Below, one piece after another: positions 1 through 64,000 of a DNA stretch of 64,000 nucleotides (position 1 is its first letter; every line of letters begins with the position of its first letter). The position numbers and the translations under genes are program-made. The notes below the pieces were generated by a model, which ran no database searches, was not told where the DNA came from, and worked only from the letters and a program-made list of their open reading frames with translations. The stretch comes from Enterococcus haemoperoxidus ATCC BAA-382 (GTDB lineage Bacteria; Bacillota; Bacilli; Lactobacillales; Enterococcaceae), in contig NZ_KE136480.1 in the NCBI RefSeq assembly GCF_000407165.1, positions 124,001-188,000 of the forward strand, in the 5' to 3' direction.

Positions 1-258
1 TTCGTCTACTGTCCCTTTAATAATTTTATCTGCTGCTTGTTGAATCGCTTGGCTAGTTGTTGTTTCTAATTTTCCAGTTGCTTCATTTGCTTTAGCTGCA
101 TTCTTTTTTACCAATGCTAATGCCTGAATAAGTGCCTTGGGCATTTTTTCTATACCGATATTAAAGTTTTTGCGGCTACGCTCAGTTTGAGCACCCCAAA
201 GTGCCGTTTCTGGCACTTGAATCTCTCCCATAGAATCATGTTCGATACGATATGACAT
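1..258 (-). CDS. fumC: Fumarate hydratase class II, N-terminal part (gene runs off the window)
   Basis: Only the first 86 codons are present; the rest lies beyond the left edge. The ATG at 258 has an AGGAG ribosome site just upstream. The N-terminus has the pattern of class II fumarases (MGEIQVP, then WGAQTERSRKNFNIG), the substrate-lid region of the fumarase/aspartase superfamily. A class II fumarase interconverts fumarate and malate in the cytosol. Aspartase shares much of this N-terminus, so the catalytic SSxMPxK loop, which is off-window, would be needed to settle it. Confidence 0.8.
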   Translation of the reverse strand, partial: MSYRIEHDSMGEIQVPETALWGAQTERSRKNFNIGIEKMPKALIQALALVKKNAAKANEATGKLETTTSQAIQQAADKIIKGTVDE

Positions 259-354
259 TCTTTCACTACTCCTCTTTTCTTCTCTAGTTACTATCACTAT
301 ACTGTAAACGAAACACGATTTACAGTGAAATTCTTTTTTTTGTGAAGAAACAAC

Positions 355-392
355 AGAAAAAAATCAGTAACCGTTACGATCACTGATTTCTT
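355..392 (-). terminator. Intrinsic terminator of the amino acid permease gene
   Basis: An 8-bp stem AAATCAGT / ACTGATTT encloses a 13-nt loop. On the minus strand it is followed by a T-rich run. It sits just past the stop codon of the permease gene ending at 396. Confidence 0.7.
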
Positions 393-395
393 TCT

Positions 396-1784
396 TTAAT
401 TTTTGATTTTACCTTCGTTACTATGTTTATATCCATACGCAAAATAAATAACAAAGCCTAACACCAATGCTATTGCGAAAGCCTTCCAAGTTGCCGCTTG
501 TAATTGCAACATCAAACCAATACTAACAATGACAAGCAAAATGGGAACAAACGGAACAAATGGAATTTTAAATTCCCCAGGTTTAGGATCGCCAGCTACT
601 TTTCTCAGGCGAATAATACCAATCGCCATCACGATCAAGTACATCAACGTCACAATATTTGTCAACTCAGCCAAAAGCTCCATCGGAACGAGGCCTGCAA
701 AAATCATTGTACAAACACCTGCTACATACGTTGCATTTTTCGGTGTGCGATTTTTTTCATCGATCTTACTCATAAATTTCGGCAACAATCCATCTTTACT
801 GATCGCATAAATGATTCTAGCTAAACTGTACATCATTGAAATTGTTACGGTTAACAGCGTTAAAATCGCTCCAACAGAAATCACTCCCGCCACACCATCA
901 CGTTGCACAAAACGCATCGCAAACGCTACTGGATCTTTCACACCAAGTGCATCAAACGGTACGATTCCTGTTAAAATCAATGTTACGATCACATATAAGA
1001 CAGTAGCTATGATAATCGAACCAATGATTCCTTTCGGGATATCCTTTTGTGGATTTTTCACTTCTTCAGCTGTCATACTAACCGCATCAAACCCTAAAAA
1101 AGCAAAGAAAACAACCGCTGCACCACTGACAACACCAGAAAAACCAAATGGTATAAATGGCTGCCAATTGTCTGGTTTAACATAAAAAATACCGACAACT
1201 AAAAAGAGCGCAATGATCCCAAACTTTACAAAAACCATCACGTTATTTAAGCGTAAAGCAGTTTTGGCTTCTAAAGAGACCCAAAACATAACAGCTAAAA
1301 GAACTAGCATTGCAATCAAATCAACATATGTACCATTGTCTGGATTATACGCCCCGCTTAACGCTTTTGGTAAATCAACCCCAAGACTATTCAAAAATCC
1401 ATGCACATAACCAGACCAGCCTGATGCCACAGACGAAACTGCTAAAAAGAATTCACAGATCACTAACCAACCTGTCATCCAAGCAACTAATTCTCCAAAA
1501 ACCACATACATATACGCATAGGGACCACCAATTGCTGGGATTCTTGAGGCAAACTCTGCATAGCATAATCCTGCTAAAACAATTGCTCCTGCCGCAACTA
1601 AAAACGAAAGTGACAGTGCAGGACCTGCATATTGTTCTGCTGCAACACCTGTCACAACAAAAATTCCAGTTCCAACAATCGCACCGATCCCAAGCATGAT
1701 CAGATCCATTGTTTTTAAATCCTTTTTCATCGAACTTGGCTCACTTGATACTGCCGTCAGCTCTTTTTTCCGAAACATCGACAT
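396..1784 (-). CDS. APC-superfamily amino acid permease
   Basis: 462 residues with about 12 hydrophobic segments. The APC signature GIGAIVGTGIFVVTG lies near residues 32-46 in TM1, and FFAFLGFDAVSMTAEEVKNP lies in the TM6 region. It resembles the YfnA/cationic amino acid transporter branch and would import an amino acid by cation symport or exchange across the cytoplasmic membrane. The start ATG has a GGAGG-like site. It is monocistronic, with a terminator after it. Substrate cannot be told from sequence; branched-chain or cationic amino acids are possible. Confidence 0.85.
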   Translation of the reverse strand: MSMFRKKELTAVSSEPSSMKKDLKTMDLIMLGIGAIVGTGIFVVTGVAAEQYAGPALSLSFLVAAGAIVLAGLCYAEFASRIPAIGGPYAYMYVVFGELVAWMTGWLVICEFFLAVSSVASGWSGYVHGFLNSLGVDLPKALSGAYNPDNGTYVDLIAMLVLLAVMFWVSLEAKTALRLNNVMVFVKFGIIALFLVVGIFYVKPDNWQPFIPFGFSGVVSGAAVVFFAFLGFDAVSMTAEEVKNPQKDIPKGIIGSIIIATVLYVIVTLILTGIVPFDALGVKDPVAFAMRFVQRDGVAGVISVGAILTLLTVTISMMYSLARIIYAISKDGLLPKFMSKIDEKNRTPKNATYVAGVCTMIFAGLVPMELLAELTNIVTLMYLIVMAIGIIRLRKVAGDPKPGEFKIPFVPFVPILLVIVSIGLMLQLQAATWKAFAIALVLGFVIYFAYGYKHSNEGKIKN

Positions 1785-1867
1785 TTCTTTTCCTCCAATA
1801 AATCAATCCATTTTCTCGTTTTCATAATTGCAAAATTTCCTTATAAAAATAAGCGTAAATAGGACAT

Positions 1868-2731
1868 TTACGCTTTCATATACCCTAAAAGGATACCACC
1901 TAAAATGACGAATAGGCAACCAATTATCACATATCTCATTTCTTTTTTAGACTTGCGTTCACCAAGTAAGTAGATTCCACCTAAAGTTGAGATGATGATT
2001 CCCATTTGCGACAAGGAGAAACTGATTGCTAAACCAATTTGACGCATCGTTAGCAACATACAAATATTCCCTAAGCCCCATAACAGTCCGCAACTCATAT
2101 TTCGCCAAACATAACGGTCCAGTTTAACCTTTTTAAATGCAAAGAAACTAGCACCAATCACCATACCAATACTTTGTGGTAAAATGATCCCCATCGGATC
2201 AAGCCCAGCCGCATTGATAATAATTGTATACGCCCCATAACCGATCGTTGAAACGACCAATGCACGCAATCCCTTATTAAAATCAAACATTTTATTGGTC
2301 GTTTTCACACCACTATCATCATCCTGTCGAGCTGTCAAATAAGCACCCAACACCAGTAAACCAAGCGCAACAAATCCTAAAAGAAAATCTCTGCTGCCTT
2401 TCCATTCATGAAAAAACACAGCACCAGCAATCGTATTAACTGTCAGCTGCATTCCAGTTGAAACAGGCAATCCTACAGATACGCCTAAATATTTCATGCC
2501 GTGAAATTGCTGATTTTGTCCAACACTCCAGAATAAACCTGATAAAATACCGATCACAATCATTTGGCTATTGATCATCGGTTGAACAACAAAAAATACC
2601 ATTACCGAAAAGAACAAAGCGCCAATGGTCATGCCGAGTGTCTGCTGATTTGCACTACCACCCATTTTACCACTAACAAGACCAATACTGCCCCAGGCAA
2701 ACATTGGAATCAACGCCACTAATATCTCCAT
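1868..2731 (-). CDS. GRP-family sugar uptake protein (GlcU/RbsU type)
   Basis: 287 residues with ten predicted membrane helices. It opens with the family's typical MEILVALIPMFAWGSIGLVSGK and has the GQNQQFHGMKYLGVSVGLP region of glucose/ribose uptake (GRP) proteins of the drug/metabolite transporter superfamily. Members such as GlcU of staphylococci import glucose, and RbsU-like ones ribose, by proton symport. It stands alone, with no sugar kinase or regulator nearby, so the substrate is open. Confidence 0.8.
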   Translation of the reverse strand: MEILVALIPMFAWGSIGLVSGKMGGSANQQTLGMTIGALFFSVMVFFVVQPMINSQMIVIGILSGLFWSVGQNQQFHGMKYLGVSVGLPVSTGMQLTVNTIAGAVFFHEWKGSRDFLLGFVALGLLVLGAYLTARQDDDSGVKTTNKMFDFNKGLRALVVSTIGYGAYTIIINAAGLDPMGIILPQSIGMVIGASFFAFKKVKLDRYVWRNMSCGLLWGLGNICMLLTMRQIGLAISFSLSQMGIIISTLGGIYLLGERKSKKEMRYVIIGCLFVILGGILLGYMKA

Positions 2732-2930
2732 AATATGCTCCTATCAAAAATATGATACATTTAGTCTAACAATAAAAGCGTTTGCTATACAACTATAAGA
2801 TAGGAAAAATTTTAATAGAATTTCTCTCATTTTTCTTTGGATAAATGATTGAAATCATATCGTTTGCTGTTACGATTTATGTATATCTTATTTAGCTAAA
2901 TGTACAAATAAAAAGAAATGGAGAATTGAG

Positions 2931-3323
2931 TTGAAATTTATATCCTACTTTTTTGTCAGCATAGTTCTGTTAACCTTCTTGGTAAGTTGTAGACAATCTA
3001 AAGATAAAACTACCTCAAGTAATCAGTCCATATTTGTTGGAACTTGGGAAACAGCAGACACTTCTAAACAAAAAGTTACTATAACAGAAAACAAGGAACA
3101 TTTATTTAATCTGGCTTTTAAAAATTTTGATTTTCCAGAAAGTAGCAATCTCATTGCTACTGAATATACTAATAAAGAACTTATTTTAAAATCTAATGAC
3201 AAAAGTTTCATTTACTCATTTCATGTAATTGAAAAAAATAGGTTGGAGTTTTACTTTTCTTCCAATTCCGATGAGAATCTTGTTGGTGAATCACCTCCAA
3301 TAACATTAAAAAAAGTTAAGTAG
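2931..3323 (+). CDS. Small secreted lipoprotein, unknown function
   Basis: 130 residues from a TTG start preceded by GGAG at suitable spacing; no ATG fits the signal peptide. The N-terminus is a lipoprotein signal peptide ending in the lipobox LVSC, so the mature protein would be lipid-anchored at Cys20. The rest is a short, beta-rich, charged domain without a recognised family. A promoter is probable in the A+T-rich region before 2910. It is convergent with the histidine kinase gene and shares its terminator. Confidence 0.7.
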   Translation: MKFISYFFVSIVLLTFLVSCRQSKDKTTSSNQSIFVGTWETADTSKQKVTITENKEHLFNLAFKNFDFPESSNLIATEYTNKELILKSNDKSFIYSFHVIEKNRLEFYFSSNSDENLVGESPPITLKKVK

Positions 3324-3442
3324 AATTCGCTCCTTTGTTTCACGCTTTTTCAAAGAATTTATTTGTTTGGTAGAAGCTGAACAAATCAAAATCGAAAAAA
3401 TAGATCTTCAAAGAAAAGTAACCATTCACCTTACTAAACAGT

Positions 3443-3489
3443 AAAAATAGTGTTGAGAAATAAATCAACTATTTCTCAACACTATTTTT
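3443..3489. terminator. Bidirectional terminator
   Basis: A near-perfect stem of about 19 bp (left arm AAAAATAGTGTTGAGAAAT) has a short loop, with A-run and T-run on its two sides. It separates the convergent lipoprotein and histidine kinase genes and can end both transcripts. Confidence 0.9.
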
Positions 3490-4513
3490 ATCTTCTCTCA
3501 TTAAAATAACTCAAAAACGGAAACAACAGTTTCATCGTCGTGCCTTCTCCTTCAACTGATTCCACCGTTAATTGATGTCCTAGCTTGTCCGCAAGGCTTT
3601 TCGCTAAATATAGCCCTAAACCAGTTGAATGCTGTTCACTTGTCCGTCCGTTTTCTCCTGTAAAGCCTTTGTCAAAAATACGGCGTTGATCTTCTTTAGG
3701 AACACCAATTCCCGTATCTTTCAACGACAACCAAGCTCCTTCTTTAGTACGTGAAAAGGTGACGATGATCTCACCGCCAGCAGGTGTATACTTGATTGCA
3801 TTACTGACCAATTGTTTAAATATAAAAGCAACCCACTTGGCATCAGTTAAGATCATTTGATCGTTTCCTTCTATAGAAAAGCGTAAATTCTTTTGAATAA
3901 AATAATTGCCTTGTGTACGAATCACTGATTGTACAATTTCTTTTAGTGAATACTCTTGAATCAAATAGTCCCGTGAAAAGCTGTCTAATCTAGCGTAATA
4001 AAGAACTTGTTCTACATACTCATCGATTTTACTTAACTCATTTTCGACTAAATAATATTTCTTTTCTGGAATATCATCTTCAATCGATTGTAAAATCAAA
4101 TTCACGGCAGCAAGTGGTACTTTAATTTCGTGGACCCATGAATCGATATAATCTTTTTGATCCTGTTGATTATTGATTGCTTGTTGCATAACTTGCTGGT
4201 GCTCTACTAGTAAACCGTTGATATAATTTTGGACTAATAGCTCTTCTGACTTTGAAGCTTCTCCCAAATAATGCTCCAATGAAGGGGGATGCTCTGAAAT
4301 ATCCAAAGAGCACCACCAACGTTTTTTCAAGGAATAATCAATTGTTAAAAAAAGGAGTAAAAATAATCCTTGCAATAATACCAAATAACCAATGACCGAT
4401 GGATTCACAACCATATCTGGAGATAGCCACAAAATAAAACAAGTCACTCCTATAAAAAATAGCCAGCCAATCAGCAGAAGCCAATGATCTTTTAAATACT
4501 TACCAATTGTCAT
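3488..4513 (-). CDS. BceS-like intramembrane-sensing histidine kinase
   Basis: 341 residues. Two close transmembrane helices (about 12-30 and 39-58) have almost no extracellular loop, the mark of BceS-type intramembrane-sensing kinases. The phosphoacceptor motif is WVHEIKVP with His128. N box VSNAIKYTP and G boxes DTGIGVP and GLGLYLA complete the ATPase domain. Such kinases report antimicrobial-peptide stress at lipid II through a BceAB-type ABC transporter. It lies 14 bp after the response regulator gene. No transporter is adjacent, so any partner must be elsewhere, as in the SapRS arrangement known in E. faecalis. Confidence 0.85.
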   Translation of the reverse strand: MTIGKYLKDHWLLLIGWLFFIGVTCFILWLSPDMVVNPSVIGYLVLLQGLFLLLFLTIDYSLKKRWWCSLDISEHPPSLEHYLGEASKSEELLVQNYINGLLVEHQQVMQQAINNQQDQKDYIDSWVHEIKVPLAAVNLILQSIEDDIPEKKYYLVENELSKIDEYVEQVLYYARLDSFSRDYLIQEYSLKEIVQSVIRTQGNYFIQKNLRFSIEGNDQMILTDAKWVAFIFKQLVSNAIKYTPAGGEIIVTFSRTKEGAWLSLKDTGIGVPKEDQRRIFDKGFTGENGRTSEQHSTGLGLYLAKSLADKLGHQLTVESVEGEGTTMKLLFPFLSYFNERR

Positions 4514-4527
4514 TTTCTTCTCCTATC

Positions 4528-5202
4528 CTATGGTACGATGTAACCTTGTCCCACTTTTGTCTCAATATATCCTTCCAGGCCTGCCTGCTCGATTTTTTTT
4601 CTCAAACGATTGATGTTCACAGTCAATGTATTATCATCTACAAAGCGCTCATCTTCCCACAAGGCACGCAATAATTTTTCTCTCGTTAAAATTTTACCGT
4701 GTTTCTTGATCAAGATATACAATAAGCGATATTCATTTTTACTTAAGTCGATCACTTCGCCATTGATTTCCATACTGCCGTTATCAACGTTTAACGTAAT
4801 TCCATTGTGGGACATAATCTCACTGCCCACTTCAGAATAATTATATGAACGACGTAACAAGGCATTGATTTTTGCGATCAGTACATCAATTTGAAATGGC
4901 TTCGTGACAAAATCATCAGCGCCCATATTCATAGCCATGATCATATCCATATTTGTATTCCGGCTGGAAATAAAAATAATCGGAATTTTAGAAATCTCAC
5001 GGATCTTCTGACACCAATAGTAGCCATCAAAAACGGGAAGATTGATATCCAACAAAACTAGTTGTGGATCTTCACGTTGAAAATCTTCTAAAACAGCGTT
5101 AAAGTCAGTCGTTCCAAATGTGTCAAATTGCCATTTCTGCAATTCTTCGCTGATTAGCTCGCGAATCGTTGTTTCATCTTCTATAATCATGATTTTTGCC
5201 AT
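4528..5202 (-). CDS. BceR-like OmpR-family response regulator
   Basis: 224 residues: a receiver domain with the acidic pocket IIEDE and phosphoacceptor Asp52 (LLDINLP), then a C-terminal winged helix with LSKNEYRLLYILIKKHGKI and the recognition-helix region TVNINRLRKKIE. It is the first gene of a two-gene operon with the BceS-like kinase and would activate cell-envelope stress genes such as bacitracin-exporting ABC transporters. No binding site was assigned. Confidence 0.85.
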   Translation of the reverse strand: MAKIMIIEDETTIRELISEELQKWQFDTFGTTDFNAVLEDFQREDPQLVLLDINLPVFDGYYWCQKIREISKIPIIFISSRNTNMDMIMAMNMGADDFVTKPFQIDVLIAKINALLRRSYNYSEVGSEIMSHNGITLNVDNGSMEINGEVIDLSKNEYRLLYILIKKHGKILTREKLLRALWEDERFVDDNTLTVNINRLRKKIEQAGLEGYIETKVGQGYIVP

Positions 5203-5340
5203 TATTTGCCCTCCAGTTGTTTCTTTCTATTGTACCTTATCAGAAAACCTGCGTCATTCATATAGGACTTTTAGCCGACTTTTTAACAGAAAAAAAAGAA
5301 TGAAATAAAACCAATAACGGTTTTTCCACTCTTTCATACT

Positions 5341-5550
5341 TCACTCCAAAACAGCAACGCCATTATCTGATATCGCTTTTCCAATAAATAAAAAGACTCC
5401 ATCTAAAAGTAAAATCGTCATATTTACACCAAAAAATATTGACAATTTTTCGATTCCTTGGATTTTTTCTTTTGTCTTAAGAATCAGATATAAAATAAAA
5501 TTACTGCCATATGTGAAAATTGTCAGCACTATAACTAGTTCTATTAACAT
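5341..5550 (-). CDS. Small membrane protein, unknown
   Basis: 69 residues with two hydrophobic segments (about 2-24 and 38-58) separated by a basic loop KTKEKIQG. A GGGAG ribosome site precedes the ATG, which supports expression. It resembles small two-helix membrane proteins without assigned function. It is separated from the response regulator gene by about 140 bp, so it is not clearly part of that operon. Confidence 0.55.
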   Translation of the reverse strand: MLIELVIVLTIFTYGSNFILYLILKTKEKIQGIEKLSIFFGVNMTILLLDGVFLFIGKAISDNGVAVLE

Positions 5551-5689
5551 TTTTTCACTCCCACAAACTCATTCATTTTTGTATACACTTACATTTTACG
5601 CTAATACAGTTTTTTTTTAAAGGAAATAATATCTATAAATTTTCTGAATCGGTAAAATGAAAAGTGACTAGAACAAAAATATTTTTTTA

Positions 5690-5812
5690 CAAGAAATGTA
5701 TTATAGTCGTAGTTTTTCTAGCCTTGAGGAATTAAAACGAGCTGTTACAAATTATATTGATTATTACAATCATCATCGATTTCATTCCTTGAATTTTCTT
5801 TACCAACATTAG
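5690..5812 (+). pseudogene. Remnant of an IS3-family transposase (OrfB C-terminus)
   Basis: A reading frame without a start encodes EMYYSRSFSSLEELKRAV followed by YIDYYNHHRFHSLNF, then a stop at 5810. This matches the end of the IS3/IS150-family DDE transposase, where the spaced pattern of E, YI.YYN and R is typical. The catalytic core and both insertion-sequence ends are missing. It lies just past the end of WxL cluster 1 and marks past mobile-element activity at its edge. Confidence 0.6.
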
Positions 5813-5983
5813 TTAACAAAGAATCAAAAAAAACTGGATAAAACTCAATGAGCTTTGTCCAGCCTACTAAAATTGCTTAATATTGCTTTAAGTTGGTTAT
5901 TTAGACTCTAAAAAACAATAGGGTTCTGTCCCCTGTTTCTCAATTTTTCGTTTACCTTATCTTAATTTTTAGCAACCATCCAT

Positions 5984-6682
5984 TTACTTATTAAAAACAA
6001 AAGGAAGACGTTCAGATGAAAAATAAGCATGATTTAAATATAAGACTTGCTTACTCTTCTCAAACGATATTGGTTCCAATGTGAAATGAAAATAATCATC
6101 AATATTCTTTTTACCAAATATTTTTTTCATCCCTGATTCTGTGTATTCAATGTGTAGGATCTTTTTATCATCCGTAATTTTTTTGTACAAAGGATTTTCT
6201 TTTTGTAATGCAGAAATTTCCGTTTCTGGAATCTTTTGTTTATCTAAAAGAATTTGAACTTTTGTTTGTTTCCCCTCATAGGTATTGATACCTGCTGCTT
6301 GCCACTGCCCTTTATAAATAAATGTATAGCCTTTGACACCCTGATAATTCTCTATTTTAGCTGTCCATGATTTTCCTTCACTTGATAAATTCATTCCAAG
6401 TTCAGGATTGCCCCAAGTTCCACTGATTTTAGGTGAAAAAGGGTAGAAAAGATAACTTCCGATTCCGACTCCGATAAGCACTATAATCAATAATCCAAGC
6501 AAAACATAAAACATTGCTGGTCTAACTATAATTTCTTCAACTGACTCATCATCCATGTCCGTCTCATGTTCTAGCATACATTCTTCAGATAACTCCAGCT
6601 CTTCAAAACGACTATCTTTTTCGTTTTCCAGATTGTGCAGCTGGTTTTCTTTTTGCTCCTGATGGTTGCCTTCCTGATCCAT
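5984..6682 (-). CDS. Acidic single-pass membrane protein of WxL cluster 1
   Basis: 232 residues. The first 55 are very acidic and Gln/Glu-rich, followed by one transmembrane helix (about 58-80) and a roughly 150-residue outward-facing domain starting SPKISGTWGN, with no family I can name. The ATG at 6682 has a GGAAG ribosome site and lies 71 nt inside the preceding gene in another frame, so translation is probably coupled. It is the last gene of the cluster, so a role in surface-complex assembly is inferred only from position. Confidence 0.65.
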   Translation of the reverse strand: MDQEGNHQEQKENQLHNLENEKDSRFEELELSEECMLEHETDMDDESVEEIIVRPAMFYVLLGLLIIVLIGVGIGSYLFYPFSPKISGTWGNPELGMNLSSEGKSWTAKIENYQGVKGYTFIYKGQWQAAGINTYEGKQTKVQILLDKQKIPETEISALQKENPLYKKITDDKKILHIEYTESGMKKIFGKKNIDDYFHFTLEPISFEKSKQVLYLNHAYFSSERLPFVFNK

Positions 6683-7814
6683 TCCTTGCTTCCTTTCCTT
6701 TTTTATTAGCTGGTCGTTTGCCTTTAGCTTTTTTTCTACGTTGTTTTTTCTTACGTTTTTTTGATAAAGTAACTAATAAAATAATAATCAAAAGTAATAA
6801 AATAGCAGCCCCGATTGATCCATAAATGATATATTTCATATAATCTTTTTCTAAATCAACAGCTTTTGCATTTAATTCTTTGGCTTCTTTCGCACTGATC
6901 GTAAAGTTCTGTTTAAAGTTCCAAGTTTGACCCGTGACCTCTGATTTTGCAGTCATTTCTAATTGATAACTTCCTGCTTCGAACGGTTTGTTATCCCATG
7001 AAATCGCATAGTCAAAGTTTGTATTTGGTGCTACTCGATAATTACTGACCTTATGTTCGTGAAGTACGTCAGAACTGCCTTTTTTCATGATTTTTGCATC
7101 ATATGTTACTTTATCAATAATTGTCGGTGTAGGATTTTGTAAATTAACTTTTACTGCATTTCTGCCAACGACTTGTGATGCTAAGATCTTCTTTACTTTT
7201 AGATCTGATTTTGGAAGTTCCTCATTTTCACGTATTCTCATTGCAATCGTATATGCATACTTATTTGCTATGCTAAAGCCGCTATCTTCTTTTTCTGATT
7301 TTGAGTTACCTTCCTTCTCTCCTTCAGCATCTGTTACTCGAATACCGCCATATACAATCCCTTCAAAAGGTTCTGTCGGAATCGTTAAATTAATCTTAAC
7401 GTCTGCTTCACTTTTAGCAGGTATACTTATAAATTCATCCGTTTTAGCAATATCCGATAATGGTAATGTCATGCTTTCATCACGTTTTGAAGCATCCAAG
7501 GCATAGACAAACGAACCACTTGCCCCTGTATAAGCAGGATTGATTTCGATTTTTGCTGTCGTTTCTTTATCACCCATATTATAGACTTTCAACGTCAATT
7601 CTTGTGTTTGACCAGGTTTTACCTCTAAGTCATAATAGCCCGCATCTTTTGTCAGCTGATTATCTGGTAATTCTGCTTTAACAGATAAATTAGATTCTTC
7701 GCCTTCTGCATAGGTATTCACGGGAATTAAAAAACAAAGTATAGTTATTAAACTAAATAAAAAAAAGCTCTTCTTAAATAAAGAAGTATGTATTTTCAGA
7801 GTTACGTTTTGCAT
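6612..7814 (-). CDS. WxL-interacting protein (DUF916/DUF3324), cluster 1
   Basis: 400 residues. A signal peptide (about 1-36) is followed by an immunoglobulin-like DUF916 region beginning near YYDLEVKPGQTQELTLKVYN, then the DUF3324 region with IRENEELPKSDLKV and APNTNFDYAISWDNKPF. Next come a C-terminal transmembrane helix (about 328-350) and a long Lys/Arg-rich cytoplasmic tail. These proteins bind WxL proteins at the cell surface and anchor them through the membrane. It is preceded by the WxL genes and tandem stem-loops. The basic tail of about 50 residues is long for the family. Confidence 0.88.
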   Translation of the reverse strand: MQNVTLKIHTSLFKKSFFLFSLITILCFLIPVNTYAEGEESNLSVKAELPDNQLTKDAGYYDLEVKPGQTQELTLKVYNMGDKETTAKIEINPAYTGASGSFVYALDASKRDESMTLPLSDIAKTDEFISIPAKSEADVKINLTIPTEPFEGIVYGGIRVTDAEGEKEGNSKSEKEDSGFSIANKYAYTIAMRIRENEELPKSDLKVKKILASQVVGRNAVKVNLQNPTPTIIDKVTYDAKIMKKGSSDVLHEHKVSNYRVAPNTNFDYAISWDNKPFEAGSYQLEMTAKSEVTGQTWNFKQNFTISAKEAKELNAKAVDLEKDYMKYIIYGSIGAAILLLLIIILLVTLSKKRKKKQRRKKAKGKRPANKKGKEARNGSGRQPSGAKRKPAAQSGKRKR

Positions 7815-7856
7815 GATTACTTTCCTCTCAGTTGCTTGATTTACGAATGAAAAAGG

Positions 7857-7955
7857 TAGGTGTAAAAGGATAAAATTTCTCGTTTTTACACCACCATTTA
7901 TTCGTATTTAGAGGGTGTGGCGAAACCATCTTAATGTTTCGCCACAGCCCTCTTA
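7857..7955 (-). other. Two tandem intercistronic stem-loops
   Basis: One stem pairs GGTGTAAAA with TTTTACACC (about 7857-7893). A second, very stable one pairs AGAGGG.GTGGCGAAAC with GTTTCGCCAC.GCCCTCT (7912-7955). Neither is followed by a T-run on the minus strand, so they look more like mRNA-processing or stabilising elements between the WxL gene and the DUF916 gene than terminators. They could set different expression levels for the secreted and anchored partners. Confidence 0.55.
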
Positions 7956-7976
7956 GATGTTTATTTAATATCTCTT

Positions 7977-8798
7977 TTATGGCTCTACAGTTAATGTCCA
8001 TGTAAGTTTTGTAGAGTAAGCTTTAGCTTGTGCTTTATCAGATGCAGGAACATTTAATTGTACATCATCATATCTACTAGTTAACTCTGGTGCTGATGCT
8101 GCATCTGGTCCATAGTTCTTTGCATCATAAGCCTTTTTGAAAACAACAGATGAAATCGAGCCATTCGTTGTTCCTTCATCTGTGTCTACCATTTTTGAAG
8201 AAAAGATGCCTAGTGAATCTGGCGTATCACCAGTTACTGGAATCACAGCATGTCCATTTTCAGGAATCGCCACCCCTGTTACCATGTTACTAGCATTAGA
8301 CTCATTTAAATTATTTGTAAACGATTGATTGAAAATGCGAATACGTGAATTAGTCAGCTCATGACCACCCGTTTCTTTGAACGTTGTATCTTGAGTTACT
8401 GAGACCTTCCAATCTGTTGCACGTTTTCCTGAAAAATCTCCCACTTGGACAAACAAAGGTATAGCATACTTAGTTTCTTGATTTTTTGCGTATGCATATG
8501 ATTCATGGACAACATTTAAGTCATCCCCTTTTGCTTTTAATTCGTTTTCACCAAAATCAAATATTGGTGCATGTAGTAACTGTACGCCACCAACCTTTGT
8601 TTGGCCACCATCGATTACAATCTCGTCGTCTGTTCCTGGCTTGACAGGATCCACAAGATCTTTTGGCACTTCAAAATTTGCTTTCCCATCTGATTGTACA
8701 GAATTTGTTTCTGGTGCTGCAGATACGATTTGTGCTGTTGCAAATAAACTTGTTAATGCCATTGCACAAATTCCACTATATATAATTGATTTTTTCAT
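7977..8798 (-). CDS. WxL-domain surface protein
   Basis: 273 residues with a signal peptide (about 1-27). The mature protein carries the C-terminal WxL domain: a first motif in DWKVSVTQDTTF and a terminal LTWTLTVEP. WxL domains bind peptidoglycan non-covalently and associate with DUF916 proteins. It is a paralogue of the next gene upstream, with the same order of blocks (HAPIFDFGENE / WKVSVTQD / LNVPASDKAQAK). It lies in the middle of the minus-strand cluster with a good ribosome site. Confidence 0.9.
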   Translation of the reverse strand: MKKSIIYSGICAMALTSLFATAQIVSAAPETNSVQSDGKANFEVPKDLVDPVKPGTDDEIVIDGGQTKVGGVQLLHAPIFDFGENELKAKGDDLNVVHESYAYAKNQETKYAIPLFVQVGDFSGKRATDWKVSVTQDTTFKETGGHELTNSRIRIFNQSFTNNLNESNASNMVTGVAIPENGHAVIPVTGDTPDSLGIFSSKMVDTDEGTTNGSISSVVFKKAYDAKNYGPDAASAPELTSRYDDVQLNVPASDKAQAKAYSTKLTWTLTVEP

Positions 8799-8864
8799 TT
8801 TTTTTCCTCCTTGATTTTAAAACCTCTTAAAATAAATACCCCTTTTGTTTGTAACTATTTGCTA

Positions 8865-9734
8865 CTATTCAGCTGTTTCTGGTGTTTCTGGTGTTCCTGG
8901 TTCTACAGTTAGTGTCCAAGTTAATTGTGTCGTATATGTTTTAGCTTTTGCTTGATCACTCGCTGGAACGTTTAGTTTTACGCCTTCATAAGCGGCTGTT
9001 TTTGGTGTTTTTTCTGGATTATAATTCTCTGCTAAATAACCATCACTGAAGACTGCTGATGTTGTTGAAGCATTGGTGAAACCTGCTTTTGTATTACTCA
9101 ATACAGTTAGTTCTCCTTCTTTTTCGCCAGTTAATGGAATAACAGCGTGTCTAGCAGTTCCATTTTCTTCACCAACTCCAACTTCAACACCTTTAATATT
9201 ATCTCCTAGCTCTTGAGTGTTTTTTAATGAGTTAGTAAATGTATTACCATAAATACGAATACGTGTATTGTTTAATACTGAACTTCCAGCTTCAAAGGGA
9301 TTATCTTGAACAACTGATAATTTCCAAGTCGCTTGTTCATTACCTGAAACATCACTTACTTGAACTGAATGTGGCATGTAGAAAACATCTTCTGTGCCTT
9401 TCAATTTACGCTCTTCTGTATAAGCTTCGTAGTCTACAGTTTTGACACTTGTTTTGTTCTCTGTTCCAAAAGAGAAGTTTGGTAAATGGGTAACATAGAT
9501 TCCACCGTTATTTGGTAACGGGATAGGCTTACCGTCCTCATCCTTATCGTCTTCAAGATCTTCGCCATCTTTAGGACCTTTTTCTGGTTTCGTTGTTCCT
9601 GGTTTTTCCCCGGCTGTAAAACCAACTTCCCCAGTTGTTTTACTACTTTCTAAGTTTTCAGCAGAAGCAAATTGTGCCCCAACTGATAAAACCATAACGC
9701 TTAATAATAGACTTGCTAACATTCTTTTCTTCAT
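8865..9734 (-). CDS. WxL-domain surface protein
   Basis: 289 residues with a signal peptide (about 1-25) and an acidic, Pro/Gly-rich linker near residues 40-75. The WxL domain has TWKLSVVQDNPF and LTWTLTVEPGTPETPETAE. Unlike its neighbour it has a short Pro/Thr/Glu tail after the second WxL motif. It would sit on the cell wall as part of the same surface complex as the adjacent LPXTG and DUF916 proteins. Confidence 0.9.
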   Translation of the reverse strand: MKKRMLASLLLSVMVLSVGAQFASAENLESSKTTGEVGFTAGEKPGTTKPEKGPKDGEDLEDDKDEDGKPIPLPNNGGIYVTHLPNFSFGTENKTSVKTVDYEAYTEERKLKGTEDVFYMPHSVQVSDVSGNEQATWKLSVVQDNPFEAGSSVLNNTRIRIYGNTFTNSLKNTQELGDNIKGVEVGVGEENGTARHAVIPLTGEKEGELTVLSNTKAGFTNASTTSAVFSDGYLAENYNPEKTPKTAAYEGVKLNVPASDQAKAKTYTTQLTWTLTVEPGTPETPETAE

Positions 9735-9785
9735 TTTGTACTCCTCTTTCTTTTCTCTTTATTATTGTTAAACTAGACGTGTTGT

Positions 9786-10106
9786 CTACGAGCAACCTTG
9801 ATTGTGTCTTCTCTTTATTACGACAATAATCGCTGTTACTGCCAATGAAATCATTCCAATAATTGTTAAATACATCAAAAATTCTTCCCCAGTTTTTGGT
9901 AGCAGTCCGCTACTTTCCTTTTTGGGTGTCTCGGGATTTATCGGTTTTTCCATTTCCGGCCCTTTAGGTGCTTCCTTACCGCCATCAATAAAACCAATTT
10001 TCCCTTCTGTTTTCCCATTTGTTTGAGCATCAACCGCTGTCACATTACTTACAAGAAACATACTAAGCAACAGAAGGAACAGTAAATAAATTTTTTTCTT
10101 TTTCAT
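9786..10106 (-). CDS. Small LPXTG-anchored protein of WxL cluster 1
   Basis: Start taken at the ATG at 10106, which has a GGGGGATC ribosome site; an upstream in-frame ATG at 10148 would put 14 extra residues before the signal peptide. The resulting 106-residue protein has a signal peptide, a short Pro-rich mature part (about 40 residues), the sortase motif LPKTGE, a hydrophobic helix and the basic tail IKRRHNQGCS. Small LPXTG proteins of this sort are constant members of csc/WxL clusters and are thought to give the complex a covalent wall anchor. Confidence 0.85.
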   Translation of the reverse strand: MKKKKIYLLFLLLLSMFLVSNVTAVDAQTNGKTEGKIGFIDGGKEAPKGPEMEKPINPETPKKESSGLLPKTGEEFLMYLTIIGMISLAVTAIIVVIKRRHNQGCS

Positions 10107-10123
10107 TTCTTGATCCCCCTGTC

Positions 10124-12934
10124 TCATGGTTCTTGAACTAATTCCCAAGTGATTTCAGCTTTGTAACTTCCTTTAATTGCGCCGCTCCCTTTAGGAACAA
10201 GTAGTTTCAAGCCTTCTTTTTTATCTGTTTGATTGGCCAATTCTAATTCATAATTTGTTTGTGGACGGGCTGTCCTATTCTTGTAAATGGTGACATTATC
10301 CTCACTTGATATAGCTAAATCATTCTCTCCATTGTTGTAAATAATTTCAGCATCTTTTAATACGTCACCACTTATTTCATGGGTGAAAGGTTTCGAAAGT
10401 GAACCATTAATTGTAAATTGCCCTCGTTTAAAGCCATCAACAGGCGCCGTAGTTCCACGCTTATCTGCTATGTTTAATTTAAATGGAGCTGTAGAACCAT
10501 AGTTTAATTCTTGATCACGAGACTGGATCACCCCAGTTTTAAAGAGCATTTCTTTTGTGGCGCCTAAGGCTACTTGGCCTTTGAAAATGTATGTTCTTTC
10601 ATTTTCTCCTACAAGAATTTCAACTTTCTTCTCATCAGATGGCGGTGTTATTAGCTCATACAGATCATCAGTAATTACTTTTACAACTTTTGAAATCTCT
10701 GTTTCAGCAGTTAAATCAACAAATTCTTTTGGTTTTTTCAAAAGTGTAACGACAGGTTTGATCTCATTACCGTCTTCGTCTTTAAAATAAATATTTAATT
10801 CGACTTCACTTTTACGGTAGAATAATTTGATTTTCTGAACCTCTTTTTTAAAGTTGCCTGTTAATGAGGCTCCTTCTGAACGTACATAATCAAAGTCCGT
10901 AACTTTTTCATCAAGCGGATCGATTGTATAAGAATCTCCAATGATTCCCGGAATCGTTTTATTCTCTTTAACCTTTAAACCAGTTGAATCATCATAATAT
11001 TCAACTGTCACACTTGATTCATTTGATTCTGCATATAATTTATAAACATTTTTTGCAGCATCAAAGGTTACCTTATGGGTTGTAGCAGTCAAAGAACTAG
11101 CGCCTGCTCCATTAAAGTCTAATTTATTGTACTCGGCTACACCTAGTCGATCACTAACAATTTTTAAGGCTTTAGCTTTCGTCAAAGTTTCTCCATACTT
11201 TAATGATGATAAATCTGGATCTTTTAATGAATAGTCTTTCCCACTATATAATTGATAATTAGAACCAACAATTGTTTGTTTCAATTCATAATTATCCGCA
11301 CTAGTAGCAGCTCCTGTCCCTTTATATTTATAGACTTCTACAGCCGCTTCTGTATAAGGGTGGAACAAGTTGGGTAGTATTTTAAATGGGCTGTTATGTG
11401 CTTGATATTCCGCTGCTGAGAAGGTTACTCCGTTCGTCTTCGTTCCTAATGTGCTTGTTGTTCCCATAGAAGAAGAAATCGGATCATCAAAAACAGCTTT
11501 AAATGAGCCTGAATCTACAATGTCTGTATCTCCATCATTTTTGTTTGCAATCGTTAATGACTTTTTCGTAGGTGACGTTAGAACTGGATTATTTTTTGAT
11601 GTTAACGAAGATGCTACATAACTAAATTTTTGAAAATTTAAATCTGCTTGATATGCTCTTGACGGATTGATTGGCAGTGAGTCAGTAAAAAGCTTCATAA
11701 ATTGAGCTGTTGCATTTGGTGCCTGAACTGCGTGTGGATCTGTACTTGTTTTATTTGTCGCCGTTACAGCCATCCAGTTCCAGAACTTTCTGCCTTTTGT
11801 TACATCATCTTGCAAGCTATTGTATGTCCCAGTTTGACCTGGACTTTCAATAGTTCCTCCAGCCCAACGTGGTGCCCCTGTTCTAGGATTATAATTCCCC
11901 GAGTGGTCGTATCTAACTGCTATATAAATCGGACCTTGATCTCCTTGCACAGGTATGTTATTGAACCTGGTCAGAATATCTTTGTAATCAGTGACTACAT
12001 TTTTAGTTAGAGTGTTTGTTGGTCGAGCTGATAGTTGAAAATCGGATAAATAGATAATAACAGGTATAGCATCAGCATTTCTTTCTTTTTCCATGATCGG
12101 CACGACATATTCCAAGTTACCAACTTGATTATCCTCATCATAGGTCTTATCTTTTTCGAAGGATTTATCTATTTTTTGTTCCCAACCAGCAACATTTCCC
12201 AAAAATTCTTTTTGATCAACATCATCATTGATGATTGTACTATTTCGCGTAGGTGAATTTAGTCCAAATATTCGAATCCGACTTCCATTGTAATCATTTA
12301 ACACCAGCTTCGACAAATTAATAATCATTTCTTTACCATGAAAGCGAGGTATCGCAGGATTTAGTCCCGCAAGTGTAGGACTATTCATCGAACCTGACCA
12401 ATCCAAGACAAACATCACATCATACTTCATTTTTTTATTTTGTGGTAAGGCTAAAATTGTTGGTAATTCATACTCCAAATCATATTGGCCTAAAGCATTT
12501 GGAAAATTATTTAGCGCCTTAATGGATGGGTCTAACCGACCAAGCGTAGTAGCTTTTTCCAATTTCCGTACTGTTTCTATCAGTAGCATTCGAGATAAAT
12601 CTGAACTAACACCTGATTCTGCAGTCAAACTTGACTGATAGGCTTTATCTAGGGCTGCCAACGAGCCTTCTGTCCATTCTTTATTCCCTTTATAAGGTCT
12701 GTTTTTATCGGTTCCTTTTTGCTTATCTAAAAAACCTTTGACCTCATTTTTAGCTGTTGATAAATTCTCAGCTTCCCAAGTTTTATAATTTGAACTTTCG
12801 ACAGCAAAAGATACTAGGTCATTTTCTGCTTTGATTTGAGTGACGTTTTTTGCTATCAGTAAGCTAATCAATAAAATACCCATGATACCTATTACCATCA
12901 TAAATATAGTTTTGCTCCCCTTTTTATTTATCAT
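10124..12934 (-). CDS. Large WxL protein with a von Willebrand A domain
   Basis: The ATG at 12934 (MINKKGSK) follows a GGGAGGG ribosome site and directly precedes a membrane-spanning signal sequence, so it is preferred over the upstream ATG at 13024; length is 936 residues. A vWA domain begins near MKYDVMFVLDWSGSM, giving a DxSxS MIDAS metal site. Two MucBP-like units follow (VTVEYYDDSTGLKVKEN and ELNIYFKDEDGNEIKP), then a WxL domain ending ITWELVQEP. It is probably an adhesin held to the wall by its WxL domain. It is the first gene of cluster 1, and the LPXTG gene starts 17 bp after it. Confidence 0.87.
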   Translation of the reverse strand: MINKKGSKTIFMMVIGIMGILLISLLIAKNVTQIKAENDLVSFAVESSNYKTWEAENLSTAKNEVKGFLDKQKGTDKNRPYKGNKEWTEGSLAALDKAYQSSLTAESGVSSDLSRMLLIETVRKLEKATTLGRLDPSIKALNNFPNALGQYDLEYELPTILALPQNKKMKYDVMFVLDWSGSMNSPTLAGLNPAIPRFHGKEMIINLSKLVLNDYNGSRIRIFGLNSPTRNSTIINDDVDQKEFLGNVAGWEQKIDKSFEKDKTYDEDNQVGNLEYVVPIMEKERNADAIPVIIYLSDFQLSARPTNTLTKNVVTDYKDILTRFNNIPVQGDQGPIYIAVRYDHSGNYNPRTGAPRWAGGTIESPGQTGTYNSLQDDVTKGRKFWNWMAVTATNKTSTDPHAVQAPNATAQFMKLFTDSLPINPSRAYQADLNFQKFSYVASSLTSKNNPVLTSPTKKSLTIANKNDGDTDIVDSGSFKAVFDDPISSSMGTTSTLGTKTNGVTFSAAEYQAHNSPFKILPNLFHPYTEAAVEVYKYKGTGAATSADNYELKQTIVGSNYQLYSGKDYSLKDPDLSSLKYGETLTKAKALKIVSDRLGVAEYNKLDFNGAGASSLTATTHKVTFDAAKNVYKLYAESNESSVTVEYYDDSTGLKVKENKTIPGIIGDSYTIDPLDEKVTDFDYVRSEGASLTGNFKKEVQKIKLFYRKSEVELNIYFKDEDGNEIKPVVTLLKKPKEFVDLTAETEISKVVKVITDDLYELITPPSDEKKVEILVGENERTYIFKGQVALGATKEMLFKTGVIQSRDQELNYGSTAPFKLNIADKRGTTAPVDGFKRGQFTINGSLSKPFTHEISGDVLKDAEIIYNNGENDLAISSEDNVTIYKNRTARPQTNYELELANQTDKKEGLKLLVPKGSGAIKGSYKAEITWELVQEP

Positions 12935-13097
12935 TCCAGCCCTCCCTTTATTATAAATTAGATATAAATTCCATAAAATCATACAATTTTCCACACTAAA
13001 ACTTGTACACGCACACAAACCCAACTGAATTTACATCTTATTTTTATCATTATTATATCTTTTACGTCACTTTTTAGTTATACACTTTTTTTAAACG

Positions 13098-13147
13098 AAA
13101 AATAAATCATTATTTCCTTTACTTGTAGGAAATAATGATTTATTTTT
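13098..13147. terminator. Terminator of the Mga-type regulator gene
   Basis: An 18-20 bp stem (right arm GGAAATAATGATTTATTTTT) has a 10-nt loop, with an A-run and T-run on the outside. It lies just past the stop of the regulator gene and isolates it from WxL cluster 1. Confidence 0.85.
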
Positions 13148-13179
13148 ACTAAACATTCATGTTACATGATTCTTTTTTA

Positions 13180-14679
13180 TCACCAGGATCTATTTCGACT
13201 AATTTTCTTTGTTATTTCTTTCAGTATTGTTTCACACATTATATCAAAATATTGAGAATCAGAAAATGTTGGGATATAGACCCTTGAAGGATGTTCGACT
13301 TGATCAGAATAGTTCTTATCAGAAATAACTAAATCTATTGATTCATCATAACAATTGACGATTTCCACATTTTCTGCAAATACTTGCTTAATTTTAGTTT
13401 TTAAAATATCTGCCACATATACTTTAGAAATCTGAACATAAACACGAACTGTGACAATATTTTCTAACTCAACTCGAGATATCAAGCTATAAATCAGTAG
13501 GAAAAGTTGATTGATCAACATATCAACTTTTTCTCCATGAAATAATCGTTCAAAAAGCGGATTCTTCGGAAACTGTTGCAGTGTTGGATCTGCAAATCCT
13601 TTGATTTTCTCTAATAATTCTTTTTCATATTTGGTTCTGGAATAATAGTTATCTTCATCATAAACATATAAAAAAAGTCTAGAATCAATAAAACTATAAT
13701 AAACATACAATAAAAATATTGTTACATCTTGTTCAACTAATCGTCGTCTTTCAGGATCCTCTTCAAAAAATTCTGTGATTATGTTTTGGGTAAGATATTC
13801 CCTAGTCTCATTAAAACTTTCGAGATGGTCAATTTCAATACTCATCTCTTCCTCTAAATAAGGACTTGGTATGATCAGTTGTCCACGAAGGCAAAAGAAA
13901 AAAAAGAACTGAATTTCTTCCTCCTTATTTTTAAAATAAGGACAATATGTATTTATAAATCTAGCTATTCCTTTATAAAAACGCTCATGAGCACCATTTT
14001 TTTTGAAATGAATTGTCGTTTTTTGATCCAAATAAAAGCCTTGATTGTTTCTGATTTTACAAATAAAAAGTAGTAAACAGATCATACTTTTTTTGGAAGA
14101 ATCAAACGATACCTTGTCAAAAAAAAGTTCTGATAATGAACGTTCAATCTCTCGATAGCTTTCCTCTGAAAAAAACCAATTTGAATGTGCAAAAGAAAAA
14201 AATAAGAAATAGAAATTACGAATGCGGTACTCTTCACCAACTAGTGTATTTTCTTTAGATAATTCAAATTCAAACTTTTTCAGAATTTTCTTCAATTGAT
14301 TTTTATATCGTGTAAAAGTTGATTCACTGATGAAATGATTTTTGCAAATTCTGCTCTTATCAAGATAACCACGTAAGAATAAGTCTTTTACCATAATATA
14401 AATAACTGACTTTTCTAAGTAAAAAAATGCTGCATCTGCTAAAGAGATATTAGAAACAATAATTGAGTTGATTTTCCCTTTTTCATTATAATTAATCGTC
14501 ATTTTTGTTTCATCAAGATAGGTATTATCTTTTAAAGATAACACGATTCCCCTAACCGTTTTATCAGATAAACCTGTTACAGCGACTAGATCAGCTATTT
14601 TTACTTCTTTTAATTCTTTAATTAGATACGCTAACACTTCGATTTTTCTATTATCTATATCACTGATAAATAACTTCAT
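13180..14679 (-). CDS. Mga-family helix-turn-helix transcriptional regulator
   Basis: 499 residues. An N-terminal winged-helix/HTH (KIADLVAVTGLSDKTVRGIV) is followed by a second, Mga-type HTH (YLDKSRICKNHFISESTFTRYKNQLKKIL). The long middle region is like PTS-regulation domains, and the C-terminal part is EIIB-like. Mga-like proteins regulate surface-protein and virulence genes in streptococci and enterococci. Its position immediately upstream of WxL cluster 1, in the same direction but separated by a terminator, suggests it controls that cluster. The ATG at 14679 has a GGGGGAG ribosome site. Confidence 0.8.
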   Translation of the reverse strand: MKLFISDIDNRKIEVLAYLIKELKEVKIADLVAVTGLSDKTVRGIVLSLKDNTYLDETKMTINYNEKGKINSIIVSNISLADAAFFYLEKSVIYIMVKDLFLRGYLDKSRICKNHFISESTFTRYKNQLKKILKKFEFELSKENTLVGEEYRIRNFYFLFFSFAHSNWFFSEESYREIERSLSELFFDKVSFDSSKKSMICLLLFICKIRNNQGFYLDQKTTIHFKKNGAHERFYKGIARFINTYCPYFKNKEEEIQFFFFFCLRGQLIIPSPYLEEEMSIEIDHLESFNETREYLTQNIITEFFEEDPERRRLVEQDVTIFLLYVYYSFIDSRLFLYVYDEDNYYSRTKYEKELLEKIKGFADPTLQQFPKNPLFERLFHGEKVDMLINQLFLLIYSLISRVELENIVTVRVYVQISKVYVADILKTKIKQVFAENVEIVNCYDESIDLVISDKNYSDQVEHPSRVYIPTFSDSQYFDIMCETILKEITKKISRNRSW

Positions 14680-15193
14680 AAATCTCCCCCTCTATTTTTA
14701 ATGATTTCAGACCTCACTCCGTCACTATTGGAGTCTTCTTATAATAGAATACTCAAAAAAAAGGCTTCATTCCTTTCTTCAAGCACTACAGATGCTACTA
14801 ATTCTCCATTTACCTCGATGATTCTTCACCCATTATATATGTAAAAAATAAAATAATCACTAGAATTCAATAAAAATTATACTTTTAGTCTATCTTCTAT
14901 ACTGTTAAAAACATATCAGAAAAAAAGAATAATAAAAACATTTGCAAAATAAACAAGCATTCAAAATCTAATATAAAAACATACACACTTGTTATTTCAT
15001 AAATAATATAATCAAGTTCTTCTTTTTTACTATTTTTTGTTTTTTTATAATTGAACGATTGTTCTAATAAAAATTGCCCAAAACTTTTCCCTCATTTTCC
15101 TCTTGGAGAGTACTATGACTGTATGATATACTAAGAATGCTTTGTTCTAAAGTATTTTCCTAGTAAATCTATCATGAAAGGAGTCAATTTATT
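14680..15193. promoter_or_regulatory. Intergenic region with the LysM-gene promoter
   Basis: A very A+T-rich 514-bp divergent region. On the plus strand TTGGAG (15102-15107) and TATACT (15126-15131), 18 bp apart, form a sigma-A promoter for the LysM gene, with AAAGGAG at about 15176-15182. The left part should hold the regulator gene's promoter, but no hexamer pair stands out. I see no gene or repeat here. Confidence 0.6.
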
Positions 15194-15724
15194 TTGGATG
15201 AAGAATACTCTCGACGTAAACAACAACGTCCCCCATCTACATCAAAATTCACCATCGTAATCGTTATTTTATTATTGTTAGTCAATACACTTGCATTAGG
15301 CGGATTGCTCTATTTGAATGTTCAGGCTAGTTCTAAGCAAGAAGCACGATTAAACAGTATAGAAAAACAAGTAAGCAAACTTGATCTCGGAGTAAACGTC
15401 CCAGTTCTTGCAACTGACAATACAGAACATAATGTTCCTGTAAGAGAAAGTTCCACTCAAGTAAGCAAAATGGAAGAATCAAGTTCGACTATTGAAAGTT
15501 CAGATCAGCCAGCACAAACGCCCCCATCATCTGAGGCTGTAGAACAACAAACTGAACGCTCAACCGAACCATCACAAGTTGCAGCTACAAGTTACACAGT
15601 TCAATCTGGAGATACACTTTCTGTGATTGCTGAAAAAAATAAAATATCGCTTCAAGATTTAATGCTAAAAAATAATTTAACTGATTCAACAGTCTACGTT
15701 GGACAAGTGTTATCATTGCAATAA
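15194..15724 (+). CDS. Membrane-anchored LysM-domain protein
   Basis: 176 residues from a TTG start with a good AAAGGAG site; no in-frame ATG exists near it. It has a short basic cytoplasmic N-terminus, one transmembrane helix (about 20-45), a Ser/Glu/Thr-rich linker (about 80-130), and a C-terminal LysM domain with YTVQSGDTLSVIAEKNKIS and YVGQVLSLQ. LysM binds the glycan strands of peptidoglycan, so this would tie the membrane to the wall. No catalytic domain is attached. It is monocistronic with its own promoter and terminator. Confidence 0.85.
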   Translation: MDEEYSRRKQQRPPSTSKFTIVIVILLLLVNTLALGGLLYLNVQASSKQEARLNSIEKQVSKLDLGVNVPVLATDNTEHNVPVRESSTQVSKMEESSSTIESSDQPAQTPPSSEAVEQQTERSTEPSQVAATSYTVQSGDTLSVIAEKNKISLQDLMLKNNLTDSTVYVGQVLSLQ

Positions 15725-15781
15725 GCAACTTATTTTTCTCTACATAATTTTGCCTAACAAATTGATTACACACATTTTTTA

Positions 15782-15827
15782 TAAACAGAGGGTGCAAAAC
15801 TTTTTTTAGTTTTGCACCCTCTGTTTA
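15782..15827. terminator. Bidirectional terminator
   Basis: An 18-bp perfect stem (AAACAGAGGGTGCAAAAC and its complement) has a T-rich loop, between the convergent LysM and phosphoesterase genes. Confidence 0.92.
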
Positions 15828-15843
15828 TTAGCTATACCGTTGC

Positions 15844-17367
15844 TTACTTACAAGCTTGTTTCACTCTGTAATTCAAGCTTTTAGGCAATACAATCTCGTT
15901 TTGTGACTGAATATAGTCAACGATCAATCCGACAATCTCTTCTGCCCCTTCATTGATTACTGGACATTCTAGGTAGGTTGGAAAACCACCTCCACCACTT
16001 GCTCGATAGTCGTTTAAAGAAATAGTAAATTCGTCCGTATCTTTAATCGATTGATTTTTATACCGCAACTCAGTTACGCGCGCTCCAACCTTCTGGCAAA
16101 GATCAATCGTATAATCAATCCCAACAAAAAAGTCAAAATGATAATGTTCAATTTTAGGATATAAATAACTTGGCGAAATGATTACTTCATTTTGTTCATC
16201 TAAACTAAAATAATCCGCATTTTTATCCACAACTTGCTTCAATTGAGCACCAGTGATTTTTAGCGTCATCAACTGATTCGTATATGGGTAAGTTGCGATC
16301 ACATCTCGCATCGTTACATTTTTGTGGAATCCAGGTGACGTATTGGCCAAAGACACGACTGTGATCTGAGCTTTGCTAGCTTGCAGTTGAACTGCTCCGA
16401 TCAATTCTACAACTGGAGTTCCATGTAGTGCCATCTCTAGTTTATCCTTAGCTAATGCATCTCTGTTCAATTTACCGATTGCTTGATCCAACCACTCTTG
16501 AACTTTTGTTTCTACAGGTTGTAGCTCACCCGTTAATTTCGGTTCTGGTGGAGTAGTCGGTTTGCCGATCGTTGAAGTTATTTCTATATTATTCTGTACT
16601 TTTTCAATATTGATTTCAAAGTAATTCTGGGCATTAGACGAAGGCTGCACAATATAAGTGCCATGTAATAACTGTCCCTCGATCAATAAATGCTGATGCC
16701 CTGTCAACAGTATGTCAAAATCAAGTTCATCACATATTTTATACCCTATATTTTCACTCGTTTTGGATAGAATAGTACCAGATTGTACATCTCGTTCAAA
16801 TCCACCATGATAAATACAAATCGTAAGATCAACGTGTGATTTGACTTCTTCTAATGCTTGTTTGGCAGCTGTAAATGGATCTGAAATGATAACATCTTTA
16901 ATATTTTCTGCTTTTTCCCAAACATTGATGTAATCTGTCACTACACCGACAATCCCGACTTTTAAACCATTTGCTAACGTCTTGATGGTCCATGGAAATT
17001 TTTTGGTTTGATCTGCATTTAGTAGATTCTCACAAACACACGTTGCATCAAGTGCCTCTAAATACTTATACAGATAACTTGTTCCATAATTGACGTCATG
17101 GTTACCTAATGTTACAAAATCATAGCCAGCATAATTCAATACCTTGGCTTGAGGGAATCCTTCTTCTGGATGGGCTTGACAGTAGGTTGCTAAAGCTGAG
17201 CCTTGTAGCATATCTCCACCATCGATGATCAATGTATTCTCGTCTTTTTTAAAGTTTGGGATGCATTTTAACAGTCCCATATCTTTTTCCTGGGTATCAG
17301 CGTAATTGGTTGGAAATAAATAGCCATGTACATCTGATGTATAGTAGATTTTCATTTGTTGCTTCAT
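15844..17367 (-). CDS. Cytosolic UshA-like bifunctional phosphoesterase (5'-nucleotidase / cyclic phosphodiesterase type)
   Basis: 507 residues, no signal peptide. An N-terminal calcineurin-like domain has the metal ligands TSDVHG, GGDMLQG, GNHDVNYG and GHQH. The C-terminal 5'-nucleotidase domain has the substrate-binding LNDYRASGGGGFP. The family hydrolyses nucleotides or cyclic nucleotides to nucleoside and phosphate. Without an export signal this one should act on imported or internal phosphoesters. It is the last gene of the phnDCEE operon, 22 bp after a second phosphoesterase gene. The exact substrate is unknown. Confidence 0.82.
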   Translation of the reverse strand: MKQQMKIYYTSDVHGYLFPTNYADTQEKDMGLLKCIPNFKKDENTLIIDGGDMLQGSALATYCQAHPEEGFPQAKVLNYAGYDFVTLGNHDVNYGTSYLYKYLEALDATCVCENLLNADQTKKFPWTIKTLANGLKVGIVGVVTDYINVWEKAENIKDVIISDPFTAAKQALEEVKSHVDLTICIYHGGFERDVQSGTILSKTSENIGYKICDELDFDILLTGHQHLLIEGQLLHGTYIVQPSSNAQNYFEINIEKVQNNIEITSTIGKPTTPPEPKLTGELQPVETKVQEWLDQAIGKLNRDALAKDKLEMALHGTPVVELIGAVQLQASKAQITVVSLANTSPGFHKNVTMRDVIATYPYTNQLMTLKITGAQLKQVVDKNADYFSLDEQNEVIISPSYLYPKIEHYHFDFFVGIDYTIDLCQKVGARVTELRYKNQSIKDTDEFTISLNDYRASGGGGFPTYLECPVINEGAEEIVGLIVDYIQSQNEIVLPKSLNYRVKQACK

Positions 17368-17389
17368 TTAGTTTCACCTCAAGTTTAAC

Positions 17390-18589
17390 TTACTCTTTTA
17401 TGCTTACACTAGCAATATATTCGTCGAAAACATTATAAATATAATTCGTTTCTAAGCGATAACTTGGAAAAATCGCTTTATTAGATGTTATGCGATAGTC
17501 TGATTGATCTGGTAAAGGTTGACCATTTTTTAAACGTATCCCTTGAACTGTTCGACTTAATAATAATTCTACCAGTTCACTTTTTGATACATGGTAAGTT
17601 GACAGAGTGTATGGCGGCTTAAAATTAGTTAAAAATGCTGCAATTGTTGGCGCATTAAGTTCAACTGCATAATAAGTACCTGGAACTTTTCTAGCCAAAT
17701 ATTGATCAAAATGGCTTAAATCAAGTGGCGTTTCCAACCATTTTTCGAAACTTACTTGGTCGTATAATTGCTCATTAACTACTTTGTATTTTTTTGTATC
17801 AATCAATTGTGCTTTTTTATCAGACATATGATTCCCATCAATAGAAAAAGTCAATTCCCCAATAAAATTCCCGCGATATCCAGGCTGCACAAAAGCTGTA
17901 CTATTTAATACACCTGCATTAATTCGATGTTGATGCCCACAAATTACACCGTCAATCCCCGCTATTTCATGAATGATTCGATAGGTTTGGTCTTCTCCTG
18001 TATCATATTGCGTTGGTTGACCTGTGCTCATATCTCGCTCGATCCCACCATGATAACTTACGATCAATACATCAACTTGTTCACGTACTTGTGGTACCCA
18101 ATGGTTTAACGTATCGATTACATCGGTGAATTTCAGGTCTTTGATTTGCTCATAGTCAGTGATTTGCGGCATCGCGCCAGTGATCACACCAATTACACCA
18201 ATTTTCAATTCACCACGTTCAATGATTGTATAGGGATCAAAAATCAGTTCATCTGATAAATCTAACACATTAGCGCAGAGATACTTTCCATTAAAAGCCT
18301 CCGCTTGGCGTTTCAAAAAATCGATTCCATAATCAAAATCATGATTTCCTGGAACCATTACATCAAATCCAATTTTATTAGCTAATTCGACCAAAGGCGA
18401 AATTGTCATAGTTGTATTAAAAAAAGTAGTCTCAGGACTACCCACTAAAAAATCGCCATTGTCGATCAAAATCGGTTCATGATAATTTTCAGCAATCGCA
18501 TGAAGAGAACAAAGACCGTTCTCTTCGTTTGCTGCGGCTGTCAAAAAACCATGGACATCTGTTGTACTTAATATTGTTACTTTATCCAT
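17390..18589 (-). CDS. Cytosolic metallophosphoesterase, 5'-nucleotidase-like
   Basis: 399 residues without a signal peptide. Metal-binding motifs STTDVHG, DNGDFLVG, GNHDFDYG and GHQHRIN mark the calcineurin-like fold. The C-terminal 5'-nucleotidase domain is shortened relative to its neighbour (507 residues), though a DYRITSNKAIFPSY region remains. It starts 17 bp after the second phnE gene, so it is co-transcribed with the importer. It may hydrolyse the phosphoester brought in by PhnDCEE, or recycle nucleotides under phosphate limitation. Confidence 0.78.
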   Translation of the reverse strand: MDKVTILSTTDVHGFLTAAANEENGLCSLHAIAENYHEPILIDNGDFLVGSPETTFFNTTMTISPLVELANKIGFDVMVPGNHDFDYGIDFLKRQAEAFNGKYLCANVLDLSDELIFDPYTIIERGELKIGVIGVITGAMPQITDYEQIKDLKFTDVIDTLNHWVPQVREQVDVLIVSYHGGIERDMSTGQPTQYDTGEDQTYRIIHEIAGIDGVICGHQHRINAGVLNSTAFVQPGYRGNFIGELTFSIDGNHMSDKKAQLIDTKKYKVVNEQLYDQVSFEKWLETPLDLSHFDQYLARKVPGTYYAVELNAPTIAAFLTNFKPPYTLSTYHVSKSELVELLLSRTVQGIRLKNGQPLPDQSDYRITSNKAIFPSYRLETNYIYNVFDEYIASVSIKE

Positions 18590-18606
18590 TTTTTTATCCT
18601 CACGAA

Positions 18607-19386
18607 TTACTGTAGTTTTTTACGTAAATAACCAGTTCCAGCATCAATCAAAAATACTGTAATAATGATCCCAAACAAAATAATGCCAACTTTATCCCAG
18701 GCTCTTGATTGAATTGCAAAAATCATCGGTGCACCGATTCCTCCTGCTCCAACTAAACCAAGCGTTGCAGCACTACGAACCGCTATTTCAAAGTGATTCA
18801 AAGCTAGTGATAAAAATGTTGGAATCAATTGCGGTAAGCGTGCATAAAACATCGTTTGCCAGAAGTTTGCGCCAACAGCCGTCATTGATTCTACAGGCGC
18901 TTCATCCATCGACTCAATTTCTTCCGTATATAATTTACCTAGCATTCCGATTTGATGAACACCGATTGCCAAAACACCAGCAAAAGGTCCAGGACCAACC
19001 ATCTTTACAAAGATGATAGCATAAACAAGTTCAGGAAACGCTCTTAAAACATTACAGATAAACTTGCCGATTTTAGAGACGATCGTATTTGATTTCCATA
19101 GATTATGAGCGCTGATAAAAGTTAACGGTAACGCTAAAACAGTCGCAATAACCGTCCCTAAAAAGGCGATTCCAATCGTTAACAATAGTAAACTCAGTAA
19201 ATCCTCTCCGCTGCCATCATAGACATAACCCCAGTCAGGATGGAATAACCCAGAAAGAACGGATTTGACCATATCAAATGACATGTTTCCAGCTTCTGAA
19301 TAATCAATCCCTGCTGCAGAATAAAGAATGATCGCTAAAACAATAATGATTGGCAAATAGCTCTTTAACTTCCGATTCATGCTCAT
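18607..19386 (-). CDS. phnE: Phosphonate/phosphate-ester ABC transporter permease (second PhnE)
   Basis: 259 residues with about six membrane helices and the ABC-permease cytoplasmic loop (EAA-type) EEIESMDEAPVESMTAVGANFWQTMF, ending in GLVGAGGIGAPM. It overlaps the preceding phnE by one base (TAATG), indicating translational coupling. With the other PhnE it forms the membrane channel of a PhnCDE importer for phosphonates, phosphite or related phosphorus compounds. Confidence 0.88.
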   Translation of the reverse strand: MSMNRKLKSYLPIIIVLAIILYSAAGIDYSEAGNMSFDMVKSVLSGLFHPDWGYVYDGSGEDLLSLLLLTIGIAFLGTVIATVLALPLTFISAHNLWKSNTIVSKIGKFICNVLRAFPELVYAIIFVKMVGPGPFAGVLAIGVHQIGMLGKLYTEEIESMDEAPVESMTAVGANFWQTMFYARLPQLIPTFLSLALNHFEIAVRSAATLGLVGAGGIGAPMIFAIQSRAWDKVGIILFGIIITVFLIDAGTGYLRKKLQ

Positions 19387-20165
19387 TATACCAACCTCTT
19401 TCTGATAATTTCACTAATCCAGTCGATCGTGATCACCACAACTAAAATAGATAAAATAATAATCGACACTCGGTCATAGCGCATCAAGCTCAATGAAGAG
19501 TTCAAAATCACACCGATTCCGCCAGCACCAACATAACCTAAGATCGTTGAAGCACGAATATTGACTTCAAAAGCATACAAAGAATAGCTGGCAACTTGGT
19601 GAGATATTTGCGGCGCAATCGACCAAAAAGCAATCTGAGTCTTTGTTGCACCGACCGATTCAGCCGCTTCGATTGGCCCATGATCGATTGTTTCGATGGC
19701 TTCGTAAACTAACTGTGAAACCATACCGAAAGTAAAAACTGCAATCGTCAGTACACCTGTAAATTCACCGATACCAAACATGGCTACAAACAAAGCTGCC
19801 AATAACAAGTTAGGAATCGTACGAATAATACTCATTAGAAAACGAATGATCGTTGTCACAAAAAAGTTTCTAGTGACCACTGTTGTAGCTAAAAATGCAA
19901 ATGGTACTGCAAAAACGACCCCCATTGTTGTTCCCACAACTGACATTTTGATCGTTTTCAACATCGGTTCAATAATTTTAGGAATATAATGCCAATCAGG
20001 ACTAAGAAAACGTTGTAAAAAAATACCCATCTGATCTAAGTTATTGAAGACGTCCGCCATTTGCGCTCCAGTGACTCTAGCACTTGAAAATACACATAAA
20101 AGAACCAATACTAAAATAAATAGATGTTTATATAAATCACGGTGAATCGTATCTTTTAACTTCAT
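19386..20165 (-). CDS. phnE: Phosphonate/phosphate-ester ABC transporter permease (first PhnE)
   Basis: 259 residues, about six helices. The permease loop is EAIETIDHGPIEAAESVGATKTQIAF, followed by ILGYVGAGGIGVILN. It overlaps phnC by one base (TAATG) at its start and the second phnE at its stop. Two different PhnE subunits in tandem, rather than one homodimer, are common for phnDCEE loci in Firmicutes. Confidence 0.88.
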   Translation of the reverse strand: MKLKDTIHRDLYKHLFILVLVLLCVFSSARVTGAQMADVFNNLDQMGIFLQRFLSPDWHYIPKIIEPMLKTIKMSVVGTTMGVVFAVPFAFLATTVVTRNFFVTTIIRFLMSIIRTIPNLLLAALFVAMFGIGEFTGVLTIAVFTFGMVSQLVYEAIETIDHGPIEAAESVGATKTQIAFWSIAPQISHQVASYSLYAFEVNIRASTILGYVGAGGIGVILNSSLSLMRYDRVSIIILSILVVVITIDWISEIIRKRLV

Positions 20166-20929
20166 TACGCAACACCTTCTGTTTGCTTCAAAATATCCGC
20201 ACCATAAATACTTGTCAACACTTCATCGGTCGCTTCTGCTGCAGTCCCATCAAAAACTACTTCACCATCACGTAAGCCAATGATTCGACTAGAAAATTCA
20301 CGAGCTAAATCCACTGAGTGAAGATTGATCACCACAGTATGGTTCAATTCCTGATTGATTTTCTTTAAGTCTTTCATGATTTTTTGTGTTGTGATCGGAT
20401 CTAAAGACGCAACTGGTTCATCCGCTAGAATAATCGATGCTTGCTGAACCAGCGTTCTTGCAATTGACACACGTTGTTGTTGTCCACCACTCAACTCATC
20501 ACTTCTTAAATGTAGCTTATCTGCTAATCCAACACGCCCTAATGCATCATTGACTAAAGCGTAATCGTCTTTTGAAAAAATCCCAAAAATACTTTTAATG
20601 GTTGAATAATAGCCTAATCGACCTGAAATAACATTTTTTTGAACAGAACTTTTTTTCACTAAATTGAAGTGCTGAAAAATCATCCCGATATTTCTACGGA
20701 TTCGACGTAAGTCTCTTTTGTTTGCTTTGGTAATTGAAGCACCATCGATGATAATATTGCCTTCACTGATTTCATTTAAGCGATTGATCGAGCGTAATAA
20801 GGTACTCTTACCCGCACCACTTAATCCGATCACGGATACAAATTCACCGTCGTTGATTGTTAAATTAATATTTTTAAGCCCTTTAACTCCATTATTATAG
20901 GTTTTTGTTACATTTTCAAACTGAATCAT
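20165..20929 (-). CDS. phnC: Phosphonate ABC transporter ATP-binding protein
   Basis: 254 residues. Walker A is GLSGAGKST, the Q loop is in [11 protein letters not shown], the signature LSGGQQQRV, Walker [14 protein letters not shown] and the switch His in [10 protein letters not shown]. The domain pattern is PhnC-type of the polar-amino-acid/phosphonate ATPases. It follows phnD after an intercistronic hairpin. It powers uptake through the two PhnE permeases. Confidence 0.9.
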
Positions 20930-20954
20930 GATTTCTCCTTTTAATAAAAAATAG

Positions 20955-20983
20955 AAAAGCTGAACAAATTACGTTCAGCTTTT
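20955..20983 (-). terminator. Partial intercistronic terminator between phnD and phnC
   Basis: An 11-bp stem AAAAGCTGAAC / GTTCAGCTTTT with a 7-nt loop is followed on the minus strand by a T-rich stretch. Its place inside the operon suggests that most transcripts stop after the binding-protein gene, giving excess PhnD over the membrane subunits. Confidence 0.75.
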
Positions 20984-21009
20984 AAGTCACTCATTCATGT
21001 AGCAAAGCT

Positions 21010-21948
21010 TTATTCTGCTGCTTTTTCTGTATATTCTTCAACTGTATCGTAATTTTTATCGTCCGCTTCTACATAGCCTTTGTGTCCCCACATTGCCATC
21101 GCTTCTGCGCCTTCTGTATCTTTAGGCATTGCTAAGAAAACGTCTTTGACTTTCGCTTGTAAGTCTTTGTCCATTTTTGGCTGAACAGCGATTGCATCGT
21201 TTGGAATATCACCTTTTGTTAAATACAGGACTTTTAAGTCTTTAAACAAATCGTCTTTTTCAAATTTTGAGGCAAACACATTACGTGCTCCTTCAAAAAC
21301 AAAACAGGCATCTTGCTGACCATTTAAAACAGCTGTGATTTCACTAGGGATATCATTAACAGTTGTTAGCGTAACATCTTTAGTTGGATCAATTCCTACT
21401 TCTTTCATTTCAACCACGGGATAAATATAACCACTAGCTGAATTTGGACTTAAACTAGCAATTTTTTTGCCTTTTAAGTCTTTTAACGAATTGATTCCGC
21501 TATCTGCACGAACTAAAACTTCACCTTTAAATGTGCTTGATAGCTTGTCTTTTTCAGGCTTCCCTGTTTCACGATTAAACGCTCCTAATTCAGAGGATAA
21601 AATCGCTGTTGCCGCTTTTTGGTTGCGTGCTTGAACATATGCTGACGGCGGCATAATTCCGATATCTACTTTACCTGACGCCATTGCTTCAACGATTGTT
21701 GAGTAATCTGTTGCTAACGTAACATTGACATCCCGTCCTAATTTTTCAGTTAAATATTTTGCGAAAGGTTTCGCTTTTGCTTCCATTGAGCCATCGTTGT
21801 TGGTTGGGACAAATTGTAATTCTAGTGGTTTCGTATCGTCAGCGGCTTTTTTATCGCCACTTGACCCACATCCTGTAAGTAATCCTACACTCAAACCAAT
21901 AACAGACAGCAACCCTAACAATTTCGTTCTCTTTTTCACTCTTTCCAT
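21010..21948 (-). CDS. phnD: Phosphate/phosphite/phosphonate substrate-binding lipoprotein
   Basis: 312 residues. A lipoprotein signal peptide has the lipobox LLTGC. The body is a PhnD-type periplasmic-binding fold with LQFVPTNN near the N-terminus and the family's IMPPSAYVQA and ASLSPNSASGYIYPV ligand-loop regions. It captures a phosphorus compound outside the cell for PhnCEE. It is the first gene of the operon and is preceded by a PhoP-box-like array. Whether the ligand is phosphonate, phosphite or a phosphate ester cannot be read from sequence. Confidence 0.88.
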   Translation of the reverse strand: MERVKKRTKLLGLLSVIGLSVGLLTGCGSSGDKKAADDTKPLELQFVPTNNDGSMEAKAKPFAKYLTEKLGRDVNVTLATDYSTIVEAMASGKVDIGIMPPSAYVQARNQKAATAILSSELGAFNRETGKPEKDKLSSTFKGEVLVRADSGINSLKDLKGKKIASLSPNSASGYIYPVVEMKEVGIDPTKDVTLTTVNDIPSEITAVLNGQQDACFVFEGARNVFASKFEKDDLFKDLKVLYLTKGDIPNDAIAVQPKMDKDLQAKVKDVFLAMPKDTEGAEAMAMWGHKGYVEADDKNYDTVEEYTEKAAE

Positions 21949-21997
21949 CCCTTCACATGTTTGGTATTACTCAAGCAAGAAAATATTCCTATGCTTA

Positions 21998-22060
21998 GTT
22001 ATACCTATTGTATTTTAGTGGTGTAAATTTATCATAATAATGACGTAAACGTTATGTAAA
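21998..22060 (-). promoter_or_regulatory. phnD promoter with PhoP-box-like direct repeats
   Basis: On the minus strand four hexamers stand at exact 11-bp intervals: TTTACA (22055-22060), TTTACG (22044-22049), ATTATG (22033-22038) and TTTACA (22022-22027). PhoP-family regulators bind TT(A/C/T)ACA repeats with 11-bp period. The last hexamer can act as the -35, with TATAAC (21998-22003) as -10 after 18 bp, which is the layout of a PhoP-activated promoter. The match is by eye. Confidence 0.65.
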
Positions 22061-22646
22061 TATTTCAAGTCAACTTCATTATTATTAAGTAAAAAAATGG
22101 AGCCAATGCTTGATACTTTTCAGTAATTTTCAGTGTTACTCTCATAAAAAAATGAACGTACCAAACTAAAATCAGTATAGCATAAATTCTAATTTTTTCT
22201 AGACTAGTTTTCATTTTTTACTTATTTTACTCTCATTTCTATTTCAGAAAAAAAGGTAAATAAAACCTTTATTCATAAGGGTTCGATTGTTTCCGACTAA
22301 TTGTCATTGTTCGATTACATTAAAATATCGTTGGGCTTTAATCTTAAATTTGATTACAAAAAATATATAAAATGAGCGTATAAATTCCATTCGATCCTCC
22401 TCTACAAAAATCATATTTTTTTTACACTTCGTTTAATATATACTATTCCCAATAACTCTAAGACAGATGAAATTTTCATATTTCACAAGATTCAAAAGTC
22501 TATTTTTATTGAAGAAATAACACAACTTTATCGGTTATAAAAATAATTAGGTACATAGTGATCGAATACTGACATTGTGAGTAAACTATAGTTATTTTTT
22601 ATAATAAACTTTCAACATTGGTAAACTAAAAATTAGGAGGCTATTT
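22061..22646. other. A+T-rich intergenic region, nothing assigned
   Basis: 586 bp between the divergent phnD and secreted-protein genes. I see no coding frame with a ribosome site, no strong hairpin and no repeat. The right part must carry the promoter of the gene at 22647; TTATAATAAAC near 22598 could be its -10 region. Confidence 0.4.
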
Positions 22647-23126
22647 ATGAAACTTTTCAAAAAATTATTTATTGTAAGTACCATGTTCGTATTTTTTGGC
22701 ACATTCTTTTCTAGTTCTGCAAATGCAGAGAGCGCAGAATCACCTCGCTCTGGTGCATATACATCAACTACAGCATTTTTATCAAACCTCGATATGAATA
22801 TCGATGGTGAAGTCTATGAGGGTAAAATGAATGATTTACTATTGAATGTAGACAAAGAATCATTTACTCTTACCTTTAAATTGAACAATGAGGCACATGT
22901 TTTTAAAGGAAAACGTGATCCGAGCAAATCTGTATTTACAGCTTGTGATCGTTTCTTGATTGACACGATCGATGATCAAAAAGTTGGAACACGCGTAGTC
23001 ATCGAATTTTTCCACTACTCTAGTTCTAAATATAGAAGTTATCAAGCTTATTCTCCAGGACGAGCGAAAGTTACGAATGGATTAGATGTAAACTTGAGAA
23101 CAAGCGGCGTTTTATATAACAAGTAA
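22647..23126 (+). CDS. Secreted protein of unknown function
   Basis: 159 residues with a clear signal peptide (basic start MKLFKKLF, hydrophobic core, cleavage after SANA near residue 27). The mature 132 residues are beta-rich, with no recognised domain and no wall anchor or lipobox, so it should be released. AGGAGG precedes the ATG. It is monocistronic with a strong terminator. Confidence 0.65.
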   Translation: MKLFKKLFIVSTMFVFFGTFFSSSANAESAESPRSGAYTSTTAFLSNLDMNIDGEVYEGKMNDLLLNVDKESFTLTFKLNNEAHVFKGKRDPSKSVFTACDRFLIDTIDDQKVGTRVVIEFFHYSSSKYRSYQAYSPGRAKVTNGLDVNLRTSGVLYNK

Positions 23127-23155
23127 TTACTGTTGTTTTACCAATGTTGAATACT

Positions 23156-23222
23156 AAAAAATAGAAAAGAAGGTCAAACACATCGCTCTTTTTGCTTTGT
23201 GTCGACCTTCTTTTCTATTTTT
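23156..23222. terminator. Bidirectional terminator
   Basis: A 19-20 bp perfect stem (right arm GACCTTCTTTTCTATTTTT) has a 28-nt loop, between the convergent secreted-protein and iron-binding-protein genes. Confidence 0.92.
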
Positions 23223-24222
23223 CTGGATACATTTGATCTGCTAATTTTTCGATTCCATCTAACGACTGGTACCCATAACCAAACATATAATTATAATCGA
23301 CCGCATAAACTTGTTTATTTTTAATGGCTTTCATACTTGAAAGTTTTTGATTTTTCAACACAGCATCGATCATTTTGTCACCGGAAATGCCATCTTTCAT
23401 CGTACCCCAATCCGCTACGATCAAAACGTCAGGATCCGTTTCGATCAATTTTTCTACGCTAACTTCGCCTTTTTCATCTTTGAAAATATTGTCTAGTTTC
23501 ACCATTTTGAAAATATCATTGAAAAAAGTTTCATTGTGGGCAGGATAAATATATAATTCTGCTGGATCTGCAGTATGAAGATAAGCGAATGTTTGATCCT
23601 CTTTGATTTTAGCTAGTTTTTTATCTACTTTTGCTTGACGCTCTTTTAACTCTGATTTGAATGCATCTGCTTTATCTGTTACGTTAAAAACTTTGCCTAA
23701 GTTATCAATATCATCATAAATAGAATCAAACGTGCCACCAGTTACAGAAGAGTTCAATACGAAGGTTTTGATTCCCATATCATTAAGCGTATCCACTGTG
23801 CCAACGCCCCAATCCTGATTATCAAACAATCCACCACGTCCGTATACCAAATCTGGATCAACACTTAACGCCATCTCTTTGCCGATATAGTCTGTCGATA
23901 AATGATTCAATTCATTAAATTCTTTTTCAACTGCTTTATCCGGTTCACCAAAGACCGCGCCTACGCCGACGATTTTATCTTTTAATCCTAAGTGCAGTAA
24001 TAATTCTGCTGCAGGTTGCGTATTCGCTAAGACTTTTTCTGGTGCTTTATCAAAAGTTTGTTCTTTCTTTTGCCAGCTTTCTGCACCTTCTGCTTTAGAA
24101 AAATTCTGAACGGTTACAGGATAGCCTTCACTTTGATTTTTTTCAGTAGCTTTTTGTTCTTTTTGACCACAACCTGATAACATTGTTAAACCTAATAAAC
24201 TAATAATAAGTGCTTTTTTCAT
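23215..24222 (-). CDS. Iron/siderophore ABC transporter substrate-binding lipoprotein
   Basis: The start is at the ATG at 24222 (MKKALIIS), which has a GAGGAAG site and leads straight into a lipoprotein signal peptide with lipobox LSGC; longer frames upstream lack this logic. 335 residues of the FecB/BtuF helical-backbone class, with ANTQPAAELLLHLGLKDKIVGVG and DPDVLIVADWGT typical of ferric-siderophore or heme binders. It is the last gene of a Fur-boxed operon. The ligand is not determinable; an iron chelate is most likely. Confidence 0.85.
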   Translation of the reverse strand: MKKALIISLLGLTMLSGCGQKEQKATEKNQSEGYPVTVQNFSKAEGAESWQKKEQTFDKAPEKVLANTQPAAELLLHLGLKDKIVGVGAVFGEPDKAVEKEFNELNHLSTDYIGKEMALSVDPDLVYGRGGLFDNQDWGVGTVDTLNDMGIKTFVLNSSVTGGTFDSIYDDIDNLGKVFNVTDKADAFKSELKERQAKVDKKLAKIKEDQTFAYLHTADPAELYIYPAHNETFFNDIFKMVKLDNIFKDEKGEVSVEKLIETDPDVLIVADWGTMKDGISGDKMIDAVLKNQKLSSMKAIKNKQVYAVDYNYMFGYGYQSLDGIEKLADQMYPEK

Positions 24223-24260
24223 TTTTTCGCTTCCTCTACATATAAATTTAAATCTGGTGA

Positions 24261-25025
24261 CTAGTCCAATGAATAGGCAAAGCCTAATCGCTGGGTCACT
24301 GGATTTTGATAAATCGTACATTTAACGCCATATATCTCTTCGATCAATGCCGCTGTAAATAAGTCCGCGGGTTTACCTTCTGCAATGATTTTGCCTGCCT
24401 TCATCGCATAAATATAATCACAATAATGTGCGGCTAATTCTAAATCATGTAGTGCCGCTAAAACACCGATCCCAAGATTTTTTACACAATTCAATATCTC
24501 AAGCTGATAGCGAATATCCAAATGATTGGTTGGCTCATCCAAAATCATATAACTAGGTTGTTGGGCAATCGTTCGTGCTAAGATCACCCGTTGTTTTTCA
24601 CCACCAGATAATGATAAAAAACTTCGATCAGAATAGCTCGTCAAATTCGTCTTAGCCAACGCATCCATCACAATCTCAATATCTGCTTGTGTATCTGATT
24701 CTAATAACTTTTTATGGGGCGTTCGTCCTAATAAAACCATTTGAAAAACACTTAAGTCAAAATTCAGTTCATTAAATTGATTTACTACACCTAATTTTTG
24801 AGCCACTTTCTTTTCGGAAACCGCTAAAAGGTCCAATTCATCTAAAAATACGCGACCTGCTTGTGGTTTGATTCCTTTATAAATTCCTTTTAACATCGTT
24901 GATTTCCCACAGCCGTTGGCACCGATGATCCCCACAAATTGTTTCTTTTGTGTTTGAAAAGAGATACTTTTAACGATCGATTCTTGTCCGATCATGATTT
25001 CTAAATCTTTTACAGTTAATTCCAT
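24261..25025 (-). CDS. Iron/siderophore ABC transporter ATP-binding protein (FecE type)
   Basis: 254 residues. Walker A is GANGCGKST, the signature LSGGEKQRV, Walker B SYMILDEPTNHLD and the switch His in LAALHDLELAAHYCD. This is the FecE/BtuD subgroup that powers iron-chelate or cobalamin uptake. It begins 2 bp after the permease gene in one transcription unit with the nitroreductase and binding-protein genes. Confidence 0.88.
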   Translation of the reverse strand: MELTVKDLEIMIGQESIVKSISFQTQKKQFVGIIGANGCGKSTMLKGIYKGIKPQAGRVFLDELDLLAVSEKKVAQKLGVVNQFNELNFDLSVFQMVLLGRTPHKKLLESDTQADIEIVMDALAKTNLTSYSDRSFLSLSGGEKQRVILARTIAQQPSYMILDEPTNHLDIRYQLEILNCVKNLGIGVLAALHDLELAAHYCDYIYAMKAGKIIAEGKPADLFTAALIEEIYGVKCTIYQNPVTQRLGFAYSLD

Positions 25026-25027
25026 TG

Positions 25028-26119
25028 TTACCCTCCGAAATTGTAACCTTTTTTGACAATAATATAGATAAATAACGGTGCACCGATCACTGACGTAATA
25101 ATCCCTATCGGCAGTTCAACACTTGGAATCATAACTCTTGAAAGTAAATCCGCCCAAATCATAAAAAGAGAACCTGACAAAGCTACGATTGGCAACAAGC
25201 GTTTATGATCAGAACCAATCAAGCCACGAACGATATGAGGAATAATCAATCCTACAAAACCGATCATGCCAGAATACGCCACAATCACTCCTGTCAAAAG
25301 AGCAGCCAATAGTAAATACAATTGACGATATTTACTCAAAGGAACTCCCAACGTAATCGCCGCTTCATCGCCTAACAACATCACATTCAAGATACGATGT
25401 TGAAATAAGAAGAAACCTGTGATCACAATAACGGTGATCGACAAAATGGCCAGCTTATTCCAACTTGCAGAAGCCAAACTCCCCATCGCCCAAAACGTCA
25501 CAGTCTTTATCCCTTCTGCATTATTGGCAAGATACACAATAAAGCTAGAAATAGAACTGCAAAGAGCACCAATCACTGAACCTGATAAAACTAATTTAAC
25601 TGAAGTCATCCGACCTCCGATCCCCGATAATATCAATACACCAAAAGCCGCTGCCATCGCGCCCATAAAAGCACCAAAAGCCAACCCAAATTGAGAAAAA
25701 ATACTCCCTGTACCAAATCCAACTAAAATCGCAAAGGTCGCACCAAGTGAAGCCCCCGAAGAAATCCCTAAAATATAAGGATCAGCTAAAGGATTTTGAA
25801 CAACTGCCTGCATCACAGCCCCAGTTATTGCTAGACCCATCCCTACAAAAACAGCTAAGATCACTCTTGGCGTTCGCACAAACCAAATAATATTCACCGC
25901 TGAATTACTGGTAATCCCATCAAGCGATCCAAGTCTACCACCAGATATTTTCGTTAACAGAATCTGAAATACATCTTCCATCGAAATATTCGCTTGCCCA
26001 TTAATCAACGAATAAACGATTGAAGAGAAAATTAGTACGATTAATAATAACAGTATCAACGGGAAAATTTGCTGATTTTTCGTCTTATTCCTTACATCAC
26101 TTGCCTTGATTACTTGCAA
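25028..26119 (-). CDS. Iron/siderophore ABC transporter permease (FecCD family)
   Basis: 363 residues with about ten membrane helices. Family signatures are NIIWFVRTPRVILAVFVGMG, QNPLADPYILGISSGASLGA and the coupling-helix region GVIVAYSGMIGFVGLIIPH. It is the only permease in the operon, so it would act as a homodimer. It lies downstream of the nitroreductase gene and just before the ATPase gene. Confidence 0.9.
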   Translation of the reverse strand: MQVIKASDVRNKTKNQQIFPLILLLLIVLIFSSIVYSLINGQANISMEDVFQILLTKISGGRLGSLDGITSNSAVNIIWFVRTPRVILAVFVGMGLAITGAVMQAVVQNPLADPYILGISSGASLGATFAILVGFGTGSIFSQFGLAFGAFMGAMAAAFGVLILSGIGGRMTSVKLVLSGSVIGALCSSISSFIVYLANNAEGIKTVTFWAMGSLASASWNKLAILSITVIVITGFFLFQHRILNVMLLGDEAAITLGVPLSKYRQLYLLLAALLTGVIVAYSGMIGFVGLIIPHIVRGLIGSDHKRLLPIVALSGSLFMIWADLLSRVMIPSVELPIGIITSVIGAPLFIYIIVKKGYNFGG

Positions 26120-26145
26120 AAAAATACGCCTCCTGTGTATCTGAA

Positions 26146-26772
26146 CTATTCATTACCTTCACTCATTTTCGCTATTTTATCGGACAATTGAGCTGTCCAG
26201 TGTTCTAACGGTTTTCTACGACTTGTCGGTATTTTCATCGTTTCATCTATTACACTGATATCAAGCAACCCGATAATTTGTCGTTCTGCAGTCACGCCAA
26301 CTGCTTGTTTGAATTTGCCATCAAAAATTACTGGAATCGTACGCCAAGTGACACCAATTTGCTTTGACCAAGCAGCTAATTGAAAATTCTGGATAAATGC
26401 TGAAACAGCCCCTACCGCTTCCAAGTTCAACTTTTCACTTTTATGCTTAGGCGCTGTTATAATCAATGTTAAAGGAACATCTAAAAAATAATCCCGTGTT
26501 CTTTTTTTAGCCGTTTCTAGATTTTGCTGCTCGTAACGTGCCCAAGTATCTAATCGATCATAACTTTCCATGATTTTTTCTACGAATAACTGACGATCTT
26601 GTGTCGTCTCGACGATGACGACTTCCCACGGTTCTTCTTTCGAATGATATGGGGCATAACTGGAACTTGCTAATAGTTCCTCTATAACTTCCATAGAGAT
26701 CGCTTGATCCGATAATGTCCGAATCGTTCGGCGCGCTCTAATGACCTGTTCAATTGAGTCAATGTCCATCAT
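26146..26772 (-). CDS. Nitroreductase-family flavoprotein of the iron-uptake operon
   Basis: 208 residues. The nitroreductase fold is suggested by VIRARRTIRTLSDQAI (FMN-phosphate-binding Arg cluster) and by the C-terminal IIGLLDISVID segment. Such enzymes use FMN and NAD(P)H. As the first gene behind a Fur box and before an iron-chelate importer, it may reduce or release iron from the imported chelate in the cytosol. That role is inferred from context. Confidence 0.75.
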   Translation of the reverse strand: MMDIDSIEQVIRARRTIRTLSDQAISMEVIEELLASSSYAPYHSKEEPWEVVIVETTQDRQLFVEKIMESYDRLDTWARYEQQNLETAKKRTRDYFLDVPLTLIITAPKHKSEKLNLEAVGAVSAFIQNFQLAAWSKQIGVTWRTIPVIFDGKFKQAVGVTAERQIIGLLDISVIDETMKIPTSRRKPLEHWTAQLSDKIAKMSEGNE

Positions 26773-26828
26773 TTTTCTCCTATTCTTTTATCCTTGATAG
26801 AGCTTTAGAATAAAACTTCACATTAATT

Positions 26829-26847
26829 GACAATGAAAATCATTCTC
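26829..26847 (-). promoter_or_regulatory. Fur box upstream of the iron-uptake operon
   Basis: The 19 bases GACAATGAAAATCATTCTC match the Fur consensus GATAATGATAATCATTATC at 16 positions and keep the inverted-repeat symmetry. It lies about 60 bp upstream of the nitroreductase ATG, where it would block the promoter when iron is plentiful. Confidence 0.85.
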
Positions 26848-26910
26848 AATTAGAAATTAAGAGTACCATTTCACTATTTTATTTGCAAGTCTCTTTTCTA
26901 TTTTTAGTAC

Positions 26911-26962
26911 AAAAAAATGAGGTTGAGACATAACTCTACGAGTCATATCTCAAGCTCAGCTT
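26911..26962 (-). terminator. Terminator of the PepSY gene
   Basis: The stem TGAG.TTGAGA.AT.ACT pairs with its complement around the loop TACG (26918-26958). On the minus strand it is followed by seven T. It lies past the stop of the PepSY lipoprotein gene. Confidence 0.85.
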
Positions 26963-26989
26963 TTATTACTCATATCAATGAAAGATTCT

Positions 26990-27610
26990 TTAATCGTCTA
27001 ACTCTTTTTCTAAGACATCTCCGGTTTGGGCGTTGATTTTCACCGTCATTTCTTTATTACCAGTTTGTACTTTTACTTCCCAATAAGTAACGGATAACTC
27101 TCGTTCTAATGACCATTCTATCGCCGTGCCTTCTCCCAGACTATCTTGAGCGATTTTTGACACATCATCTACGGATCTGATGTCCTTTAAATCTAATGCT
27201 TCATTTTTCTTTTCTACACCATTTTGTTCATCTTTATCTAGAGTTTCTTCACGCTCTTTTTTTAGCTCTCCAGTTTCTGCATTAATTTTCACTTCATATT
27301 CTTTAGAATCATCCACGCCTTTGATTTCATAATAATAGACGCCAAATGAAGGATCCAAATCCAGAGAGGTAATCGCTGTATTTGGGTATGCCTCGTTGTA
27401 AGCTTTTATCGCATCCTCAACATTTATTTTTATCTGCGGTTGATTTTTCGTAATACTATTTGAAGTATCACTAGAATTTTGAGTTGCTGATTGACTCGTT
27501 TGTGTGCTCACTTTACTTTGTTGTTTTGTCTCCAATGACTTATCCGTATTTGTACAGCCCGCTAGAACAAAACCTAAACATAGTGTACCGATCATCATTT
27601 TTTTATTCAC
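26990..27610 (-). CDS. PepSY-domain lipoprotein
   Basis: The preferred start is the GTG at 27610, nine bases after AAAGGG; the ATG at 27619 lies too close to that site. About 206 residues. The lipobox VLAGC is followed by a Ser/Thr/Gln linker (about 25-60) and two PepSY units (VEDAIKAYNEAYPNTAI... and VDDVSKIAQDSLGEGTA...), each ending in a motif like VKINAETGEL. PepSY domains are thought to inhibit proteases or sense envelope state. It is next to its two-component system, and its promoter shares a 19-bp motif with that system's own promoter. Confidence 0.8.
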   Translation of the reverse strand: MNKKMMIGTLCLGFVLAGCTNTDKSLETKQQSKVSTQTSQSATQNSSDTSNSITKNQPQIKINVEDAIKAYNEAYPNTAITSLDLDPSFGVYYYEIKGVDDSKEYEVKINAETGELKKEREETLDKDEQNGVEKKNEALDLKDIRSVDDVSKIAQDSLGEGTAIEWSLERELSVTYWEVKVQTGNKEMTVKINAQTGDVLEKELDD

Positions 27611-27703
27611 GTTATCCATCCCTTTCAATGTTCCATTTCTGAGTTTGCTTTACATTATTATTTTAGCAGGTAAATCATGTAAAAAAATAAATCAGCATGA
27701 AAG

Positions 27704-29098
27704 TTAAATGAAGAAATCTTCATTTTTATGTGTGTTTATAAATTCTACTGTGAAACGTGTCCCTTTAGGTGATGCATCCGTTACATTTATTTTACCTTGA
27801 TATTTTTCAACGAGCTCTTTAACAATCGATAAGCCGATTCCTGTACCAGAAATTTCACTAGAATGTGATTGATCCACTCGATAAAAACGTTCAAATATTT
27901 TCGTTTTCTCTTCATCTGGAATCCCCATACCAGAATCTTCTATTAACAATTGAATCGTATCTTCATCTGAGAAAAGTCTAACGGTGATCGTCCCAGAAGT
28001 ATCCGTGTATTTCATAGCATTTTCCAGCAAGTTCCGAGCGATTTGATAAAAATGTTCTGCTTGTCCCTCTACAAAAATGCCTGTTTCAATTGTAATAGTG
28101 ATATCTTGTGGCATCATGACGTTCAGTTCGTCGACCGTTTGTTGTATTATCAAAGATAAATCTAGCTGTTCCATGTTAAATTGTGTATCTAATCGACCTA
28201 ACAATAACAATTTCTCTACAAGTATTTCCAGACGTTTCGATTCCTTATCGATATAATCAAGTGAAGTTGGGATCACTTGTGGATGTGACTTTCCGCGACG
28301 TTTGATCAAATTCACATGCCCACGAATTGCGGCGATCGGTGTTCTTAGCTCGTGAGAAGCGTCTGTAACGAATTGTTGCTCCCTTTTCAAATACATTCTT
28401 TGCTTCACCAGTAGCTGATTAAATGACTTCGAGATATTTTGAACTTCTTGTGGTGTTTTTGGAACCGTTAGTTGTTGTTTAGAATCTGAAACCTTTAACT
28501 GATTGATTTCTTCATCCATAACAACTAACGAACCGCTTAATTTTTTAGAAAAACGATACGTAACCAACGAACCAAGCGCAATCACAGCCAACGTGATAAA
28601 AATCGTTAACGAAAAAATACGCCCAATCAGTTCAAATTGGTTTTCCATATCCACTAGGATCGTCACTTTCGTCTCATCTTTTTGAAAACTTGTATAATAA
28701 TAAGGCTCTACCTCACTTGTCCATAAGATACGATCAAATAAAATGAACTGCTTCAATTGAGGAAACTCTTGAAATATCTCTTTGGCATCTTCAGAAGAAT
28801 ACACGACCTCACCAGAGTTTAGCTGAACATGAATAAGATAAAGAGAATCGTCACTAAATGTATCCTTCACCAGAACTTTTTGCCAATCTTTCGCTTCTTT
28901 TGCACCACTATTTTTTAAAGAATCTTCCAATAAGTGGGCTTGCTTTTCTGTTGATTCATATAGTTCTGCAGCTGTAATCCCCATAATCGCTATACTTAAA
29001 ATCAGCACAGCTGAAGTAAGTAAGCCAATAAACCGAATAGTCAATTGAAATTGTGTTGTATTTTTTCGTTGATTCAACGTCCTTTTATTATTTTTCAT
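27704..29098 (-). CDS. Sensor histidine kinase, HAMP-containing
   Basis: 464 residues. TM1 (about 24-44) and TM2 (about 163-182) flank a roughly 115-residue extracellular sensor domain. A HAMP-like linker and the H box FVTDASHELRTP with His249 follow. N box RNLLENAMKYTD and G boxes EDSGMGIP and GTGIGLSIVKEL make the ATPase complete. It overlaps the response regulator gene by 11 bases. With the PepSY lipoprotein gene it forms an envelope-sensing module. Confidence 0.88.
   Translation of the reverse strand: MKNNKRTLNQRKNTTQFQLTIRFIGLLTSAVLILSIAIMGITAAELYESTEKQAHLLEDSLKNSGAKEAKDWQKVLVKDTFSDDSLYLIHVQLNSGEVVYSSEDAKEIFQEFPQLKQFILFDRILWTSEVEPYYYTSFQKDETKVTILVDMENQFELIGRIFSLTIFITLAVIALGSLVTYRFSKKLSGSLVVMDEEINQLKVSDSKQQLTVPKTPQEVQNISKSFNQLLVKQRMYLKREQQFVTDASHELRTPIAAIRGHVNLIKRRGKSHPQVIPTSLDYIDKESKRLEILVEKLLLLGRLDTQFNMEQLDLSLIIQQTVDELNVMMPQDITITIETGIFVEGQAEHFYQIARNLLENAMKYTDTSGTITVRLFSDEDTIQLLIEDSGMGIPDEEKTKIFERFYRVDQSHSSEISGTGIGLSIVKELVEKYQGKINVTDASPKGTRFTVEFINTHKNEDFFI
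27708..27726 (-). promoter_or_regulatory. Putative response-regulator operator, copy 1
   Basis: ATGAAGAAATCTTCATTTT forms an inverted repeat (ATGAAGA-AA-TCTTCAT). It overlaps the last codons of the kinase gene and lies about 100 bp upstream of the PepSY start. It differs at one base of 19 from the motif at 29857-29875 upstream of the response regulator gene. Confidence 0.5.
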
Positions 29099-29795
29099 TG
29101 GTTAGCCTCAATACATAACCTACTCCTCGAACAGTTTGTATCAATCGGCAAGTCGGCTCATAATCCATTTTATTTCTAAGCGAACGTATATAAACATCTA
29201 CTGTATTCGTTTGACCAAAATAATCATAGCCCCAGACTGCATTCAGCAATTCGTCACGCGAAAGTACTTCTTCTGGATGCTGGATCAATTCTGCCAATAA
29301 CTCAAACTCTTTTTGAGTCAATTGAATCTCTTCACCGTATCGTTTAACTACTCGTTTGGTTAAATCTAAGGTTAAATCATCATATTGAAACAATACAGGT
29401 TGTTGTTGCAGTTTCTGTAAGTGTTCTTTGCGGCGGATAATCACTCTGATTCTAGCCAACAATTCTTCAATCTCAAATGGTTTCGTAATATAATCATCTG
29501 TGCCAGCATCCAATCCAATGATTTTATCTGTTAATTGGTCTCTGGCGGTCATCATGATGATCGGTACTTGACTATTTCTGCGAATTCTTCTGGCAACAGT
29601 AATACCATCATATTTTGGCAGCATCCAGTCTAATAAAAGCATTGTGATTTTTTCTTGATTTTGTTCATACAGCTCCAACGCTTGTTCACCATCCGTTGCG
29701 CGCAACACTTCATACCCTTCAAATCGAAGTTCTTGCGAAATAAAACTTGCTAAACTCGCTTCGTCTTCCACTAGTAAAATGACTATATCCTTCAT
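29088..29795 (-). CDS. OmpR-family response regulator
   Basis: 235 residues. The receiver domain has acidic residues in LVEDEAS, phosphoacceptor Asp56 (LLLDWMLP), and the Thr/Lys switch in MMTARD and ITKPF. The C-terminal winged helix has LTQKEFELLAELIQHP and TVDVYIRSLRNKMD. It is the first gene of the operon; a candidate promoter upstream is TTGACC and TACTCT 17 bp apart (about 29822-29850). It is probably autoregulated through the motif at 29857. Confidence 0.88.
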   Translation of the reverse strand: MKDIVILLVEDEASLASFISQELRFEGYEVLRATDGEQALELYEQNQEKITMLLLDWMLPKYDGITVARRIRRNSQVPIIMMTARDQLTDKIIGLDAGTDDYITKPFEIEELLARIRVIIRRKEHLQKLQQQPVLFQYDDLTLDLTKRVVKRYGEEIQLTQKEFELLAELIQHPEEVLSRDELLNAVWGYDYFGQTNTVDVYIRSLRNKMDYEPTCRLIQTVRGVGYVLRLTNEK

Positions 29796-29856
29796 TTTTC
29801 CACCTGCCTTTTTGTATAGAGTACCCAGTATTTAAAACAAGGTCAATCAAATCATG

Positions 29857-29875
29857 ATGAAAAAATCTTCATTTT
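29857..29875 (-). promoter_or_regulatory. Putative response-regulator operator, copy 2
   Basis: ATGAAAAAATCTTCATTTT differs at one base of 19 from the motif upstream of the PepSY gene. It lies directly upstream of the -35 region TTGACC of the response regulator gene, where an activator of the OmpR family would bind. Confidence 0.5.
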
Positions 29876-29887
29876 GTGTTTCTACGC

Positions 29888-29934
29888 AAAAAAAGAGCGT
29901 GGACAAAACTAAAGATTAGTTTTGTTTCGCGCTC
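29888..29934 (-). terminator. Terminator of the HdeD-family gene
   Basis: A long stem (GAGCG..GACAAAACTAA with its complement) has a 4-nt loop and is followed on the minus strand by seven T. A second, weaker hairpin at about 29945-29995 lies between it and the stop codon. Confidence 0.8.
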
Positions 29935-30006
29935 CAAATCCGAATAAACGGCGAGAAAAAAGCAACTCCTTCGGAAATAAGCTTTTATCTCGGCCTCTTT
30001 TAAAGA

Positions 30007-30543
30007 TTACTTAATATTACGCAATTGGAAAAATGAAACAATTTCGCCAATTCCCATAAAAATCAGAATGCCGCCAAATAATTGGAAAAGTACGAGCAAA
30101 CTGCTAAATGGATTAAACGTTAATACTAATCCGGCAATAATCAAAATCACACTATAAATCATCATCGGCATCCAGCTAACATTGACATATGTGCGTAAGT
30201 TGACTGATTGAATCGCACGAGTGACACCAACGATCACAATCACTAACCCAAGGAAAATCGGTAAAATACTTACGATTCCCTTTGCAAAAACCAGTACGAT
30301 TCCTGCAAACACTAATAAAATGATCCCACCTAGAAAACTCATTCCATAAGTTCCCGTTGCTTTTTTTACTTTAAAACCGTCATAAAGATTTAATACACCC
30401 ATAATTGCAATATAAGCAGATATAAAATAGACAGCCAATTGGAATACACTTCTTGGATTGATCAAAATCAACAACCCAAAAATCATATAAACAATTCCAC
30501 GTAAAAGTGCATACTTCCTTAATTGCTCCATAACGTTATTCAT
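30007..30543 (-). CDS. HdeD-family (DUF308) membrane protein
   Basis: The ATG at 30543 has a GGAGGGG ribosome site, so it is preferred over the in-frame ATG five codons upstream, which overlaps that site. 178 residues with six hydrophobic segments in two similar halves. GIVYMIFGLLILINP and SVILIIAGLVLTFNPF are typical of HdeD/DUF308 proteins, linked to acid or envelope stress in other bacteria. It is monocistronic, next to the PepSY two-component locus, which might control it. Confidence 0.8.
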   Translation of the reverse strand: MNNVMEQLRKYALLRGIVYMIFGLLILINPRSVFQLAVYFISAYIAIMGVLNLYDGFKVKKATGTYGMSFLGGIILLVFAGIVLVFAKGIVSILPIFLGLVIVIVGVTRAIQSVNLRTYVNVSWMPMMIYSVILIIAGLVLTFNPFSSLLVLFQLFGGILIFMGIGEIVSFFQLRNIK

Positions 30544-30669
30544 TATTATCCCCTCCATTAATGCTTTACTTGTTTTCTATTATATTGTATAGAATTTCTT
30601 TGAATAAGACGAGTAATATGGATCAGTAATTGTTATTTTTATGAATTTAGCCAGATAATAAATCGATCA

Positions 30670-30714
30670 GAAAAAGTTCCACCCATAATTAAATCTTTTG
30701 GGCGGAACTTTTTC
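30670..30714 (-). terminator. Terminator of WxL cluster 2
   Basis: The stem GAAAAAGTTCC.CC pairs with GG.GGAACTTTTTC around a 15-nt loop, 10 bp past the stop of the giant WxL gene. The U-tract is within the right arm on the minus strand. Confidence 0.75.
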
Positions 30715-30723
30715 ACATTTCTA

Positions 30724-33700
30724 TTAAGGTGTTTGTTCAACTTGCCATAAAATCGTCGCTCGATAGCCACCTGCTTGCAACACTTCCCCAGAAGGAACTT
30801 CTAACAACAAGCCGGATTCGTTTTTATCCCACTCATTACTCACGTTATATTGCCCTTTGGTTTCATGTGTTCTTTTCGCTATTGGTTGTGTCGTATTCTC
30901 AGATAAGATGACTGTTTCTGTCTCACTTACCTTGTAACGAATAGCCGTAGGTAGAATTTTGCTCGGGTCTTCTTGGCTGGTCAATGGTTTCTTTAATGTT
31001 GCTGTTAAATTCCATGCACCGCCTTTTTTGCGATTATCCCAAACGATCAATGGTTTGTCGTATTTTGCTTTTTCGACTTTTATAAACGGAATCCCTAAAG
31101 TCTTACGCCCAAAATTCAAGAAAGTTGGGGAAGATTGTACAAACAGCATCCCTTTAAATTGGTATTGAACAGTACTTTCTTCACTTGTAACAGGAATCTT
31201 CGTTTCGTTGTCTGGCTTTTTCACTAATTGATAGTTCTCAGCCTGAATAGATTCAAGTACTTTTTGGACTTCTTTTTCTTCCGTCAAATCAATCGTTGTT
31301 CCGATTACTTTATCGAAAGTGATTTTATCATGTAAAGCAGCTCCTGTTTCATCAACAAACTCTACGTTCACTTTTTGATTACTTTGAATATCGATCGTGA
31401 TTGTTTTCTTGACCGTTTCTGTTCCTCTGACCGCTTTTAATGTTGCTTTATAGCTTCCTTGTTCAGGATTTAGAGGAACTGTCGTTGACTCTACTGAAAG
31501 CGTGATATCTTTACTTGAACCTGTCGCAACGTCCCAAGCAATCGCTTCAGATTTTTTAAGAATCAGTTGATTGATTTCACTTTCAGTTAAATCTTGAAAT
31601 GGTTCTGGTCTGCTGTTGAAATCGTTCGCTGCAATATAAAGCCCTCTAGATGGCGGTGTTTCATCGATCACTTGGACTGGCACTTTGATCAACGTCGTCT
31701 TATCTGGTTGATTTGCATCGGTCATTCGCACCATTACGCTGGTTAAACCTGTGATCGAAGTATCTGGCATATCACCTTCATATTCGTATGAAGCCGTATG
31801 CCCAGGTAAGATAACTGCATCCTGAATCACTTCAGAAGCTTTTTTATTAAAGGTCGTTCCTTTTTTGATGATTTGCGGAATTGGTTTTGCCCCAAGATTA
31901 TAGACATTGATTTTCACCGCATAATCTTGTGAAGGCAATCCATTATAAGGTCCTTCTGACTCGTTAATAGCTAATAAAGAAGTGTCATAGTTTTTGATAG
32001 TTCCAGGTTCGTTGTTTAACTCTTCAGGTAATCCTGTCCTTGGAATCATCAATGGACTATTAAATTCTTTTTGACTATTGGAGATAAAGGGCATTGTAAC
32101 TTCAACACCTGTAGGATAAGTGACATAAACAGTCCCATGATCAGTTGCTGTAGGGATTTTGCTTAGTTTGTAACTCGTATTAAAATCATCTACATAATCT
32201 GGATAAATATTGAAGACTTCTGGATCAGCTTTTATTTGCATATAGGGAAGCTCATCACCAGCAAAAATCTCGTACCCTGTGTTTAATGCTTCATCTGGGG
32301 AAATATCTTTCCACGGTGCACCTAGTTGATAGGCTGAATCGACATTGGATGCGATGACTTGTCCGGCAGTGTAATTTTTGCTTTCAGAACCTGATCCCAT
32401 AAAATCATTTCCAAAGTAATTGGTTCCCCCAGAAACTCCTGTTCCGCTGTATGAACCAGCTATATATTTAGTATAATCTGATAGCCAATTTCCTCGGGAA
32501 TCTTTTAGTCGAATTGTAAATCTCTTTCCAGAAGAGGGCTGAATGTAAAAGCCGCTACTATTCCCTAATGCATAGATTGGAACTGAATCTGTATAATAAT
32601 CCGTATCCACACTTTCTAACATCGAAAAATTCTTCGTTGTATTAGAAAGGTTGTACATGTCTAACTGGACAGTGAAATTTAAATTTCGATTCAAAGATAA
32701 ATTATATACATACAGAATCTGATTTGGTTCATCTATTAGAATTTGCTTTAACTCATTTCCTTTTCGCAAAAAGTATTTAGAGGTCATTTTGGGAGCAACT
32801 CCATCATAGCCAAGTCCGCTTCCTCTAGCCCAAGCAGTCCCATAAATAGGGCTCTTATTCAGCCCAGGAATATCTGATACCCGACCTTCACCACCACTGT
32901 AAATATAGCCTCTTCCAGCACTATCTTTGATAATAAAACCTACTTCATTTTTCTGTGAAGTTACAGAAATCCCTCTTTCAGGAAAGCCCATTTTAGAACC
33001 ATTTAATGGATTCGTAATAACACCATCAGTAGAATTTAAAGGAATGTTGTTCCACCCCTCGAGCGTACTATTTCCAAATACCTGGTCTGGAAGAACCAAT
33101 ACATTAAACGTATAGGTCAACAGTTGCTCACCTAACGTTATCGTAATGGTCACTTCTTTGGAGCCTCGACTGGAATTCACAATCATTGATTTGGTGATTC
33201 GTGCATCAAGATCTTGTCCTGTCGTTAGATCCCAAGCTTTTGGGGCTAATTTCTTAGTAAGCAATTGAATAATTTGCGGAACAGTTTTCCCTTTAACTTC
33301 ACTTGCATTCAAAAACGGTAGGTAATTAAAACTCATTCCTGCTTTTGACTCTACAATAACTGTTTGATTATCTAGTGTCACTGTAATAGGGACCGGAATA
33401 ATTGTTGAAACAGCGGTATCCTTCTTATCCGTCATTTTTATATAGCCCCAGTGAAATCCTGTTTTGCTCGTATCAAACTTATTGACTGGCTCAGTCGGAT
33501 CACCTGCTGGATTCTTGACCCATTCGTAGGTGGAGCTGGCTGCTGCTGCGTCATTTAAAGACTGGTATTTTGAAAAAACATTAGCAGCATTCGTGCCCAT
33601 CGCCATGTCTTTGTTTTGATCCACTTTAAAGTAATAAGGCGATTTTACATCTGCACCGAATATCGTGACATTTCTAGTTGTGGTCGCTGATGTACCATCC

Positions 33701-35583
33701 AGCTCTACTTTAATGGTTCCAGTATAAGAACCCACTGAATTATTGACCGCAGTCGTGTCAGTAAATGACACTGGGATTGCCGCTCCTGTACTCATATTCC
33801 AAGCACTCAAATGTGCGCGTGACTGAATCATCGCGATTAGTTCTTCTTTGCTTTTCCCTTTTGTTTCATTTGGGTAAAAAAGGACTTTTGCATCAGCTTT
33901 TACCATTACTTTGTTTGTTAAAAGGGCTGTAGTATCTGCGCTTGTCACACTGATTGGAACTTTGATGATCGTCGACACATTTGCATCAGCTTTCTCGGTC
34001 ATTTTTACATAAGCCCAGTGAAATCCAACGGTCGACGTATCGAATTTGTCTATTGCTTCACCATTTTCGTTAACAAATTGATACAGCGCATTTGTCGAAG
34101 TTGCACTATTAACTGTTTGAAATTTCGCAAATAGATTAGTTGGATTTGTACCTAAAGATAATGTAGCATTTTGAGCGATAGATACAAACGGTTGCGGATT
34201 AGCACCAAACACTGTAACATTTCGTGTTGTCGTGGCTGATGTACCATTTAGCTCTACTTTGATTGTCCCGGTATAAGATCCTACAGAATCATTAAGTGTC
34301 GTTGTATCTGTAAACGATACTGGTACTGCTGCACCTGTACTCATATTCCAGGCACTCAAATGTGCGCGTGACTGAATCATCGCAATTAGTTCTTCTTTGC
34401 TTTTCCCTTTTGTTTCATTTGGATAAAAAAGGACTTTTGCATCGGCTTTTACCATTACTTTGTTTGTTAAAAGAGCTGTAGTATCTGCGCTTGTCACATT
34501 GATTGGAACTTTGATGATCGTCGACACATTTGCATTAGTTTTCTCTGTCATCTTTACATAAGCCCAGTGAAATCCAACTGTTGTAGTATCGAATTTTTCC
34601 AATGGTTCACCATTTATATCCACAAATTGATAAAGTGCATTCGTAGCTGATGTACTACTCACCGTTTGAAACTTTGTAAATAGATTGGTTGGATTGGTCC
34701 CCAAAGCAAGTGTTGTATTTTGTGCTACTGATACAAAAGCTTGCGGATCAGCACCAAACACTACCACATCTTTTTGAACTGACGCTTTTTGTTCACCTTC
34801 ACCAGTTCCGACAGTAATTTCAAAATCTGCCTTATACGTTCCGATAGAAGTTGCTGAAATAGTTGTTTTTGTAACATCAGCAGGAACAGTACTGCCATCT
34901 TCCAATTTCCATGAACGTACATTAGATTTTGTTTTTACTAACTGCTGTAGCTGCTCTTCTGTCTTATTCGCAATTTCGTTTGGATACAAAATAATTTTAC
35001 CATTCACGTTATCGACTTGAAGGGCAATTTGATTATCTAACAAAAGTGAAGTCCCTAAATCGGTAACCGTTACAGGTATAGGAACGCGAATACTCGTCAG
35101 ATTATAATTTTCGGTAATCTCTACATAAATTGTCTGAAATCCTGCTAGCTCACTGCTAGGATTAGCAGGTGTGCCATCAGCATTCACATATTCATATAAA
35201 GCACCATATTCCGGGTGCGGAATAACTCTTTCTGAAAAAAGTTTTGCGAGACCTGCTTCACTATTAAGATCTGGGAAGACTTCGTTTTGCTTCATCGTTA
35301 ACACTTTAGGTGTAGCTTTCAGTCCTTCTTCATTTTCAACTGGATCTAGCGCTCTCACTGTATAACTTTGTGTTGCCTTTTCGTTTGCTGCTTTTGAAGT
35401 ACTTGCATCAGACTCTTTATTGATTGTCTGTTTTGTCTGTTTTTTTACGCTCGTTTCAGGTTTAGCTAATATAGGATTCGTTGCGGTGAACAAAACGGTG
35501 ACAGAAAAAATGCTAAATACAGTTAGTCCGATGAGTGTCCAACGTAGTTTATTTTTAATAGGATTCTTTTTTTCATTTTCCAT
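30724..35583 (-). CDS. Giant WxL surface protein with tandem repeats
   Basis: 1619 residues. A signal/anchor segment (about 15-40) is followed by several repeat units of about 180 residues with FGADPQAFVSVAQNTTLALG, GFHWAYVKMTEK and FYPNETKGKSKEELIAMIQS. A unique central region has a Gly/Ser-rich part (GSGLGYDGVAPK), then a MucBP-like unit (VNVEFVDETGAALHDK) and a C-terminal WxL domain (WNLTATLKK and ILWQVEQTP; the second W-x-x is degenerate). It is probably a long stalked adhesin held on the wall by the WxL domain. AAAGGAG precedes the ATG. It is the last gene of cluster 2. Confidence 0.87.
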   Translation of the reverse strand: MENEKKNPIKNKLRWTLIGLTVFSIFSVTVLFTATNPILAKPETSVKKQTKQTINKESDASTSKAANEKATQSYTVRALDPVENEEGLKATPKVLTMKQNEVFPDLNSEAGLAKLFSERVIPHPEYGALYEYVNADGTPANPSSELAGFQTIYVEITENYNLTSIRVPIPVTVTDLGTSLLLDNQIALQVDNVNGKIILYPNEIANKTEEQLQQLVKTKSNVRSWKLEDGSTVPADVTKTTISATSIGTYKADFEITVGTGEGEQKASVQKDVVVFGADPQAFVSVAQNTTLALGTNPTNLFTKFQTVSSTSATNALYQFVDINGEPLEKFDTTTVGFHWAYVKMTEKTNANVSTIIKVPINVTSADTTALLTNKVMVKADAKVLFYPNETKGKSKEELIAMIQSRAHLSAWNMSTGAAVPVSFTDTTTLNDSVGSYTGTIKVELNGTSATTTRNVTVFGANPQPFVSIAQNATLSLGTNPTNLFAKFQTVNSATSTNALYQFVNENGEAIDKFDTSTVGFHWAYVKMTEKADANVSTIIKVPISVTSADTTALLTNKVMVKADAKVLFYPNETKGKSKEELIAMIQSRAHLSAWNMSTGAAIPVSFTDTTAVNNSVGSYTGTIKVELDGTSATTTRNVTIFGADVKSPYYFKVDQNKDMAMGTNAANVFSKYQSLNDAAAASSTYEWVKNPAGDPTEPVNKFDTSKTGFHWGYIKMTDKKDTAVSTIIPVPITVTLDNQTVIVESKAGMSFNYLPFLNASEVKGKTVPQIIQLLTKKLAPKAWDLTTGQDLDARITKSMIVNSSRGSKEVTITITLGEQLLTYTFNVLVLPDQVFGNSTLEGWNNIPLNSTDGVITNPLNGSKMGFPERGISVTSQKNEVGFIIKDSAGRGYIYSGGEGRVSDIPGLNKSPIYGTAWARGSGLGYDGVAPKMTSKYFLRKGNELKQILIDEPNQILYVYNLSLNRNLNFTVQLDMYNLSNTTKNFSMLESVDTDYYTDSVPIYALGNSSGFYIQPSSGKRFTIRLKDSRGNWLSDYTKYIAGSYSGTGVSGGTNYFGNDFMGSGSESKNYTAGQVIASNVDSAYQLGAPWKDISPDEALNTGYEIFAGDELPYMQIKADPEVFNIYPDYVDDFNTSYKLSKIPTATDHGTVYVTYPTGVEVTMPFISNSQKEFNSPLMIPRTGLPEELNNEPGTIKNYDTSLLAINESEGPYNGLPSQDYAVKINVYNLGAKPIPQIIKKGTTFNKKASEVIQDAVILPGHTASYEYEGDMPDTSITGLTSVMVRMTDANQPDKTTLIKVPVQVIDETPPSRGLYIAANDFNSRPEPFQDLTESEINQLILKKSEAIAWDVATGSSKDITLSVESTTVPLNPEQGSYKATLKAVRGTETVKKTITIDIQSNQKVNVEFVDETGAALHDKITFDKVIGTTIDLTEEKEVQKVLESIQAENYQLVKKPDNETKIPVTSEESTVQYQFKGMLFVQSSPTFLNFGRKTLGIPFIKVEKAKYDKPLIVWDNRKKGGAWNLTATLKKPLTSQEDPSKILPTAIRYKVSETETVILSENTTQPIAKRTHETKGQYNVSNEWDKNESGLLLEVPSGEVLQAGGYRATILWQVEQTP
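33653..34747 (-). repeat. Two adjacent near-identical repeat units inside the giant WxL gene
   Basis: Units of about 546 and 549 bp (about 34202-34747 and 33653-34201) are very similar at DNA level, encoding the same roughly 182-residue module. More divergent copies lie on both sides. Such direct repeats can expand or contract by recombination and would change the length of the surface stalk. Confidence 0.75.
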
Positions 35584-35796
35584 TTTCTTCTCCTTTCTTT
35601 ATTATTTTTGATCGTCTATCAGATACACTCTTATCGCAACACCTCCTTTGTATCGCTATCACCTATTTAGTTCAACCACTCGAACCAGATTATTGATTGG
35701 GGTATTAGAAGCGATGCCGAAGAAGAGTGTTCGTGTTGATTTACTACTGTCTATTTTAAGTTGTTCCATTTTCATGATTTTATTTCTGAAAAACGA

Positions 35797-36849
35797 CTAC
35801 TTATTCGTTTCATTTTTACTTCGTTTACGTTTTATCGTTTTATAACTCAAAATAAAGACAAATGCACCCACACATAAAATCAAAAAACACACTAGAAAAA
35901 TCAGTTTATTGCCGGTTTTATTTTCGACTAATTGCCTATTGAGACCATTCGCTTCTAACGCGTTGACCTTAAAATCTTCTATCCAAGACCATTTACCACC
36001 ATTTTTTGATGTGACATTGATTTGAGCTGAATAATCTCCTGCAGTTATGCCTTTATCCGCTAAATCAACAGGAAGATCGATCATCGAATTTGGTGCCATT
36101 CTCATTCCTTTTTTTTGATACTCAAATAACACCTTTTGTTTATTGGCTTTTCTTACTTGAATGGCTACCTCCATGCCTTCAACATAAACAGGACGGACAT
36201 TGGAAATGTTGACAAAAAAATGGCTTTTACTCTCTTTAAATGCTATGTATGTTTTATTTAGTTTTAGCTCTGGTTCTATGGGATCAGTATCACCAACTCT
36301 TACTAACATCCCAACTAAAAAAGCAAATTCGTTTACTACGACATCTTTTTTACTTTGATCCTTCGTTTTACTATCTACCACCGGCTGCAATTGAATCCCA
36401 CCTGCTATCAAACCTACGGACGTCTCTTTAGGTAAAGAAATCATTAAGTCGACCTGCGTACTACCTTTAGAAGGGATCGCTACTTTTTTGGGCCCCTTGA
36501 CGATGTTGATAAAATCATTTGTCAAAGATGAGTCTTCTTTTAAATCATTTGGTCCATATTCAACCTTACCGATGCTATTGGTTTTTGCAGTATTTAACCG
36601 AACTTCTACTGTTAACTCTTTCGGTAATGAATTGTATAATTTTAGGGATACTTTTTGTTCTTGTCCTGGCTTCATTTGGAGATCAAAATAACCTAGGTTC
36701 TTGTTTTTTTGGTTTTCTGGATATAAAACTTCATACGACAATCCACCAATCAAATTCTCCACATCTTGTTTAGCAAAACCTTTACTGGGATCAAAGAATA
36801 ATGCAAGGTAAAACAGGACTAGTAATACGCAGGTAAGATGTTTTTTCAT
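35797..36849 (-). CDS. WxL-interacting protein (DUF916/DUF3324), cluster 2, second copy
   Basis: 350 residues. A signal peptide (about 1-26) is followed by the DUF916 region starting GGLSYEVLYPENQ and GYFDLQMKPGQEQKVSLKLYN, the DUF3324 region with GMRMAPNSMIDLPVDL, a C-terminal transmembrane helix (about 312-334) and a short basic tail. It should bind a WxL protein, most simply the giant WxL product encoded just downstream. The cluster has two DUF916 genes, so the WxL partners may be specific. Confidence 0.88.
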   Translation of the reverse strand: MKKHLTCVLLVLFYLALFFDPSKGFAKQDVENLIGGLSYEVLYPENQKNKNLGYFDLQMKPGQEQKVSLKLYNSLPKELTVEVRLNTAKTNSIGKVEYGPNDLKEDSSLTNDFINIVKGPKKVAIPSKGSTQVDLMISLPKETSVGLIAGGIQLQPVVDSKTKDQSKKDVVVNEFAFLVGMLVRVGDTDPIEPELKLNKTYIAFKESKSHFFVNISNVRPVYVEGMEVAIQVRKANKQKVLFEYQKKGMRMAPNSMIDLPVDLADKGITAGDYSAQINVTSKNGGKWSWIEDFKVNALEANGLNRQLVENKTGNKLIFLVCFLILCVGAFVFILSYKTIKRKRSKNETNK

Positions 36850-36984
36850 CTACGGATCCCTCTCTCTTTGTAAAAATAAAAATTTGTTTTTAAGTAGTAT
36901 CTATTAATTCTGTGAACAACTTATAACAATAACTGTCAACCAACCTATTTACTTATTTATAGAAACACATGACCAAGCTATTTC

Positions 36985-37707
36985 TTAGTATGTGTTGTCA
37001 AGACTCCAGTTCACGCTACCTTTAAATGCTTTACCAGCAGCGCCAGTACCTGTAGTTACAGTTAATTTAGTATCAGTTAGTTTTGTAGCAAATCCGCCTT
37101 TAACAGCATCTGCTTGTGTTTTAGCAATGATGTTTGTTGCAGTTGTATTGCCAGCTTCCAATGTTACGTTTTTACCTACAACGATATTGTTAGGATCAGC
37201 AAGAGTACCTAAGTTTCCTTCAATCGGATTTGGCAAGAAGTCATTTGTATCTGGATCAACTTCACCAATATCATAAGATTGTGGATCGCCTAAAGTAAAC
37301 GTTAATTTTGATGGCAATTCTGTAGCTGAGCTATCTTTAGAGACTAATTTAGACAATGTCGCGCTAACTTTCCAAGCAGACGTTGTTACAGCTCTTGTTC
37401 CTTCGCCGCCAGTTTCAGTACCTTGTCTGTCATCATTTACGACAACATATTGATCTCCGGCTACAGTATTGCTATATGTAGCAATATTCGCTGTTGCTGC
37501 TTGACGACCAAAATCAAATTTAGATGGTGTCCATACCAATGCTAAGTTATCTTTAAATGGTCCAGGTCCAGGTTTTACTGGTCCGTCAGTATCAAAACGA
37601 ATCCCCAAATCTGTTTGCTCACTGCCAACTTCTTCTGCATTCGCAGGTTTTGCAAAAATCAGCAATGCTGATGAAGCAAGTAATGTTGTAAATAGTATTT
37701 TTTTCAA
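36985..37707 (-). CDS. WxL-domain surface protein, cluster 2
   Basis: 240 residues. A signal peptide (about 1-24) is followed by a Pro/Gly linker (GPVKPGPGP) and a WxL domain with AWKVSATLSKL as the first motif and FKGSVNWSLDNTY as the last, so the C-terminal motif is WSL. Wall association is non-covalent. It lies between the small membrane protein genes and the second DUF916 gene. Confidence 0.88.
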   Translation of the reverse strand: MKKILFTTLLASSALLIFAKPANAEEVGSEQTDLGIRFDTDGPVKPGPGPFKDNLALVWTPSKFDFGRQAATANIATYSNTVAGDQYVVVNDDRQGTETGGEGTRAVTTSAWKVSATLSKLVSKDSSATELPSKLTFTLGDPQSYDIGEVDPDTNDFLPNPIEGNLGTLADPNNIVVGKNVTLEAGNTTATNIIAKTQADAVKGGFATKLTDTKLTVTTGTGAAGKAFKGSVNWSLDNTY

Positions 37708-37797
37708 AATTTAATCACCCTTCTTATTTAGCGTAAATAAAATTGGCGACAGTTACTGTTGTAAATTGTTCACAGAATAATGCTTGTTCTTTCTGAT

Positions 37798-38022
37798 CTA
37801 GCCAATCAATCTGATTTGGTCTTTTAGTAACACAAATAAATAAATAATCAGCGTTAAACTTGTGATCGACACTGCTAATAGAGTGAAATTGACTGCTAGA
37901 TCAAGCTTCTTTTTCTTTAGTTTTCTTGCTAAAAATACATCTCTGGAAAGTGTTACCAGAAAAAAAATCAACGACACAGAGGCAATGCCTCCCAATATAT
38001 AAATCCACAAATAATCTTTCAT
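37798..38022 (-). CDS. Small membrane protein of WxL cluster 2
   Basis: 74 residues with two hydrophobic helices (about 4-26 and 44-66) joined by a very basic loop ARKLKKKKLD. No family recognised. It starts 9 bp after the preceding small-protein gene, so it is co-expressed with the WxL complex. Confidence 0.6.
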   Translation of the reverse strand: MKDYLWIYILGGIASVSLIFFLVTLSRDVFLARKLKKKKLDLAVNFTLLAVSITSLTLIIYLFVLLKDQIRLIG

Positions 38023-38031
38023 CTTACACTC

Positions 38032-38349
38032 CTATACATGTATGCTATATACCTTACGTAAACTGATAACACCTAGAAATACGATCAAACAAGCGACGCC
38101 CAACAATAATAAAATGAACGATGTCATCATTTGTCCTAAATGCGGCAGTGCACCATCTGTTGCTGGATAGACTGGTGGTTTCGTTTCATAAATAGGTGGT
38201 TTGGGTTTATCTGGTTCAACAGACTGGTTGAAAGATATGCCAGTTTCTGTCTTTTCTTGCTCGGCAAACGCATGTGGTGCTTGACTGAACAAGAGTCCAA
38301 ATACACAAATCACAATAAATAGCGGCCAAATAAAGTAAGTTTTTTTCAT
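38032..38349 (-). CDS. Small Pro-rich surface protein with a degenerate sortase motif (LPHLG)
   Basis: 105 residues. A signal peptide (about 1-29) is followed by a Pro-rich mature part (PDKPKPPIYETKPPVYPATDG), LPHLGQ, a hydrophobic helix and a short tail. It corresponds in position and design to the LPXTG protein of WxL cluster 1, but the sortase Thr is replaced by Leu. The basic stop-transfer residues are weak (LRKVYSIHV). It may therefore stay as a membrane protein. Start and stop are tightly spaced with its neighbours (2 and 9 bp). Confidence 0.75.
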   Translation of the reverse strand: MKKTYFIWPLFIVICVFGLLFSQAPHAFAEQEKTETGISFNQSVEPDKPKPPIYETKPPVYPATDGALPHLGQMMTSFILLLLGVACLIVFLGVISLRKVYSIHV

Positions 38350-38351
38350 CC

Positions 38352-39455
38352 TTATTCACCATCTTTTCTATTGATTTTTTTTCGTTTTTTCTTTTGATTC
38401 CCTTGTTTTTTACGTTTCGCGATTCTGATTTTTTTCCATTGTTTCTCCCATTTTTTTCTTCTAAAAAGGGTTAATGACATAATCAAAACGGTGAGCACTA
38501 ATAAGCAAATCGCGCTACCTTTGATCCATGTTGGCGTAATGATCTTAAACGCACTTTCTTCATTCATTTTTTTGGCTTGTTGGTTGGTGATCGTGAATTC
38601 TTTACTAAGTTGCCATTCTTGATAGTCATTTGATGCATCCAATTTCAAGGTATAAGTACCCGACGGCAGATTCGCAATCCCCCAATCCATTTCAAAATCA
38701 AATGAACTGTTTGGTGCCATACTATAGTTTTCTACAGATTTTCTTTTAACGACTTCATCCGTTCCTTTTTTAGTCATCGTACCGACGATACTTAGATTCT
38801 CTAAGACTTTAGGTTCAGGATTTTGTAAGTTCGCTAAAACCATTTTTTTCCCGCGTTTGATTGAGGCCTTTACTGAATTTAAATTCAGCGTTTGCGCATT
38901 ATTGAATTCATCTCCTGATTGGGAAGTGATCAGCCCTACTCGATATGAAAATTCTGTTGAAACACCACTTTTTGCTTTTTCGCCTTGATCTAACGCAAAG
39001 ACGATTGCACCCATTTTCACACCATCATACTTTTCTTTTGACGGTGTAAGTTGAAATTTCACCGTTTTCTCTTCATAATTACCAACTGTAATTTCTGGAG
39101 TTGGAATTTTGAGCATCGACGTTACTGGCTCTTTTAATGTCGAATCGTAATATGTTTTATCATCGCTATATTCGATCGTTCCGCCGTCACCTGTGATCGC
39201 ATTAGTTCCAGATATCTTAATTCGCACATTCTCTTTTTTGGTACTTTTGATTCTTACCTCTAACGTTTGTGCTTCTCCAGGTGTGGTTTTCACATAAAAA
39301 TAACTTTTATTTGGATCTATTTGCGTGTTCGACTGTACTAGGGTTACTGTATAGCCTAAATTATTATCATCCTCTGCAGCCATCACTTGATCTGCAAAAA
39401 AAAATGATAAAAAGACACAGATAAATGATAGATATATCGCATTAATCTTTCTCAT
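38352..39455 (-). CDS. WxL-interacting protein (DUF916/DUF3324), cluster 2, first copy
   Basis: 367 residues. A signal peptide (about 1-26) is followed by DUF916 with YFYVKTTPGEAQTLEVRIKS, DUF3324 with YSMAPNSSFDFEMDWG, a C-terminal helix (about 312-332) and a very basic cytoplasmic tail (KRKKQGNQKKKRKK). It should anchor WxL proteins of this cluster. It begins 34 bp after an integral membrane protein gene. Confidence 0.88.
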   Translation of the reverse strand: MRKINAIYLSFICVFLSFFFADQVMAAEDDNNLGYTVTLVQSNTQIDPNKSYFYVKTTPGEAQTLEVRIKSTKKENVRIKISGTNAITGDGGTIEYSDDKTYYDSTLKEPVTSMLKIPTPEITVGNYEEKTVKFQLTPSKEKYDGVKMGAIVFALDQGEKAKSGVSTEFSYRVGLITSQSGDEFNNAQTLNLNSVKASIKRGKKMVLANLQNPEPKVLENLSIVGTMTKKGTDEVVKRKSVENYSMAPNSSFDFEMDWGIANLPSGTYTLKLDASNDYQEWQLSKEFTITNQQAKKMNEESAFKIITPTWIKGSAICLLVLTVLIMSLTLFRRKKWEKQWKKIRIAKRKKQGNQKKKRKKINRKDGE

Positions 39456-39489
39456 GAAAAAGGGTTCTCCTAACTACTAATATTTGTTC

Positions 39490-40188
39490 TTATTTAATCG
39501 ACTGAACGATGATCTCTACATGCCATTCATTACTTGCATCACATTCTATATATTTCACTAAGTTATATCCTTTCTTAGTAAAATAGTCTGTCCAATGAGC
39601 TAAAAACTCTTTTGAGTATTTTTCAGCCGCTTCTTTCGTTTGAAAAGGGCCTTCTACTTTAACTGTTTCATTTTCTTCATATCGTTCATCTTTTTCTTCG
39701 TATAAATACTTCGTAATAACGTATATGATATAAACAATCGTCATTGATACAATAAATAGTAGCAAGAATAAGGGCCAGATAATCGTCGTCATTAGTGCGA
39801 TAACATTAACGACCAGAAGCACCAGAAATGCGATCATTGAATAATTCATTTCTTTTTGCTTGGTTACTTCTTGCTTGTTTTTAATATAAAATATCAAGAT
39901 CAGGAAGAGATTTAGAGTCATTAGTAAAAAGGCAACAAACAAATACTTTAGTAGATCTTCTAAGTAGTAATTCACCACGAACAATAGCTGAATAATCAAC
40001 TTGGCATTTTTATCTACATAAAATATGGCTTCCTCATAAAACCTTGAAAAGAATACAAAGTTAGTGATCCACCCAATTAAAAGTAAAATTTCACCAAGAA
40101 AATAATATCGATATTTTTGATAATAATTCTTTTTATCTTTCACACATTTAGCCTTCCATTTCTTTACATAATTGCTTAGGTTCCTCAA
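39490..40188 (-). CDS. Multi-pass membrane protein with a small C-terminal cytoplasmic domain
   Basis: 232 residues with four hydrophobic segments (about 28-48, 75-105, 116-136 and 138-160). A roughly 65-residue soluble tail carries GPFQTKEAAEKYSKEFLAHWTDYFTKKGYN. I do not recognise the family. It lies between the cluster regulator and the first DUF916 gene, so it is probably co-expressed and might help export or assembly. Confidence 0.55.
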   Translation of the reverse strand: MRNLSNYVKKWKAKCVKDKKNYYQKYRYYFLGEILLLIGWITNFVFFSRFYEEAIFYVDKNAKLIIQLLFVVNYYLEDLLKYLFVAFLLMTLNLFLILIFYIKNKQEVTKQKEMNYSMIAFLVLLVVNVIALMTTIIWPLFLLLFIVSMTIVYIIYVITKYLYEEKDERYEENETVKVEGPFQTKEAAEKYSKEFLAHWTDYFTKKGYNLVKYIECDASNEWHVEIIVQSIK

Positions 40189-40282
40189 ATTATTTTCTCT
40201 CTTACCTGAATCAAGTTAACTGGTACGACAATCAATTTAAGGATCGTTGTTCTTGCTAATCGTTGCTTATAAAAAAACTAGA

Positions 40283-41032
40283 TTATTGTAAAACTTTTTC
40301 ACTTGTATTTTTGAAAGAAAATCGTTCGTTTTTTGAATAAGTAAGAAGATAGCCCTTTGTTCGAATGATTTCAATTTCAAAATACGTTTGTTCTTTTAGT
40401 TTATTTCTGATATGAAAAATGAAATTTGCTACTCTGTATTTTTCTAGCGCTTCTCCTGTTGTTGCACCATAGATTACTTCGTTGATTTCATCGTAGGTAA
40501 CAACATTGCCTATATTTTCATATAACAGCTCAATAATTTTGAATTCTTTTCGGGTTAATGCTATTATTTTGTCATGAACTACCAGACTCAGCTTTGATGG
40601 ATCTAGGAAATGATCGTCAGATGCTTTTTTTGGTCTCCCTCTGTTTAGTAACTGGTTTTTATAATTGAGTGCATTTTTTATTACGGTCCCAAGCATCTCA
40701 AATCCTTGATCTGATGAAATAATTTCTATTACAGAATTTTTACTCAAGTGAGGATACAATTTTGTCAATTCTGAGTCAGAATCTCCATTTAGAATCCAAA
40801 TAAACAAGGGATGATCTTCTTGTAAGTCAATCAACCATTGCATCGCCTTAACATAGTCTGATGATTTCTCCAAATTAATGACTAAACCATCTAATAAACC
40901 AATTTGTTTTTTTTCTGTAATTTCAATTAGTGAATAACTTTGTTCATTGAGGGCCCTGTTTATCAATAAACCTATGTTATCGCTCTGTTCAGAATCATCT
41001 CTGATATGTAATATGCCAATTGTATTTTCCAT
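40283..41032 (-). CDS. Winged-helix regulator of WxL cluster 2 with a receiver-like N-terminus
   Basis: The start is the ATG at 41032 with GAGGAGGG seven bases upstream; the frame continues 18 codons further without a ribosome site. 249 residues. The N-terminal half looks like a degenerate receiver domain. The C-terminal half is an OmpR-type winged helix (ALTRKEFKIIELLYEN, then VANFIFHIRNKLKE). No clear phosphoacceptor Asp is seen, so it probably acts without a kinase. It is the first gene of cluster 2. Confidence 0.7.
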   Translation of the reverse strand: MENTIGILHIRDDSEQSDNIGLLINRALNEQSYSLIEITEKKQIGLLDGLVINLEKSSDYVKAMQWLIDLQEDHPLFIWILNGDSDSELTKLYPHLSKNSVIEIISSDQGFEMLGTVIKNALNYKNQLLNRGRPKKASDDHFLDPSKLSLVVHDKIIALTRKEFKIIELLYENIGNVVTYDEINEVIYGATTGEALEKYRVANFIFHIRNKLKEQTYFEIEIIRTKGYLLTYSKNERFSFKNTSEKVLQ

Positions 41033-41135
41033 TTGGCTTCCCTCCTCTTCAATTTTTTCTACTATTTTTTCTTGTTTTATTAACAAACAGGAAAAATCAC
41101 TATAAACCTATAAATATCAACAGTTTCAGGGACTT

Positions 41136-41155
41136 TTGACGGCAAAGTTGACGGC
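41136..41155 (+). repeat. Paired TTGACGGC repeat, left of the integrase gene
   Basis: TTGACGGC at 41136-41143 and 41148-41155 (12-bp spacing). The same octamer is paired at 42420 and 42431, in the same orientation, on the other side of the integrase gene. The two pairs are 1284 bp apart and may be integrase-binding sites. Confidence 0.55.
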
Positions 41156-41249
41156 TTAAGTCGTAGTATGAAACAAACAGATCTGAACGATTTAGATAAG
41201 ATAAAATCAATTAAACTAATCTTTCGAAAAAGGTTCGTTAATTGAAAAC

Positions 41250-41301
41250 AAAAAAAAGACTATCTACTTCCCAAACGTGATAATTTTTGAAAAGTAGATA
41301 G
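41250..41301 (-). terminator. Terminator of the integrase gene
   Basis: CTATCTACTT pairs with AAGTAGATAG across a 22-nt loop, followed on the minus strand by a run of T. It begins directly after the integrase stop codon. Confidence 0.7.
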
Positions 41302-41302
41302 A

Positions 41303-42394
41303 CTAACTGATTAAATTGATAGCTTTTCTTTTTTCTGACATAAAAGAATTTACATAAACATCTAGCGTCATTTTCGTAGAATGATGACCCAACAAAGCGC
41401 TGATTGTCGCTATATTAACCCCTTTTTCTAGACAACGAGTAGCAAAACTGTGTCTAAGTTGATGAAAACGAATATTTGCAAAATGAAAACTTTGACAGAT
41501 TTTTTTTAGCCAGTTTGAAATTAGACGCGGTTCTGCTGGCTTGTTCCCTCCTAATACGAAATCTCCATTACTTTTTTGTTTTTGTTTGCTTAAAAGTTGA
41601 TTTACATTCTCAGAAAACGGGATAGTCCGCTTGGAGGTAATGCTTTTAGGTGTTCCTTCAATAATTTGTGTTTTTCTGTTTAAGCCATTAACCACTTGTA
41701 TTCGTTGAATTGTGCGTTGAACTGTAAGTATACTTTCTGAAAAATCAATGTCTTCCCACTTTAATCCAGCAATCTCTCCGATTCTCATCCCAGTTTCTAA
41801 CGCTAATATAATCGCAAGCCCCTTAGGGTGTGCGGCAGCTTTTTCTTTTAGTTTTGTTTGATCCTCCGATGTAATTGCATGTATATTATTTGGAGTTTTT
41901 TTCGGTAAAACGACATATTTACAAGGATTGTCTACAATTAATTCCCTTTTTACTGCAGCTGTGCAGCACGACATCAATACTTGATAGACGATTCGAACAG
42001 AATTAGGAGACAAGTGCTCCTCTATTTTTTTAATCCAGTCATTTAAATTGACCGTTGTGATGGATTGTAGAGGGATGTCTCCTAAAAAAGGCAGGATGTG
42101 TTTTATCATTTTATTTGTGTAACTAACATAGGTGCTGGGTTTCAACTGATCTTGTATTTCTGTTAACCAACAAGTTGCCCAATCATTGAGCGTGCCTTGA
42201 TAAGCAATTGTTTTAAAAGTATAATTATGTGAATAGAGTGCTTTCATTGTTAACAGTCTTTCTTTTAAGTCCATATATGTTTTATTATATACATATCCGT
42301 ATATAGCACTTCCATCACTTTTTCTTCCTTTTATGTATCTTCCTTCCCAACGACCATCTTTTCGTTTATAGATATTTTCACCTTTTCTTACCAT
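41303..42394 (-). CDS. Tyrosine site-specific recombinase (integrase)
   Basis: 363 residues: a short AP2-like arm-binding N-terminus (YKRKDGRWEGRYIKGRKSDG), a SAM-like core-binding domain, and the catalytic domain with Arg in TGMRIGEIAGLKW, HQLRH, LGHHS and the nucleophile Tyr in LDVYVNS. All of R-H-R-H-Y is present, so it should be active. AAGGGGG precedes the ATG. No excisionase, phage or conjugation genes are attached. It sits between the WxL cluster 2 regulator and the CRISPR array, as the likely remnant or driver of a small mobile element. Confidence 0.87.
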   Translation of the reverse strand: MVRKGENIYKRKDGRWEGRYIKGRKSDGSAIYGYVYNKTYMDLKERLLTMKALYSHNYTFKTIAYQGTLNDWATCWLTEIQDQLKPSTYVSYTNKMIKHILPFLGDIPLQSITTVNLNDWIKKIEEHLSPNSVRIVYQVLMSCCTAAVKRELIVDNPCKYVVLPKKTPNNIHAITSEDQTKLKEKAAAHPKGLAIILALETGMRIGEIAGLKWEDIDFSESILTVQRTIQRIQVVNGLNRKTQIIEGTPKSITSKRTIPFSENVNQLLSKQKQKSNGDFVLGGNKPAEPRLISNWLKKICQSFHFANIRFHQLRHSFATRCLEKGVNIATISALLGHHSTKMTLDVYVNSFMSEKRKAINLIS

Positions 42395-42419
42395 AAATCA
42401 TTTCCCCCTTAACTTTATT

Positions 42420-42438
42420 TTGACGGCGATTTGACGGC
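42420..42438 (+). repeat. Paired TTGACGGC repeat, right of the integrase gene
   Basis: TTGACGGC at 42420-42427 and 42431-42438 (11-bp spacing), within the integrase 5' leader. It is the same octamer and orientation as the pair at 41136. Confidence 0.55.
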
Positions 42439-42930
42439 GAATAAAATTATTGTATAAAAGCCATTAAACAATAAGATATAAAAGCAAACACAATGATTAA
42501 AATACAAAAAAATACATAAAACAGTGTTGACAAACTGAACAAAACATTATATTATCAGCTGAGAGACCTGAAAATAACATTATTCTTTCAGTTTTCTTGT
42601 TTGTTAATATAACAAGAATAAATTATTTAAAATAACATATATAAAACAATTTTTTCTGCAAAAAAATAATCTTTTCAGATTCATTTTGCTACGCAATTTT
42701 CTGTATTATTTGAATTATCCATAGGCATCATTGGGGACTTTTACTTTCTAGGTCTTTTTTTAATGCTTATGTATGTTTCAGTTAAGTGAATAGAGTGACC
42801 AAATAGTAGTAGGAAAACGAATGACAGCATGTCACTCTATTATACCTTTTATAAATATAACTTCTAGTTCCATTTTTTGTTGACTTTGTGATAGTTAAAT
42901 ATTGGATGTTTAGAGGTTTTTAATGGATAA
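42439..42930. other. Intergenic region between integrase and CRISPR terminator
   Basis: About 490 bp, very A+T-rich. On the minus strand TACAAT near 42449-42454 is a likely -10 for the integrase gene. I see no coding frame with a ribosome site and no further repeat. Confidence 0.4.
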
Positions 42931-42972
42931 AAAAGAAGAAAACCAGGCTAAAATGCTTGGCTTTCTTCTTTT
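42931..42972 (-). terminator. Terminator of the CRISPR array transcript
   Basis: AAAAGAAGAAA.CCAGGC pairs with GC.TGG.TTTCTTCTTTT (loop about 6 nt), followed on the minus strand by a T-run. It lies about 80 bp beyond the leader-distal end of the array. Confidence 0.75.
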
Positions 42973-43052
42973 AGTTATTTTATTTTGATGTAATCAACTG
43001 ATTTTTAGTACTTGATGAGCTATCCTAAGATAACTATAAACGTTGTAATCGA

Positions 43053-43348
43053 ATTTCACTCTAAACAGAGCTAGACCAGTTCACGTAAATTCTCCAGGAG
43101 GATCAGTTTTTATTTCAATCCACTAGCTCTAAACAGAGCTAGACTCAGCGTACTTTTTCACTTTATCAGCGCTACCTTTATTTCAATCCACTAGCTCTAA
43201 ACAGAGCTAGACGCACTATTTGGTCCAAAACAATAGTTAATTCAGGTTATTTCAATCCACTAGCTCTAAACAGAGCTAGACAATTTGTTACAGATATTAT
43301 TTTATGAAATGGGGAATTTCAATCCACTAGCTCTAAACAGAGCTAGAC
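43053..43348 (-). CRISPR. Type I-C CRISPR array, four full repeats plus one truncated, four spacers
   Basis: 33-nt repeats at 43112-43144, 43180-43212, 43249-43281 and 43316-43348 are identical. A 24-nt truncated one (9 internal bases lost) is at 43053-43076. Spacers are 35, 35, 36 and 34 nt. In crRNA orientation (minus strand) the repeat holds an 8-bp palindrome CTAGCTCT / AGAGCTAG and ends GTGGATTGAAAT, the end typical of type I-C. The degenerate repeat is leader-distal, as expected. The array is small, so acquisition may be rare or spacers were lost. Confidence 0.97.
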
Positions 43349-43516
43349 AGTGAAAACGGCAAAAATACACGATATATTTTCGCGTTTTCATAAAAAACAC
43401 TTATAAAATTAAATTCCCATGAGAAAAACAGCTTTTTATTGATAAAAATGGCTAAATTTTGGTGCGGATCCCTTAGCGATTTCATGTGCACTTAGGGTTC
43501 GCACTTAATTTTCTTA
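43349..43516 (-). promoter_or_regulatory. CRISPR leader
   Basis: A 168-bp A+T-rich region lies between the leader-proximal repeat and cas2. It includes an imperfect inverted repeat with GTGCGGAT...CCCT and AGGG..TCGCAC (about 43460-43503) next to cas2. The leader should contain the array promoter and the adaptation signals; I did not assign -10 or -35 boxes. Confidence 0.65.
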
Positions 43517-43807
43517 TTAAAATATCAGTGGCGCTTCTACATCAAAACTCTCCTTTACCCCTACATGCTCAACTTTATTTTGGTAATTATTCCCTAATCG
43601 GTAAATACGTAAACTATCTAATTCTTCATCAATTAAATCAACCAGTTCTTTCTTCAGCTTCGTTAACTCCGTTGCATCAACAACACATTCAAAAACAGAA
43701 TTCTGAACACGTTGTCCATAATCTTGACATTTTTTTGCTACCTTCCTCAAACGACGAGTTCCATTCTTCGAACTTGTTGCGACATCATAAGTAATCAACA
43801 CTAACAT
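43517..43807 (-). CDS. cas2: Cas2, adaptation subunit
   Basis: The start is the ATG at 43807 (MLVLITYDV), 7 bases after AGGTG; 96 residues. The ferredoxin-like fold opens with LVLITYDVATSS, whose Asp is the conserved Cas2 residue, and has RRLRKVAKKCQDYGQRVQNSVFEC. With Cas1 it forms the integrase that inserts new spacers. It is the last gene of the cas operon, next to the leader. Confidence 0.95.
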   Translation of the reverse strand: MLVLITYDVATSSKNGTRRLRKVAKKCQDYGQRVQNSVFECVVDATELTKLKKELVDLIDEELDSLRIYRLGNNYQNKVEHVGVKESFDVEAPLIF

Positions 43808-43816
43808 ACTTTTCAC

Positions 43817-44845
43817 CTACTTCCATAAAAACGGTGGATAACCATCTAAATCACCTCTTAAAAAGCGACTTAATAATAATGCCTGAGAGTAAGGAACTAG
43901 CCCCCAATTGATTTTCTCACCTAAAAATGGATGCTGAATTTGTTCTTGTTTTTTCTCTTGCCATTTTTGAAAGAAGGTACGCCTACCATCATCCGTCAAA
44001 ATGACTGCACCACTTTCTTTTTTGACAAAATCCTTTTCGGTCACCATTTTCTTATTAATCAACGTTAAAACAAAACGATCCGCATAAATCCCTCGCAACT
44101 CTTCCATCAAATCTAATGCTAAAGAAGCTCTACCTGGTCGATCTTGATGCATAAAGCCGACATAAGGATCCAGTCCAACCGTTTCTAATGCAGCAGCACA
44201 TTCTTGCGCTAACAAAGTATACGCTAAAGAAAGCATAGCATTTACATTATCCAAAGGCGGCCGACGGTTTCTACCATAAAAACCGAAATCACTTTTTTGC
44301 TGTAAAATCATTTGATCAAACAATAGAAAATAACGATTCGCAGCTTGTCCTTCGATTCCTCTTAATGTTTCTAAATCCCCAACTTGGCGAATATCTTCAA
44401 TGTATTTTTTTAATTCGCCAGAAATTTGCTTAAAACGCTCGACATCAATTCTCATCGGGTTTTCTCTAGTCATTCGCTCCAACATCCAACGTTGATTGTA
44501 CAATTTACCAATAATAAAATGACGAGCAATTTCTAAGCTTTCTGCTTCTTTATCCGATAGACGATATTGCTTTTTCCGCAATGTGACATTACCAGTTGTG
44601 CCGCCAGTCACTCGACTGCCAAACTTACCAGAATTTGTTAAAAAGGTTATGCCTATATTTTTTTCAGCGCATTTACGCATCAATGCTGGACTAGCACCTA
44701 AATAACCAGAGGTGACAATCGCTTCTATATTATGAAGTGGAACTCTATTTTTCTGTTCATCAATTTTGACGACAATATTCTCACCGTCTAAAGCTAAATA
44801 GGCATCTCGAGTTGTTACAAATAAGGTATTCAACAGTTTTTTCAC
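43817..44845 (-). CDS. cas1: Cas1, CRISPR integrase (type I-C)
   Basis: The start is taken at the GTG at 44845, which overlaps the cas4 stop as GTGA and lies 7 bases after GGAGG; the ATG two codons upstream is only 2 bases from that site. 342 residues. Metal-binding residues fall in RGIEGQAANRYF (Glu), the FMHQDRPGRASLALDLMEELR stretch (His, Asp) and nearby. It catalyses spacer integration together with Cas2, with Cas4 selecting PAM-containing prespacers. Confidence 0.95.
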   Translation of the reverse strand: MKKLLNTLFVTTRDAYLALDGENIVVKIDEQKNRVPLHNIEAIVTSGYLGASPALMRKCAEKNIGITFLTNSGKFGSRVTGGTTGNVTLRKKQYRLSDKEAESLEIARHFIIGKLYNQRWMLERMTRENPMRIDVERFKQISGELKKYIEDIRQVGDLETLRGIEGQAANRYFLLFDQMILQQKSDFGFYGRNRRPPLDNVNAMLSLAYTLLAQECAAALETVGLDPYVGFMHQDRPGRASLALDLMEELRGIYADRFVLTLINKKMVTEKDFVKKESGAVILTDDGRRTFFQKWQEKKQEQIQHPFLGEKINWGLVPYSQALLLSRFLRGDLDGYPPFLWK

Positions 44846-45495
44846 TCGCATAACCTCCGATCTAAGTAACCTTTAACGGTTTGAACATTCATTAATTTAG
44901 GTAAACAGATATTTTGTAGGGAACATTTTTTGCAAAAGTTGCCAGTTTTTACCTTTGGTGTATAGCGTCTAGTCCAATACTGGTGCATTTCTGCTATATT
45001 TTTTTGTAATTCTTCTCGTAAAGCTGGCGTGATCTCGATTTCTTCTCTACGTTTGGTTTCATGATAATATAAATAGCCTTTCGGCACTTCGCAGACAAGC
45101 ATTTCCTCTAGACAAACGGCTTGCGCAGTTAATTGCAAAATATCACTGAGTTCTTGTTTAGGCTTTCCGTGTTTGTATTCAACCGGAACAGGAGAAAAAG
45201 TTCCGGATTCTCCATTTAGAGGTACACCATTTGGATCTTGCACAAATTCCACCACATCACAGATTCCAGTGATTCCTAAGGTTGGTGAATGAATTGGCAA
45301 TGCACGAACAATCAAGCGATCTTTACGCTTCTCTCTAATCGTTGGCTGATCCGCTTTTTCATGCAGATATTGCCCTTCTAACGTTAAAACATTTTCTTGC
45401 CATTGCTGTTCAATATGAATCAATGCCCACTGACGACGGCAAAACAGAAAATGCTGGATGCCTGAAATCATTAAAAAATCCTGTTCATCGTACAT
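44842..45495 (-). CDS. cas4: Cas4, PAM-selecting nuclease
   Basis: 217 residues. The iron-sulfur cysteines are one in HFLFCRRQW near the N-terminus and three in GNFCKKCSLQNICLPK near the C-terminus. RecB-nuclease motifs GICDVVEF and PVEYKHGK lie between. Cas4 processes prespacers and defines the PAM in type I-C adaptation. It starts directly after the cas7 stop codon and overlaps cas1 by 4 bases. Confidence 0.94.
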   Translation of the reverse strand: MYDEQDFLMISGIQHFLFCRRQWALIHIEQQWQENVLTLEGQYLHEKADQPTIREKRKDRLIVRALPIHSPTLGITGICDVVEFVQDPNGVPLNGESGTFSPVPVEYKHGKPKQELSDILQLTAQAVCLEEMLVCEVPKGYLYYHETKRREEIEITPALREELQKNIAEMHQYWTRRYTPKVKTGNFCKKCSLQNICLPKLMNVQTVKGYLDRRLCE

Positions 45496-45496
45496 G

Positions 45497-46354
45497 TTAT
45501 AGCCCTTCGATGACTGTTAGCTCGATCCCTTCTAGTGGTTCCACGGTTACTTTGTAATCGTCAAATGATTTTGCGCGGTCGACTTCAGGAATTTTTTCAA
45601 TTTTTACAGAGCGATGGACTTTCGCAGATGACGCTTTACCCATTTTGCTTGGGTGTTCCCACCAGTAAACCTTTTCGACTGCCATACTACCATCTGGACG
45701 AGCGGATGATGCATCGTTTTCGAAAAGAGTGGTTAGGGCTTCTTTGATCTTTTCTGCATCTGCCTCGGTAAAACCTGTTTTTTCTGCTAGTTGGACGTTG
45801 ATACTGCCGTTGAAGACATAGACGCCAAAGTCGACGAAATGTTTGGTTCCCATGGTGTCTGAGCCTTTTTTGTCACCAGTAACAGAATTCACACTTTTTG
45901 TAATTTGCATCGTGTTGATGTCAATTGGATCTATGCTAACAGCTGTTTGTATCGAAACCGGTCCACGAACACCAACAGACAAATCAGAGCCTTTAAAAGC
46001 AAATACTTGTCCAAAACTTCTAGTATCCATAAATGTTTTACAAGCGACTTCTGCGTAACGATCTGCATCTTTTTTCTTGTCTTTAATGATTGCTTCTAGT
46101 TCTTCGACTGCATCTGCTCGGTCTTTCAAACTTTTAAATCCATCATCTGCACGGTCATCAGACTGAACAAAAATATGTTCACCTAAGTCTTGCAGTCGAT
46201 TACGAATTTTACGTTTGATTGCGACATCTGATATTTCACCAAAACCATCAAAATTTTGTCGTGGGCGATTCCCGTTTAATGGATCACCGTTTGGGTTGGC
46301 ATTTGTTACTGAAACAATTACTTTAAAATCAATTTTATTTTCTAGTGTACTCAT
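45497..46354 (-). CDS. cas7: Cas7c (Csd2), Cascade backbone
   Basis: 285 residues. The start FKVIVSVTNANPNGDPLNGNRPR and DTRSFGQVFAFKG...VGVRGPVSIQ are typical of Csd2 proteins. Several copies polymerise along the crRNA and flip every sixth base. GGAGG precedes the ATG. It is between cas8 and cas4. Confidence 0.95.
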   Translation of the reverse strand: MSTLENKIDFKVIVSVTNANPNGDPLNGNRPRQNFDGFGEISDVAIKRKIRNRLQDLGEHIFVQSDDRADDGFKSLKDRADAVEELEAIIKDKKKDADRYAEVACKTFMDTRSFGQVFAFKGSDLSVGVRGPVSIQTAVSIDPIDINTMQITKSVNSVTGDKKGSDTMGTKHFVDFGVYVFNGSINVQLAEKTGFTEADAEKIKEALTTLFENDASSARPDGSMAVEKVYWWEHPSKMGKASSAKVHRSVKIEKIPEVDRAKSFDDYKVTVEPLEGIELTVIEGL

Positions 46355-46357
46355 TGT

Positions 46358-48256
46358 TTATTCCTCCGTTTTATCTTTTTTATTTTCTAGTTCGTATTTC
46401 TGACTATAGTACCCTAATAGATACTTACCATTTAGATGTTCATCATTATACTGACTTATCTCAAATTTATTTCCTATTTCTTTCAATATATCTTGAAATT
46501 TTTTACCATTTCCCCACAATCTAGATTGATAAGGGATTAAATTTTGTTGAATAATTTTCCAAGTAGTTTCTGGATGCATACTAAAAGCGTTCATATAGCG
46601 AATTGCATTTGTTTGTCTACTTCCCAACTTCCCATTTGCTGCTAAGGCATCTTCCTCTAATTTATCTGCTACAGCTAACATTCTGCCAAATAAATAACTT
46701 CTGTCTGTCTCATTTTTATCTAATGCCACATTTCTTTCCCCCTTTTTGAAATTAAAGTGTTTATTCATTACCGCACACGCAATGCTCAACGTTTTTTGCC
46801 ATTCCCAATTTTCCATACCAACTGGATTGGATGCCCGTTTTAATAAACTTTGAACAATATTTTTAGGAATCATTCGACCATCTATAACGCAAGGAAATAA
46901 TTGTTCCACAGTGTTTTTAACTAAGGTTTCATTCCCTCTTGCACCGTAAACTGCTTCTGCAATATCTCTTAGCGCAGGTGCGCCCCAAAACGTATACCGC
47001 TGCTTATTCTTACTACCATAAGTATGCCGCCAAAAACACGTTTGATGCCACTGCTCAAAGCGTTTAAAATAGTCCACATGTTGAATTGAACGATAATATA
47101 AAATCCCCATCCGCCCAGGTGTTGCTGCATCTAAAATCATGATATAAATAGGTGCATCACGAGTTAAATCCTTTTGATACCCTCTCATTGCTTGTTGAAA
47201 TAATTCTGCAAACTGTTGTGCTGTTGTGTCTGCAGTAACAACCTTAGTTTCTTCTGGAAATAAATTTGCAAATACATCCATACTTGATTCTTCTGGTGAT
47301 GGAACAGCCAATTGCGTTTTACCCCAAACCAAAAATACACGCCCGTCTAAAATAAATCCTTGCTTACCAACCAACCATTTCAGCGCATTATGTGCTTTTT
47401 GTGAAGCCTCATAACTAATCATTGCTACTTGGTTTTTATCTGAAAATCTACCTCTAAATGTAAAATTTTGTAGATCATTTCCTGAAATAATTTTGGCCAT
47501 GTCTCCGCCGTAGCGAACTTTTGATGGATGATTTTCAGTAATTGGCAATTGTTGCCCCGTCACATAATCTAACCCCGCTTCTGGAAGATTCTGACTATAG
47601 TACTGAACATAAGATTCAATCACAGATAAATCTTGCCACACTTCATCGGTTATTATTTCTGCATCATACACAGAAAAACGAACAAATGTTGAAAATTGAT
47701 CGCCAGCAAGAACTGAAAAAATCTCTGGTTTTTCTCCAAATTCAGCTTCCAATTCTTTTTTCCATTTTGGAATGATTTGGTGATCTTTAGCAAGTAATAC
47801 TCGTTCTTCAACCAGATCGCTGATTAATGTTCCTTTTTCTAAATAGGTGAAAATCGCTTGTACTTTTGGATGGGCTTCTGGAGACTGACACCACTCCCTA
47901 AGGTTTCCCATGTATGTTTCATACGAATTATTCCCTTTTTTGTAAATACCACCATAAGATTCAAAATCACCAGCTACATACTGCAAACCATCATGTATCC
48001 CGTGCGGTGTCGGTTTACTTGTTCGTCCTGCGGATTCAATCGTTACCGGAATCACAGTTGGCGCATCTTCTTTAGGAATTACTTTCGCTTCATAAAATTC
48101 ACCTTGAGGTGTTACTCGAACTTCAATTTGAGCATTTTGATAAGCGTGAGCAACTGGTAAAAGAACGATTTCTTTTCCCCATGATGTTCTAATCGGTTTT
48201 CCAACTAAGTCTTGATTTGCTTCGTAAGTTTGATATAGGTCATACAGCCAACTCAT
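46358..48256 (-). CDS. cas8c: Cas8c (Csd1), large Cascade subunit
   Basis: 632 residues. It starts [20 protein letters not shown], a typical Csd1 start, and contains [23 protein letters not shown]. It recognises the PAM. In type I-C the gene also makes a short internal product (Cas11c) from its 3' part; I did not place that start. It overlaps the cas5 stop by ATGA. Confidence 0.94.
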
Positions 48257-48972
48257 TCCTCCCCCTCCAATACTTCAGTTAATTGATCGACAGATTCGAT
48301 TTCATTAAAAGTGAAAGGTTTCATCTGCATGCTTTTTAATGGTCTAATCAGTTCACATGTTTCAGGACGTAGAAAATGTATCACACCATTCTCCATAATC
48401 GGTTGCCATAACCGAACTGCTAATTCATCTTTTCCAGTTTCATCTGGATAGGATAATCCATGAACCATCGTTCCAAAATGAAGTTCCCCATAATGATCGT
48501 AAAAGCCTTCTGACTCACCGAAATCTACAGGTTCTACGTAGCCTTGGCATTCTCTAGTACCTAGGAAAATATCTCTTCGGCCTCCCACTTTGATTGCTCG
48601 TTTTAAAATTTGAAAATGCTTATGTTCATTCCAATCTTGTTTTAAATCTGGTCGATATTGATTAAATTCAAAATGCACCTTCACTTCATAACACGGCTGT
48701 TTTAAATACGTGTAATAGGCTAAATCACTGGCGCTACTATCATTGTATTTCATAGGACGAATGCCTTTTGATTCCATTTGAATAGGATTAACAATCCGAA
48801 CTTCGTCAACATAATACGTAATACTTGGCTTCCAATAAATCGACTCTGTGATTCCTTTTAATGCCTGATATGTGGGTACTTGATAGGTCATTTTTTCCCC
48901 ACCCATTTTTGTGACAGGATCAGTGAATAACGCATACTCACCATAAACTTTGAAACTTACCTGATTTCTCAC
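48253..48972 (-). CDS. cas5c: Cas5c (Cas5d), crRNA-processing endonuclease and Cascade subunit
   Basis: The GTG at 48972 ([11 protein letters not shown]) has GGAGG seven bases upstream and gives the family's usual N-terminus; the ATG at 48990 overlaps the cas3 stop but would add six unusual residues. 239 residues with [28 protein letters not shown] and the EHKHFQI region that holds the catalytic Lys-His of Cas5d. In type I-C, which lacks Cas6, this protein cuts the repeat hairpin and keeps the 5' handle. Confidence 0.92.
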
Positions 48973-48989
48973 TACTCTTCCTCCATTCA

Positions 48990-51425
48990 TTAAAAAATAA
49001 GTTCGTCACTTGCTGCTAAAGCTGTTGGATCAGTTCCAAATTCATTTGAATATGAATTTTCGGTCAAAGCAAAAATATTCCCATTATACAGAGGAAAAAT
49101 AGCACCGTTTTTGTTCAATTCTGTTATTTCATAGTCAAATAAATTCACCATGTATTGTTGTGCTTCTTTTATTAACGGTACAACCTCATTCGGGGATAAT
49201 TCGCCATTCAAATCTTCGATGATTCTTGCTCCTTGGGCATTGTCTTTTTTATAAGGGACAATAACGGATGTCGTAAAATCTTCGATTACTTCAAAATGAT
49301 GACCTATTGTTTGAGGACTACTACCTAATACTAATCCCAATTTTTTCCGATGCTTGTCAAGATATTGTTGAGAAGCATTTTTTTGGTTCCCAAGCAAGGA
49401 AAATAACGTTAACGAACTTTTTTTGACGGGATACACAAGCTCATTTTCAATCTTTTCATGATTATAATAACGTTCAAAATAGCTAGTTTGTGCTTTAGCG
49501 GAAAGTAATTCTCCGTCATATAATCTTGGTTGCTCATTATTATCTTTTATCATTCGTTCTGTCACTTCTTTTCCCACCGAAATTTCTTTTAAACGGGAGA
49601 GTTTTTCAAGTTCTGATGAAACATTGACAAGATAAACTGCTTGTTTTCCAGCTTCTCCATTTCGATTACAACGACCTGCCGCTTGCGCCATTGAATCTAA
49701 TCCTGCTGTAGAACGAATCACTGACTCAAAACTGATATCTACCCCTGCTTCAATCAGTTGTGTTGTGATGCATAGTATTTTTTGATCTTTTTTAGTATTT
49801 TTAAGTTGCTTTCTTAATTCTTTTAGAATATCTTTTCGATGAACTGGACACATCGCTGTACTTAAATGAAAGATTTTTACATTACTAAGTGAACGTTCTT
49901 TTAATTCTTGATACATTTTCAGAACAGCTGATTTTGTATTTAATATCATTAACAAACTATTTTTTTCTTCCAAAATTTCCTGACCAAAATCAGCTAACTC
50001 GTTTAATGACCACGCGCCATTTTTCAGTTTTCCTACAAGATCTACACGCTTAAATGACTTCTCTATCTCCGATAAGTTTTGAATCATCTCACCATCTTTT
50101 TCAAGTTCTTTGGGTAATTTATCTAATGAAGGTTGTGTTGCGGTACACAAAACACTGGTTGTTTGTCCGTGATTTTTTAAATAGTTCAAAGATTCCGTAA
50201 ACATATGAGTACATTTGATTGGAACGCCTTGTGCTTCATCAAAAATAATCACTGCATTTTGTAAATTATGAAATCGTCTTGGATTTCTAGTCCCACGACT
50301 AGAAATAACATTAAGAAACTGTACCATTGTTGTAAAAATGATTGGTGAATCCCAATTGTCTTTCATTAATTCCTGCGTTTGTTCTAATGACTCTGATTCA
50401 TCTTCTTGATCTACTCTTTCTTCTGTAAATACATTGGAATGATGTTCTAGGATATGCTGGTCATCCTCTAGGATATTCCGCACGACTTGAGCATTCTGTT
50501 CAATAATTGTAGTGAACGGGACAACAAAAATAATTCGATCTTTGCTATGTTGAAGAGCATGGTTTAAAGCAAAACGTAAACTTGCTAACGTTTTACCTCC
50601 TCCAGTCGGGATCGACAGACTATAGATTCCCGTTGGATGTCCAGCGAAACGCTTACATGTTTCAGACATTTCTGTTCGTAACTGATTGATAGCTGTTTTC
50701 GGTACGGATTTCTTCAATTCTTCGATATGCTTTTCTAAATGTTGCTGATAGTTTTTCAGTAAAGTGTGCGTATCTACTTCTACACTTTCTTCTTCTCGAT
50801 GTGCTTCAAACAACATGGTGTTGGTTCGATCTGCATCAAGTAAACAGCTATAGACAAATTTTAGTAGAAAAAAATAAGCGTGTTCCGTTTTTATGTTTTG
50901 ATGAAATTGTTCGATTTCTTTATTCGCTACTCGTAAATCACTCTGAAATTCAGCTTCTGATTTTACCTCTTTAAAAAATCGTTCTTTCATTAAATCATAC
51001 TCTGGAATTGTTTTTTCTACTACTCGTTCTAAATAAACAGAGCGCATATCGTCTGGTTTATAAAAATCTTGTAGCCCATTACTACTATGATGGGAGATAA
51101 TCGCGTCGCCAATAATTTCAGCTAGGAATAATTGAAATGGATTCACTTCTTCTTGATGTAAATACTCAAACAGTAACTTACCGCCAGCTGTTGAATGATC
51201 CACACTACCTCGATTAACGCTGTTTGGGTCTTTTACAGCTTGTCTTAAATAATATTGAAATTCGTCAGAGTACTTGCCGAAATCATGAAGAAGACCAGCT
51301 AAATAGCAAGTCTTTTCTAAATTGAATTTTTTCCCCCAGTGACCACTTAGTTTTGCGCTATTTTTTAAATGATTTTTTAATAATTGCTCTTCTCCATCCA
51401 ATTCCCTAATATGTGCTATAAACAT
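48990..51425 (-). CDS. cas3: Cas3, nuclease-helicase
   Basis: 811 residues. The N-terminal HD nuclease has [15 protein letters not shown] and ISHHSSNG. The superfamily 2 helicase has Walker [13 protein letters not shown], motif [21 protein letters not shown] and [10 protein letters not shown]. It degrades the target after Cascade binding. It is the first gene of the operon, with ATG at 51425 and AAGGAG upstream. All catalytic motifs look intact, so interference should work. Confidence 0.96.
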
Positions 51426-51457
51426 ACCAAAACTCCTTAATTGTCGTCTAAATGTCT

Positions 51458-51476
51458 TAAATGTATTATATCATTT
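51458..51476 (-). promoter_or_regulatory. cas operon promoter (extended -10)
   Basis: TGATATAAT on the minus strand (TATAAT 51466-51471) is a strong extended -10 about 40 bp before the cas3 ATG; no good -35 exists. It follows directly after the terminator of the small peptide gene. The strand complementary to the -10 also shows a weak pseudo-spacer match (see findings). Confidence 0.6.
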
Positions 51477-51478
51477 CA

Positions 51479-51511
51479 AAAAAAAATAGCGATATTTTTT
51501 TCAATATCACT
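51479..51511 (-). terminator. Terminator of the small hydrophobic peptide gene
   Basis: AGTGATATT pairs with AATATCGCT (9 bp with one G-T) around a 6-nt loop and is followed by eight T. The stop codon is inside the left arm. Confidence 0.85.
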
Positions 51512-51590
51512 TCTTGTTTTTTCTAACGATAATCTGCCAAACAACAATGCCAATAATTAAAATCACTAGGACATATCCTTCTATATACAT
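51507..51590 (-). CDS. 27-residue hydrophobic peptide, candidate CreT-like toxin
   Basis: MYIEGYVLVILIIGIVVWQI followed by IVRKNKK: one transmembrane helix with a basic tail, the design of small membrane-damaging toxins of type I toxin-antitoxin systems. The ATG at 51590 has AAAAGGAG at ideal spacing, a textbook promoter (TTGACT, 17 bp, TAAAAT) and its own terminator, so it is a complete gene despite its size. Its leader (51615 on) is the sequence matched by the pseudo-spacer of the divergent CRISPR-like RNA. Toxicity is inferred, not shown. CreT toxins I know of act as RNAs that trap tRNAs, so a peptide toxin would be a variation. Confidence 0.75.
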   Translation of the reverse strand: MYIEGYVLVILIIGIVVWQIIVRKNKK

Positions 51591-51611
51591 TGTGACAACT
51601 CCTTTTAATTC

Positions 51612-51649
51612 TTCTTTTATGTATTTTGTTCTTTGTAAGAAAAATCCAC
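51612..51649 (+). promoter_or_regulatory. Predicted Cascade binding site: TTC PAM plus protospacer in the peptide-gene leader
   Basis: TTC (51612-51614) is the type I-C PAM. The next 15 bases TTTTATGTATTTTGT match the pseudo-spacer of the RNA at 51814 except at positions 6 and 12, the bases that Cascade flips out and does not read. The site covers the start of the peptide transcript, so bound Cascade would block transcription, while the short match should not trigger cleavage. Confidence 0.7.
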
Positions 51650-51660
51650 TGTTCTATATC

Positions 51661-51689
51661 ATTTTATCGTTTAAGAAAGAAATAGTCAA
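51661..51689 (-). promoter_or_regulatory. Promoter of the small peptide gene
   Basis: TTGACT (51684-51689), a 17-bp spacer and TAAAAT (51661-51666) on the minus strand. Transcription should start near 51654, about 64 nt before the ATG. Confidence 0.8.
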
Positions 51690-51741
51690 CATCAATTTAA
51701 CATATATCGACTAAAAGAATTTTTTACACAAATTTTTATGC

Positions 51742-51747
51742 TATAAT
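51742..51747 (+). promoter_or_regulatory. Extended -10 promoter of the CRISPR-like RNA
   Basis: TGCTATAAT gives an extended -10 (TATAAT 51742-51747) with a T-rich -35 region. It directs transcription to the right, away from cas3, starting near 51755. Confidence 0.7.
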
Positions 51748-51754
51748 ATTCTGT

Positions 51755-51887
51755 AAACACTGATTAATTAATGTCGTAATCTATAGTAAATTTTAGAATG
51801 CGTGGATTGAAATTTTTAAGTATTATGTCTTTGTACGTAACTACAAGGAATAGCCTGGGATAACTACTATCCAGGCTTTTTTTGATT
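51755..51887 (+). ncRNA. CreA-like CRISPR RNA gene (degenerate repeat plus pseudo-spacer plus terminator)
   Basis: Roughly 130 nt. A degenerate repeat at 51781-51813 aligns without gaps to the 33-nt array repeat at 22 positions, including the full GTGGATTGAAAT end (51802-51813) that forms the crRNA 5' handle. The pseudo-spacer begins at 51814 (TTTTAAGTATTATGT). A strong terminator hairpin AGCCTGG.ATA / TATCCAGGCT with seven T (51851-51883) stands where a second repeat would be. With Cascade it should act as a guide to 51615. Alternatively it may pair directly with the peptide mRNA, since it is also antisense to its leader. Confidence 0.75.
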
Positions 51888-52134
51888 TATTTTTGTTAAA
51901 TAACAGTAAGAAAAAATAACTCAGATATTTAATGTCTCTTCTAAATAAAAAACAATAAGCCATTGAGCTCATCTCTTTTATGCGATACATATCTACATCA
52001 CAAAAGAAAGAGCGAGCATTTTAGCTTAATAAACAAAAAATAATCGACCACTCTAAAAAAAGTTTTGTTATTTTTCCTTATATATAAGGAGCAAAAATCG
52101 GGTGTTATTTAATCTCTTTCCACAAAAAAATTCG
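51888..52134. other. Intergenic region, nothing assigned
   Basis: A+T-rich sequence between the CRISPR-like RNA and the next promoter. Short frames exist but none has a convincing ribosome site and length. An AAGGAG at about 52086 leads only to a very short GTG frame. Confidence 0.35.
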
Positions 52135-52163
52135 TTGTGAACAAGCCACTCTTTCTGTATAAT
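52135..52163 (+). promoter_or_regulatory. Promoter of structured RNA copy 1
   Basis: TTGTGA (52135-52140), a 17-bp spacer and TATAAT (52158-52163). The transcript would run from about 52170 to the terminator at 52400. Confidence 0.65.
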
Positions 52164-52205
52164 AATATTCATAGGATAGAAATAACTAACATTAAAAATA
52201 AATAA

Positions 52206-52284
52206 ATTGGCTCTTCGTGGTCTGGCGCCAACCAAACCAGAAGCCTTGTTTAAACAGTAGCACCTGTCAAACAACTTTGCCAAT
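52206..52284 (+). ncRNA. Structured RNA element, copy 1 (unrecognised)
   Basis: Closing stem ATTGGC / GCCAAT. Hairpin 2 is CTTC.TGGT / ACCAGAAG with the loop motif GGCGCCAACC (52224-52233). Hairpin 3 is TTGTTT / AAACAA over ACAG / CTGT with the motif AGTAGCACCT (52256-52265). A second copy at 52584 keeps both loop motifs while the stem sequences change together. It has its own promoter and terminator, so it is an independent RNA of about 230 nt. No riboswitch or ribozyme class I know fits. Confidence 0.6.
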
Positions 52285-52364
52285 AGCGTAAGGATCGATC
52301 TATTTTTGTTGTACACGTCTATAGTGACGACACATTTTATAGTTTCTTTATCTTGCCTATTTGT

Positions 52365-52400
52365 AGACGATTACAGGTCACCTGTGGATCGTCTTTTTTT
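52365..52400 (+). terminator. Terminator after structured RNA copy 1
   Basis: AGACGAT / ATCGTCT with an inner palindrome ACAGGTCACCTGT, followed by seven T. Confidence 0.85.
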
Positions 52401-52508
52401 ATTTCTATCCTACAAATTTGAGACGAAGAAGAACTTTCAGGGGAACAACGTTCATTTTATTCACCTTGTACTTTTCATCATCAGCTCTGTCTTATAGCCA
52501 GTCGCAGT

Positions 52509-52568
52509 CCTTCAATTCTTAGAGCTTTAGCTTTTAGAAATTGATGCGATCGAAGCGACAGCGTAGTG
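52509..52568. repeat. Enterococcal palindromic intergenic repeat, copy A
   Basis: 60 bp with a core near-palindrome CTTAGAGCTTTAGCTTTTAG and the tail GATCGAAGCGACAGCGTAGTG-like sequence. A second copy of very similar sequence lies at 55122-55180. The preceding ACCTTGTACTTTTCATCATCAG (about 52463) also recurs near 54978. Confidence 0.65.
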
Positions 52569-52583
52569 ATTCAAAGCAAAAAA

Positions 52584-52657
52584 GGCACTTCATTGTTCGG
52601 CGCCAACCGTTCAATGAAGCCCTGAATAGAAAGTAGCACCTCTCTATCCAAGTTGCC
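52584..52657 (+). ncRNA. Structured RNA element, copy 2 (unrecognised)
   Basis: Closing GGCA / TTGCC. Hairpin 2 is CTTCATTG / CAATGAAG with GGCGCCAACC (52599-52608). Hairpin 3 is ATAGA / TCTAT with AGTAGCACCT (52632-52641). Both loop motifs are identical to copy 1, although the stem sequences differ but still pair. It lies about 200 bp before the gene at 52857, so it could be its leader, while copy 1 ends in a terminator. Confidence 0.6.
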
Positions 52658-52856
52658 CATTTACCAGTACCGTAGTACTAGCTTCTTTATTGTACCTAAT
52701 TCTTGTAAGAATTTCTAGACACTTTTTGAATTTTTCTCTGGTTACACAAAGAAGTTCCCAACATACTGGCATAATTCAACAATAGAGACGGACAGCTTTC
52801 CCCTTTTTCTTTCGCTCTACATACAAAAATCAAACAAAGAGAAAAGGAGAATTACC

Positions 52857-53129
52857 ATGAAAAATTCCGTCATCTGCATTAAAACTGTCCCGTATCAAGA
52901 GATTCTAAATCTTCGAGATTCACTGGAACGTTTAGAATCTTGGAAAGAACCATTGGAAGTTCTTGAAAAATATTTTACCAATCCAACAACACCAATCAAT
53001 AAAAAACAGGTCGTTAAACAGTATTACGCTAGTGCCAAATTGTTTGAAACATTTAATAAAGAATTTAAGTTATTGATAGCAGAGTCGCAAAAACAATTGG
53101 CTATTATTACACAAAATCAAAATAGTTGA
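52857..53129 (+). CDS. Small hypothetical protein downstream of the structured RNAs
   Basis: 90 residues, soluble, Lys/Glu/Leu-rich and probably all-helical (two long helices around a PTTPIN turn near residue 45). AAAGGAG precedes the ATG, so it is probably expressed. No family recognised. No obvious neighbour partner. Confidence 0.55.
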   Translation: MKNSVICIKTVPYQEILNLRDSLERLESWKEPLEVLEKYFTNPTTPINKKQVVKQYYASAKLFETFNKEFKLLIAESQKQLAIITQNQNS

Positions 53130-53231
53130 TTAAAAAAATGAAAGGAATCATCTTTTGCGTATTTAGATAGTGTCAGGAACAAAAATATGATTGGACTATT
53201 TTAAGTCACATTAAAAATGGGAGGGATTATT

Positions 53232-53366
53232 TTGGATTTACTAAAAGCAACAAAACAAGGAGAGAGAATTGTTATTATCTTTCCAAAAAAATTAGCTATA
53301 AAAGAAAATCAAGAATTCTACTACTATAAAAATAAAGAAGAGATTATTTCATTTATTCCAAAATAG
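53232..53366 (+). CDS. Small AbrB/MazE-like swapped-hairpin protein (orphan antitoxin-like)
   Basis: 44 residues from a TTG start after a GGGAGGG ribosome site. KQGERIVIIFPKKLAIKENQ followed by EFYYY and ISFIPK has the pattern of the AbrB/SpoVT fold used by MazE/PemI antitoxins: a basic KQG turn, a hydrophobic strand, then PKKL. The C-terminal toxin-binding tail is absent and no toxin gene follows, so it is either a remnant or a small DNA-binding protein. Family assignment is tentative. Confidence 0.5.
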   Translation: MDLLKATKQGERIVIIFPKKLAIKENQEFYYYKNKEEIISFIPK

Positions 53367-53436
53367 AACGTCTTTCTCGCGAAACAATTCATTAAAAATT
53401 TTAATAGGCGCTTGTTTTCAAGTAGTTTTTGTATAA

Positions 53437-53480
53437 AAGCGAAAGACCTAGAAATGAATACTATTTCTAAGCCTTTCGCT
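53437..53480. terminator. Large hairpin, possible terminator
   Basis: AGCGAAAG.C.TAGAAAT pairs with ATTTCTA.G.CTTTCGCT around 7 nt. The T-tract is poor on both sides, so it may be a stable stem rather than an efficient terminator. Confidence 0.45.
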
Positions 53481-53575
53481 ACTATTACTGATAAAGAGTT
53501 TTCCTATGCAAAATCACTGTGATAAAAATCGTTATTGTCTTGTTCTATCACAATAAACAACCTGTCCACTTATCA

Positions 53576-53794
53576 TTAAATAAGCTCCTGCATCATTTCA
53601 GCATGAGAAATACTTTCGTCATTTATTTGATGCTTTTTCATCAGATTATTGTATGTTTCTAAATCAATCTGATTTTCTAGGCTTTCCAAAATTGTTGTCT
53701 TAGCAAGTTCAGATAAGGATATCTCTTTAGAGTTAGCCAGCCTTTGCATAAAATCTTTTTCATCGTTAGATAATCTAAATGACACTGTATTCAT
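53576..53794 (-). CDS. Orphan ribbon-helix-helix antitoxin-like protein (DUF6290 type)
   Basis: 72 residues. The N-terminal VSFRLSNDEKDFMQRLAN and ISLSELAKTTILESLENQ form a ribbon-helix-helix DNA-binding unit. The C-terminal part with YNNLMKK...SHAEMMQEL fits the toxin-binding tail of RelB/DUF6290 antitoxins. No RelE/ParE toxin follows in the 200 bp downstream. It may neutralise a distant toxin or be a relic. Confidence 0.7.
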   Translation of the reverse strand: MNTVSFRLSNDEKDFMQRLANSKEISLSELAKTTILESLENQIDLETYNNLMKKHQINDESISHAEMMQELI

Positions 53795-53906
53795 TCAGTT
53801 ACCTCCTCTTCAAACATTCGTCTTACTGATTATCGTAATACATTTACATATATTTTTCAATTGTACTAAAACTACATTTTGGATTGTTCCGCTACTAATA
53901 AACACT

Positions 53907-54320
53907 TTACTTCTCAATCCCATAATCAATCTCAATAACCAAGTTGTCTCCATCTAAAAAATACTTGCCCGTACCTTGAATTCCTGAAAGTTCTTCCGTT
54001 CCAGTGTTCTCTTTTATCACTAATTCATTGTGCGGAAGTCCCTTTTCAAAAGTCCCTCGTTCTTCTAAGACAAACGTGCCTTTGCGACCTTTTAGCACCC
54101 CTTCAAAGAACAGATACCCTAAATAGGTCGCTTCTGATAGATGAGGGTTTTCTTGATTGTACTGCGAGTAATGCAATAAATAATCTGCTTTGAAACTGCC
54201 TGTGATTTCTTGTAAGGCTTTATACCAAGCAGAAGCTTTCGCCACTGGTTGTTCTGTTGGGATATCTGCCAATAATTCTTCCTCCCATGAAACAAGCTCA
54301 AAGGTACTTTTAGCCAACAT
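53907..54320 (-). CDS. DUF3224-like small protein
   Basis: The start at 54320 (MLAKSTFEL) has GGTGAGG upstream and overlaps the end of the PfpI gene by 11 bases. 137 residues of probable beta-barrel type with ITGSFKADYLLHYSQ, GTFVLEERGTFEKG and GTGKYFLDGDNLVIEIDY, typical of DUF3224 proteins of unknown function. Translational coupling links it to the PfpI/DJ-1 protein. Confidence 0.7.
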   Translation of the reverse strand: MLAKSTFELVSWEEELLADIPTEQPVAKASAWYKALQEITGSFKADYLLHYSQYNQENPHLSEATYLGYLFFEGVLKGRKGTFVLEERGTFEKGLPHNELVIKENTGTEELSGIQGTGKYFLDGDNLVIEIDYGIEK

Positions 54321-54930
54321 GATCCTCACCAGCATTTCTTAGTTCTTGTTTGATCGCTTCATAGTAGCCTAACTTGTAAAAGTTATACCATTGTTCCACT
54401 TCTTTTTCAGGCATTACTTGAAGTGCCAACAAAATTTCTCTTGCAAACTCTAAATGCCCAGTTCCATTGGCTGTAATCAGGTTGTTTGCTCTTATTGCTT
54501 GAACTTCTAAATAGTGATTCCCACCAGTATAACGCGTGCCAGCATAATCTTGTAGGTCTTGTAATTGGTTGCTCGTATGCTTGTGATCATTTAGTAACCC
54601 TAGACTTCCCAAATAAACAGTCGCATCACAAATGGCTGCAATCACAGCACCTTGTTGTTCTGCTTTTGCTACTAAAGCATCGACTTCTTTTGCTTTATCC
54701 GTTCGCCAAGATTTTCCACCAATTAAAATCAACGCAGCAAACTCTTTTTGACACGCTTCGGCAAGCGTATAATCTGGTAATGTCGAAAAACCGCCCATTG
54801 AATGAATCGCTTGTTTTTCATTTGAAACAGTTTTAACCGTGACCCCCTCTTGCTGATTCAGTTCAGCCGCAATCGATGCTGCTTCCCAATCTGCATAATC
54901 TTCTAATAATACAAAAAACACTTCTGTCAT
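54310..54930 (-). CDS. DJ-1/PfpI-family protein
   Basis: 206 residues. FFVLLEDYADWEAASIAAEL at the N-terminus and the nucleophile elbow GAVIAAICDATVYLGSLGLL with the conserved Cys mark a DJ-1/PfpI glutamine-amidotransferase-like fold (class of YoaZ-type proteins). Members act as stress chaperones, glyoxalases or peptidases. It is co-transcribed with the DUF3224-like gene. Confidence 0.8.
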   Translation of the reverse strand: MTEVFFVLLEDYADWEAASIAAELNQQEGVTVKTVSNEKQAIHSMGGFSTLPDYTLAEACQKEFAALILIGGKSWRTDKAKEVDALVAKAEQQGAVIAAICDATVYLGSLGLLNDHKHTSNQLQDLQDYAGTRYTGGNHYLEVQAIRANNLITANGTGHLEFAREILLALQVMPEKEVEQWYNFYKLGYYEAIKQELRNAGEDHVG

Positions 54931-54944
54931 GATTTATTCCTCCT

Positions 54945-55325
54945 TATATACAGGTAACAACGTTCCGCTATGCTACACCTTGTACTTTTCAACATCAGTT
55001 CGTTTTATTCACTGTGTTTCAAAGCAAAAGCGAAGTGGGCTCGTTTAACTCTGACAGGAAAATAGGAAAATCTAACTGAGGTGCTTTTTGCCTCATTTAG
55101 ATTTTATCTTTTTCCCGAAGACCTTCAATCCTTAGAGCTTTAGCTCTTAGGAATTGTTGAGATCGAAGCACAGCGTAGTGCTAGCCCGCGTAGCTAGATA
55201 ACATTAAAAGCGAAGCAGGCTCGTTCAACTCCGACTGGAAAATAGGAAAAATCGATTATGGTGCTTTTTACCACAAACTATTTTTATCTTTTTCCCGAGG
55301 AGCTAGCCCGCGTAGCTAGATACCT
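54945..55325. repeat. Composite intergenic repeats upstream of the PfpI gene
   Basis: Three kinds of repeat alternate. A long hairpin element opens with GCGAAG.GGGCTCGTT and closes with ATCTTTTTCCCGA; its copies are 55027-55120 and 55207-55300. A palindromic 59-bp element with CTTAGAGCTTTAGCTCTTAG lies at 55122-55180, matching 52509-52568. CTAGCCCGCGTAGCTAGAT occurs at 55181 and about 55303. No coding frame is present. They look like non-autonomous repeat elements. Confidence 0.7.
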
Positions 55326-55365
55326 GTTGGAATTCATCATACAACAGAAGTGTGACAACTGATTG

Positions 55366-56304
55366 TCAGCTTTTGTAAAGAAAATACATTTCTTCTATTT
55401 TCGCTTTGACTGCATCAACTATGCTCGGCGGTTCAATAACTCGCACTTTATCTTGTAAACGTAAAATAAAGTCTACTGATTTTTTATGATTTATCAGTGG
55501 AAATACAATCGTTCCAGTAGTTGATTTCTTTTCATGCTCCTGAAAAAATTCTGCACCTAGTTTATCGATCAAGTATAATTTATCTTTTTGCTCATAAGTT
55601 AAGACGATTTGCTGAATATCTGGCGATACCATCGCTTCTAAATAATCAATTTCAGACTCTCTGGTTAGCTCCACAGGGTCTAGTGGTCTAGGTTCAAATC
55701 GCTCCTCTAACAGCGTATATGTTTGAATCCTTGTCAGTTTAAATAAGCGAAATGCCTTTCTTTTTAAACAAAAACCATACAGATACCAATGTGAAGCTTT
55801 AAAAATAAGCTTGTATGGTTCTATTTCCCGTTCAGAGTAGCCTTTCTTAGAATGGTATTGAATCACAATGATTTTCTGTGTTGCTATCGCTTGTCGTAAA
55901 TCATCTAATTTATTTTTTCCGTCATTTGGCTTGTACCAAGAAGATAGATCGATCAACAAATCACTTTGCGGCTGTTGTACCTTCGTATTCGGGGCAATTT
56001 TTGCCAGCAAAGGACTAATTTCAGAGGATGTTGAAATACTTTGAATCGCTGAAAGTCCTGTCATGATCGCCGAAATATCCTCAGTTGAGAAGACATGTTT
56101 ACTTACTTTGTAACCATCTACGATACCGTAACCGCCATGAATCCCTGAATAAGAAATAATCGGAATCCCCGCTAAATTCAGGGTTTCGATATCACGATAA
56201 ATGGTTCGTTTAGATACTTCCAGCCGTTCTGCCAACCCTTTGGCGGTCATTCGGTCATTTTCCGTCAATAAATTTACCAAGCTGAGCAAGCGATCGATTT
56301 TCAT
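55366..56304 (-). CDS. WYL-domain transcriptional regulator (YafY type)
   Basis: 312 residues. An N-terminal DeoR-like HTH (LLTENDRMTAKGLAERLEVSKRTIYRDI) is followed by a WYL domain with HWYLYGFCLKRKAFRLFKL and a C-terminal WCX extension. WYL proteins sense small ligands or nucleic acids and mostly repress; some control phage or DNA-damage genes. Targets are unknown; the adjacent PfpI/DUF3224 operon is the nearest candidate. Confidence 0.85.
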   Translation of the reverse strand: MKIDRLLSLVNLLTENDRMTAKGLAERLEVSKRTIYRDIETLNLAGIPIISYSGIHGGYGIVDGYKVSKHVFSTEDISAIMTGLSAIQSISTSSEISPLLAKIAPNTKVQQPQSDLLIDLSSWYKPNDGKNKLDDLRQAIATQKIIVIQYHSKKGYSEREIEPYKLIFKASHWYLYGFCLKRKAFRLFKLTRIQTYTLLEERFEPRPLDPVELTRESEIDYLEAMVSPDIQQIVLTYEQKDKLYLIDKLGAEFFQEHEKKSTTGTIVFPLINHKKSVDFILRLQDKVRVIEPPSIVDAVKAKIEEMYFLYKS

Positions 56305-56474
56305 AATTTCTCCTTTTCACTATATCTATACAGATAAAAAAGGAATCCATTTACTAAATGCTCATCGATTCCTTCTTTCTTGATTTTTCTATTATCATTA
56401 TACTTCGTAACGGGTTATCACACAATTTAATCCAGTAAACAAACAGTCCAAAATCAGAATTTCTCTACGTGGCT

Positions 56475-57131
56475 CTACAAAATAATATTATCCTTCAAAA
56501 TCTCCAGATCTGTAATGACAATCTTCCGTTCCTGAATCTTGATCGCTCCTAGATCCTTCAACTGCTGCATCATTCGATTGACACTACTAGCAGAAGTGAT
56601 GCCACAAAAATGAGCAATCTCTTCATTTGTCACCACAAAATCAATCAATAATCCGTCATCTATTTGCACACCAAAAGTATCGTACAACTCATAAATCTGG
56701 GTACAAACTGCGCCAAATTTTCCATTCATCAACATCTGCTGCATCTTCTTCATTGAATACATCAAACGTACACGATAATAATCTTTCACATACATCTGCA
56801 AGTCTTTGCTTTGATTGATATCCTTCCAAAACTGTACACGATCGATTTGATACAGCTCTGCCTGGTCAGACTCAATTCGAATGTTAAACGGCGCATCAAT
56901 AAACTGAGAATATTCATCCCTCAATAGTGAAACGATTTCCAAACTATTGATGTACCTAAGATTGAATTCTCGTCCATCTGGCGAAATAACGCTAGTTTTG
57001 ATAATACCGCTTTTTAAAATATAAGCATATCGGTCTTGTAACCCTTCATAAGTAAGGTACGTTCTCTTTTTCTTCACTACGATTGGAAATGCATGATCGT
57101 CTAAGTATTCTTGTAACACGTGGCTGTCCAT
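56475..57131 (-). CDS. Crp/Fnr-family regulator, PrfA/Ers-like
   Basis: 218 residues: an N-terminal cyclic-nucleotide-binding-like beta-roll (AYILKSGIIKTSVISPDGREFNLRYI) without a clear cAMP pocket, and a C-terminal winged helix with VTNEEIAHFCGITSASSVNRMMQQL. Size and layout resemble PrfA of Listeria and Ers of E. faecalis. It is divergent from an MFS gene, with an inverted repeat between them. In E. faecalis, Ers is reported to act on an MFS gene, which makes this pairing attractive; identity with Ers is not proven. Confidence 0.78.
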   Translation of the reverse strand: MDSHVLQEYLDDHAFPIVVKKKRTYLTYEGLQDRYAYILKSGIIKTSVISPDGREFNLRYINSLEIVSLLRDEYSQFIDAPFNIRIESDQAELYQIDRVQFWKDINQSKDLQMYVKDYYRVRLMYSMKKMQQMLMNGKFGAVCTQIYELYDTFGVQIDDGLLIDFVVTNEEIAHFCGITSASSVNRMMQQLKDLGAIKIQERKIVITDLEILKDNIIL

Positions 57132-57209
57132 TTAGTAACTCCTCACCATTTATATGAAAATTTCCTGTAAAAGCTATTCTTATTTAAGATGATAACACAT
57201 CGAATAGCA

Positions 57210-57236
57210 ACAACAAATGTATATGACTTTTGTTGT
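57210..57236. promoter_or_regulatory. Inverted-repeat operator between the Crp/Fnr regulator and the MFS gene
   Basis: ACAACAAA (57210-57217) and TTTGTTGT (57229-57236) form an 8-bp inverted repeat with 11 bases between. The left arm with flank, CAACAAATGT, also resembles the element I recall as the Ers box of E. faecalis. The spacing fits a PrfA/Crp-type dimer. Confidence 0.55.
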
Positions 57237-57383
57237 GCTTTTTTGTTACTAACTTTTTTTTAAAACAAATCCGCATTTTTTTTACTAACTTTTTTCGTAT
57301 AGTATCCATACAACTAGCTTTCAGAAAAGAATTGTAATTTGCAATTTAAGCTTATCCTAACAAGAAAGAAGGAACGTGCAACA

Positions 57384-58592
57384 ATGACGGAACATTCAGA
57401 AGAAAAATTATTCAATAAAGGGTTTATCAGCATTACGTTGATCAATTTTGTGGTCTATCTCGTTTATTACTTATTGATGGTAATCATCGCAGTGATTGCG
57501 CAAGATACGCTTCATGCTTCATTAGGTCAAGCCGGTCTGGCCTCTGGTATTTATATTATTGGTACTTTATTTGCTCGGCTATTTATGGGAAAAATGTTGG
57601 AGTTACTTGGTAGAAAAGTGGTCTTGCGATATGGTGCTTTATTTTATCTCATCACAACGATTGCTTATCTCTATATTCCAAGTATCGGGATTCTTTATTT
57701 TGTTCGTTTACTTAATGGCTTTGGCTATGGAACGGTGTCGACTGCGACAAATGCGATCGTGACGGCCTATATTCCTAAATCAAAACATGGTGAAGGAATC
57801 AATTATTATGGATTAAGCACTAGCTTAGCTGCAGCGATTGGTCCATTTATTGGGATGATTTTGTTAAATACAACGAGTTTTTATTTTATTATTTCGTTTT
57901 CGATCGTGCTGATTTTCCTGACAACGATTGCTTGTTTTATCTTCCCTGTAAAAAATATTCAATTAAGTGTAGCTCATAAAGCCAGTTTGTCACGTTGGAC
58001 ATTTGATAGTTTTATTGAAAAAAAAGTGCTATTTATTTCGTTTATTGCCTTTTTGATGGGACTTTCTTATTCAAGCGTCCTTTCATTTCTTTCCTCTTAT
58101 GCCAAAGTGATCGATCTGGTCGGTGCTAGTTCCTTTTTCTTTGTAGTCTATGCGCTGGTGATCACAGCGACTCGTCCAATGTCTGGCAGAATCTTTGATG
58201 CTCGTGGCGAAAATGCGGTGATGTATCCTAGTTTTGTCTTTCTAACGGCAGGATTACTCTTATTGAGTGTGACCACAAGTGGTTGGATGTTGCTTGTTTC
58301 AGGTGGATTGATTGGTTTAGGTTATGGTACGTTTATGTCTAATGGTCAAGCAATTTGTTTAAAAGCCAGTCCCAGCAGTCATCGAATCGGTATTGCCTTG
58401 TCCACTTACTTCATTGGTTTAGATCTTGGTTTGGGTGTAGGACCTTATATTTTAGGAGAGTTGCGAAGTGTCCTTTCATTCCAAGGTTTATACTTCGTTG
58501 CAGGTTTGATTCCAGTGATTTGTATAATTCTATATGCCTTGTTTTACAAATCAAAAGCACCTATTTATGAAAATAAATTGAACGAACAATAA
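57384..58592 (+). CDS. Major facilitator superfamily transporter
   Basis: The start is the ATG at 57384 (MTEHSEEK) with AAGGAA upstream; 402 residues with 12 helices in two halves. The motif-A-like GTLFARLFMGKMLELLGRKVVLR follows TM2. It is the drug-efflux (YfnC/EF-type) class with no obvious substrate. The upstream region holds a direct repeat TTACTAACTTTTTT at 57246 and 57282 and the inverted repeat at 57210. It is probably controlled by the divergent Crp/Fnr-like regulator. Confidence 0.82.
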   Translation: MTEHSEEKLFNKGFISITLINFVVYLVYYLLMVIIAVIAQDTLHASLGQAGLASGIYIIGTLFARLFMGKMLELLGRKVVLRYGALFYLITTIAYLYIPSIGILYFVRLLNGFGYGTVSTATNAIVTAYIPKSKHGEGINYYGLSTSLAAAIGPFIGMILLNTTSFYFIISFSIVLIFLTTIACFIFPVKNIQLSVAHKASLSRWTFDSFIEKKVLFISFIAFLMGLSYSSVLSFLSSYAKVIDLVGASSFFFVVYALVITATRPMSGRIFDARGENAVMYPSFVFLTAGLLLLSVTTSGWMLLVSGGLIGLGYGTFMSNGQAICLKASPSSHRIGIALSTYFIGLDLGLGVGPYILGELRSVLSFQGLYFVAGLIPVICIILYALFYKSKAPIYENKLNEQ

Positions 58593-58605
58593 AAGGAGAC
58601 TTATG

Positions 58606-58788
58606 ATGAACACAGATGAACGTATGCTTGAAGTTTTACAACAAACGTTAACTAGAATTGAAGAATTAAACGCACGCTTAGGTCATATCGAAAAAGATCT
58701 CACTTCGATCGACAAGTATCAAACCAATATGGATCACTATGCAAGAGCTATTGAAGCCGCCACAGAAAATAATAATATCATGGGGTAA
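58606..58788 (+). CDS. Small coiled-coil-like protein after the MFS gene
   Basis: 60 residues from the second ATG (58606), with AAAGGAG upstream; an ATG one codon earlier is equally possible. LEVLQQTLTRIEELNARLGH forms a heptad-like amphipathic helix. No family known. It is co-transcribed with the MFS gene (about 10 bp apart), and a terminator follows. Confidence 0.6.
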   Translation: MNTDERMLEVLQQTLTRIEELNARLGHIEKDLTSIDKYQTNMDHYARAIEAATENNNIMG

Positions 58789-58805
58789 ATCGACACAGAT
58801 AAAAG

Positions 58806-58831
58806 GAGCTTAGGAGACTGAGCTCTTTTTT
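58806..58831 (+). terminator. Terminator of the MFS operon
   Basis: GAGCTTAG / CTGAGCTC (one G-T pair) with a 4-nt loop, followed by six T. Confidence 0.85.
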
Positions 58832-58931
58832 CATTGGTTTTTCATTTTTCTATTTTTTTTATTTAATTATCGTATGTTTTTATTGATTATTTTAAAATAA
58901 GTATTATGATTCACAAAGGAGGTGGTATCCT

Positions 58932-60428
58932 GTGAAAAATTTTTTTATGAAAAAAAGTGATAAACAAAAATTCGAACTTTTCAAATTAATTGTGTTTAGT
59001 AAAAATGGGGTCTCTGTCAATACACTTGCAGAGAAATCTGAGTTGTCCTTAAATTTGATTTATCGAAAGCTTAAAGAGCTCAATGACGACTTGACAGAAA
59101 TTTTTTCTCCCGAAGATGTTTGTATAATCAAAAATGATATTTTTTTGTCTGTTTTGATCGATAATTGTACAAATATAAGCTTGGTTATTGATTCAGTAAG
59201 GCTCTTTTATATACAGCAATCCCATGAATATTTGATTTTCCATTCTGTTTTCTCAAACTATTTCTACAGTGTTGAAGCACTTTCTCAGGAGATTAACCTA
59301 AGTGTTGCTCAAACTTATAAAAGCCTCAATACCATCAATAAAGCTCTAGGTTATTTTGATGTCAAACTTATTTTTAATGATGATAATTTACAATCAAATT
59401 TCCAGGGCTCAGAGATAAATATTCGATTATTTTTGTTTTATTATTACTGGTCTGTTTTCAAAGGGGTGGTTTGGCCATTTAGAAAATCTTTGAGCTATCT
59501 TCAAGATATTGATGTCGCTATCTATGATGTTTCGGAGTCACAAAGAGGGCGCTTAAAGTATTTCCAAACCTTATCTATTTGGAGAATTCTTTATAGGAAT
59601 AAGTTGGTAGACATTGCACCTGATTTTTTAGCAGTAATTCAGTTACTCAATTCCATTCATCCAATTAAATTTTCTGTTGGCCTAAATATTCCTGAGGAAG
59701 CTCTAATTCAAGAAGAATGCTATTTTGGTTTTCTATGTCGACTTTTTATCTACAATAGCGATACGCATGCTCAAAAACTAGAAACAGCTACTGCCTTTAT
59801 CCAGTCTGATTTACCAATTTCAAAGAGTTGCACGTTTATTTTGGATAGAGTTTATGCAGCTTATGCTATTGAACCTAAGCATGAGGATTATCTTTTTGCT
59901 TATTATTCACTATTGCTTGCTTTGACCTCTATTACGTACTTATCTATCGATAATACTGATTTGTTTGAAAATGACCAAAATATTTCAGAATTAGGGACTG
60001 ACTATGCTGATTTCCCACAAATGGAAGTCGAGCTTTCAGAACTTGCACAGCAATTATTTTCAGAAGCACCTTATCTCAGTGAATTAAAATCAAAAGGCTT
60101 TTTCACATATATGGTTTATTTATTTTATTTCTTTATAGACAACTCTAAACAATCGCAAAAGTTAAAAATTTTTATTCAATACTCTAAAAATCATATTAGC
60201 GTAGCTGAAATAAAAAGAAGTCTCGCCAGTTTCTTTAGCTCGGAATCAATTGCCTTTGTCGATGATCCTCACCGATCCGATATTTTGATTTCAGACTGTT
60301 ATGAAAGAGATTGTCCTAATGAAAATTTCTTTTATTTTGATAACCCTGTGAATACAAATGAATGGCAGGCATTGATCAGCTTTATTAGTACCAAGCTTTA
60401 CAAGAATGTTTTCTACAAACAATTATAA
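58932..60428 (+). CDS. Mga-family helix-turn-helix transcriptional regulator
   Basis: 498 residues from a GTG start with AAAGGAGG upstream; an in-frame ATG at codon 6 is too far from that site. The N-terminal HTH (VSVNTLAEKSELSLNLIYRKLKEL) and second HTH (YSVEALSQEINLSVAQTYKSLNTIN) are followed by the long regulatory middle part and an EIIB-like end. It has the same architecture and length as the regulator at 13180-14679. No adjacent surface-protein gene, so its targets are elsewhere. Confidence 0.8.
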   Translation: MKNFFMKKSDKQKFELFKLIVFSKNGVSVNTLAEKSELSLNLIYRKLKELNDDLTEIFSPEDVCIIKNDIFLSVLIDNCTNISLVIDSVRLFYIQQSHEYLIFHSVFSNYFYSVEALSQEINLSVAQTYKSLNTINKALGYFDVKLIFNDDNLQSNFQGSEINIRLFLFYYYWSVFKGVVWPFRKSLSYLQDIDVAIYDVSESQRGRLKYFQTLSIWRILYRNKLVDIAPDFLAVIQLLNSIHPIKFSVGLNIPEEALIQEECYFGFLCRLFIYNSDTHAQKLETATAFIQSDLPISKSCTFILDRVYAAYAIEPKHEDYLFAYYSLLLALTSITYLSIDNTDLFENDQNISELGTDYADFPQMEVELSELAQQLFSEAPYLSELKSKGFFTYMVYLFYFFIDNSKQSQKLKIFIQYSKNHISVAEIKRSLASFFSSESIAFVDDPHRSDILISDCYERDCPNENFFYFDNPVNTNEWQALISFISTKLYKNVFYKQL

Positions 60429-60470
60429 TCACTATATAAATTTGATTCTAACTCTCTCTACTCTTAAAGA

Positions 60471-60520
60471 AAAAAAACAACGCAAGGGACAATCTTAATC
60501 CTGTCCCTTGCGTTGTTTTT
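60471..60520. terminator. Bidirectional terminator
   Basis: A 16-bp perfect stem AACAACGCAAGGGACA with its complement around 10 nt, A-run on the left and T-run on the right, between the convergent Mga-type and metQ-like genes. Confidence 0.92.
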
Positions 60521-60527
60521 CGTTTTT

Positions 60528-61349
60528 TTAAAATGCTGGAGTCAACGTTTCACTGTATTTCGTTTCTAGTAATTCTTTGACTTTATCACTTGTCATCGCT
60601 TTTTTCAACGCTTTAATTTTATCTGAATCTTTGTTATCTTCTCTGGCAACCAAGCTGATTGCAAAACGATCATCCACTTTCTTCTCCAATAAAATCGCAT
60701 CTTTGGGTGTCAAACCAACTTTCGCAATATATGTGGGGTAATTGTAGACCATTGCAATATCTTTTTCATTATACGCTTCCGCTAAGTTTAATAAGTCGAC
60801 AGATACCCAATCAAATTTTTTCGGATTCTCTATGATATCTTTGATTGTCCCATTAAATCCTACGCCTTCTTTTAATTTGATCAAACCAGCTTCATTTAAA
60901 ATAGCTAATGCACGACCTTCATTAGAAACATCACTTGGCAATGCGATTTTCGTCCCTTCTGGAAGATCTTTTATATCTTTAAACTCTTTAGAATAAAAAC
61001 CAACTTTTGCATTATAAATTTTTTGTACAACTACTAAATTACCGTCTTTTTCTTCATTAAACTTTTGCATAAATGGCTCATGTTGAGCAAAGTTTGCATC
61101 GATTTCTTTAGCATTCAATAATTCATTGTATTGAATATTATCATTGACTTGAACTAGTTCTACTTTGTAGCCATGTTCAATTTCTTTTCCCGCTAACTCA
61201 ACTACTTCGACCGTTGATGGGATGTGTGAAGCCACTTTGATGATTTTATCTTCTTTTTTCTTTGTATCCGCAGCTTTTTTCTGACCACCGCATCCAACAA
61301 CTGCTACCCCTGCCAACACTAACATACTGATCAATAATTTTTTTTTCAT
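60528..61349 (-). CDS. MetQ/NlpA-family substrate-binding lipoprotein
   Basis: 273 residues. A lipoprotein signal peptide (VVGCGG lipobox) leads into an NlpA fold with IKVASHIPSTVEVVELA, QYNELLNAKEIDANFAQHEPFMQ and KIALPSDVSNEGRALAIL. NlpA proteins bind methionine or related compounds. It is the last gene of the lplA-ATPase-permease operon. Given the lipoate ligase in the same operon, the substrate is not safely methionine. Confidence 0.85.
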   Translation of the reverse strand: MKKKLLISMLVLAGVAVVGCGGQKKAADTKKKEDKIIKVASHIPSTVEVVELAGKEIEHGYKVELVQVNDNIQYNELLNAKEIDANFAQHEPFMQKFNEEKDGNLVVVQKIYNAKVGFYSKEFKDIKDLPEGTKIALPSDVSNEGRALAILNEAGLIKLKEGVGFNGTIKDIIENPKKFDWVSVDLLNLAEAYNEKDIAMVYNYPTYIAKVGLTPKDAILLEKKVDDRFAISLVAREDNKDSDKIKALKKAMTSDKVKELLETKYSETLTPAF

Positions 61350-61366
61350 GATTTTGCCCCTAACTA

Positions 61367-62041
61367 TTATTTTTTATTTATTTTTTTAGCAAACCAACTA
61401 CCACTAATTTGAATAACACTGACAAAGATGATCATAAGCACAATTGCCGTATACATTACTGCATACTCATAACGTTGATACCCATAACGCAATGCAAAAT
61501 CTCCGATTCCACCGCCGCCGATCACACCCATCACGGTTGAGTAAGAAACCATGCTGATTACGACTGATGTCAACGCCAAAACTAAACCCGAACGTGCTTC
61601 CACATAAAGAAAACGGCTGATCAACTGTAACTTGGTACTACCTAAAGATTGAGCAAGCTCTAAAATATCGTTGGGTATTTCTAAAAGGACTTGTTCCACA
61701 AGTCTAGCGTATATTGCGACTGCTACAAAACTTAACGGTAAAGACGCTGCATACGTCCCAAATGCAGTTCCTAATACAAGTCGCGTAAAAGGAATAAGCG
61801 CAACCACAAACAATAAAAAAGGAAATGAACGAACAATATTAATATAAGCGTTTAAGAAAATACCTATCCAGTGATTGGATTTAGTCGGCATTTTTTTTGT
61901 TAAGTAAACAAACGTTCCAAGAGGTAAGCCAATTACCACAGCCGCAATGATTGAAATCAGAATCATGATGCCACTTTCAGATAAAGATTTCGTAAGTTCT
62001 GGATGGTAATAACTAATTTTCTCTATATAAGCTGTCATCAT
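61367..62041 (-). CDS. MetI-family ABC transporter permease
   Basis: 224 residues with five or six helices. The coupling loop is LVEQVLLEIPNDILELAQSLGSTKLQLISR, followed by VMGVIGGGGIGDFALRYGYQ, a MetI hallmark. It overlaps the ATPase gene by 4 bases. It should form the membrane channel as a homodimer. Confidence 0.88.
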   Translation of the reverse strand: MMTAYIEKISYYHPELTKSLSESGIMILISIIAAVVIGLPLGTFVYLTKKMPTKSNHWIGIFLNAYINIVRSFPFLLFVVALIPFTRLVLGTAFGTYAASLPLSFVAVAIYARLVEQVLLEIPNDILELAQSLGSTKLQLISRFLYVEARSGLVLALTSVVISMVSYSTVMGVIGGGGIGDFALRYGYQRYEYAVMYTAIVLMIIFVSVIQISGSWFAKKINKK

Positions 62042-62769
62042 CCTAAACTCTCCCGAATTCTTTCATAATAGGTGCTAAACTGTGGTTGCTGCTGGCCTTG
62101 TTGAATTGTTAGTGTTTCTAGCACCTTTCCTTTTTCTAAAACTGCAGTTCGGTTACACAATTGCTTGATCAAATTTAATTCGTGGCTAACAATGACCATC
62201 GTTGTCCCAAAGGTTTGATTGATTCTGCGCAATAATGTCAAAATATCGTACGCATTTTGACCATCTAAAGCAGATGTCGGTTCATCACAGAGTAAAATCT
62301 TGGGTTGTGTGATCAGAGCTCTGGCAATGCCCACACGTTGTTTTTCGCCCCCACTAAGCTGTCTAGGATACTGCTCCCCTTTGTCTGTCAAACGTACAAA
62401 ATCCAAAACCTCTTGAACTTTTTGGCGATCATACTCTTTATTCAACCGTAAAGGCAGCCCGATATTTTCATTGACTGTTTGGTTGTAAAGTAAATTAAAT
62501 TGCTGAAAAATCATACCGATTTGTTTACGACTTTGCCTTTTTTGTGACTCACTTAACGTCATCAAATCAATTCCAGCGACTTTTATAGAACCACTGCTAG
62601 GTTGTTCTAATGTATTGATCATTCGTAATAATGTTGATTTTCCAGAACCACTTTCTCCAATCACACCAAATAACTCGTGCTCTTGAATTTGTAGATCAAC
62701 ATGATCTAATGCTGTGACAGTTGCGCCATTATGAGTGTAGCTCTTTGAAACTTGATTAAACGTAATCAT
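62038..62769 (-). CDS. MetN-like ABC transporter ATPase without the NIL domain
   Basis: 243 residues. Walker A is GESGSGKST, the signature LSGGEKQRV, Walker B PKILLCDEPTSALD and the switch His in IVSHELNLI. The usual MetN is about 340 residues, with a C-terminal NIL (ACT-like) domain that lets methionine inhibit transport. Here the protein stops soon after the ATPase core. It is therefore probably free of methionine feedback or works with a different substrate. It lies 15 bp after lplA. Confidence 0.85.
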   Translation of the reverse strand: MITFNQVSKSYTHNGATVTALDHVDLQIQEHELFGVIGESGSGKSTLLRMINTLEQPSSGSIKVAGIDLMTLSESQKRQSRKQIGMIFQQFNLLYNQTVNENIGLPLRLNKEYDRQKVQEVLDFVRLTDKGEQYPRQLSGGEKQRVGIARALITQPKILLCDEPTSALDGQNAYDILTLLRRINQTFGTTMVIVSHELNLIKQLCNRTAVLEKGKVLETLTIQQGQQQPQFSTYYERIRESLG

Positions 62770-62784
62770 CTTATTTCCTCCACC

Positions 62785-63798
62785 TTAGTCAACCAACAAC
62801 TGAATAAACTCAGCTTTAGAAACATTGTTAAAATAATCCCCCACTGAAGTTTCAGCCAACGCTTGTTTAATTGATTCCTGATCATACATACAGCCAAGCA
62901 ACAAGTCTGTGATTTCCTTCGTATCTTTTTGGCTAAAATAATCACCATAAATTGTGATTGCTGAGATTCGGCCTTTCTCTACAGAAATATTCGCTTCTAT
63001 TAATCCGCCTGTAAATTTTTCTTCTCTTTTGATTGTAAACTTCGGTTCCTCACCAAACACCCAAGCATCATTTCCATAAATTTCTGATACTAATTGATCG
63101 ATTGCTTGCTCATCTTCTTTTGTTAGCTGATATTCCTGTGATTTGATTTCTTCCAACCTTTTGGCCTTAAACAAATGTAGCAATAAACGATCTCGAAATG
63201 CTTCCGTGGAAATTTCTTGGTATTCTTTCGCTAAATATGGTTTAAGATTAGTTACTCGGCTTCTGACTGACTTCGTCCCTTTTGATGCTAGTTTTTTTTC
63301 AGAAACAGTCAATACTCGACTGACTTCATCCAAATCAACATCCAGCATCAATGTACCATGTGAATACATTTTTTTATTTTTCGTATACATAGCATTACCT
63401 GAGAATTTTTTCCCATCGATCAATAAATCATTACGGCCACTGATTTCAGCCCCTAGTGCACCCATTTCGTGTAACGCATCAATGATCGGCTGAGTAAATA
63501 GTTTAAAATTGCCAAATGATTCATGCTCTGCATTCACAACAAAACTAAAACTCAAATTTCCTAAATCATCATACACTGCCCCGCCACCAGATAACCTTCT
63601 AGTAATCGTGATTTCGTGTTCTTTTGCGTAAGTCAAATCAACTTCTGCCCGTACATTCTGATTGCGCCCAACGATGACACATGGTTTTTGAATATAAAAT
63701 AATACCAGTGGATCATCAAAAGTTCGCTGATTTAGCAGATATTGTTCCGTCGCTAAATTCCGACGGATATCGTGAGAGGGCATAATCATATAGTACAT
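62785..63798 (-). CDS. lplA: Lipoate-protein ligase A
   Basis: 337 residues. The catalytic region has [33 protein letters not shown] and [18 protein letters not shown], with the catalytic Lys in the latter. The protein joins free lipoate with ATP and attaches it to Lys of 2-oxoacid dehydrogenase E2 and GcvH proteins. AGAGGAATAAA precedes the ATG. It is the first gene of an operon with a MetNIQ-like transporter, suggesting coupled scavenging. Confidence 0.88.
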
Positions 63799-64000
63799 TT
63801 TATTCCTCTTTTCCTATTGTCTATCTCTTACATAAAAGTGCTTTCAATATAAACGATAAAAAACTTTCTGATAATTCTAATAACAGGTTCAGTCTATCAT
63901 TCCTAACTATAATATTACATATATTTGCTCAAAAAAGCTTTATATTATAAGGAAAAACGATATTTTATATAACAGAAATTTCAATTTAGAACAGATTTTA
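63799..64000. other. Upstream region of lplA
   Basis: A+T-rich. On the minus strand a TATAAT (about 63948-63953) may be a -10. I see no riboswitch, T-box or S-box structure in the 200 bp present. Confidence 0.35.

Follow-up and report, generated by a model that had tools for sequence, protein, structure and literature searches.

Beside the type I-C cas operon of Enterococcus haemoperoxidus ATCC BAA-382, within the 64,000 nucleotides analysed here (the window), lies a locus that is probably a type I-C relative of CreTA and CrePA, at which Cascade with a small-RNA guide would block the gene of a candidate membrane-peptide toxin and thereby penalise loss of CRISPR–Cas. Judged from sequence, repression of the peptide gene by Cascade is highly likely, and given such repression our expectation that the peptide is harmful is equally strong. 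In the mechanism we propose, the small RNA would be cut at its repeat hairpin by Cas5c to give a crRNA-like guide with a normal handle, starting with UGGAUUGAAAU and continuing into a pseudo-spacer. Cas5c–Cas8c–Cas7c with this guide would bind a PAM-flanked partial match just downstream of the peptide start site and stop transcription of the gene; Cas3 cleavage would not ensue, the match of about 15 nt with its flip-out mismatches being too short. If the complex were lost or inhibited, the membrane peptide would be made and harm the cell, and this release would be the penalty for losing CRISPR–Cas. The features of the locus are as follows.

43044–43348, minus strand: CRISPR array in which the repeat GTCTAGCTCTGTTTAGAGCTAGTGGATTGAAAT is complete four times and broken once (sequence)
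43517–51425, minus strand: type I-C operon cas3-cas5c-cas8c-cas7c-cas4-cas1-cas2 (PADLOC matches for all seven proteins)
51479–51512, minus strand: intrinsic terminator that ends the peptide gene ahead of the cas3 promoter (fold, then a T run)
51507–51590, minus strand: 27-codon ORF for a hydrophobic peptide with a single transmembrane (TM) segment, MYIEGYVLVILIIGIVVWQIIVRKNKK, a CreT/CreP-like candidate toxin (ORF with RBS)
51599–51606, minus strand: RBS of the peptide gene, AAAAGGAG (sequence)
51689–51661, minus strand: predicted promoter of the peptide gene, TTGACT-17-TAAAAT (consensus match)
51612–51648, plus strand: protospacer with PAM TTC (51612–51614), spanning about +5 to +42 relative to where the peptide transcript is predicted to start
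51739–51747, plus strand: extended -10 of the guide RNA gene, TGCTATAAT, TG-C-TATAAT, with a poor -35 (sequence)
About 51755–51883, plus strand: creA-like guide RNA gene (promoter, degenerate repeat, guide and terminator)
51775–51802, plus strand: decayed repeat hairpin of 8–9 pairs with one mismatch, abutting the handle
51803–51813, plus strand: 11-nt crRNA-type 5′ handle TGGATTGAAAT, the same as the end of the array repeat (sequence identity)
51814–51848, plus strand: pseudo-spacer, positions 1–15 of which match the target except 6 and 12
51852–51883, plus strand: intrinsic terminator that ends the guide RNA and occupies the second-repeat position (hairpin 51852–51877, T run)

A sequence-only reading of this DNA had described a 27-codon hydrophobic gene with promoter, RBS and terminator, and ORF, RBS, promoter and terminator fold were all located. 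Promoters throughout this work are predictions, called as consensus matches; that of the peptide gene has the top score (10/12) among eight promoter-like sites in 51400–51950, a stretch that averages 4.3 such sites when shuffled. The terminator fold has -9.4 kcal/mol (z -5.4), and a simple terminator scan listed none on either strand around the peptide gene. The peptide reaches a Kyte–Doolittle maximum of 2.42 in a 19-residue window and matches no Pfam or NCBIfam family above cut-off; its top match below the cut-off, a short viral transmembrane family (E 0.021), resembles generic hydrophobicity and was set aside. It is a singleton among the 22 genus genomes searched. It weakly resembles the E. 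termitis cargo in that protein's C-terminal half (I-[DE]-G-x-VLV and a basic tail; 8/25 identical, single-comparison E 0.001), which suggests, at the level of sequence, common descent of the two.

In the operon, cas3, cas5c, cas8c and cas7c are near full profile length, and none of the seven genes is cas6; we know of no type I-C system that has one. Four more arrays with related repeats lie on contig C1 of the same genome, near 664, 838, 2138 and 2194 kb, and Cas3 has one match in the whole genome at E ≤ 1e-60, so that one effector may serve five arrays. Just past the window array is an ORF (41303–42394) that we take, by eye and from a motif, to be integrase-like. Related direct repeats of 21–99 nt occur at 52204–52660 and 54976–55322 (for example, 52503–52556 and 55116–55169 are 87% identical); they have no Rfam match and are possibly small RNA or type I toxin–antitoxin relics.

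The guide RNA gene is divergent from the peptide gene, and the extended -10 and terminator that had been ascribed to it were both found. Its degenerate repeat sits outside the array and is linked to the cas genes (51775–51813, 350 bp from cas3). The earlier claim of a 22/33 copy of the array repeat with a complete end held when the match was recomputed over 64 kb, with 51781–51813 the best non-array match. Since 20/33 is also reached at three unrelated places in the window, identity alone is weak, and what makes this repeat stand out is its exact GTGGATTGAAAT end. For the repeat hairpin, a stem with a longer loop (51775–51802), flush with the handle, is the better reading, and this stem (CGTA-A-TCTA/TAGA-A-TGCG) stops exactly where the stem of the array repeat stops. 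The hairpin is no better than shuffles (36/200 equal it), a flush stem of equal quality occurs at 4.5% of positions, which is a modest statistic, and flush stems are weak in two related loci, L016 and L056. A single repeat is seen in the window, with the terminator in place of a second one flanking the pseudo-spacer. Four other sites in the genome carry a lone handle, with no repeat-like context visible by eye in the 45 nt upstream, and Rfam at gathering scores gave no match over 40000–58000. The 3′ part of the pseudo-spacer, 51829–51848 (CTTTGTA...TACAAGG), forms a hairpin of its own and also matches the target after a gap of 1 nt; this stretch may have begun as a second repeat that decayed, or be what is left of a spacer taken from the cell's own DNA.

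The pseudo-spacer matches the target from 51615 onwards at positions 1–5, 7–11 and 13–15 and is mismatched at 6 and 12; beyond position 15 the guide shifts register by 1 nt, after which CTTTGTA matches. Both parts of this pairing had been noticed in the sequence-only reading, which placed positions 1–15 against 51615–51629 beside TTC, and the site proved to be the sole one in 64 kb with 15 in-register positions (every sixth left free); its PAM is TTC. The second-best site has 13 in-register positions and no TTC-type PAM, and the pattern of PAM plus target occurs once in the 3.58 Mb genome. Among 20,000 dinucleotide-shuffled guides, one equalled the match at any of the 17 TTC sites in 51426–51900. 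Chance was considered as the origin of the guide–target pairing and rejected. The target lies in the leader of the peptide gene, about 190 bp from cas3, with the terminator between, and none of the 46 array spacers of the genome matches 51426–51900 with at least nine in-register positions. As reported for the type I-C system of Xanthomonas, with PAM TTC, killing needed 27 matching bp (PMC8406640), which argues that the short match in the window would not lead to cleavage; crRNA processing there is reported to need cas5d, csd1 and csd2 (PMC8406640).

For the survey of relatives, with one genome per species, loci carry numbers: L004 is the window, L005 Enterococcus plantarum, L007 E. moraviensis, L008 E. 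ureilyticus, L010 a sister of L008, L011 Enterococcus sp. DIV0212c, L012 E. quebecensis, L013 E. termitis and L015 E. rivorum. Cas3 was searched for in overlapping sets of 105 family, 395 order and 398 class genomes, with matches at E ≤ 1e-60 in 22, 31 and 52 of them, respectively. Subtype in the relatives was mostly judged by Cas3 similarity, cas3 and the array repeat being the elements checked, and arrays with I-C-type repeats were present in 19/20 family loci fetched. The handle was sought outside arrays in about 0.9–1.5 kb upstream of 63 Cas3 loci, then at 20 more class loci and at 81 loci from genomes and one viral contig, a set that partly repeats earlier genomes and in which three loci hold fewer than 400 upstream bases. 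Most surveyed Cas3 loci have no module. A close Cas3 occurs in 12 genus genomes. Ten of these carry a module upstream of cas3, with six distinct guides among them, and in all ten the guide matches a PAM-flanked target; the other two, L011 and L012, have no handle in 1.5 kb. The search of enterococcal type I-C loci that the sequence-only reading had proposed recovered the degenerate repeat and a matching guide/target pair in 10/12 genomes, and the peptide itself in 1/22.

The 63-locus scan found 25 ectopic handle sites. For each, the target was taken as the site with the most matches in 20 nt, irrespective of PAM or position, and this best target lies beside TTC in 15/25 and beside CTC in 3/25, with TTC making up 2.2% of the 3-mers in the scanned upstream stretches; in three of the 15 (L010, L056 and L057) the TTC site ties with another and came first by sort order. 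One of the CTC cases, a second site in L077, looks like chance. Two modules were found later, L119 among the 20 class loci and L156 in the 81-locus set. Isolated well-kept repeats (e.g. L145, L154, L184 and L203) have no matching self target and serve as natural negatives, and the best site of L198 is next to TTC, yet mismatched at positions 2, 3, 7 and 10. For L006, shuffling the guide 500 times gave 21 guides with a prefix match as long as the observed one somewhere within 1.5 kb. Viral contigs contained one Cas3 locus (L213), without a module; DNA similarity to 51426–51900 in plasmid and phage collections and a genome-contig scan with the window Cas3 alone each gave zero matches.

These pairs were compared position by position in 16 modules from several families, with 12 distinct guides. 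Left out were L017 (weak match, mismatch at 4), L057 (guide the same as in L056) and the later-found L119 and L156, while L059 was kept though its TTC site merely ties, which brings in some circularity. Mismatches number 0/80 at positions 1–5, 12/16 at 6, 2/80 at 7–11, 8/16 at 12 and 11/16 at 18, and matching fades past about position 17. Positions 6 and 12 together are mismatched in 20/32 cases versus 2/160 at 1–5 plus 7–11 (Fisher 6.6e-17; 1.4e-13 over the 12 distinct guides), and among distinct guides each of the two matches in 4/12, near chance. Type I Cascade flips out every sixth base. The mismatch profile indicates the guide positions that count in natural I-C binding. L006 and L007, from two sister species, have homologous cargo and guides, and at positions 1, 14, 16 and 20 a change in the guide is accompanied by one in the target, so that the two match in both loci; the guide alone changed nowhere, 19 and 21 changed in the target only, and at 11, 18 and 23 both sides changed without being matched in both. 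Independent drift of pseudo-spacer and target, which the sequence-only reading had named as a refutation, was not seen, given the paired guides in ten genomes and the L006/L007 co-changes. For the guide, comparative genomics is decisive.

The same data bear on the possibility that the locus is an inert relic without function, in which a solo repeat has decayed beside a self-derived spacer, as the low repeat identity (22/33) might suggest and as the 1-nt slip of register past position 15 would be expected of a decaying old self-derived spacer. Neutral decay, however, would not spare positions 1–5 and 7–11 in 12 distinct guides while 6 and 12 match in 4/12, matched co-changes are unexpected under it, and the promoter and terminators appear intact, making a relic very improbable.

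The predicted geometry of the target varies between loci. Counted from the cargo start site that the closest consensus promoter on the cargo strand predicts, the protospacer with its PAM begins at +3 to +6 in the window, L006, L013 and L015, at +17 in L005 and at -14 in L007; in several loci further promoters are candidates. No cargo promoter above threshold was found in L009 and L014. The L010 protospacer lies over the pemIK promoter's -35, ahead of the predicted start site, and L008 has the same target, with its sole predicted pemIK promoter further on and the start site at least 82 nt past the target. Four loci (the window, L006, L007 and L015) have a guide antisense to the cargo mRNA, as would be the case in a classical type I toxin–antitoxin in which an antisense RNA pairs with the leader of the peptide mRNA without Cascade, and a hydrophobic peptide is a typical type I toxin. 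In L005, L009, L013 and L014, by contrast, guide and cargo mRNA run in the same sense. Since the target strand flips between species, RNA–RNA antisense pairing is not the common mechanism, whereas Cascade binding to DNA can be. The L010 target upstream of the predicted start site also speaks against pairing with the mRNA, and a PAM and a 6-nt periodicity of mismatches would be meaningless for it. We therefore find a classical type I system hardly credible here.

The cargo differs across the 12 genus genomes with a close Cas3. The 27-aa one-TM peptide occurs in the window only, two-TM peptides of 50–62 aa occur in seven genomes (L005, L006, L007, L009, L013, L014 and L015) and a PemI–PemK pair in two (L008 and L010), and in L011 and L012, the genomes without creA, only fragments of a two-TM gene remain. 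The two-TM ORF of L015 has a poor RBS, is absent from the RBS-filtered ORF scan and was confirmed by translation. A two-TM query found true matches in 5/103 family genomes (own included), all at these loci, and one spurious match; it misses the diverged E. termitis and E. rivorum versions, so that absence elsewhere is not proven. In three pairs of two-TM genes dN (0.19–0.25) is below dS (0.45–0.62), which indicates that the two-TM cargo is translated and the protein under selection, L009/L014 being too close to tell. Neither the window peptide nor any of the three two-TM cargos examined has a KilA-N domain, and Pfam and NCBIfam gave these peptides no family above cut-off. PemK matches PF02452 at 4.9e-23 and PemI matches NF047400 at 1.9e-30; the order is pemI-pemK-creA in both loci, with pemIK pointing away from cas3. 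L008 and L010 thus present a type II toxin–antitoxin whose upstream region is targeted by a degenerate I-C guide.

Further genes of this kind were seen nearby. The cas3 flank is a hot spot of toxin–antitoxin genes. A pemI-like sequence without pemK lies near creA or its remnant in L006, L007 and L012, as if one slot alternates cargos, and Fst-like type I toxin ORFs lie a few hundred bases past creA or its remnant in L005, L007, L009, L012 and L013, at about 560–1100 of the upstream stretch, that of L005 matching PF13955 at 1.3e-10. A creA-like gene in L077 (about 1370–1417 of the upstream stretch) has a guide that matches a PAM-flanked site apparently within the gene's own promoter region. The guides of L023, L056/L057 and L059 target the region just upstream of cas3, as CreR does, which suggests autoregulation of cas in other Bacilli.

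CreR-like autoregulation could in principle apply to the window as well: Cascade would tune cas expression, and the peptide would be a leader ORF on a transcript reading into cas3. Peptide and cas3 share direction in the window and in the two-TM relatives, and the cas3-proximal guides of L023, L056 and L059 fit such a scheme, although in the window the peptide gene is separated from cas3 by a terminator and a separate cas3 extended -10, the target in L008/L010 is upstream of a pemIK that faces away from cas3, and that of L015 is about 600 nt from cas3. We consider it quite unlikely. Alternatively, repression by Cascade and guide may be real and the peptide non-toxic, for example a regulator or a phage-response peptide, in line with its lack of a match to any toxin family. 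The presence of PemIK in the same slot in two species, the decay of the cargo in two genus genomes without creA, and the toxins that make up the published CreT/CreP cargos argue against this, and we hold a harmless cargo to be unlikely.

Beyond the window, we judge it reasonably likely that I-C loci of Enterococcus and other Bacilli hold a Cascade-wired cargo slot beside cas3, in which one co-evolving guide controls interchangeable killers (one-TM, two-TM or PemIK), that the same type of guide autoregulates cas elsewhere, and that these guides are read chiefly at positions 1–5 and 7–11, a natural-selection readout of the I-C flip-out seed. If our reading of the window is true, losing CRISPR would switch on a probable toxin, and removing Cascade genes of type I-C may carry a cost unless the cargo is removed with them. 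E. plantarum, E. moraviensis, E. ureilyticus, E. termitis and E. rivorum offer a small testable system.

Shmakov et al. 2023 reportedly predicts standalone repeats that control cas and cargo genes, toxin–antitoxins included, in type I, and may include I-C. By title and the start of the abstract, the literature checked held no paper on a type I-C module, the surveys of Shmakov 2023 and Liu 2023 lying outside this check. That a type I-C version with a membrane-peptide toxin is undescribed fits the literature examined; priority is not proven. A review of December 2025 asks whether CreTA-like mechanisms are widespread in other CRISPR types and whether non-FtsZ toxins couple to other types (PMC12737573). 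Our analysis would answer both questions in silico, with a subtype that lacks cas6, membrane peptides as cargo and a CRISPR guide that targets the region upstream of a PemIK pair.

The window locus shares with the CreTA of Haloarcula/Halobacterium I-B and Acinetobacter I-F a degenerate repeat-derived guide, a partial PAM-adjacent match and linkage to cas, and an 11-bp seed is reported for the archaeal systems (PMC8501985, PMC9458426, PMC10097628). In those I-B and I-F systems CreT is described as a small RNA toxin, as in the type VIII definition, whereas the candidate toxin here is a predicted peptide; most creA there have two degenerate repeats (PMC8501985, PMC9458426, PMC10097628), although one or two are given in PMC9458426, so that two are not strictly defining, and earlier creTA are all said to surround the cas6 of a type I or III system (PMC10097628). 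CrePA (Shu et al.) places a protein toxin under Cascade and a crRNA-like RNA (as cited in PMC12737573); its CreP typically has KilA-N and interferes with FtsZ (as cited there), whereas the cargos here are PemIK or membrane peptides. The guide of CreR is of the same kind (as cited in PMC13131331 and PMC12737573), and CreR is described from I-B, I-E and V-A (as cited in PMC13131331). L023, L056 and L059 look like I-C versions of it, while the window guide targets the cargo and not a cas promoter. Type I toxin–antitoxins such as Fst and Hol-Tox likewise combine a tiny hydrophobic toxin with a small RNA, but the window peptide has no family match above cut-off and the proposed action is DNA targeting, not antisense. 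The nearest analogue is the I-E CreTA of Citrobacter rodentium, in which CreT is reported to be a translated 96-bp ORF and loss of Cascade to be costly unless the CreTA region is also deleted (PMC12055562). Both loci have a small ORF beside cas3, a CreA on the opposite strand and a partial, PAM-flanked target at the promoter; that of Citrobacter differs in being I-E, in a target that overlaps the UP element and in an ORF reported as having no sequence relative (PMC12055562).
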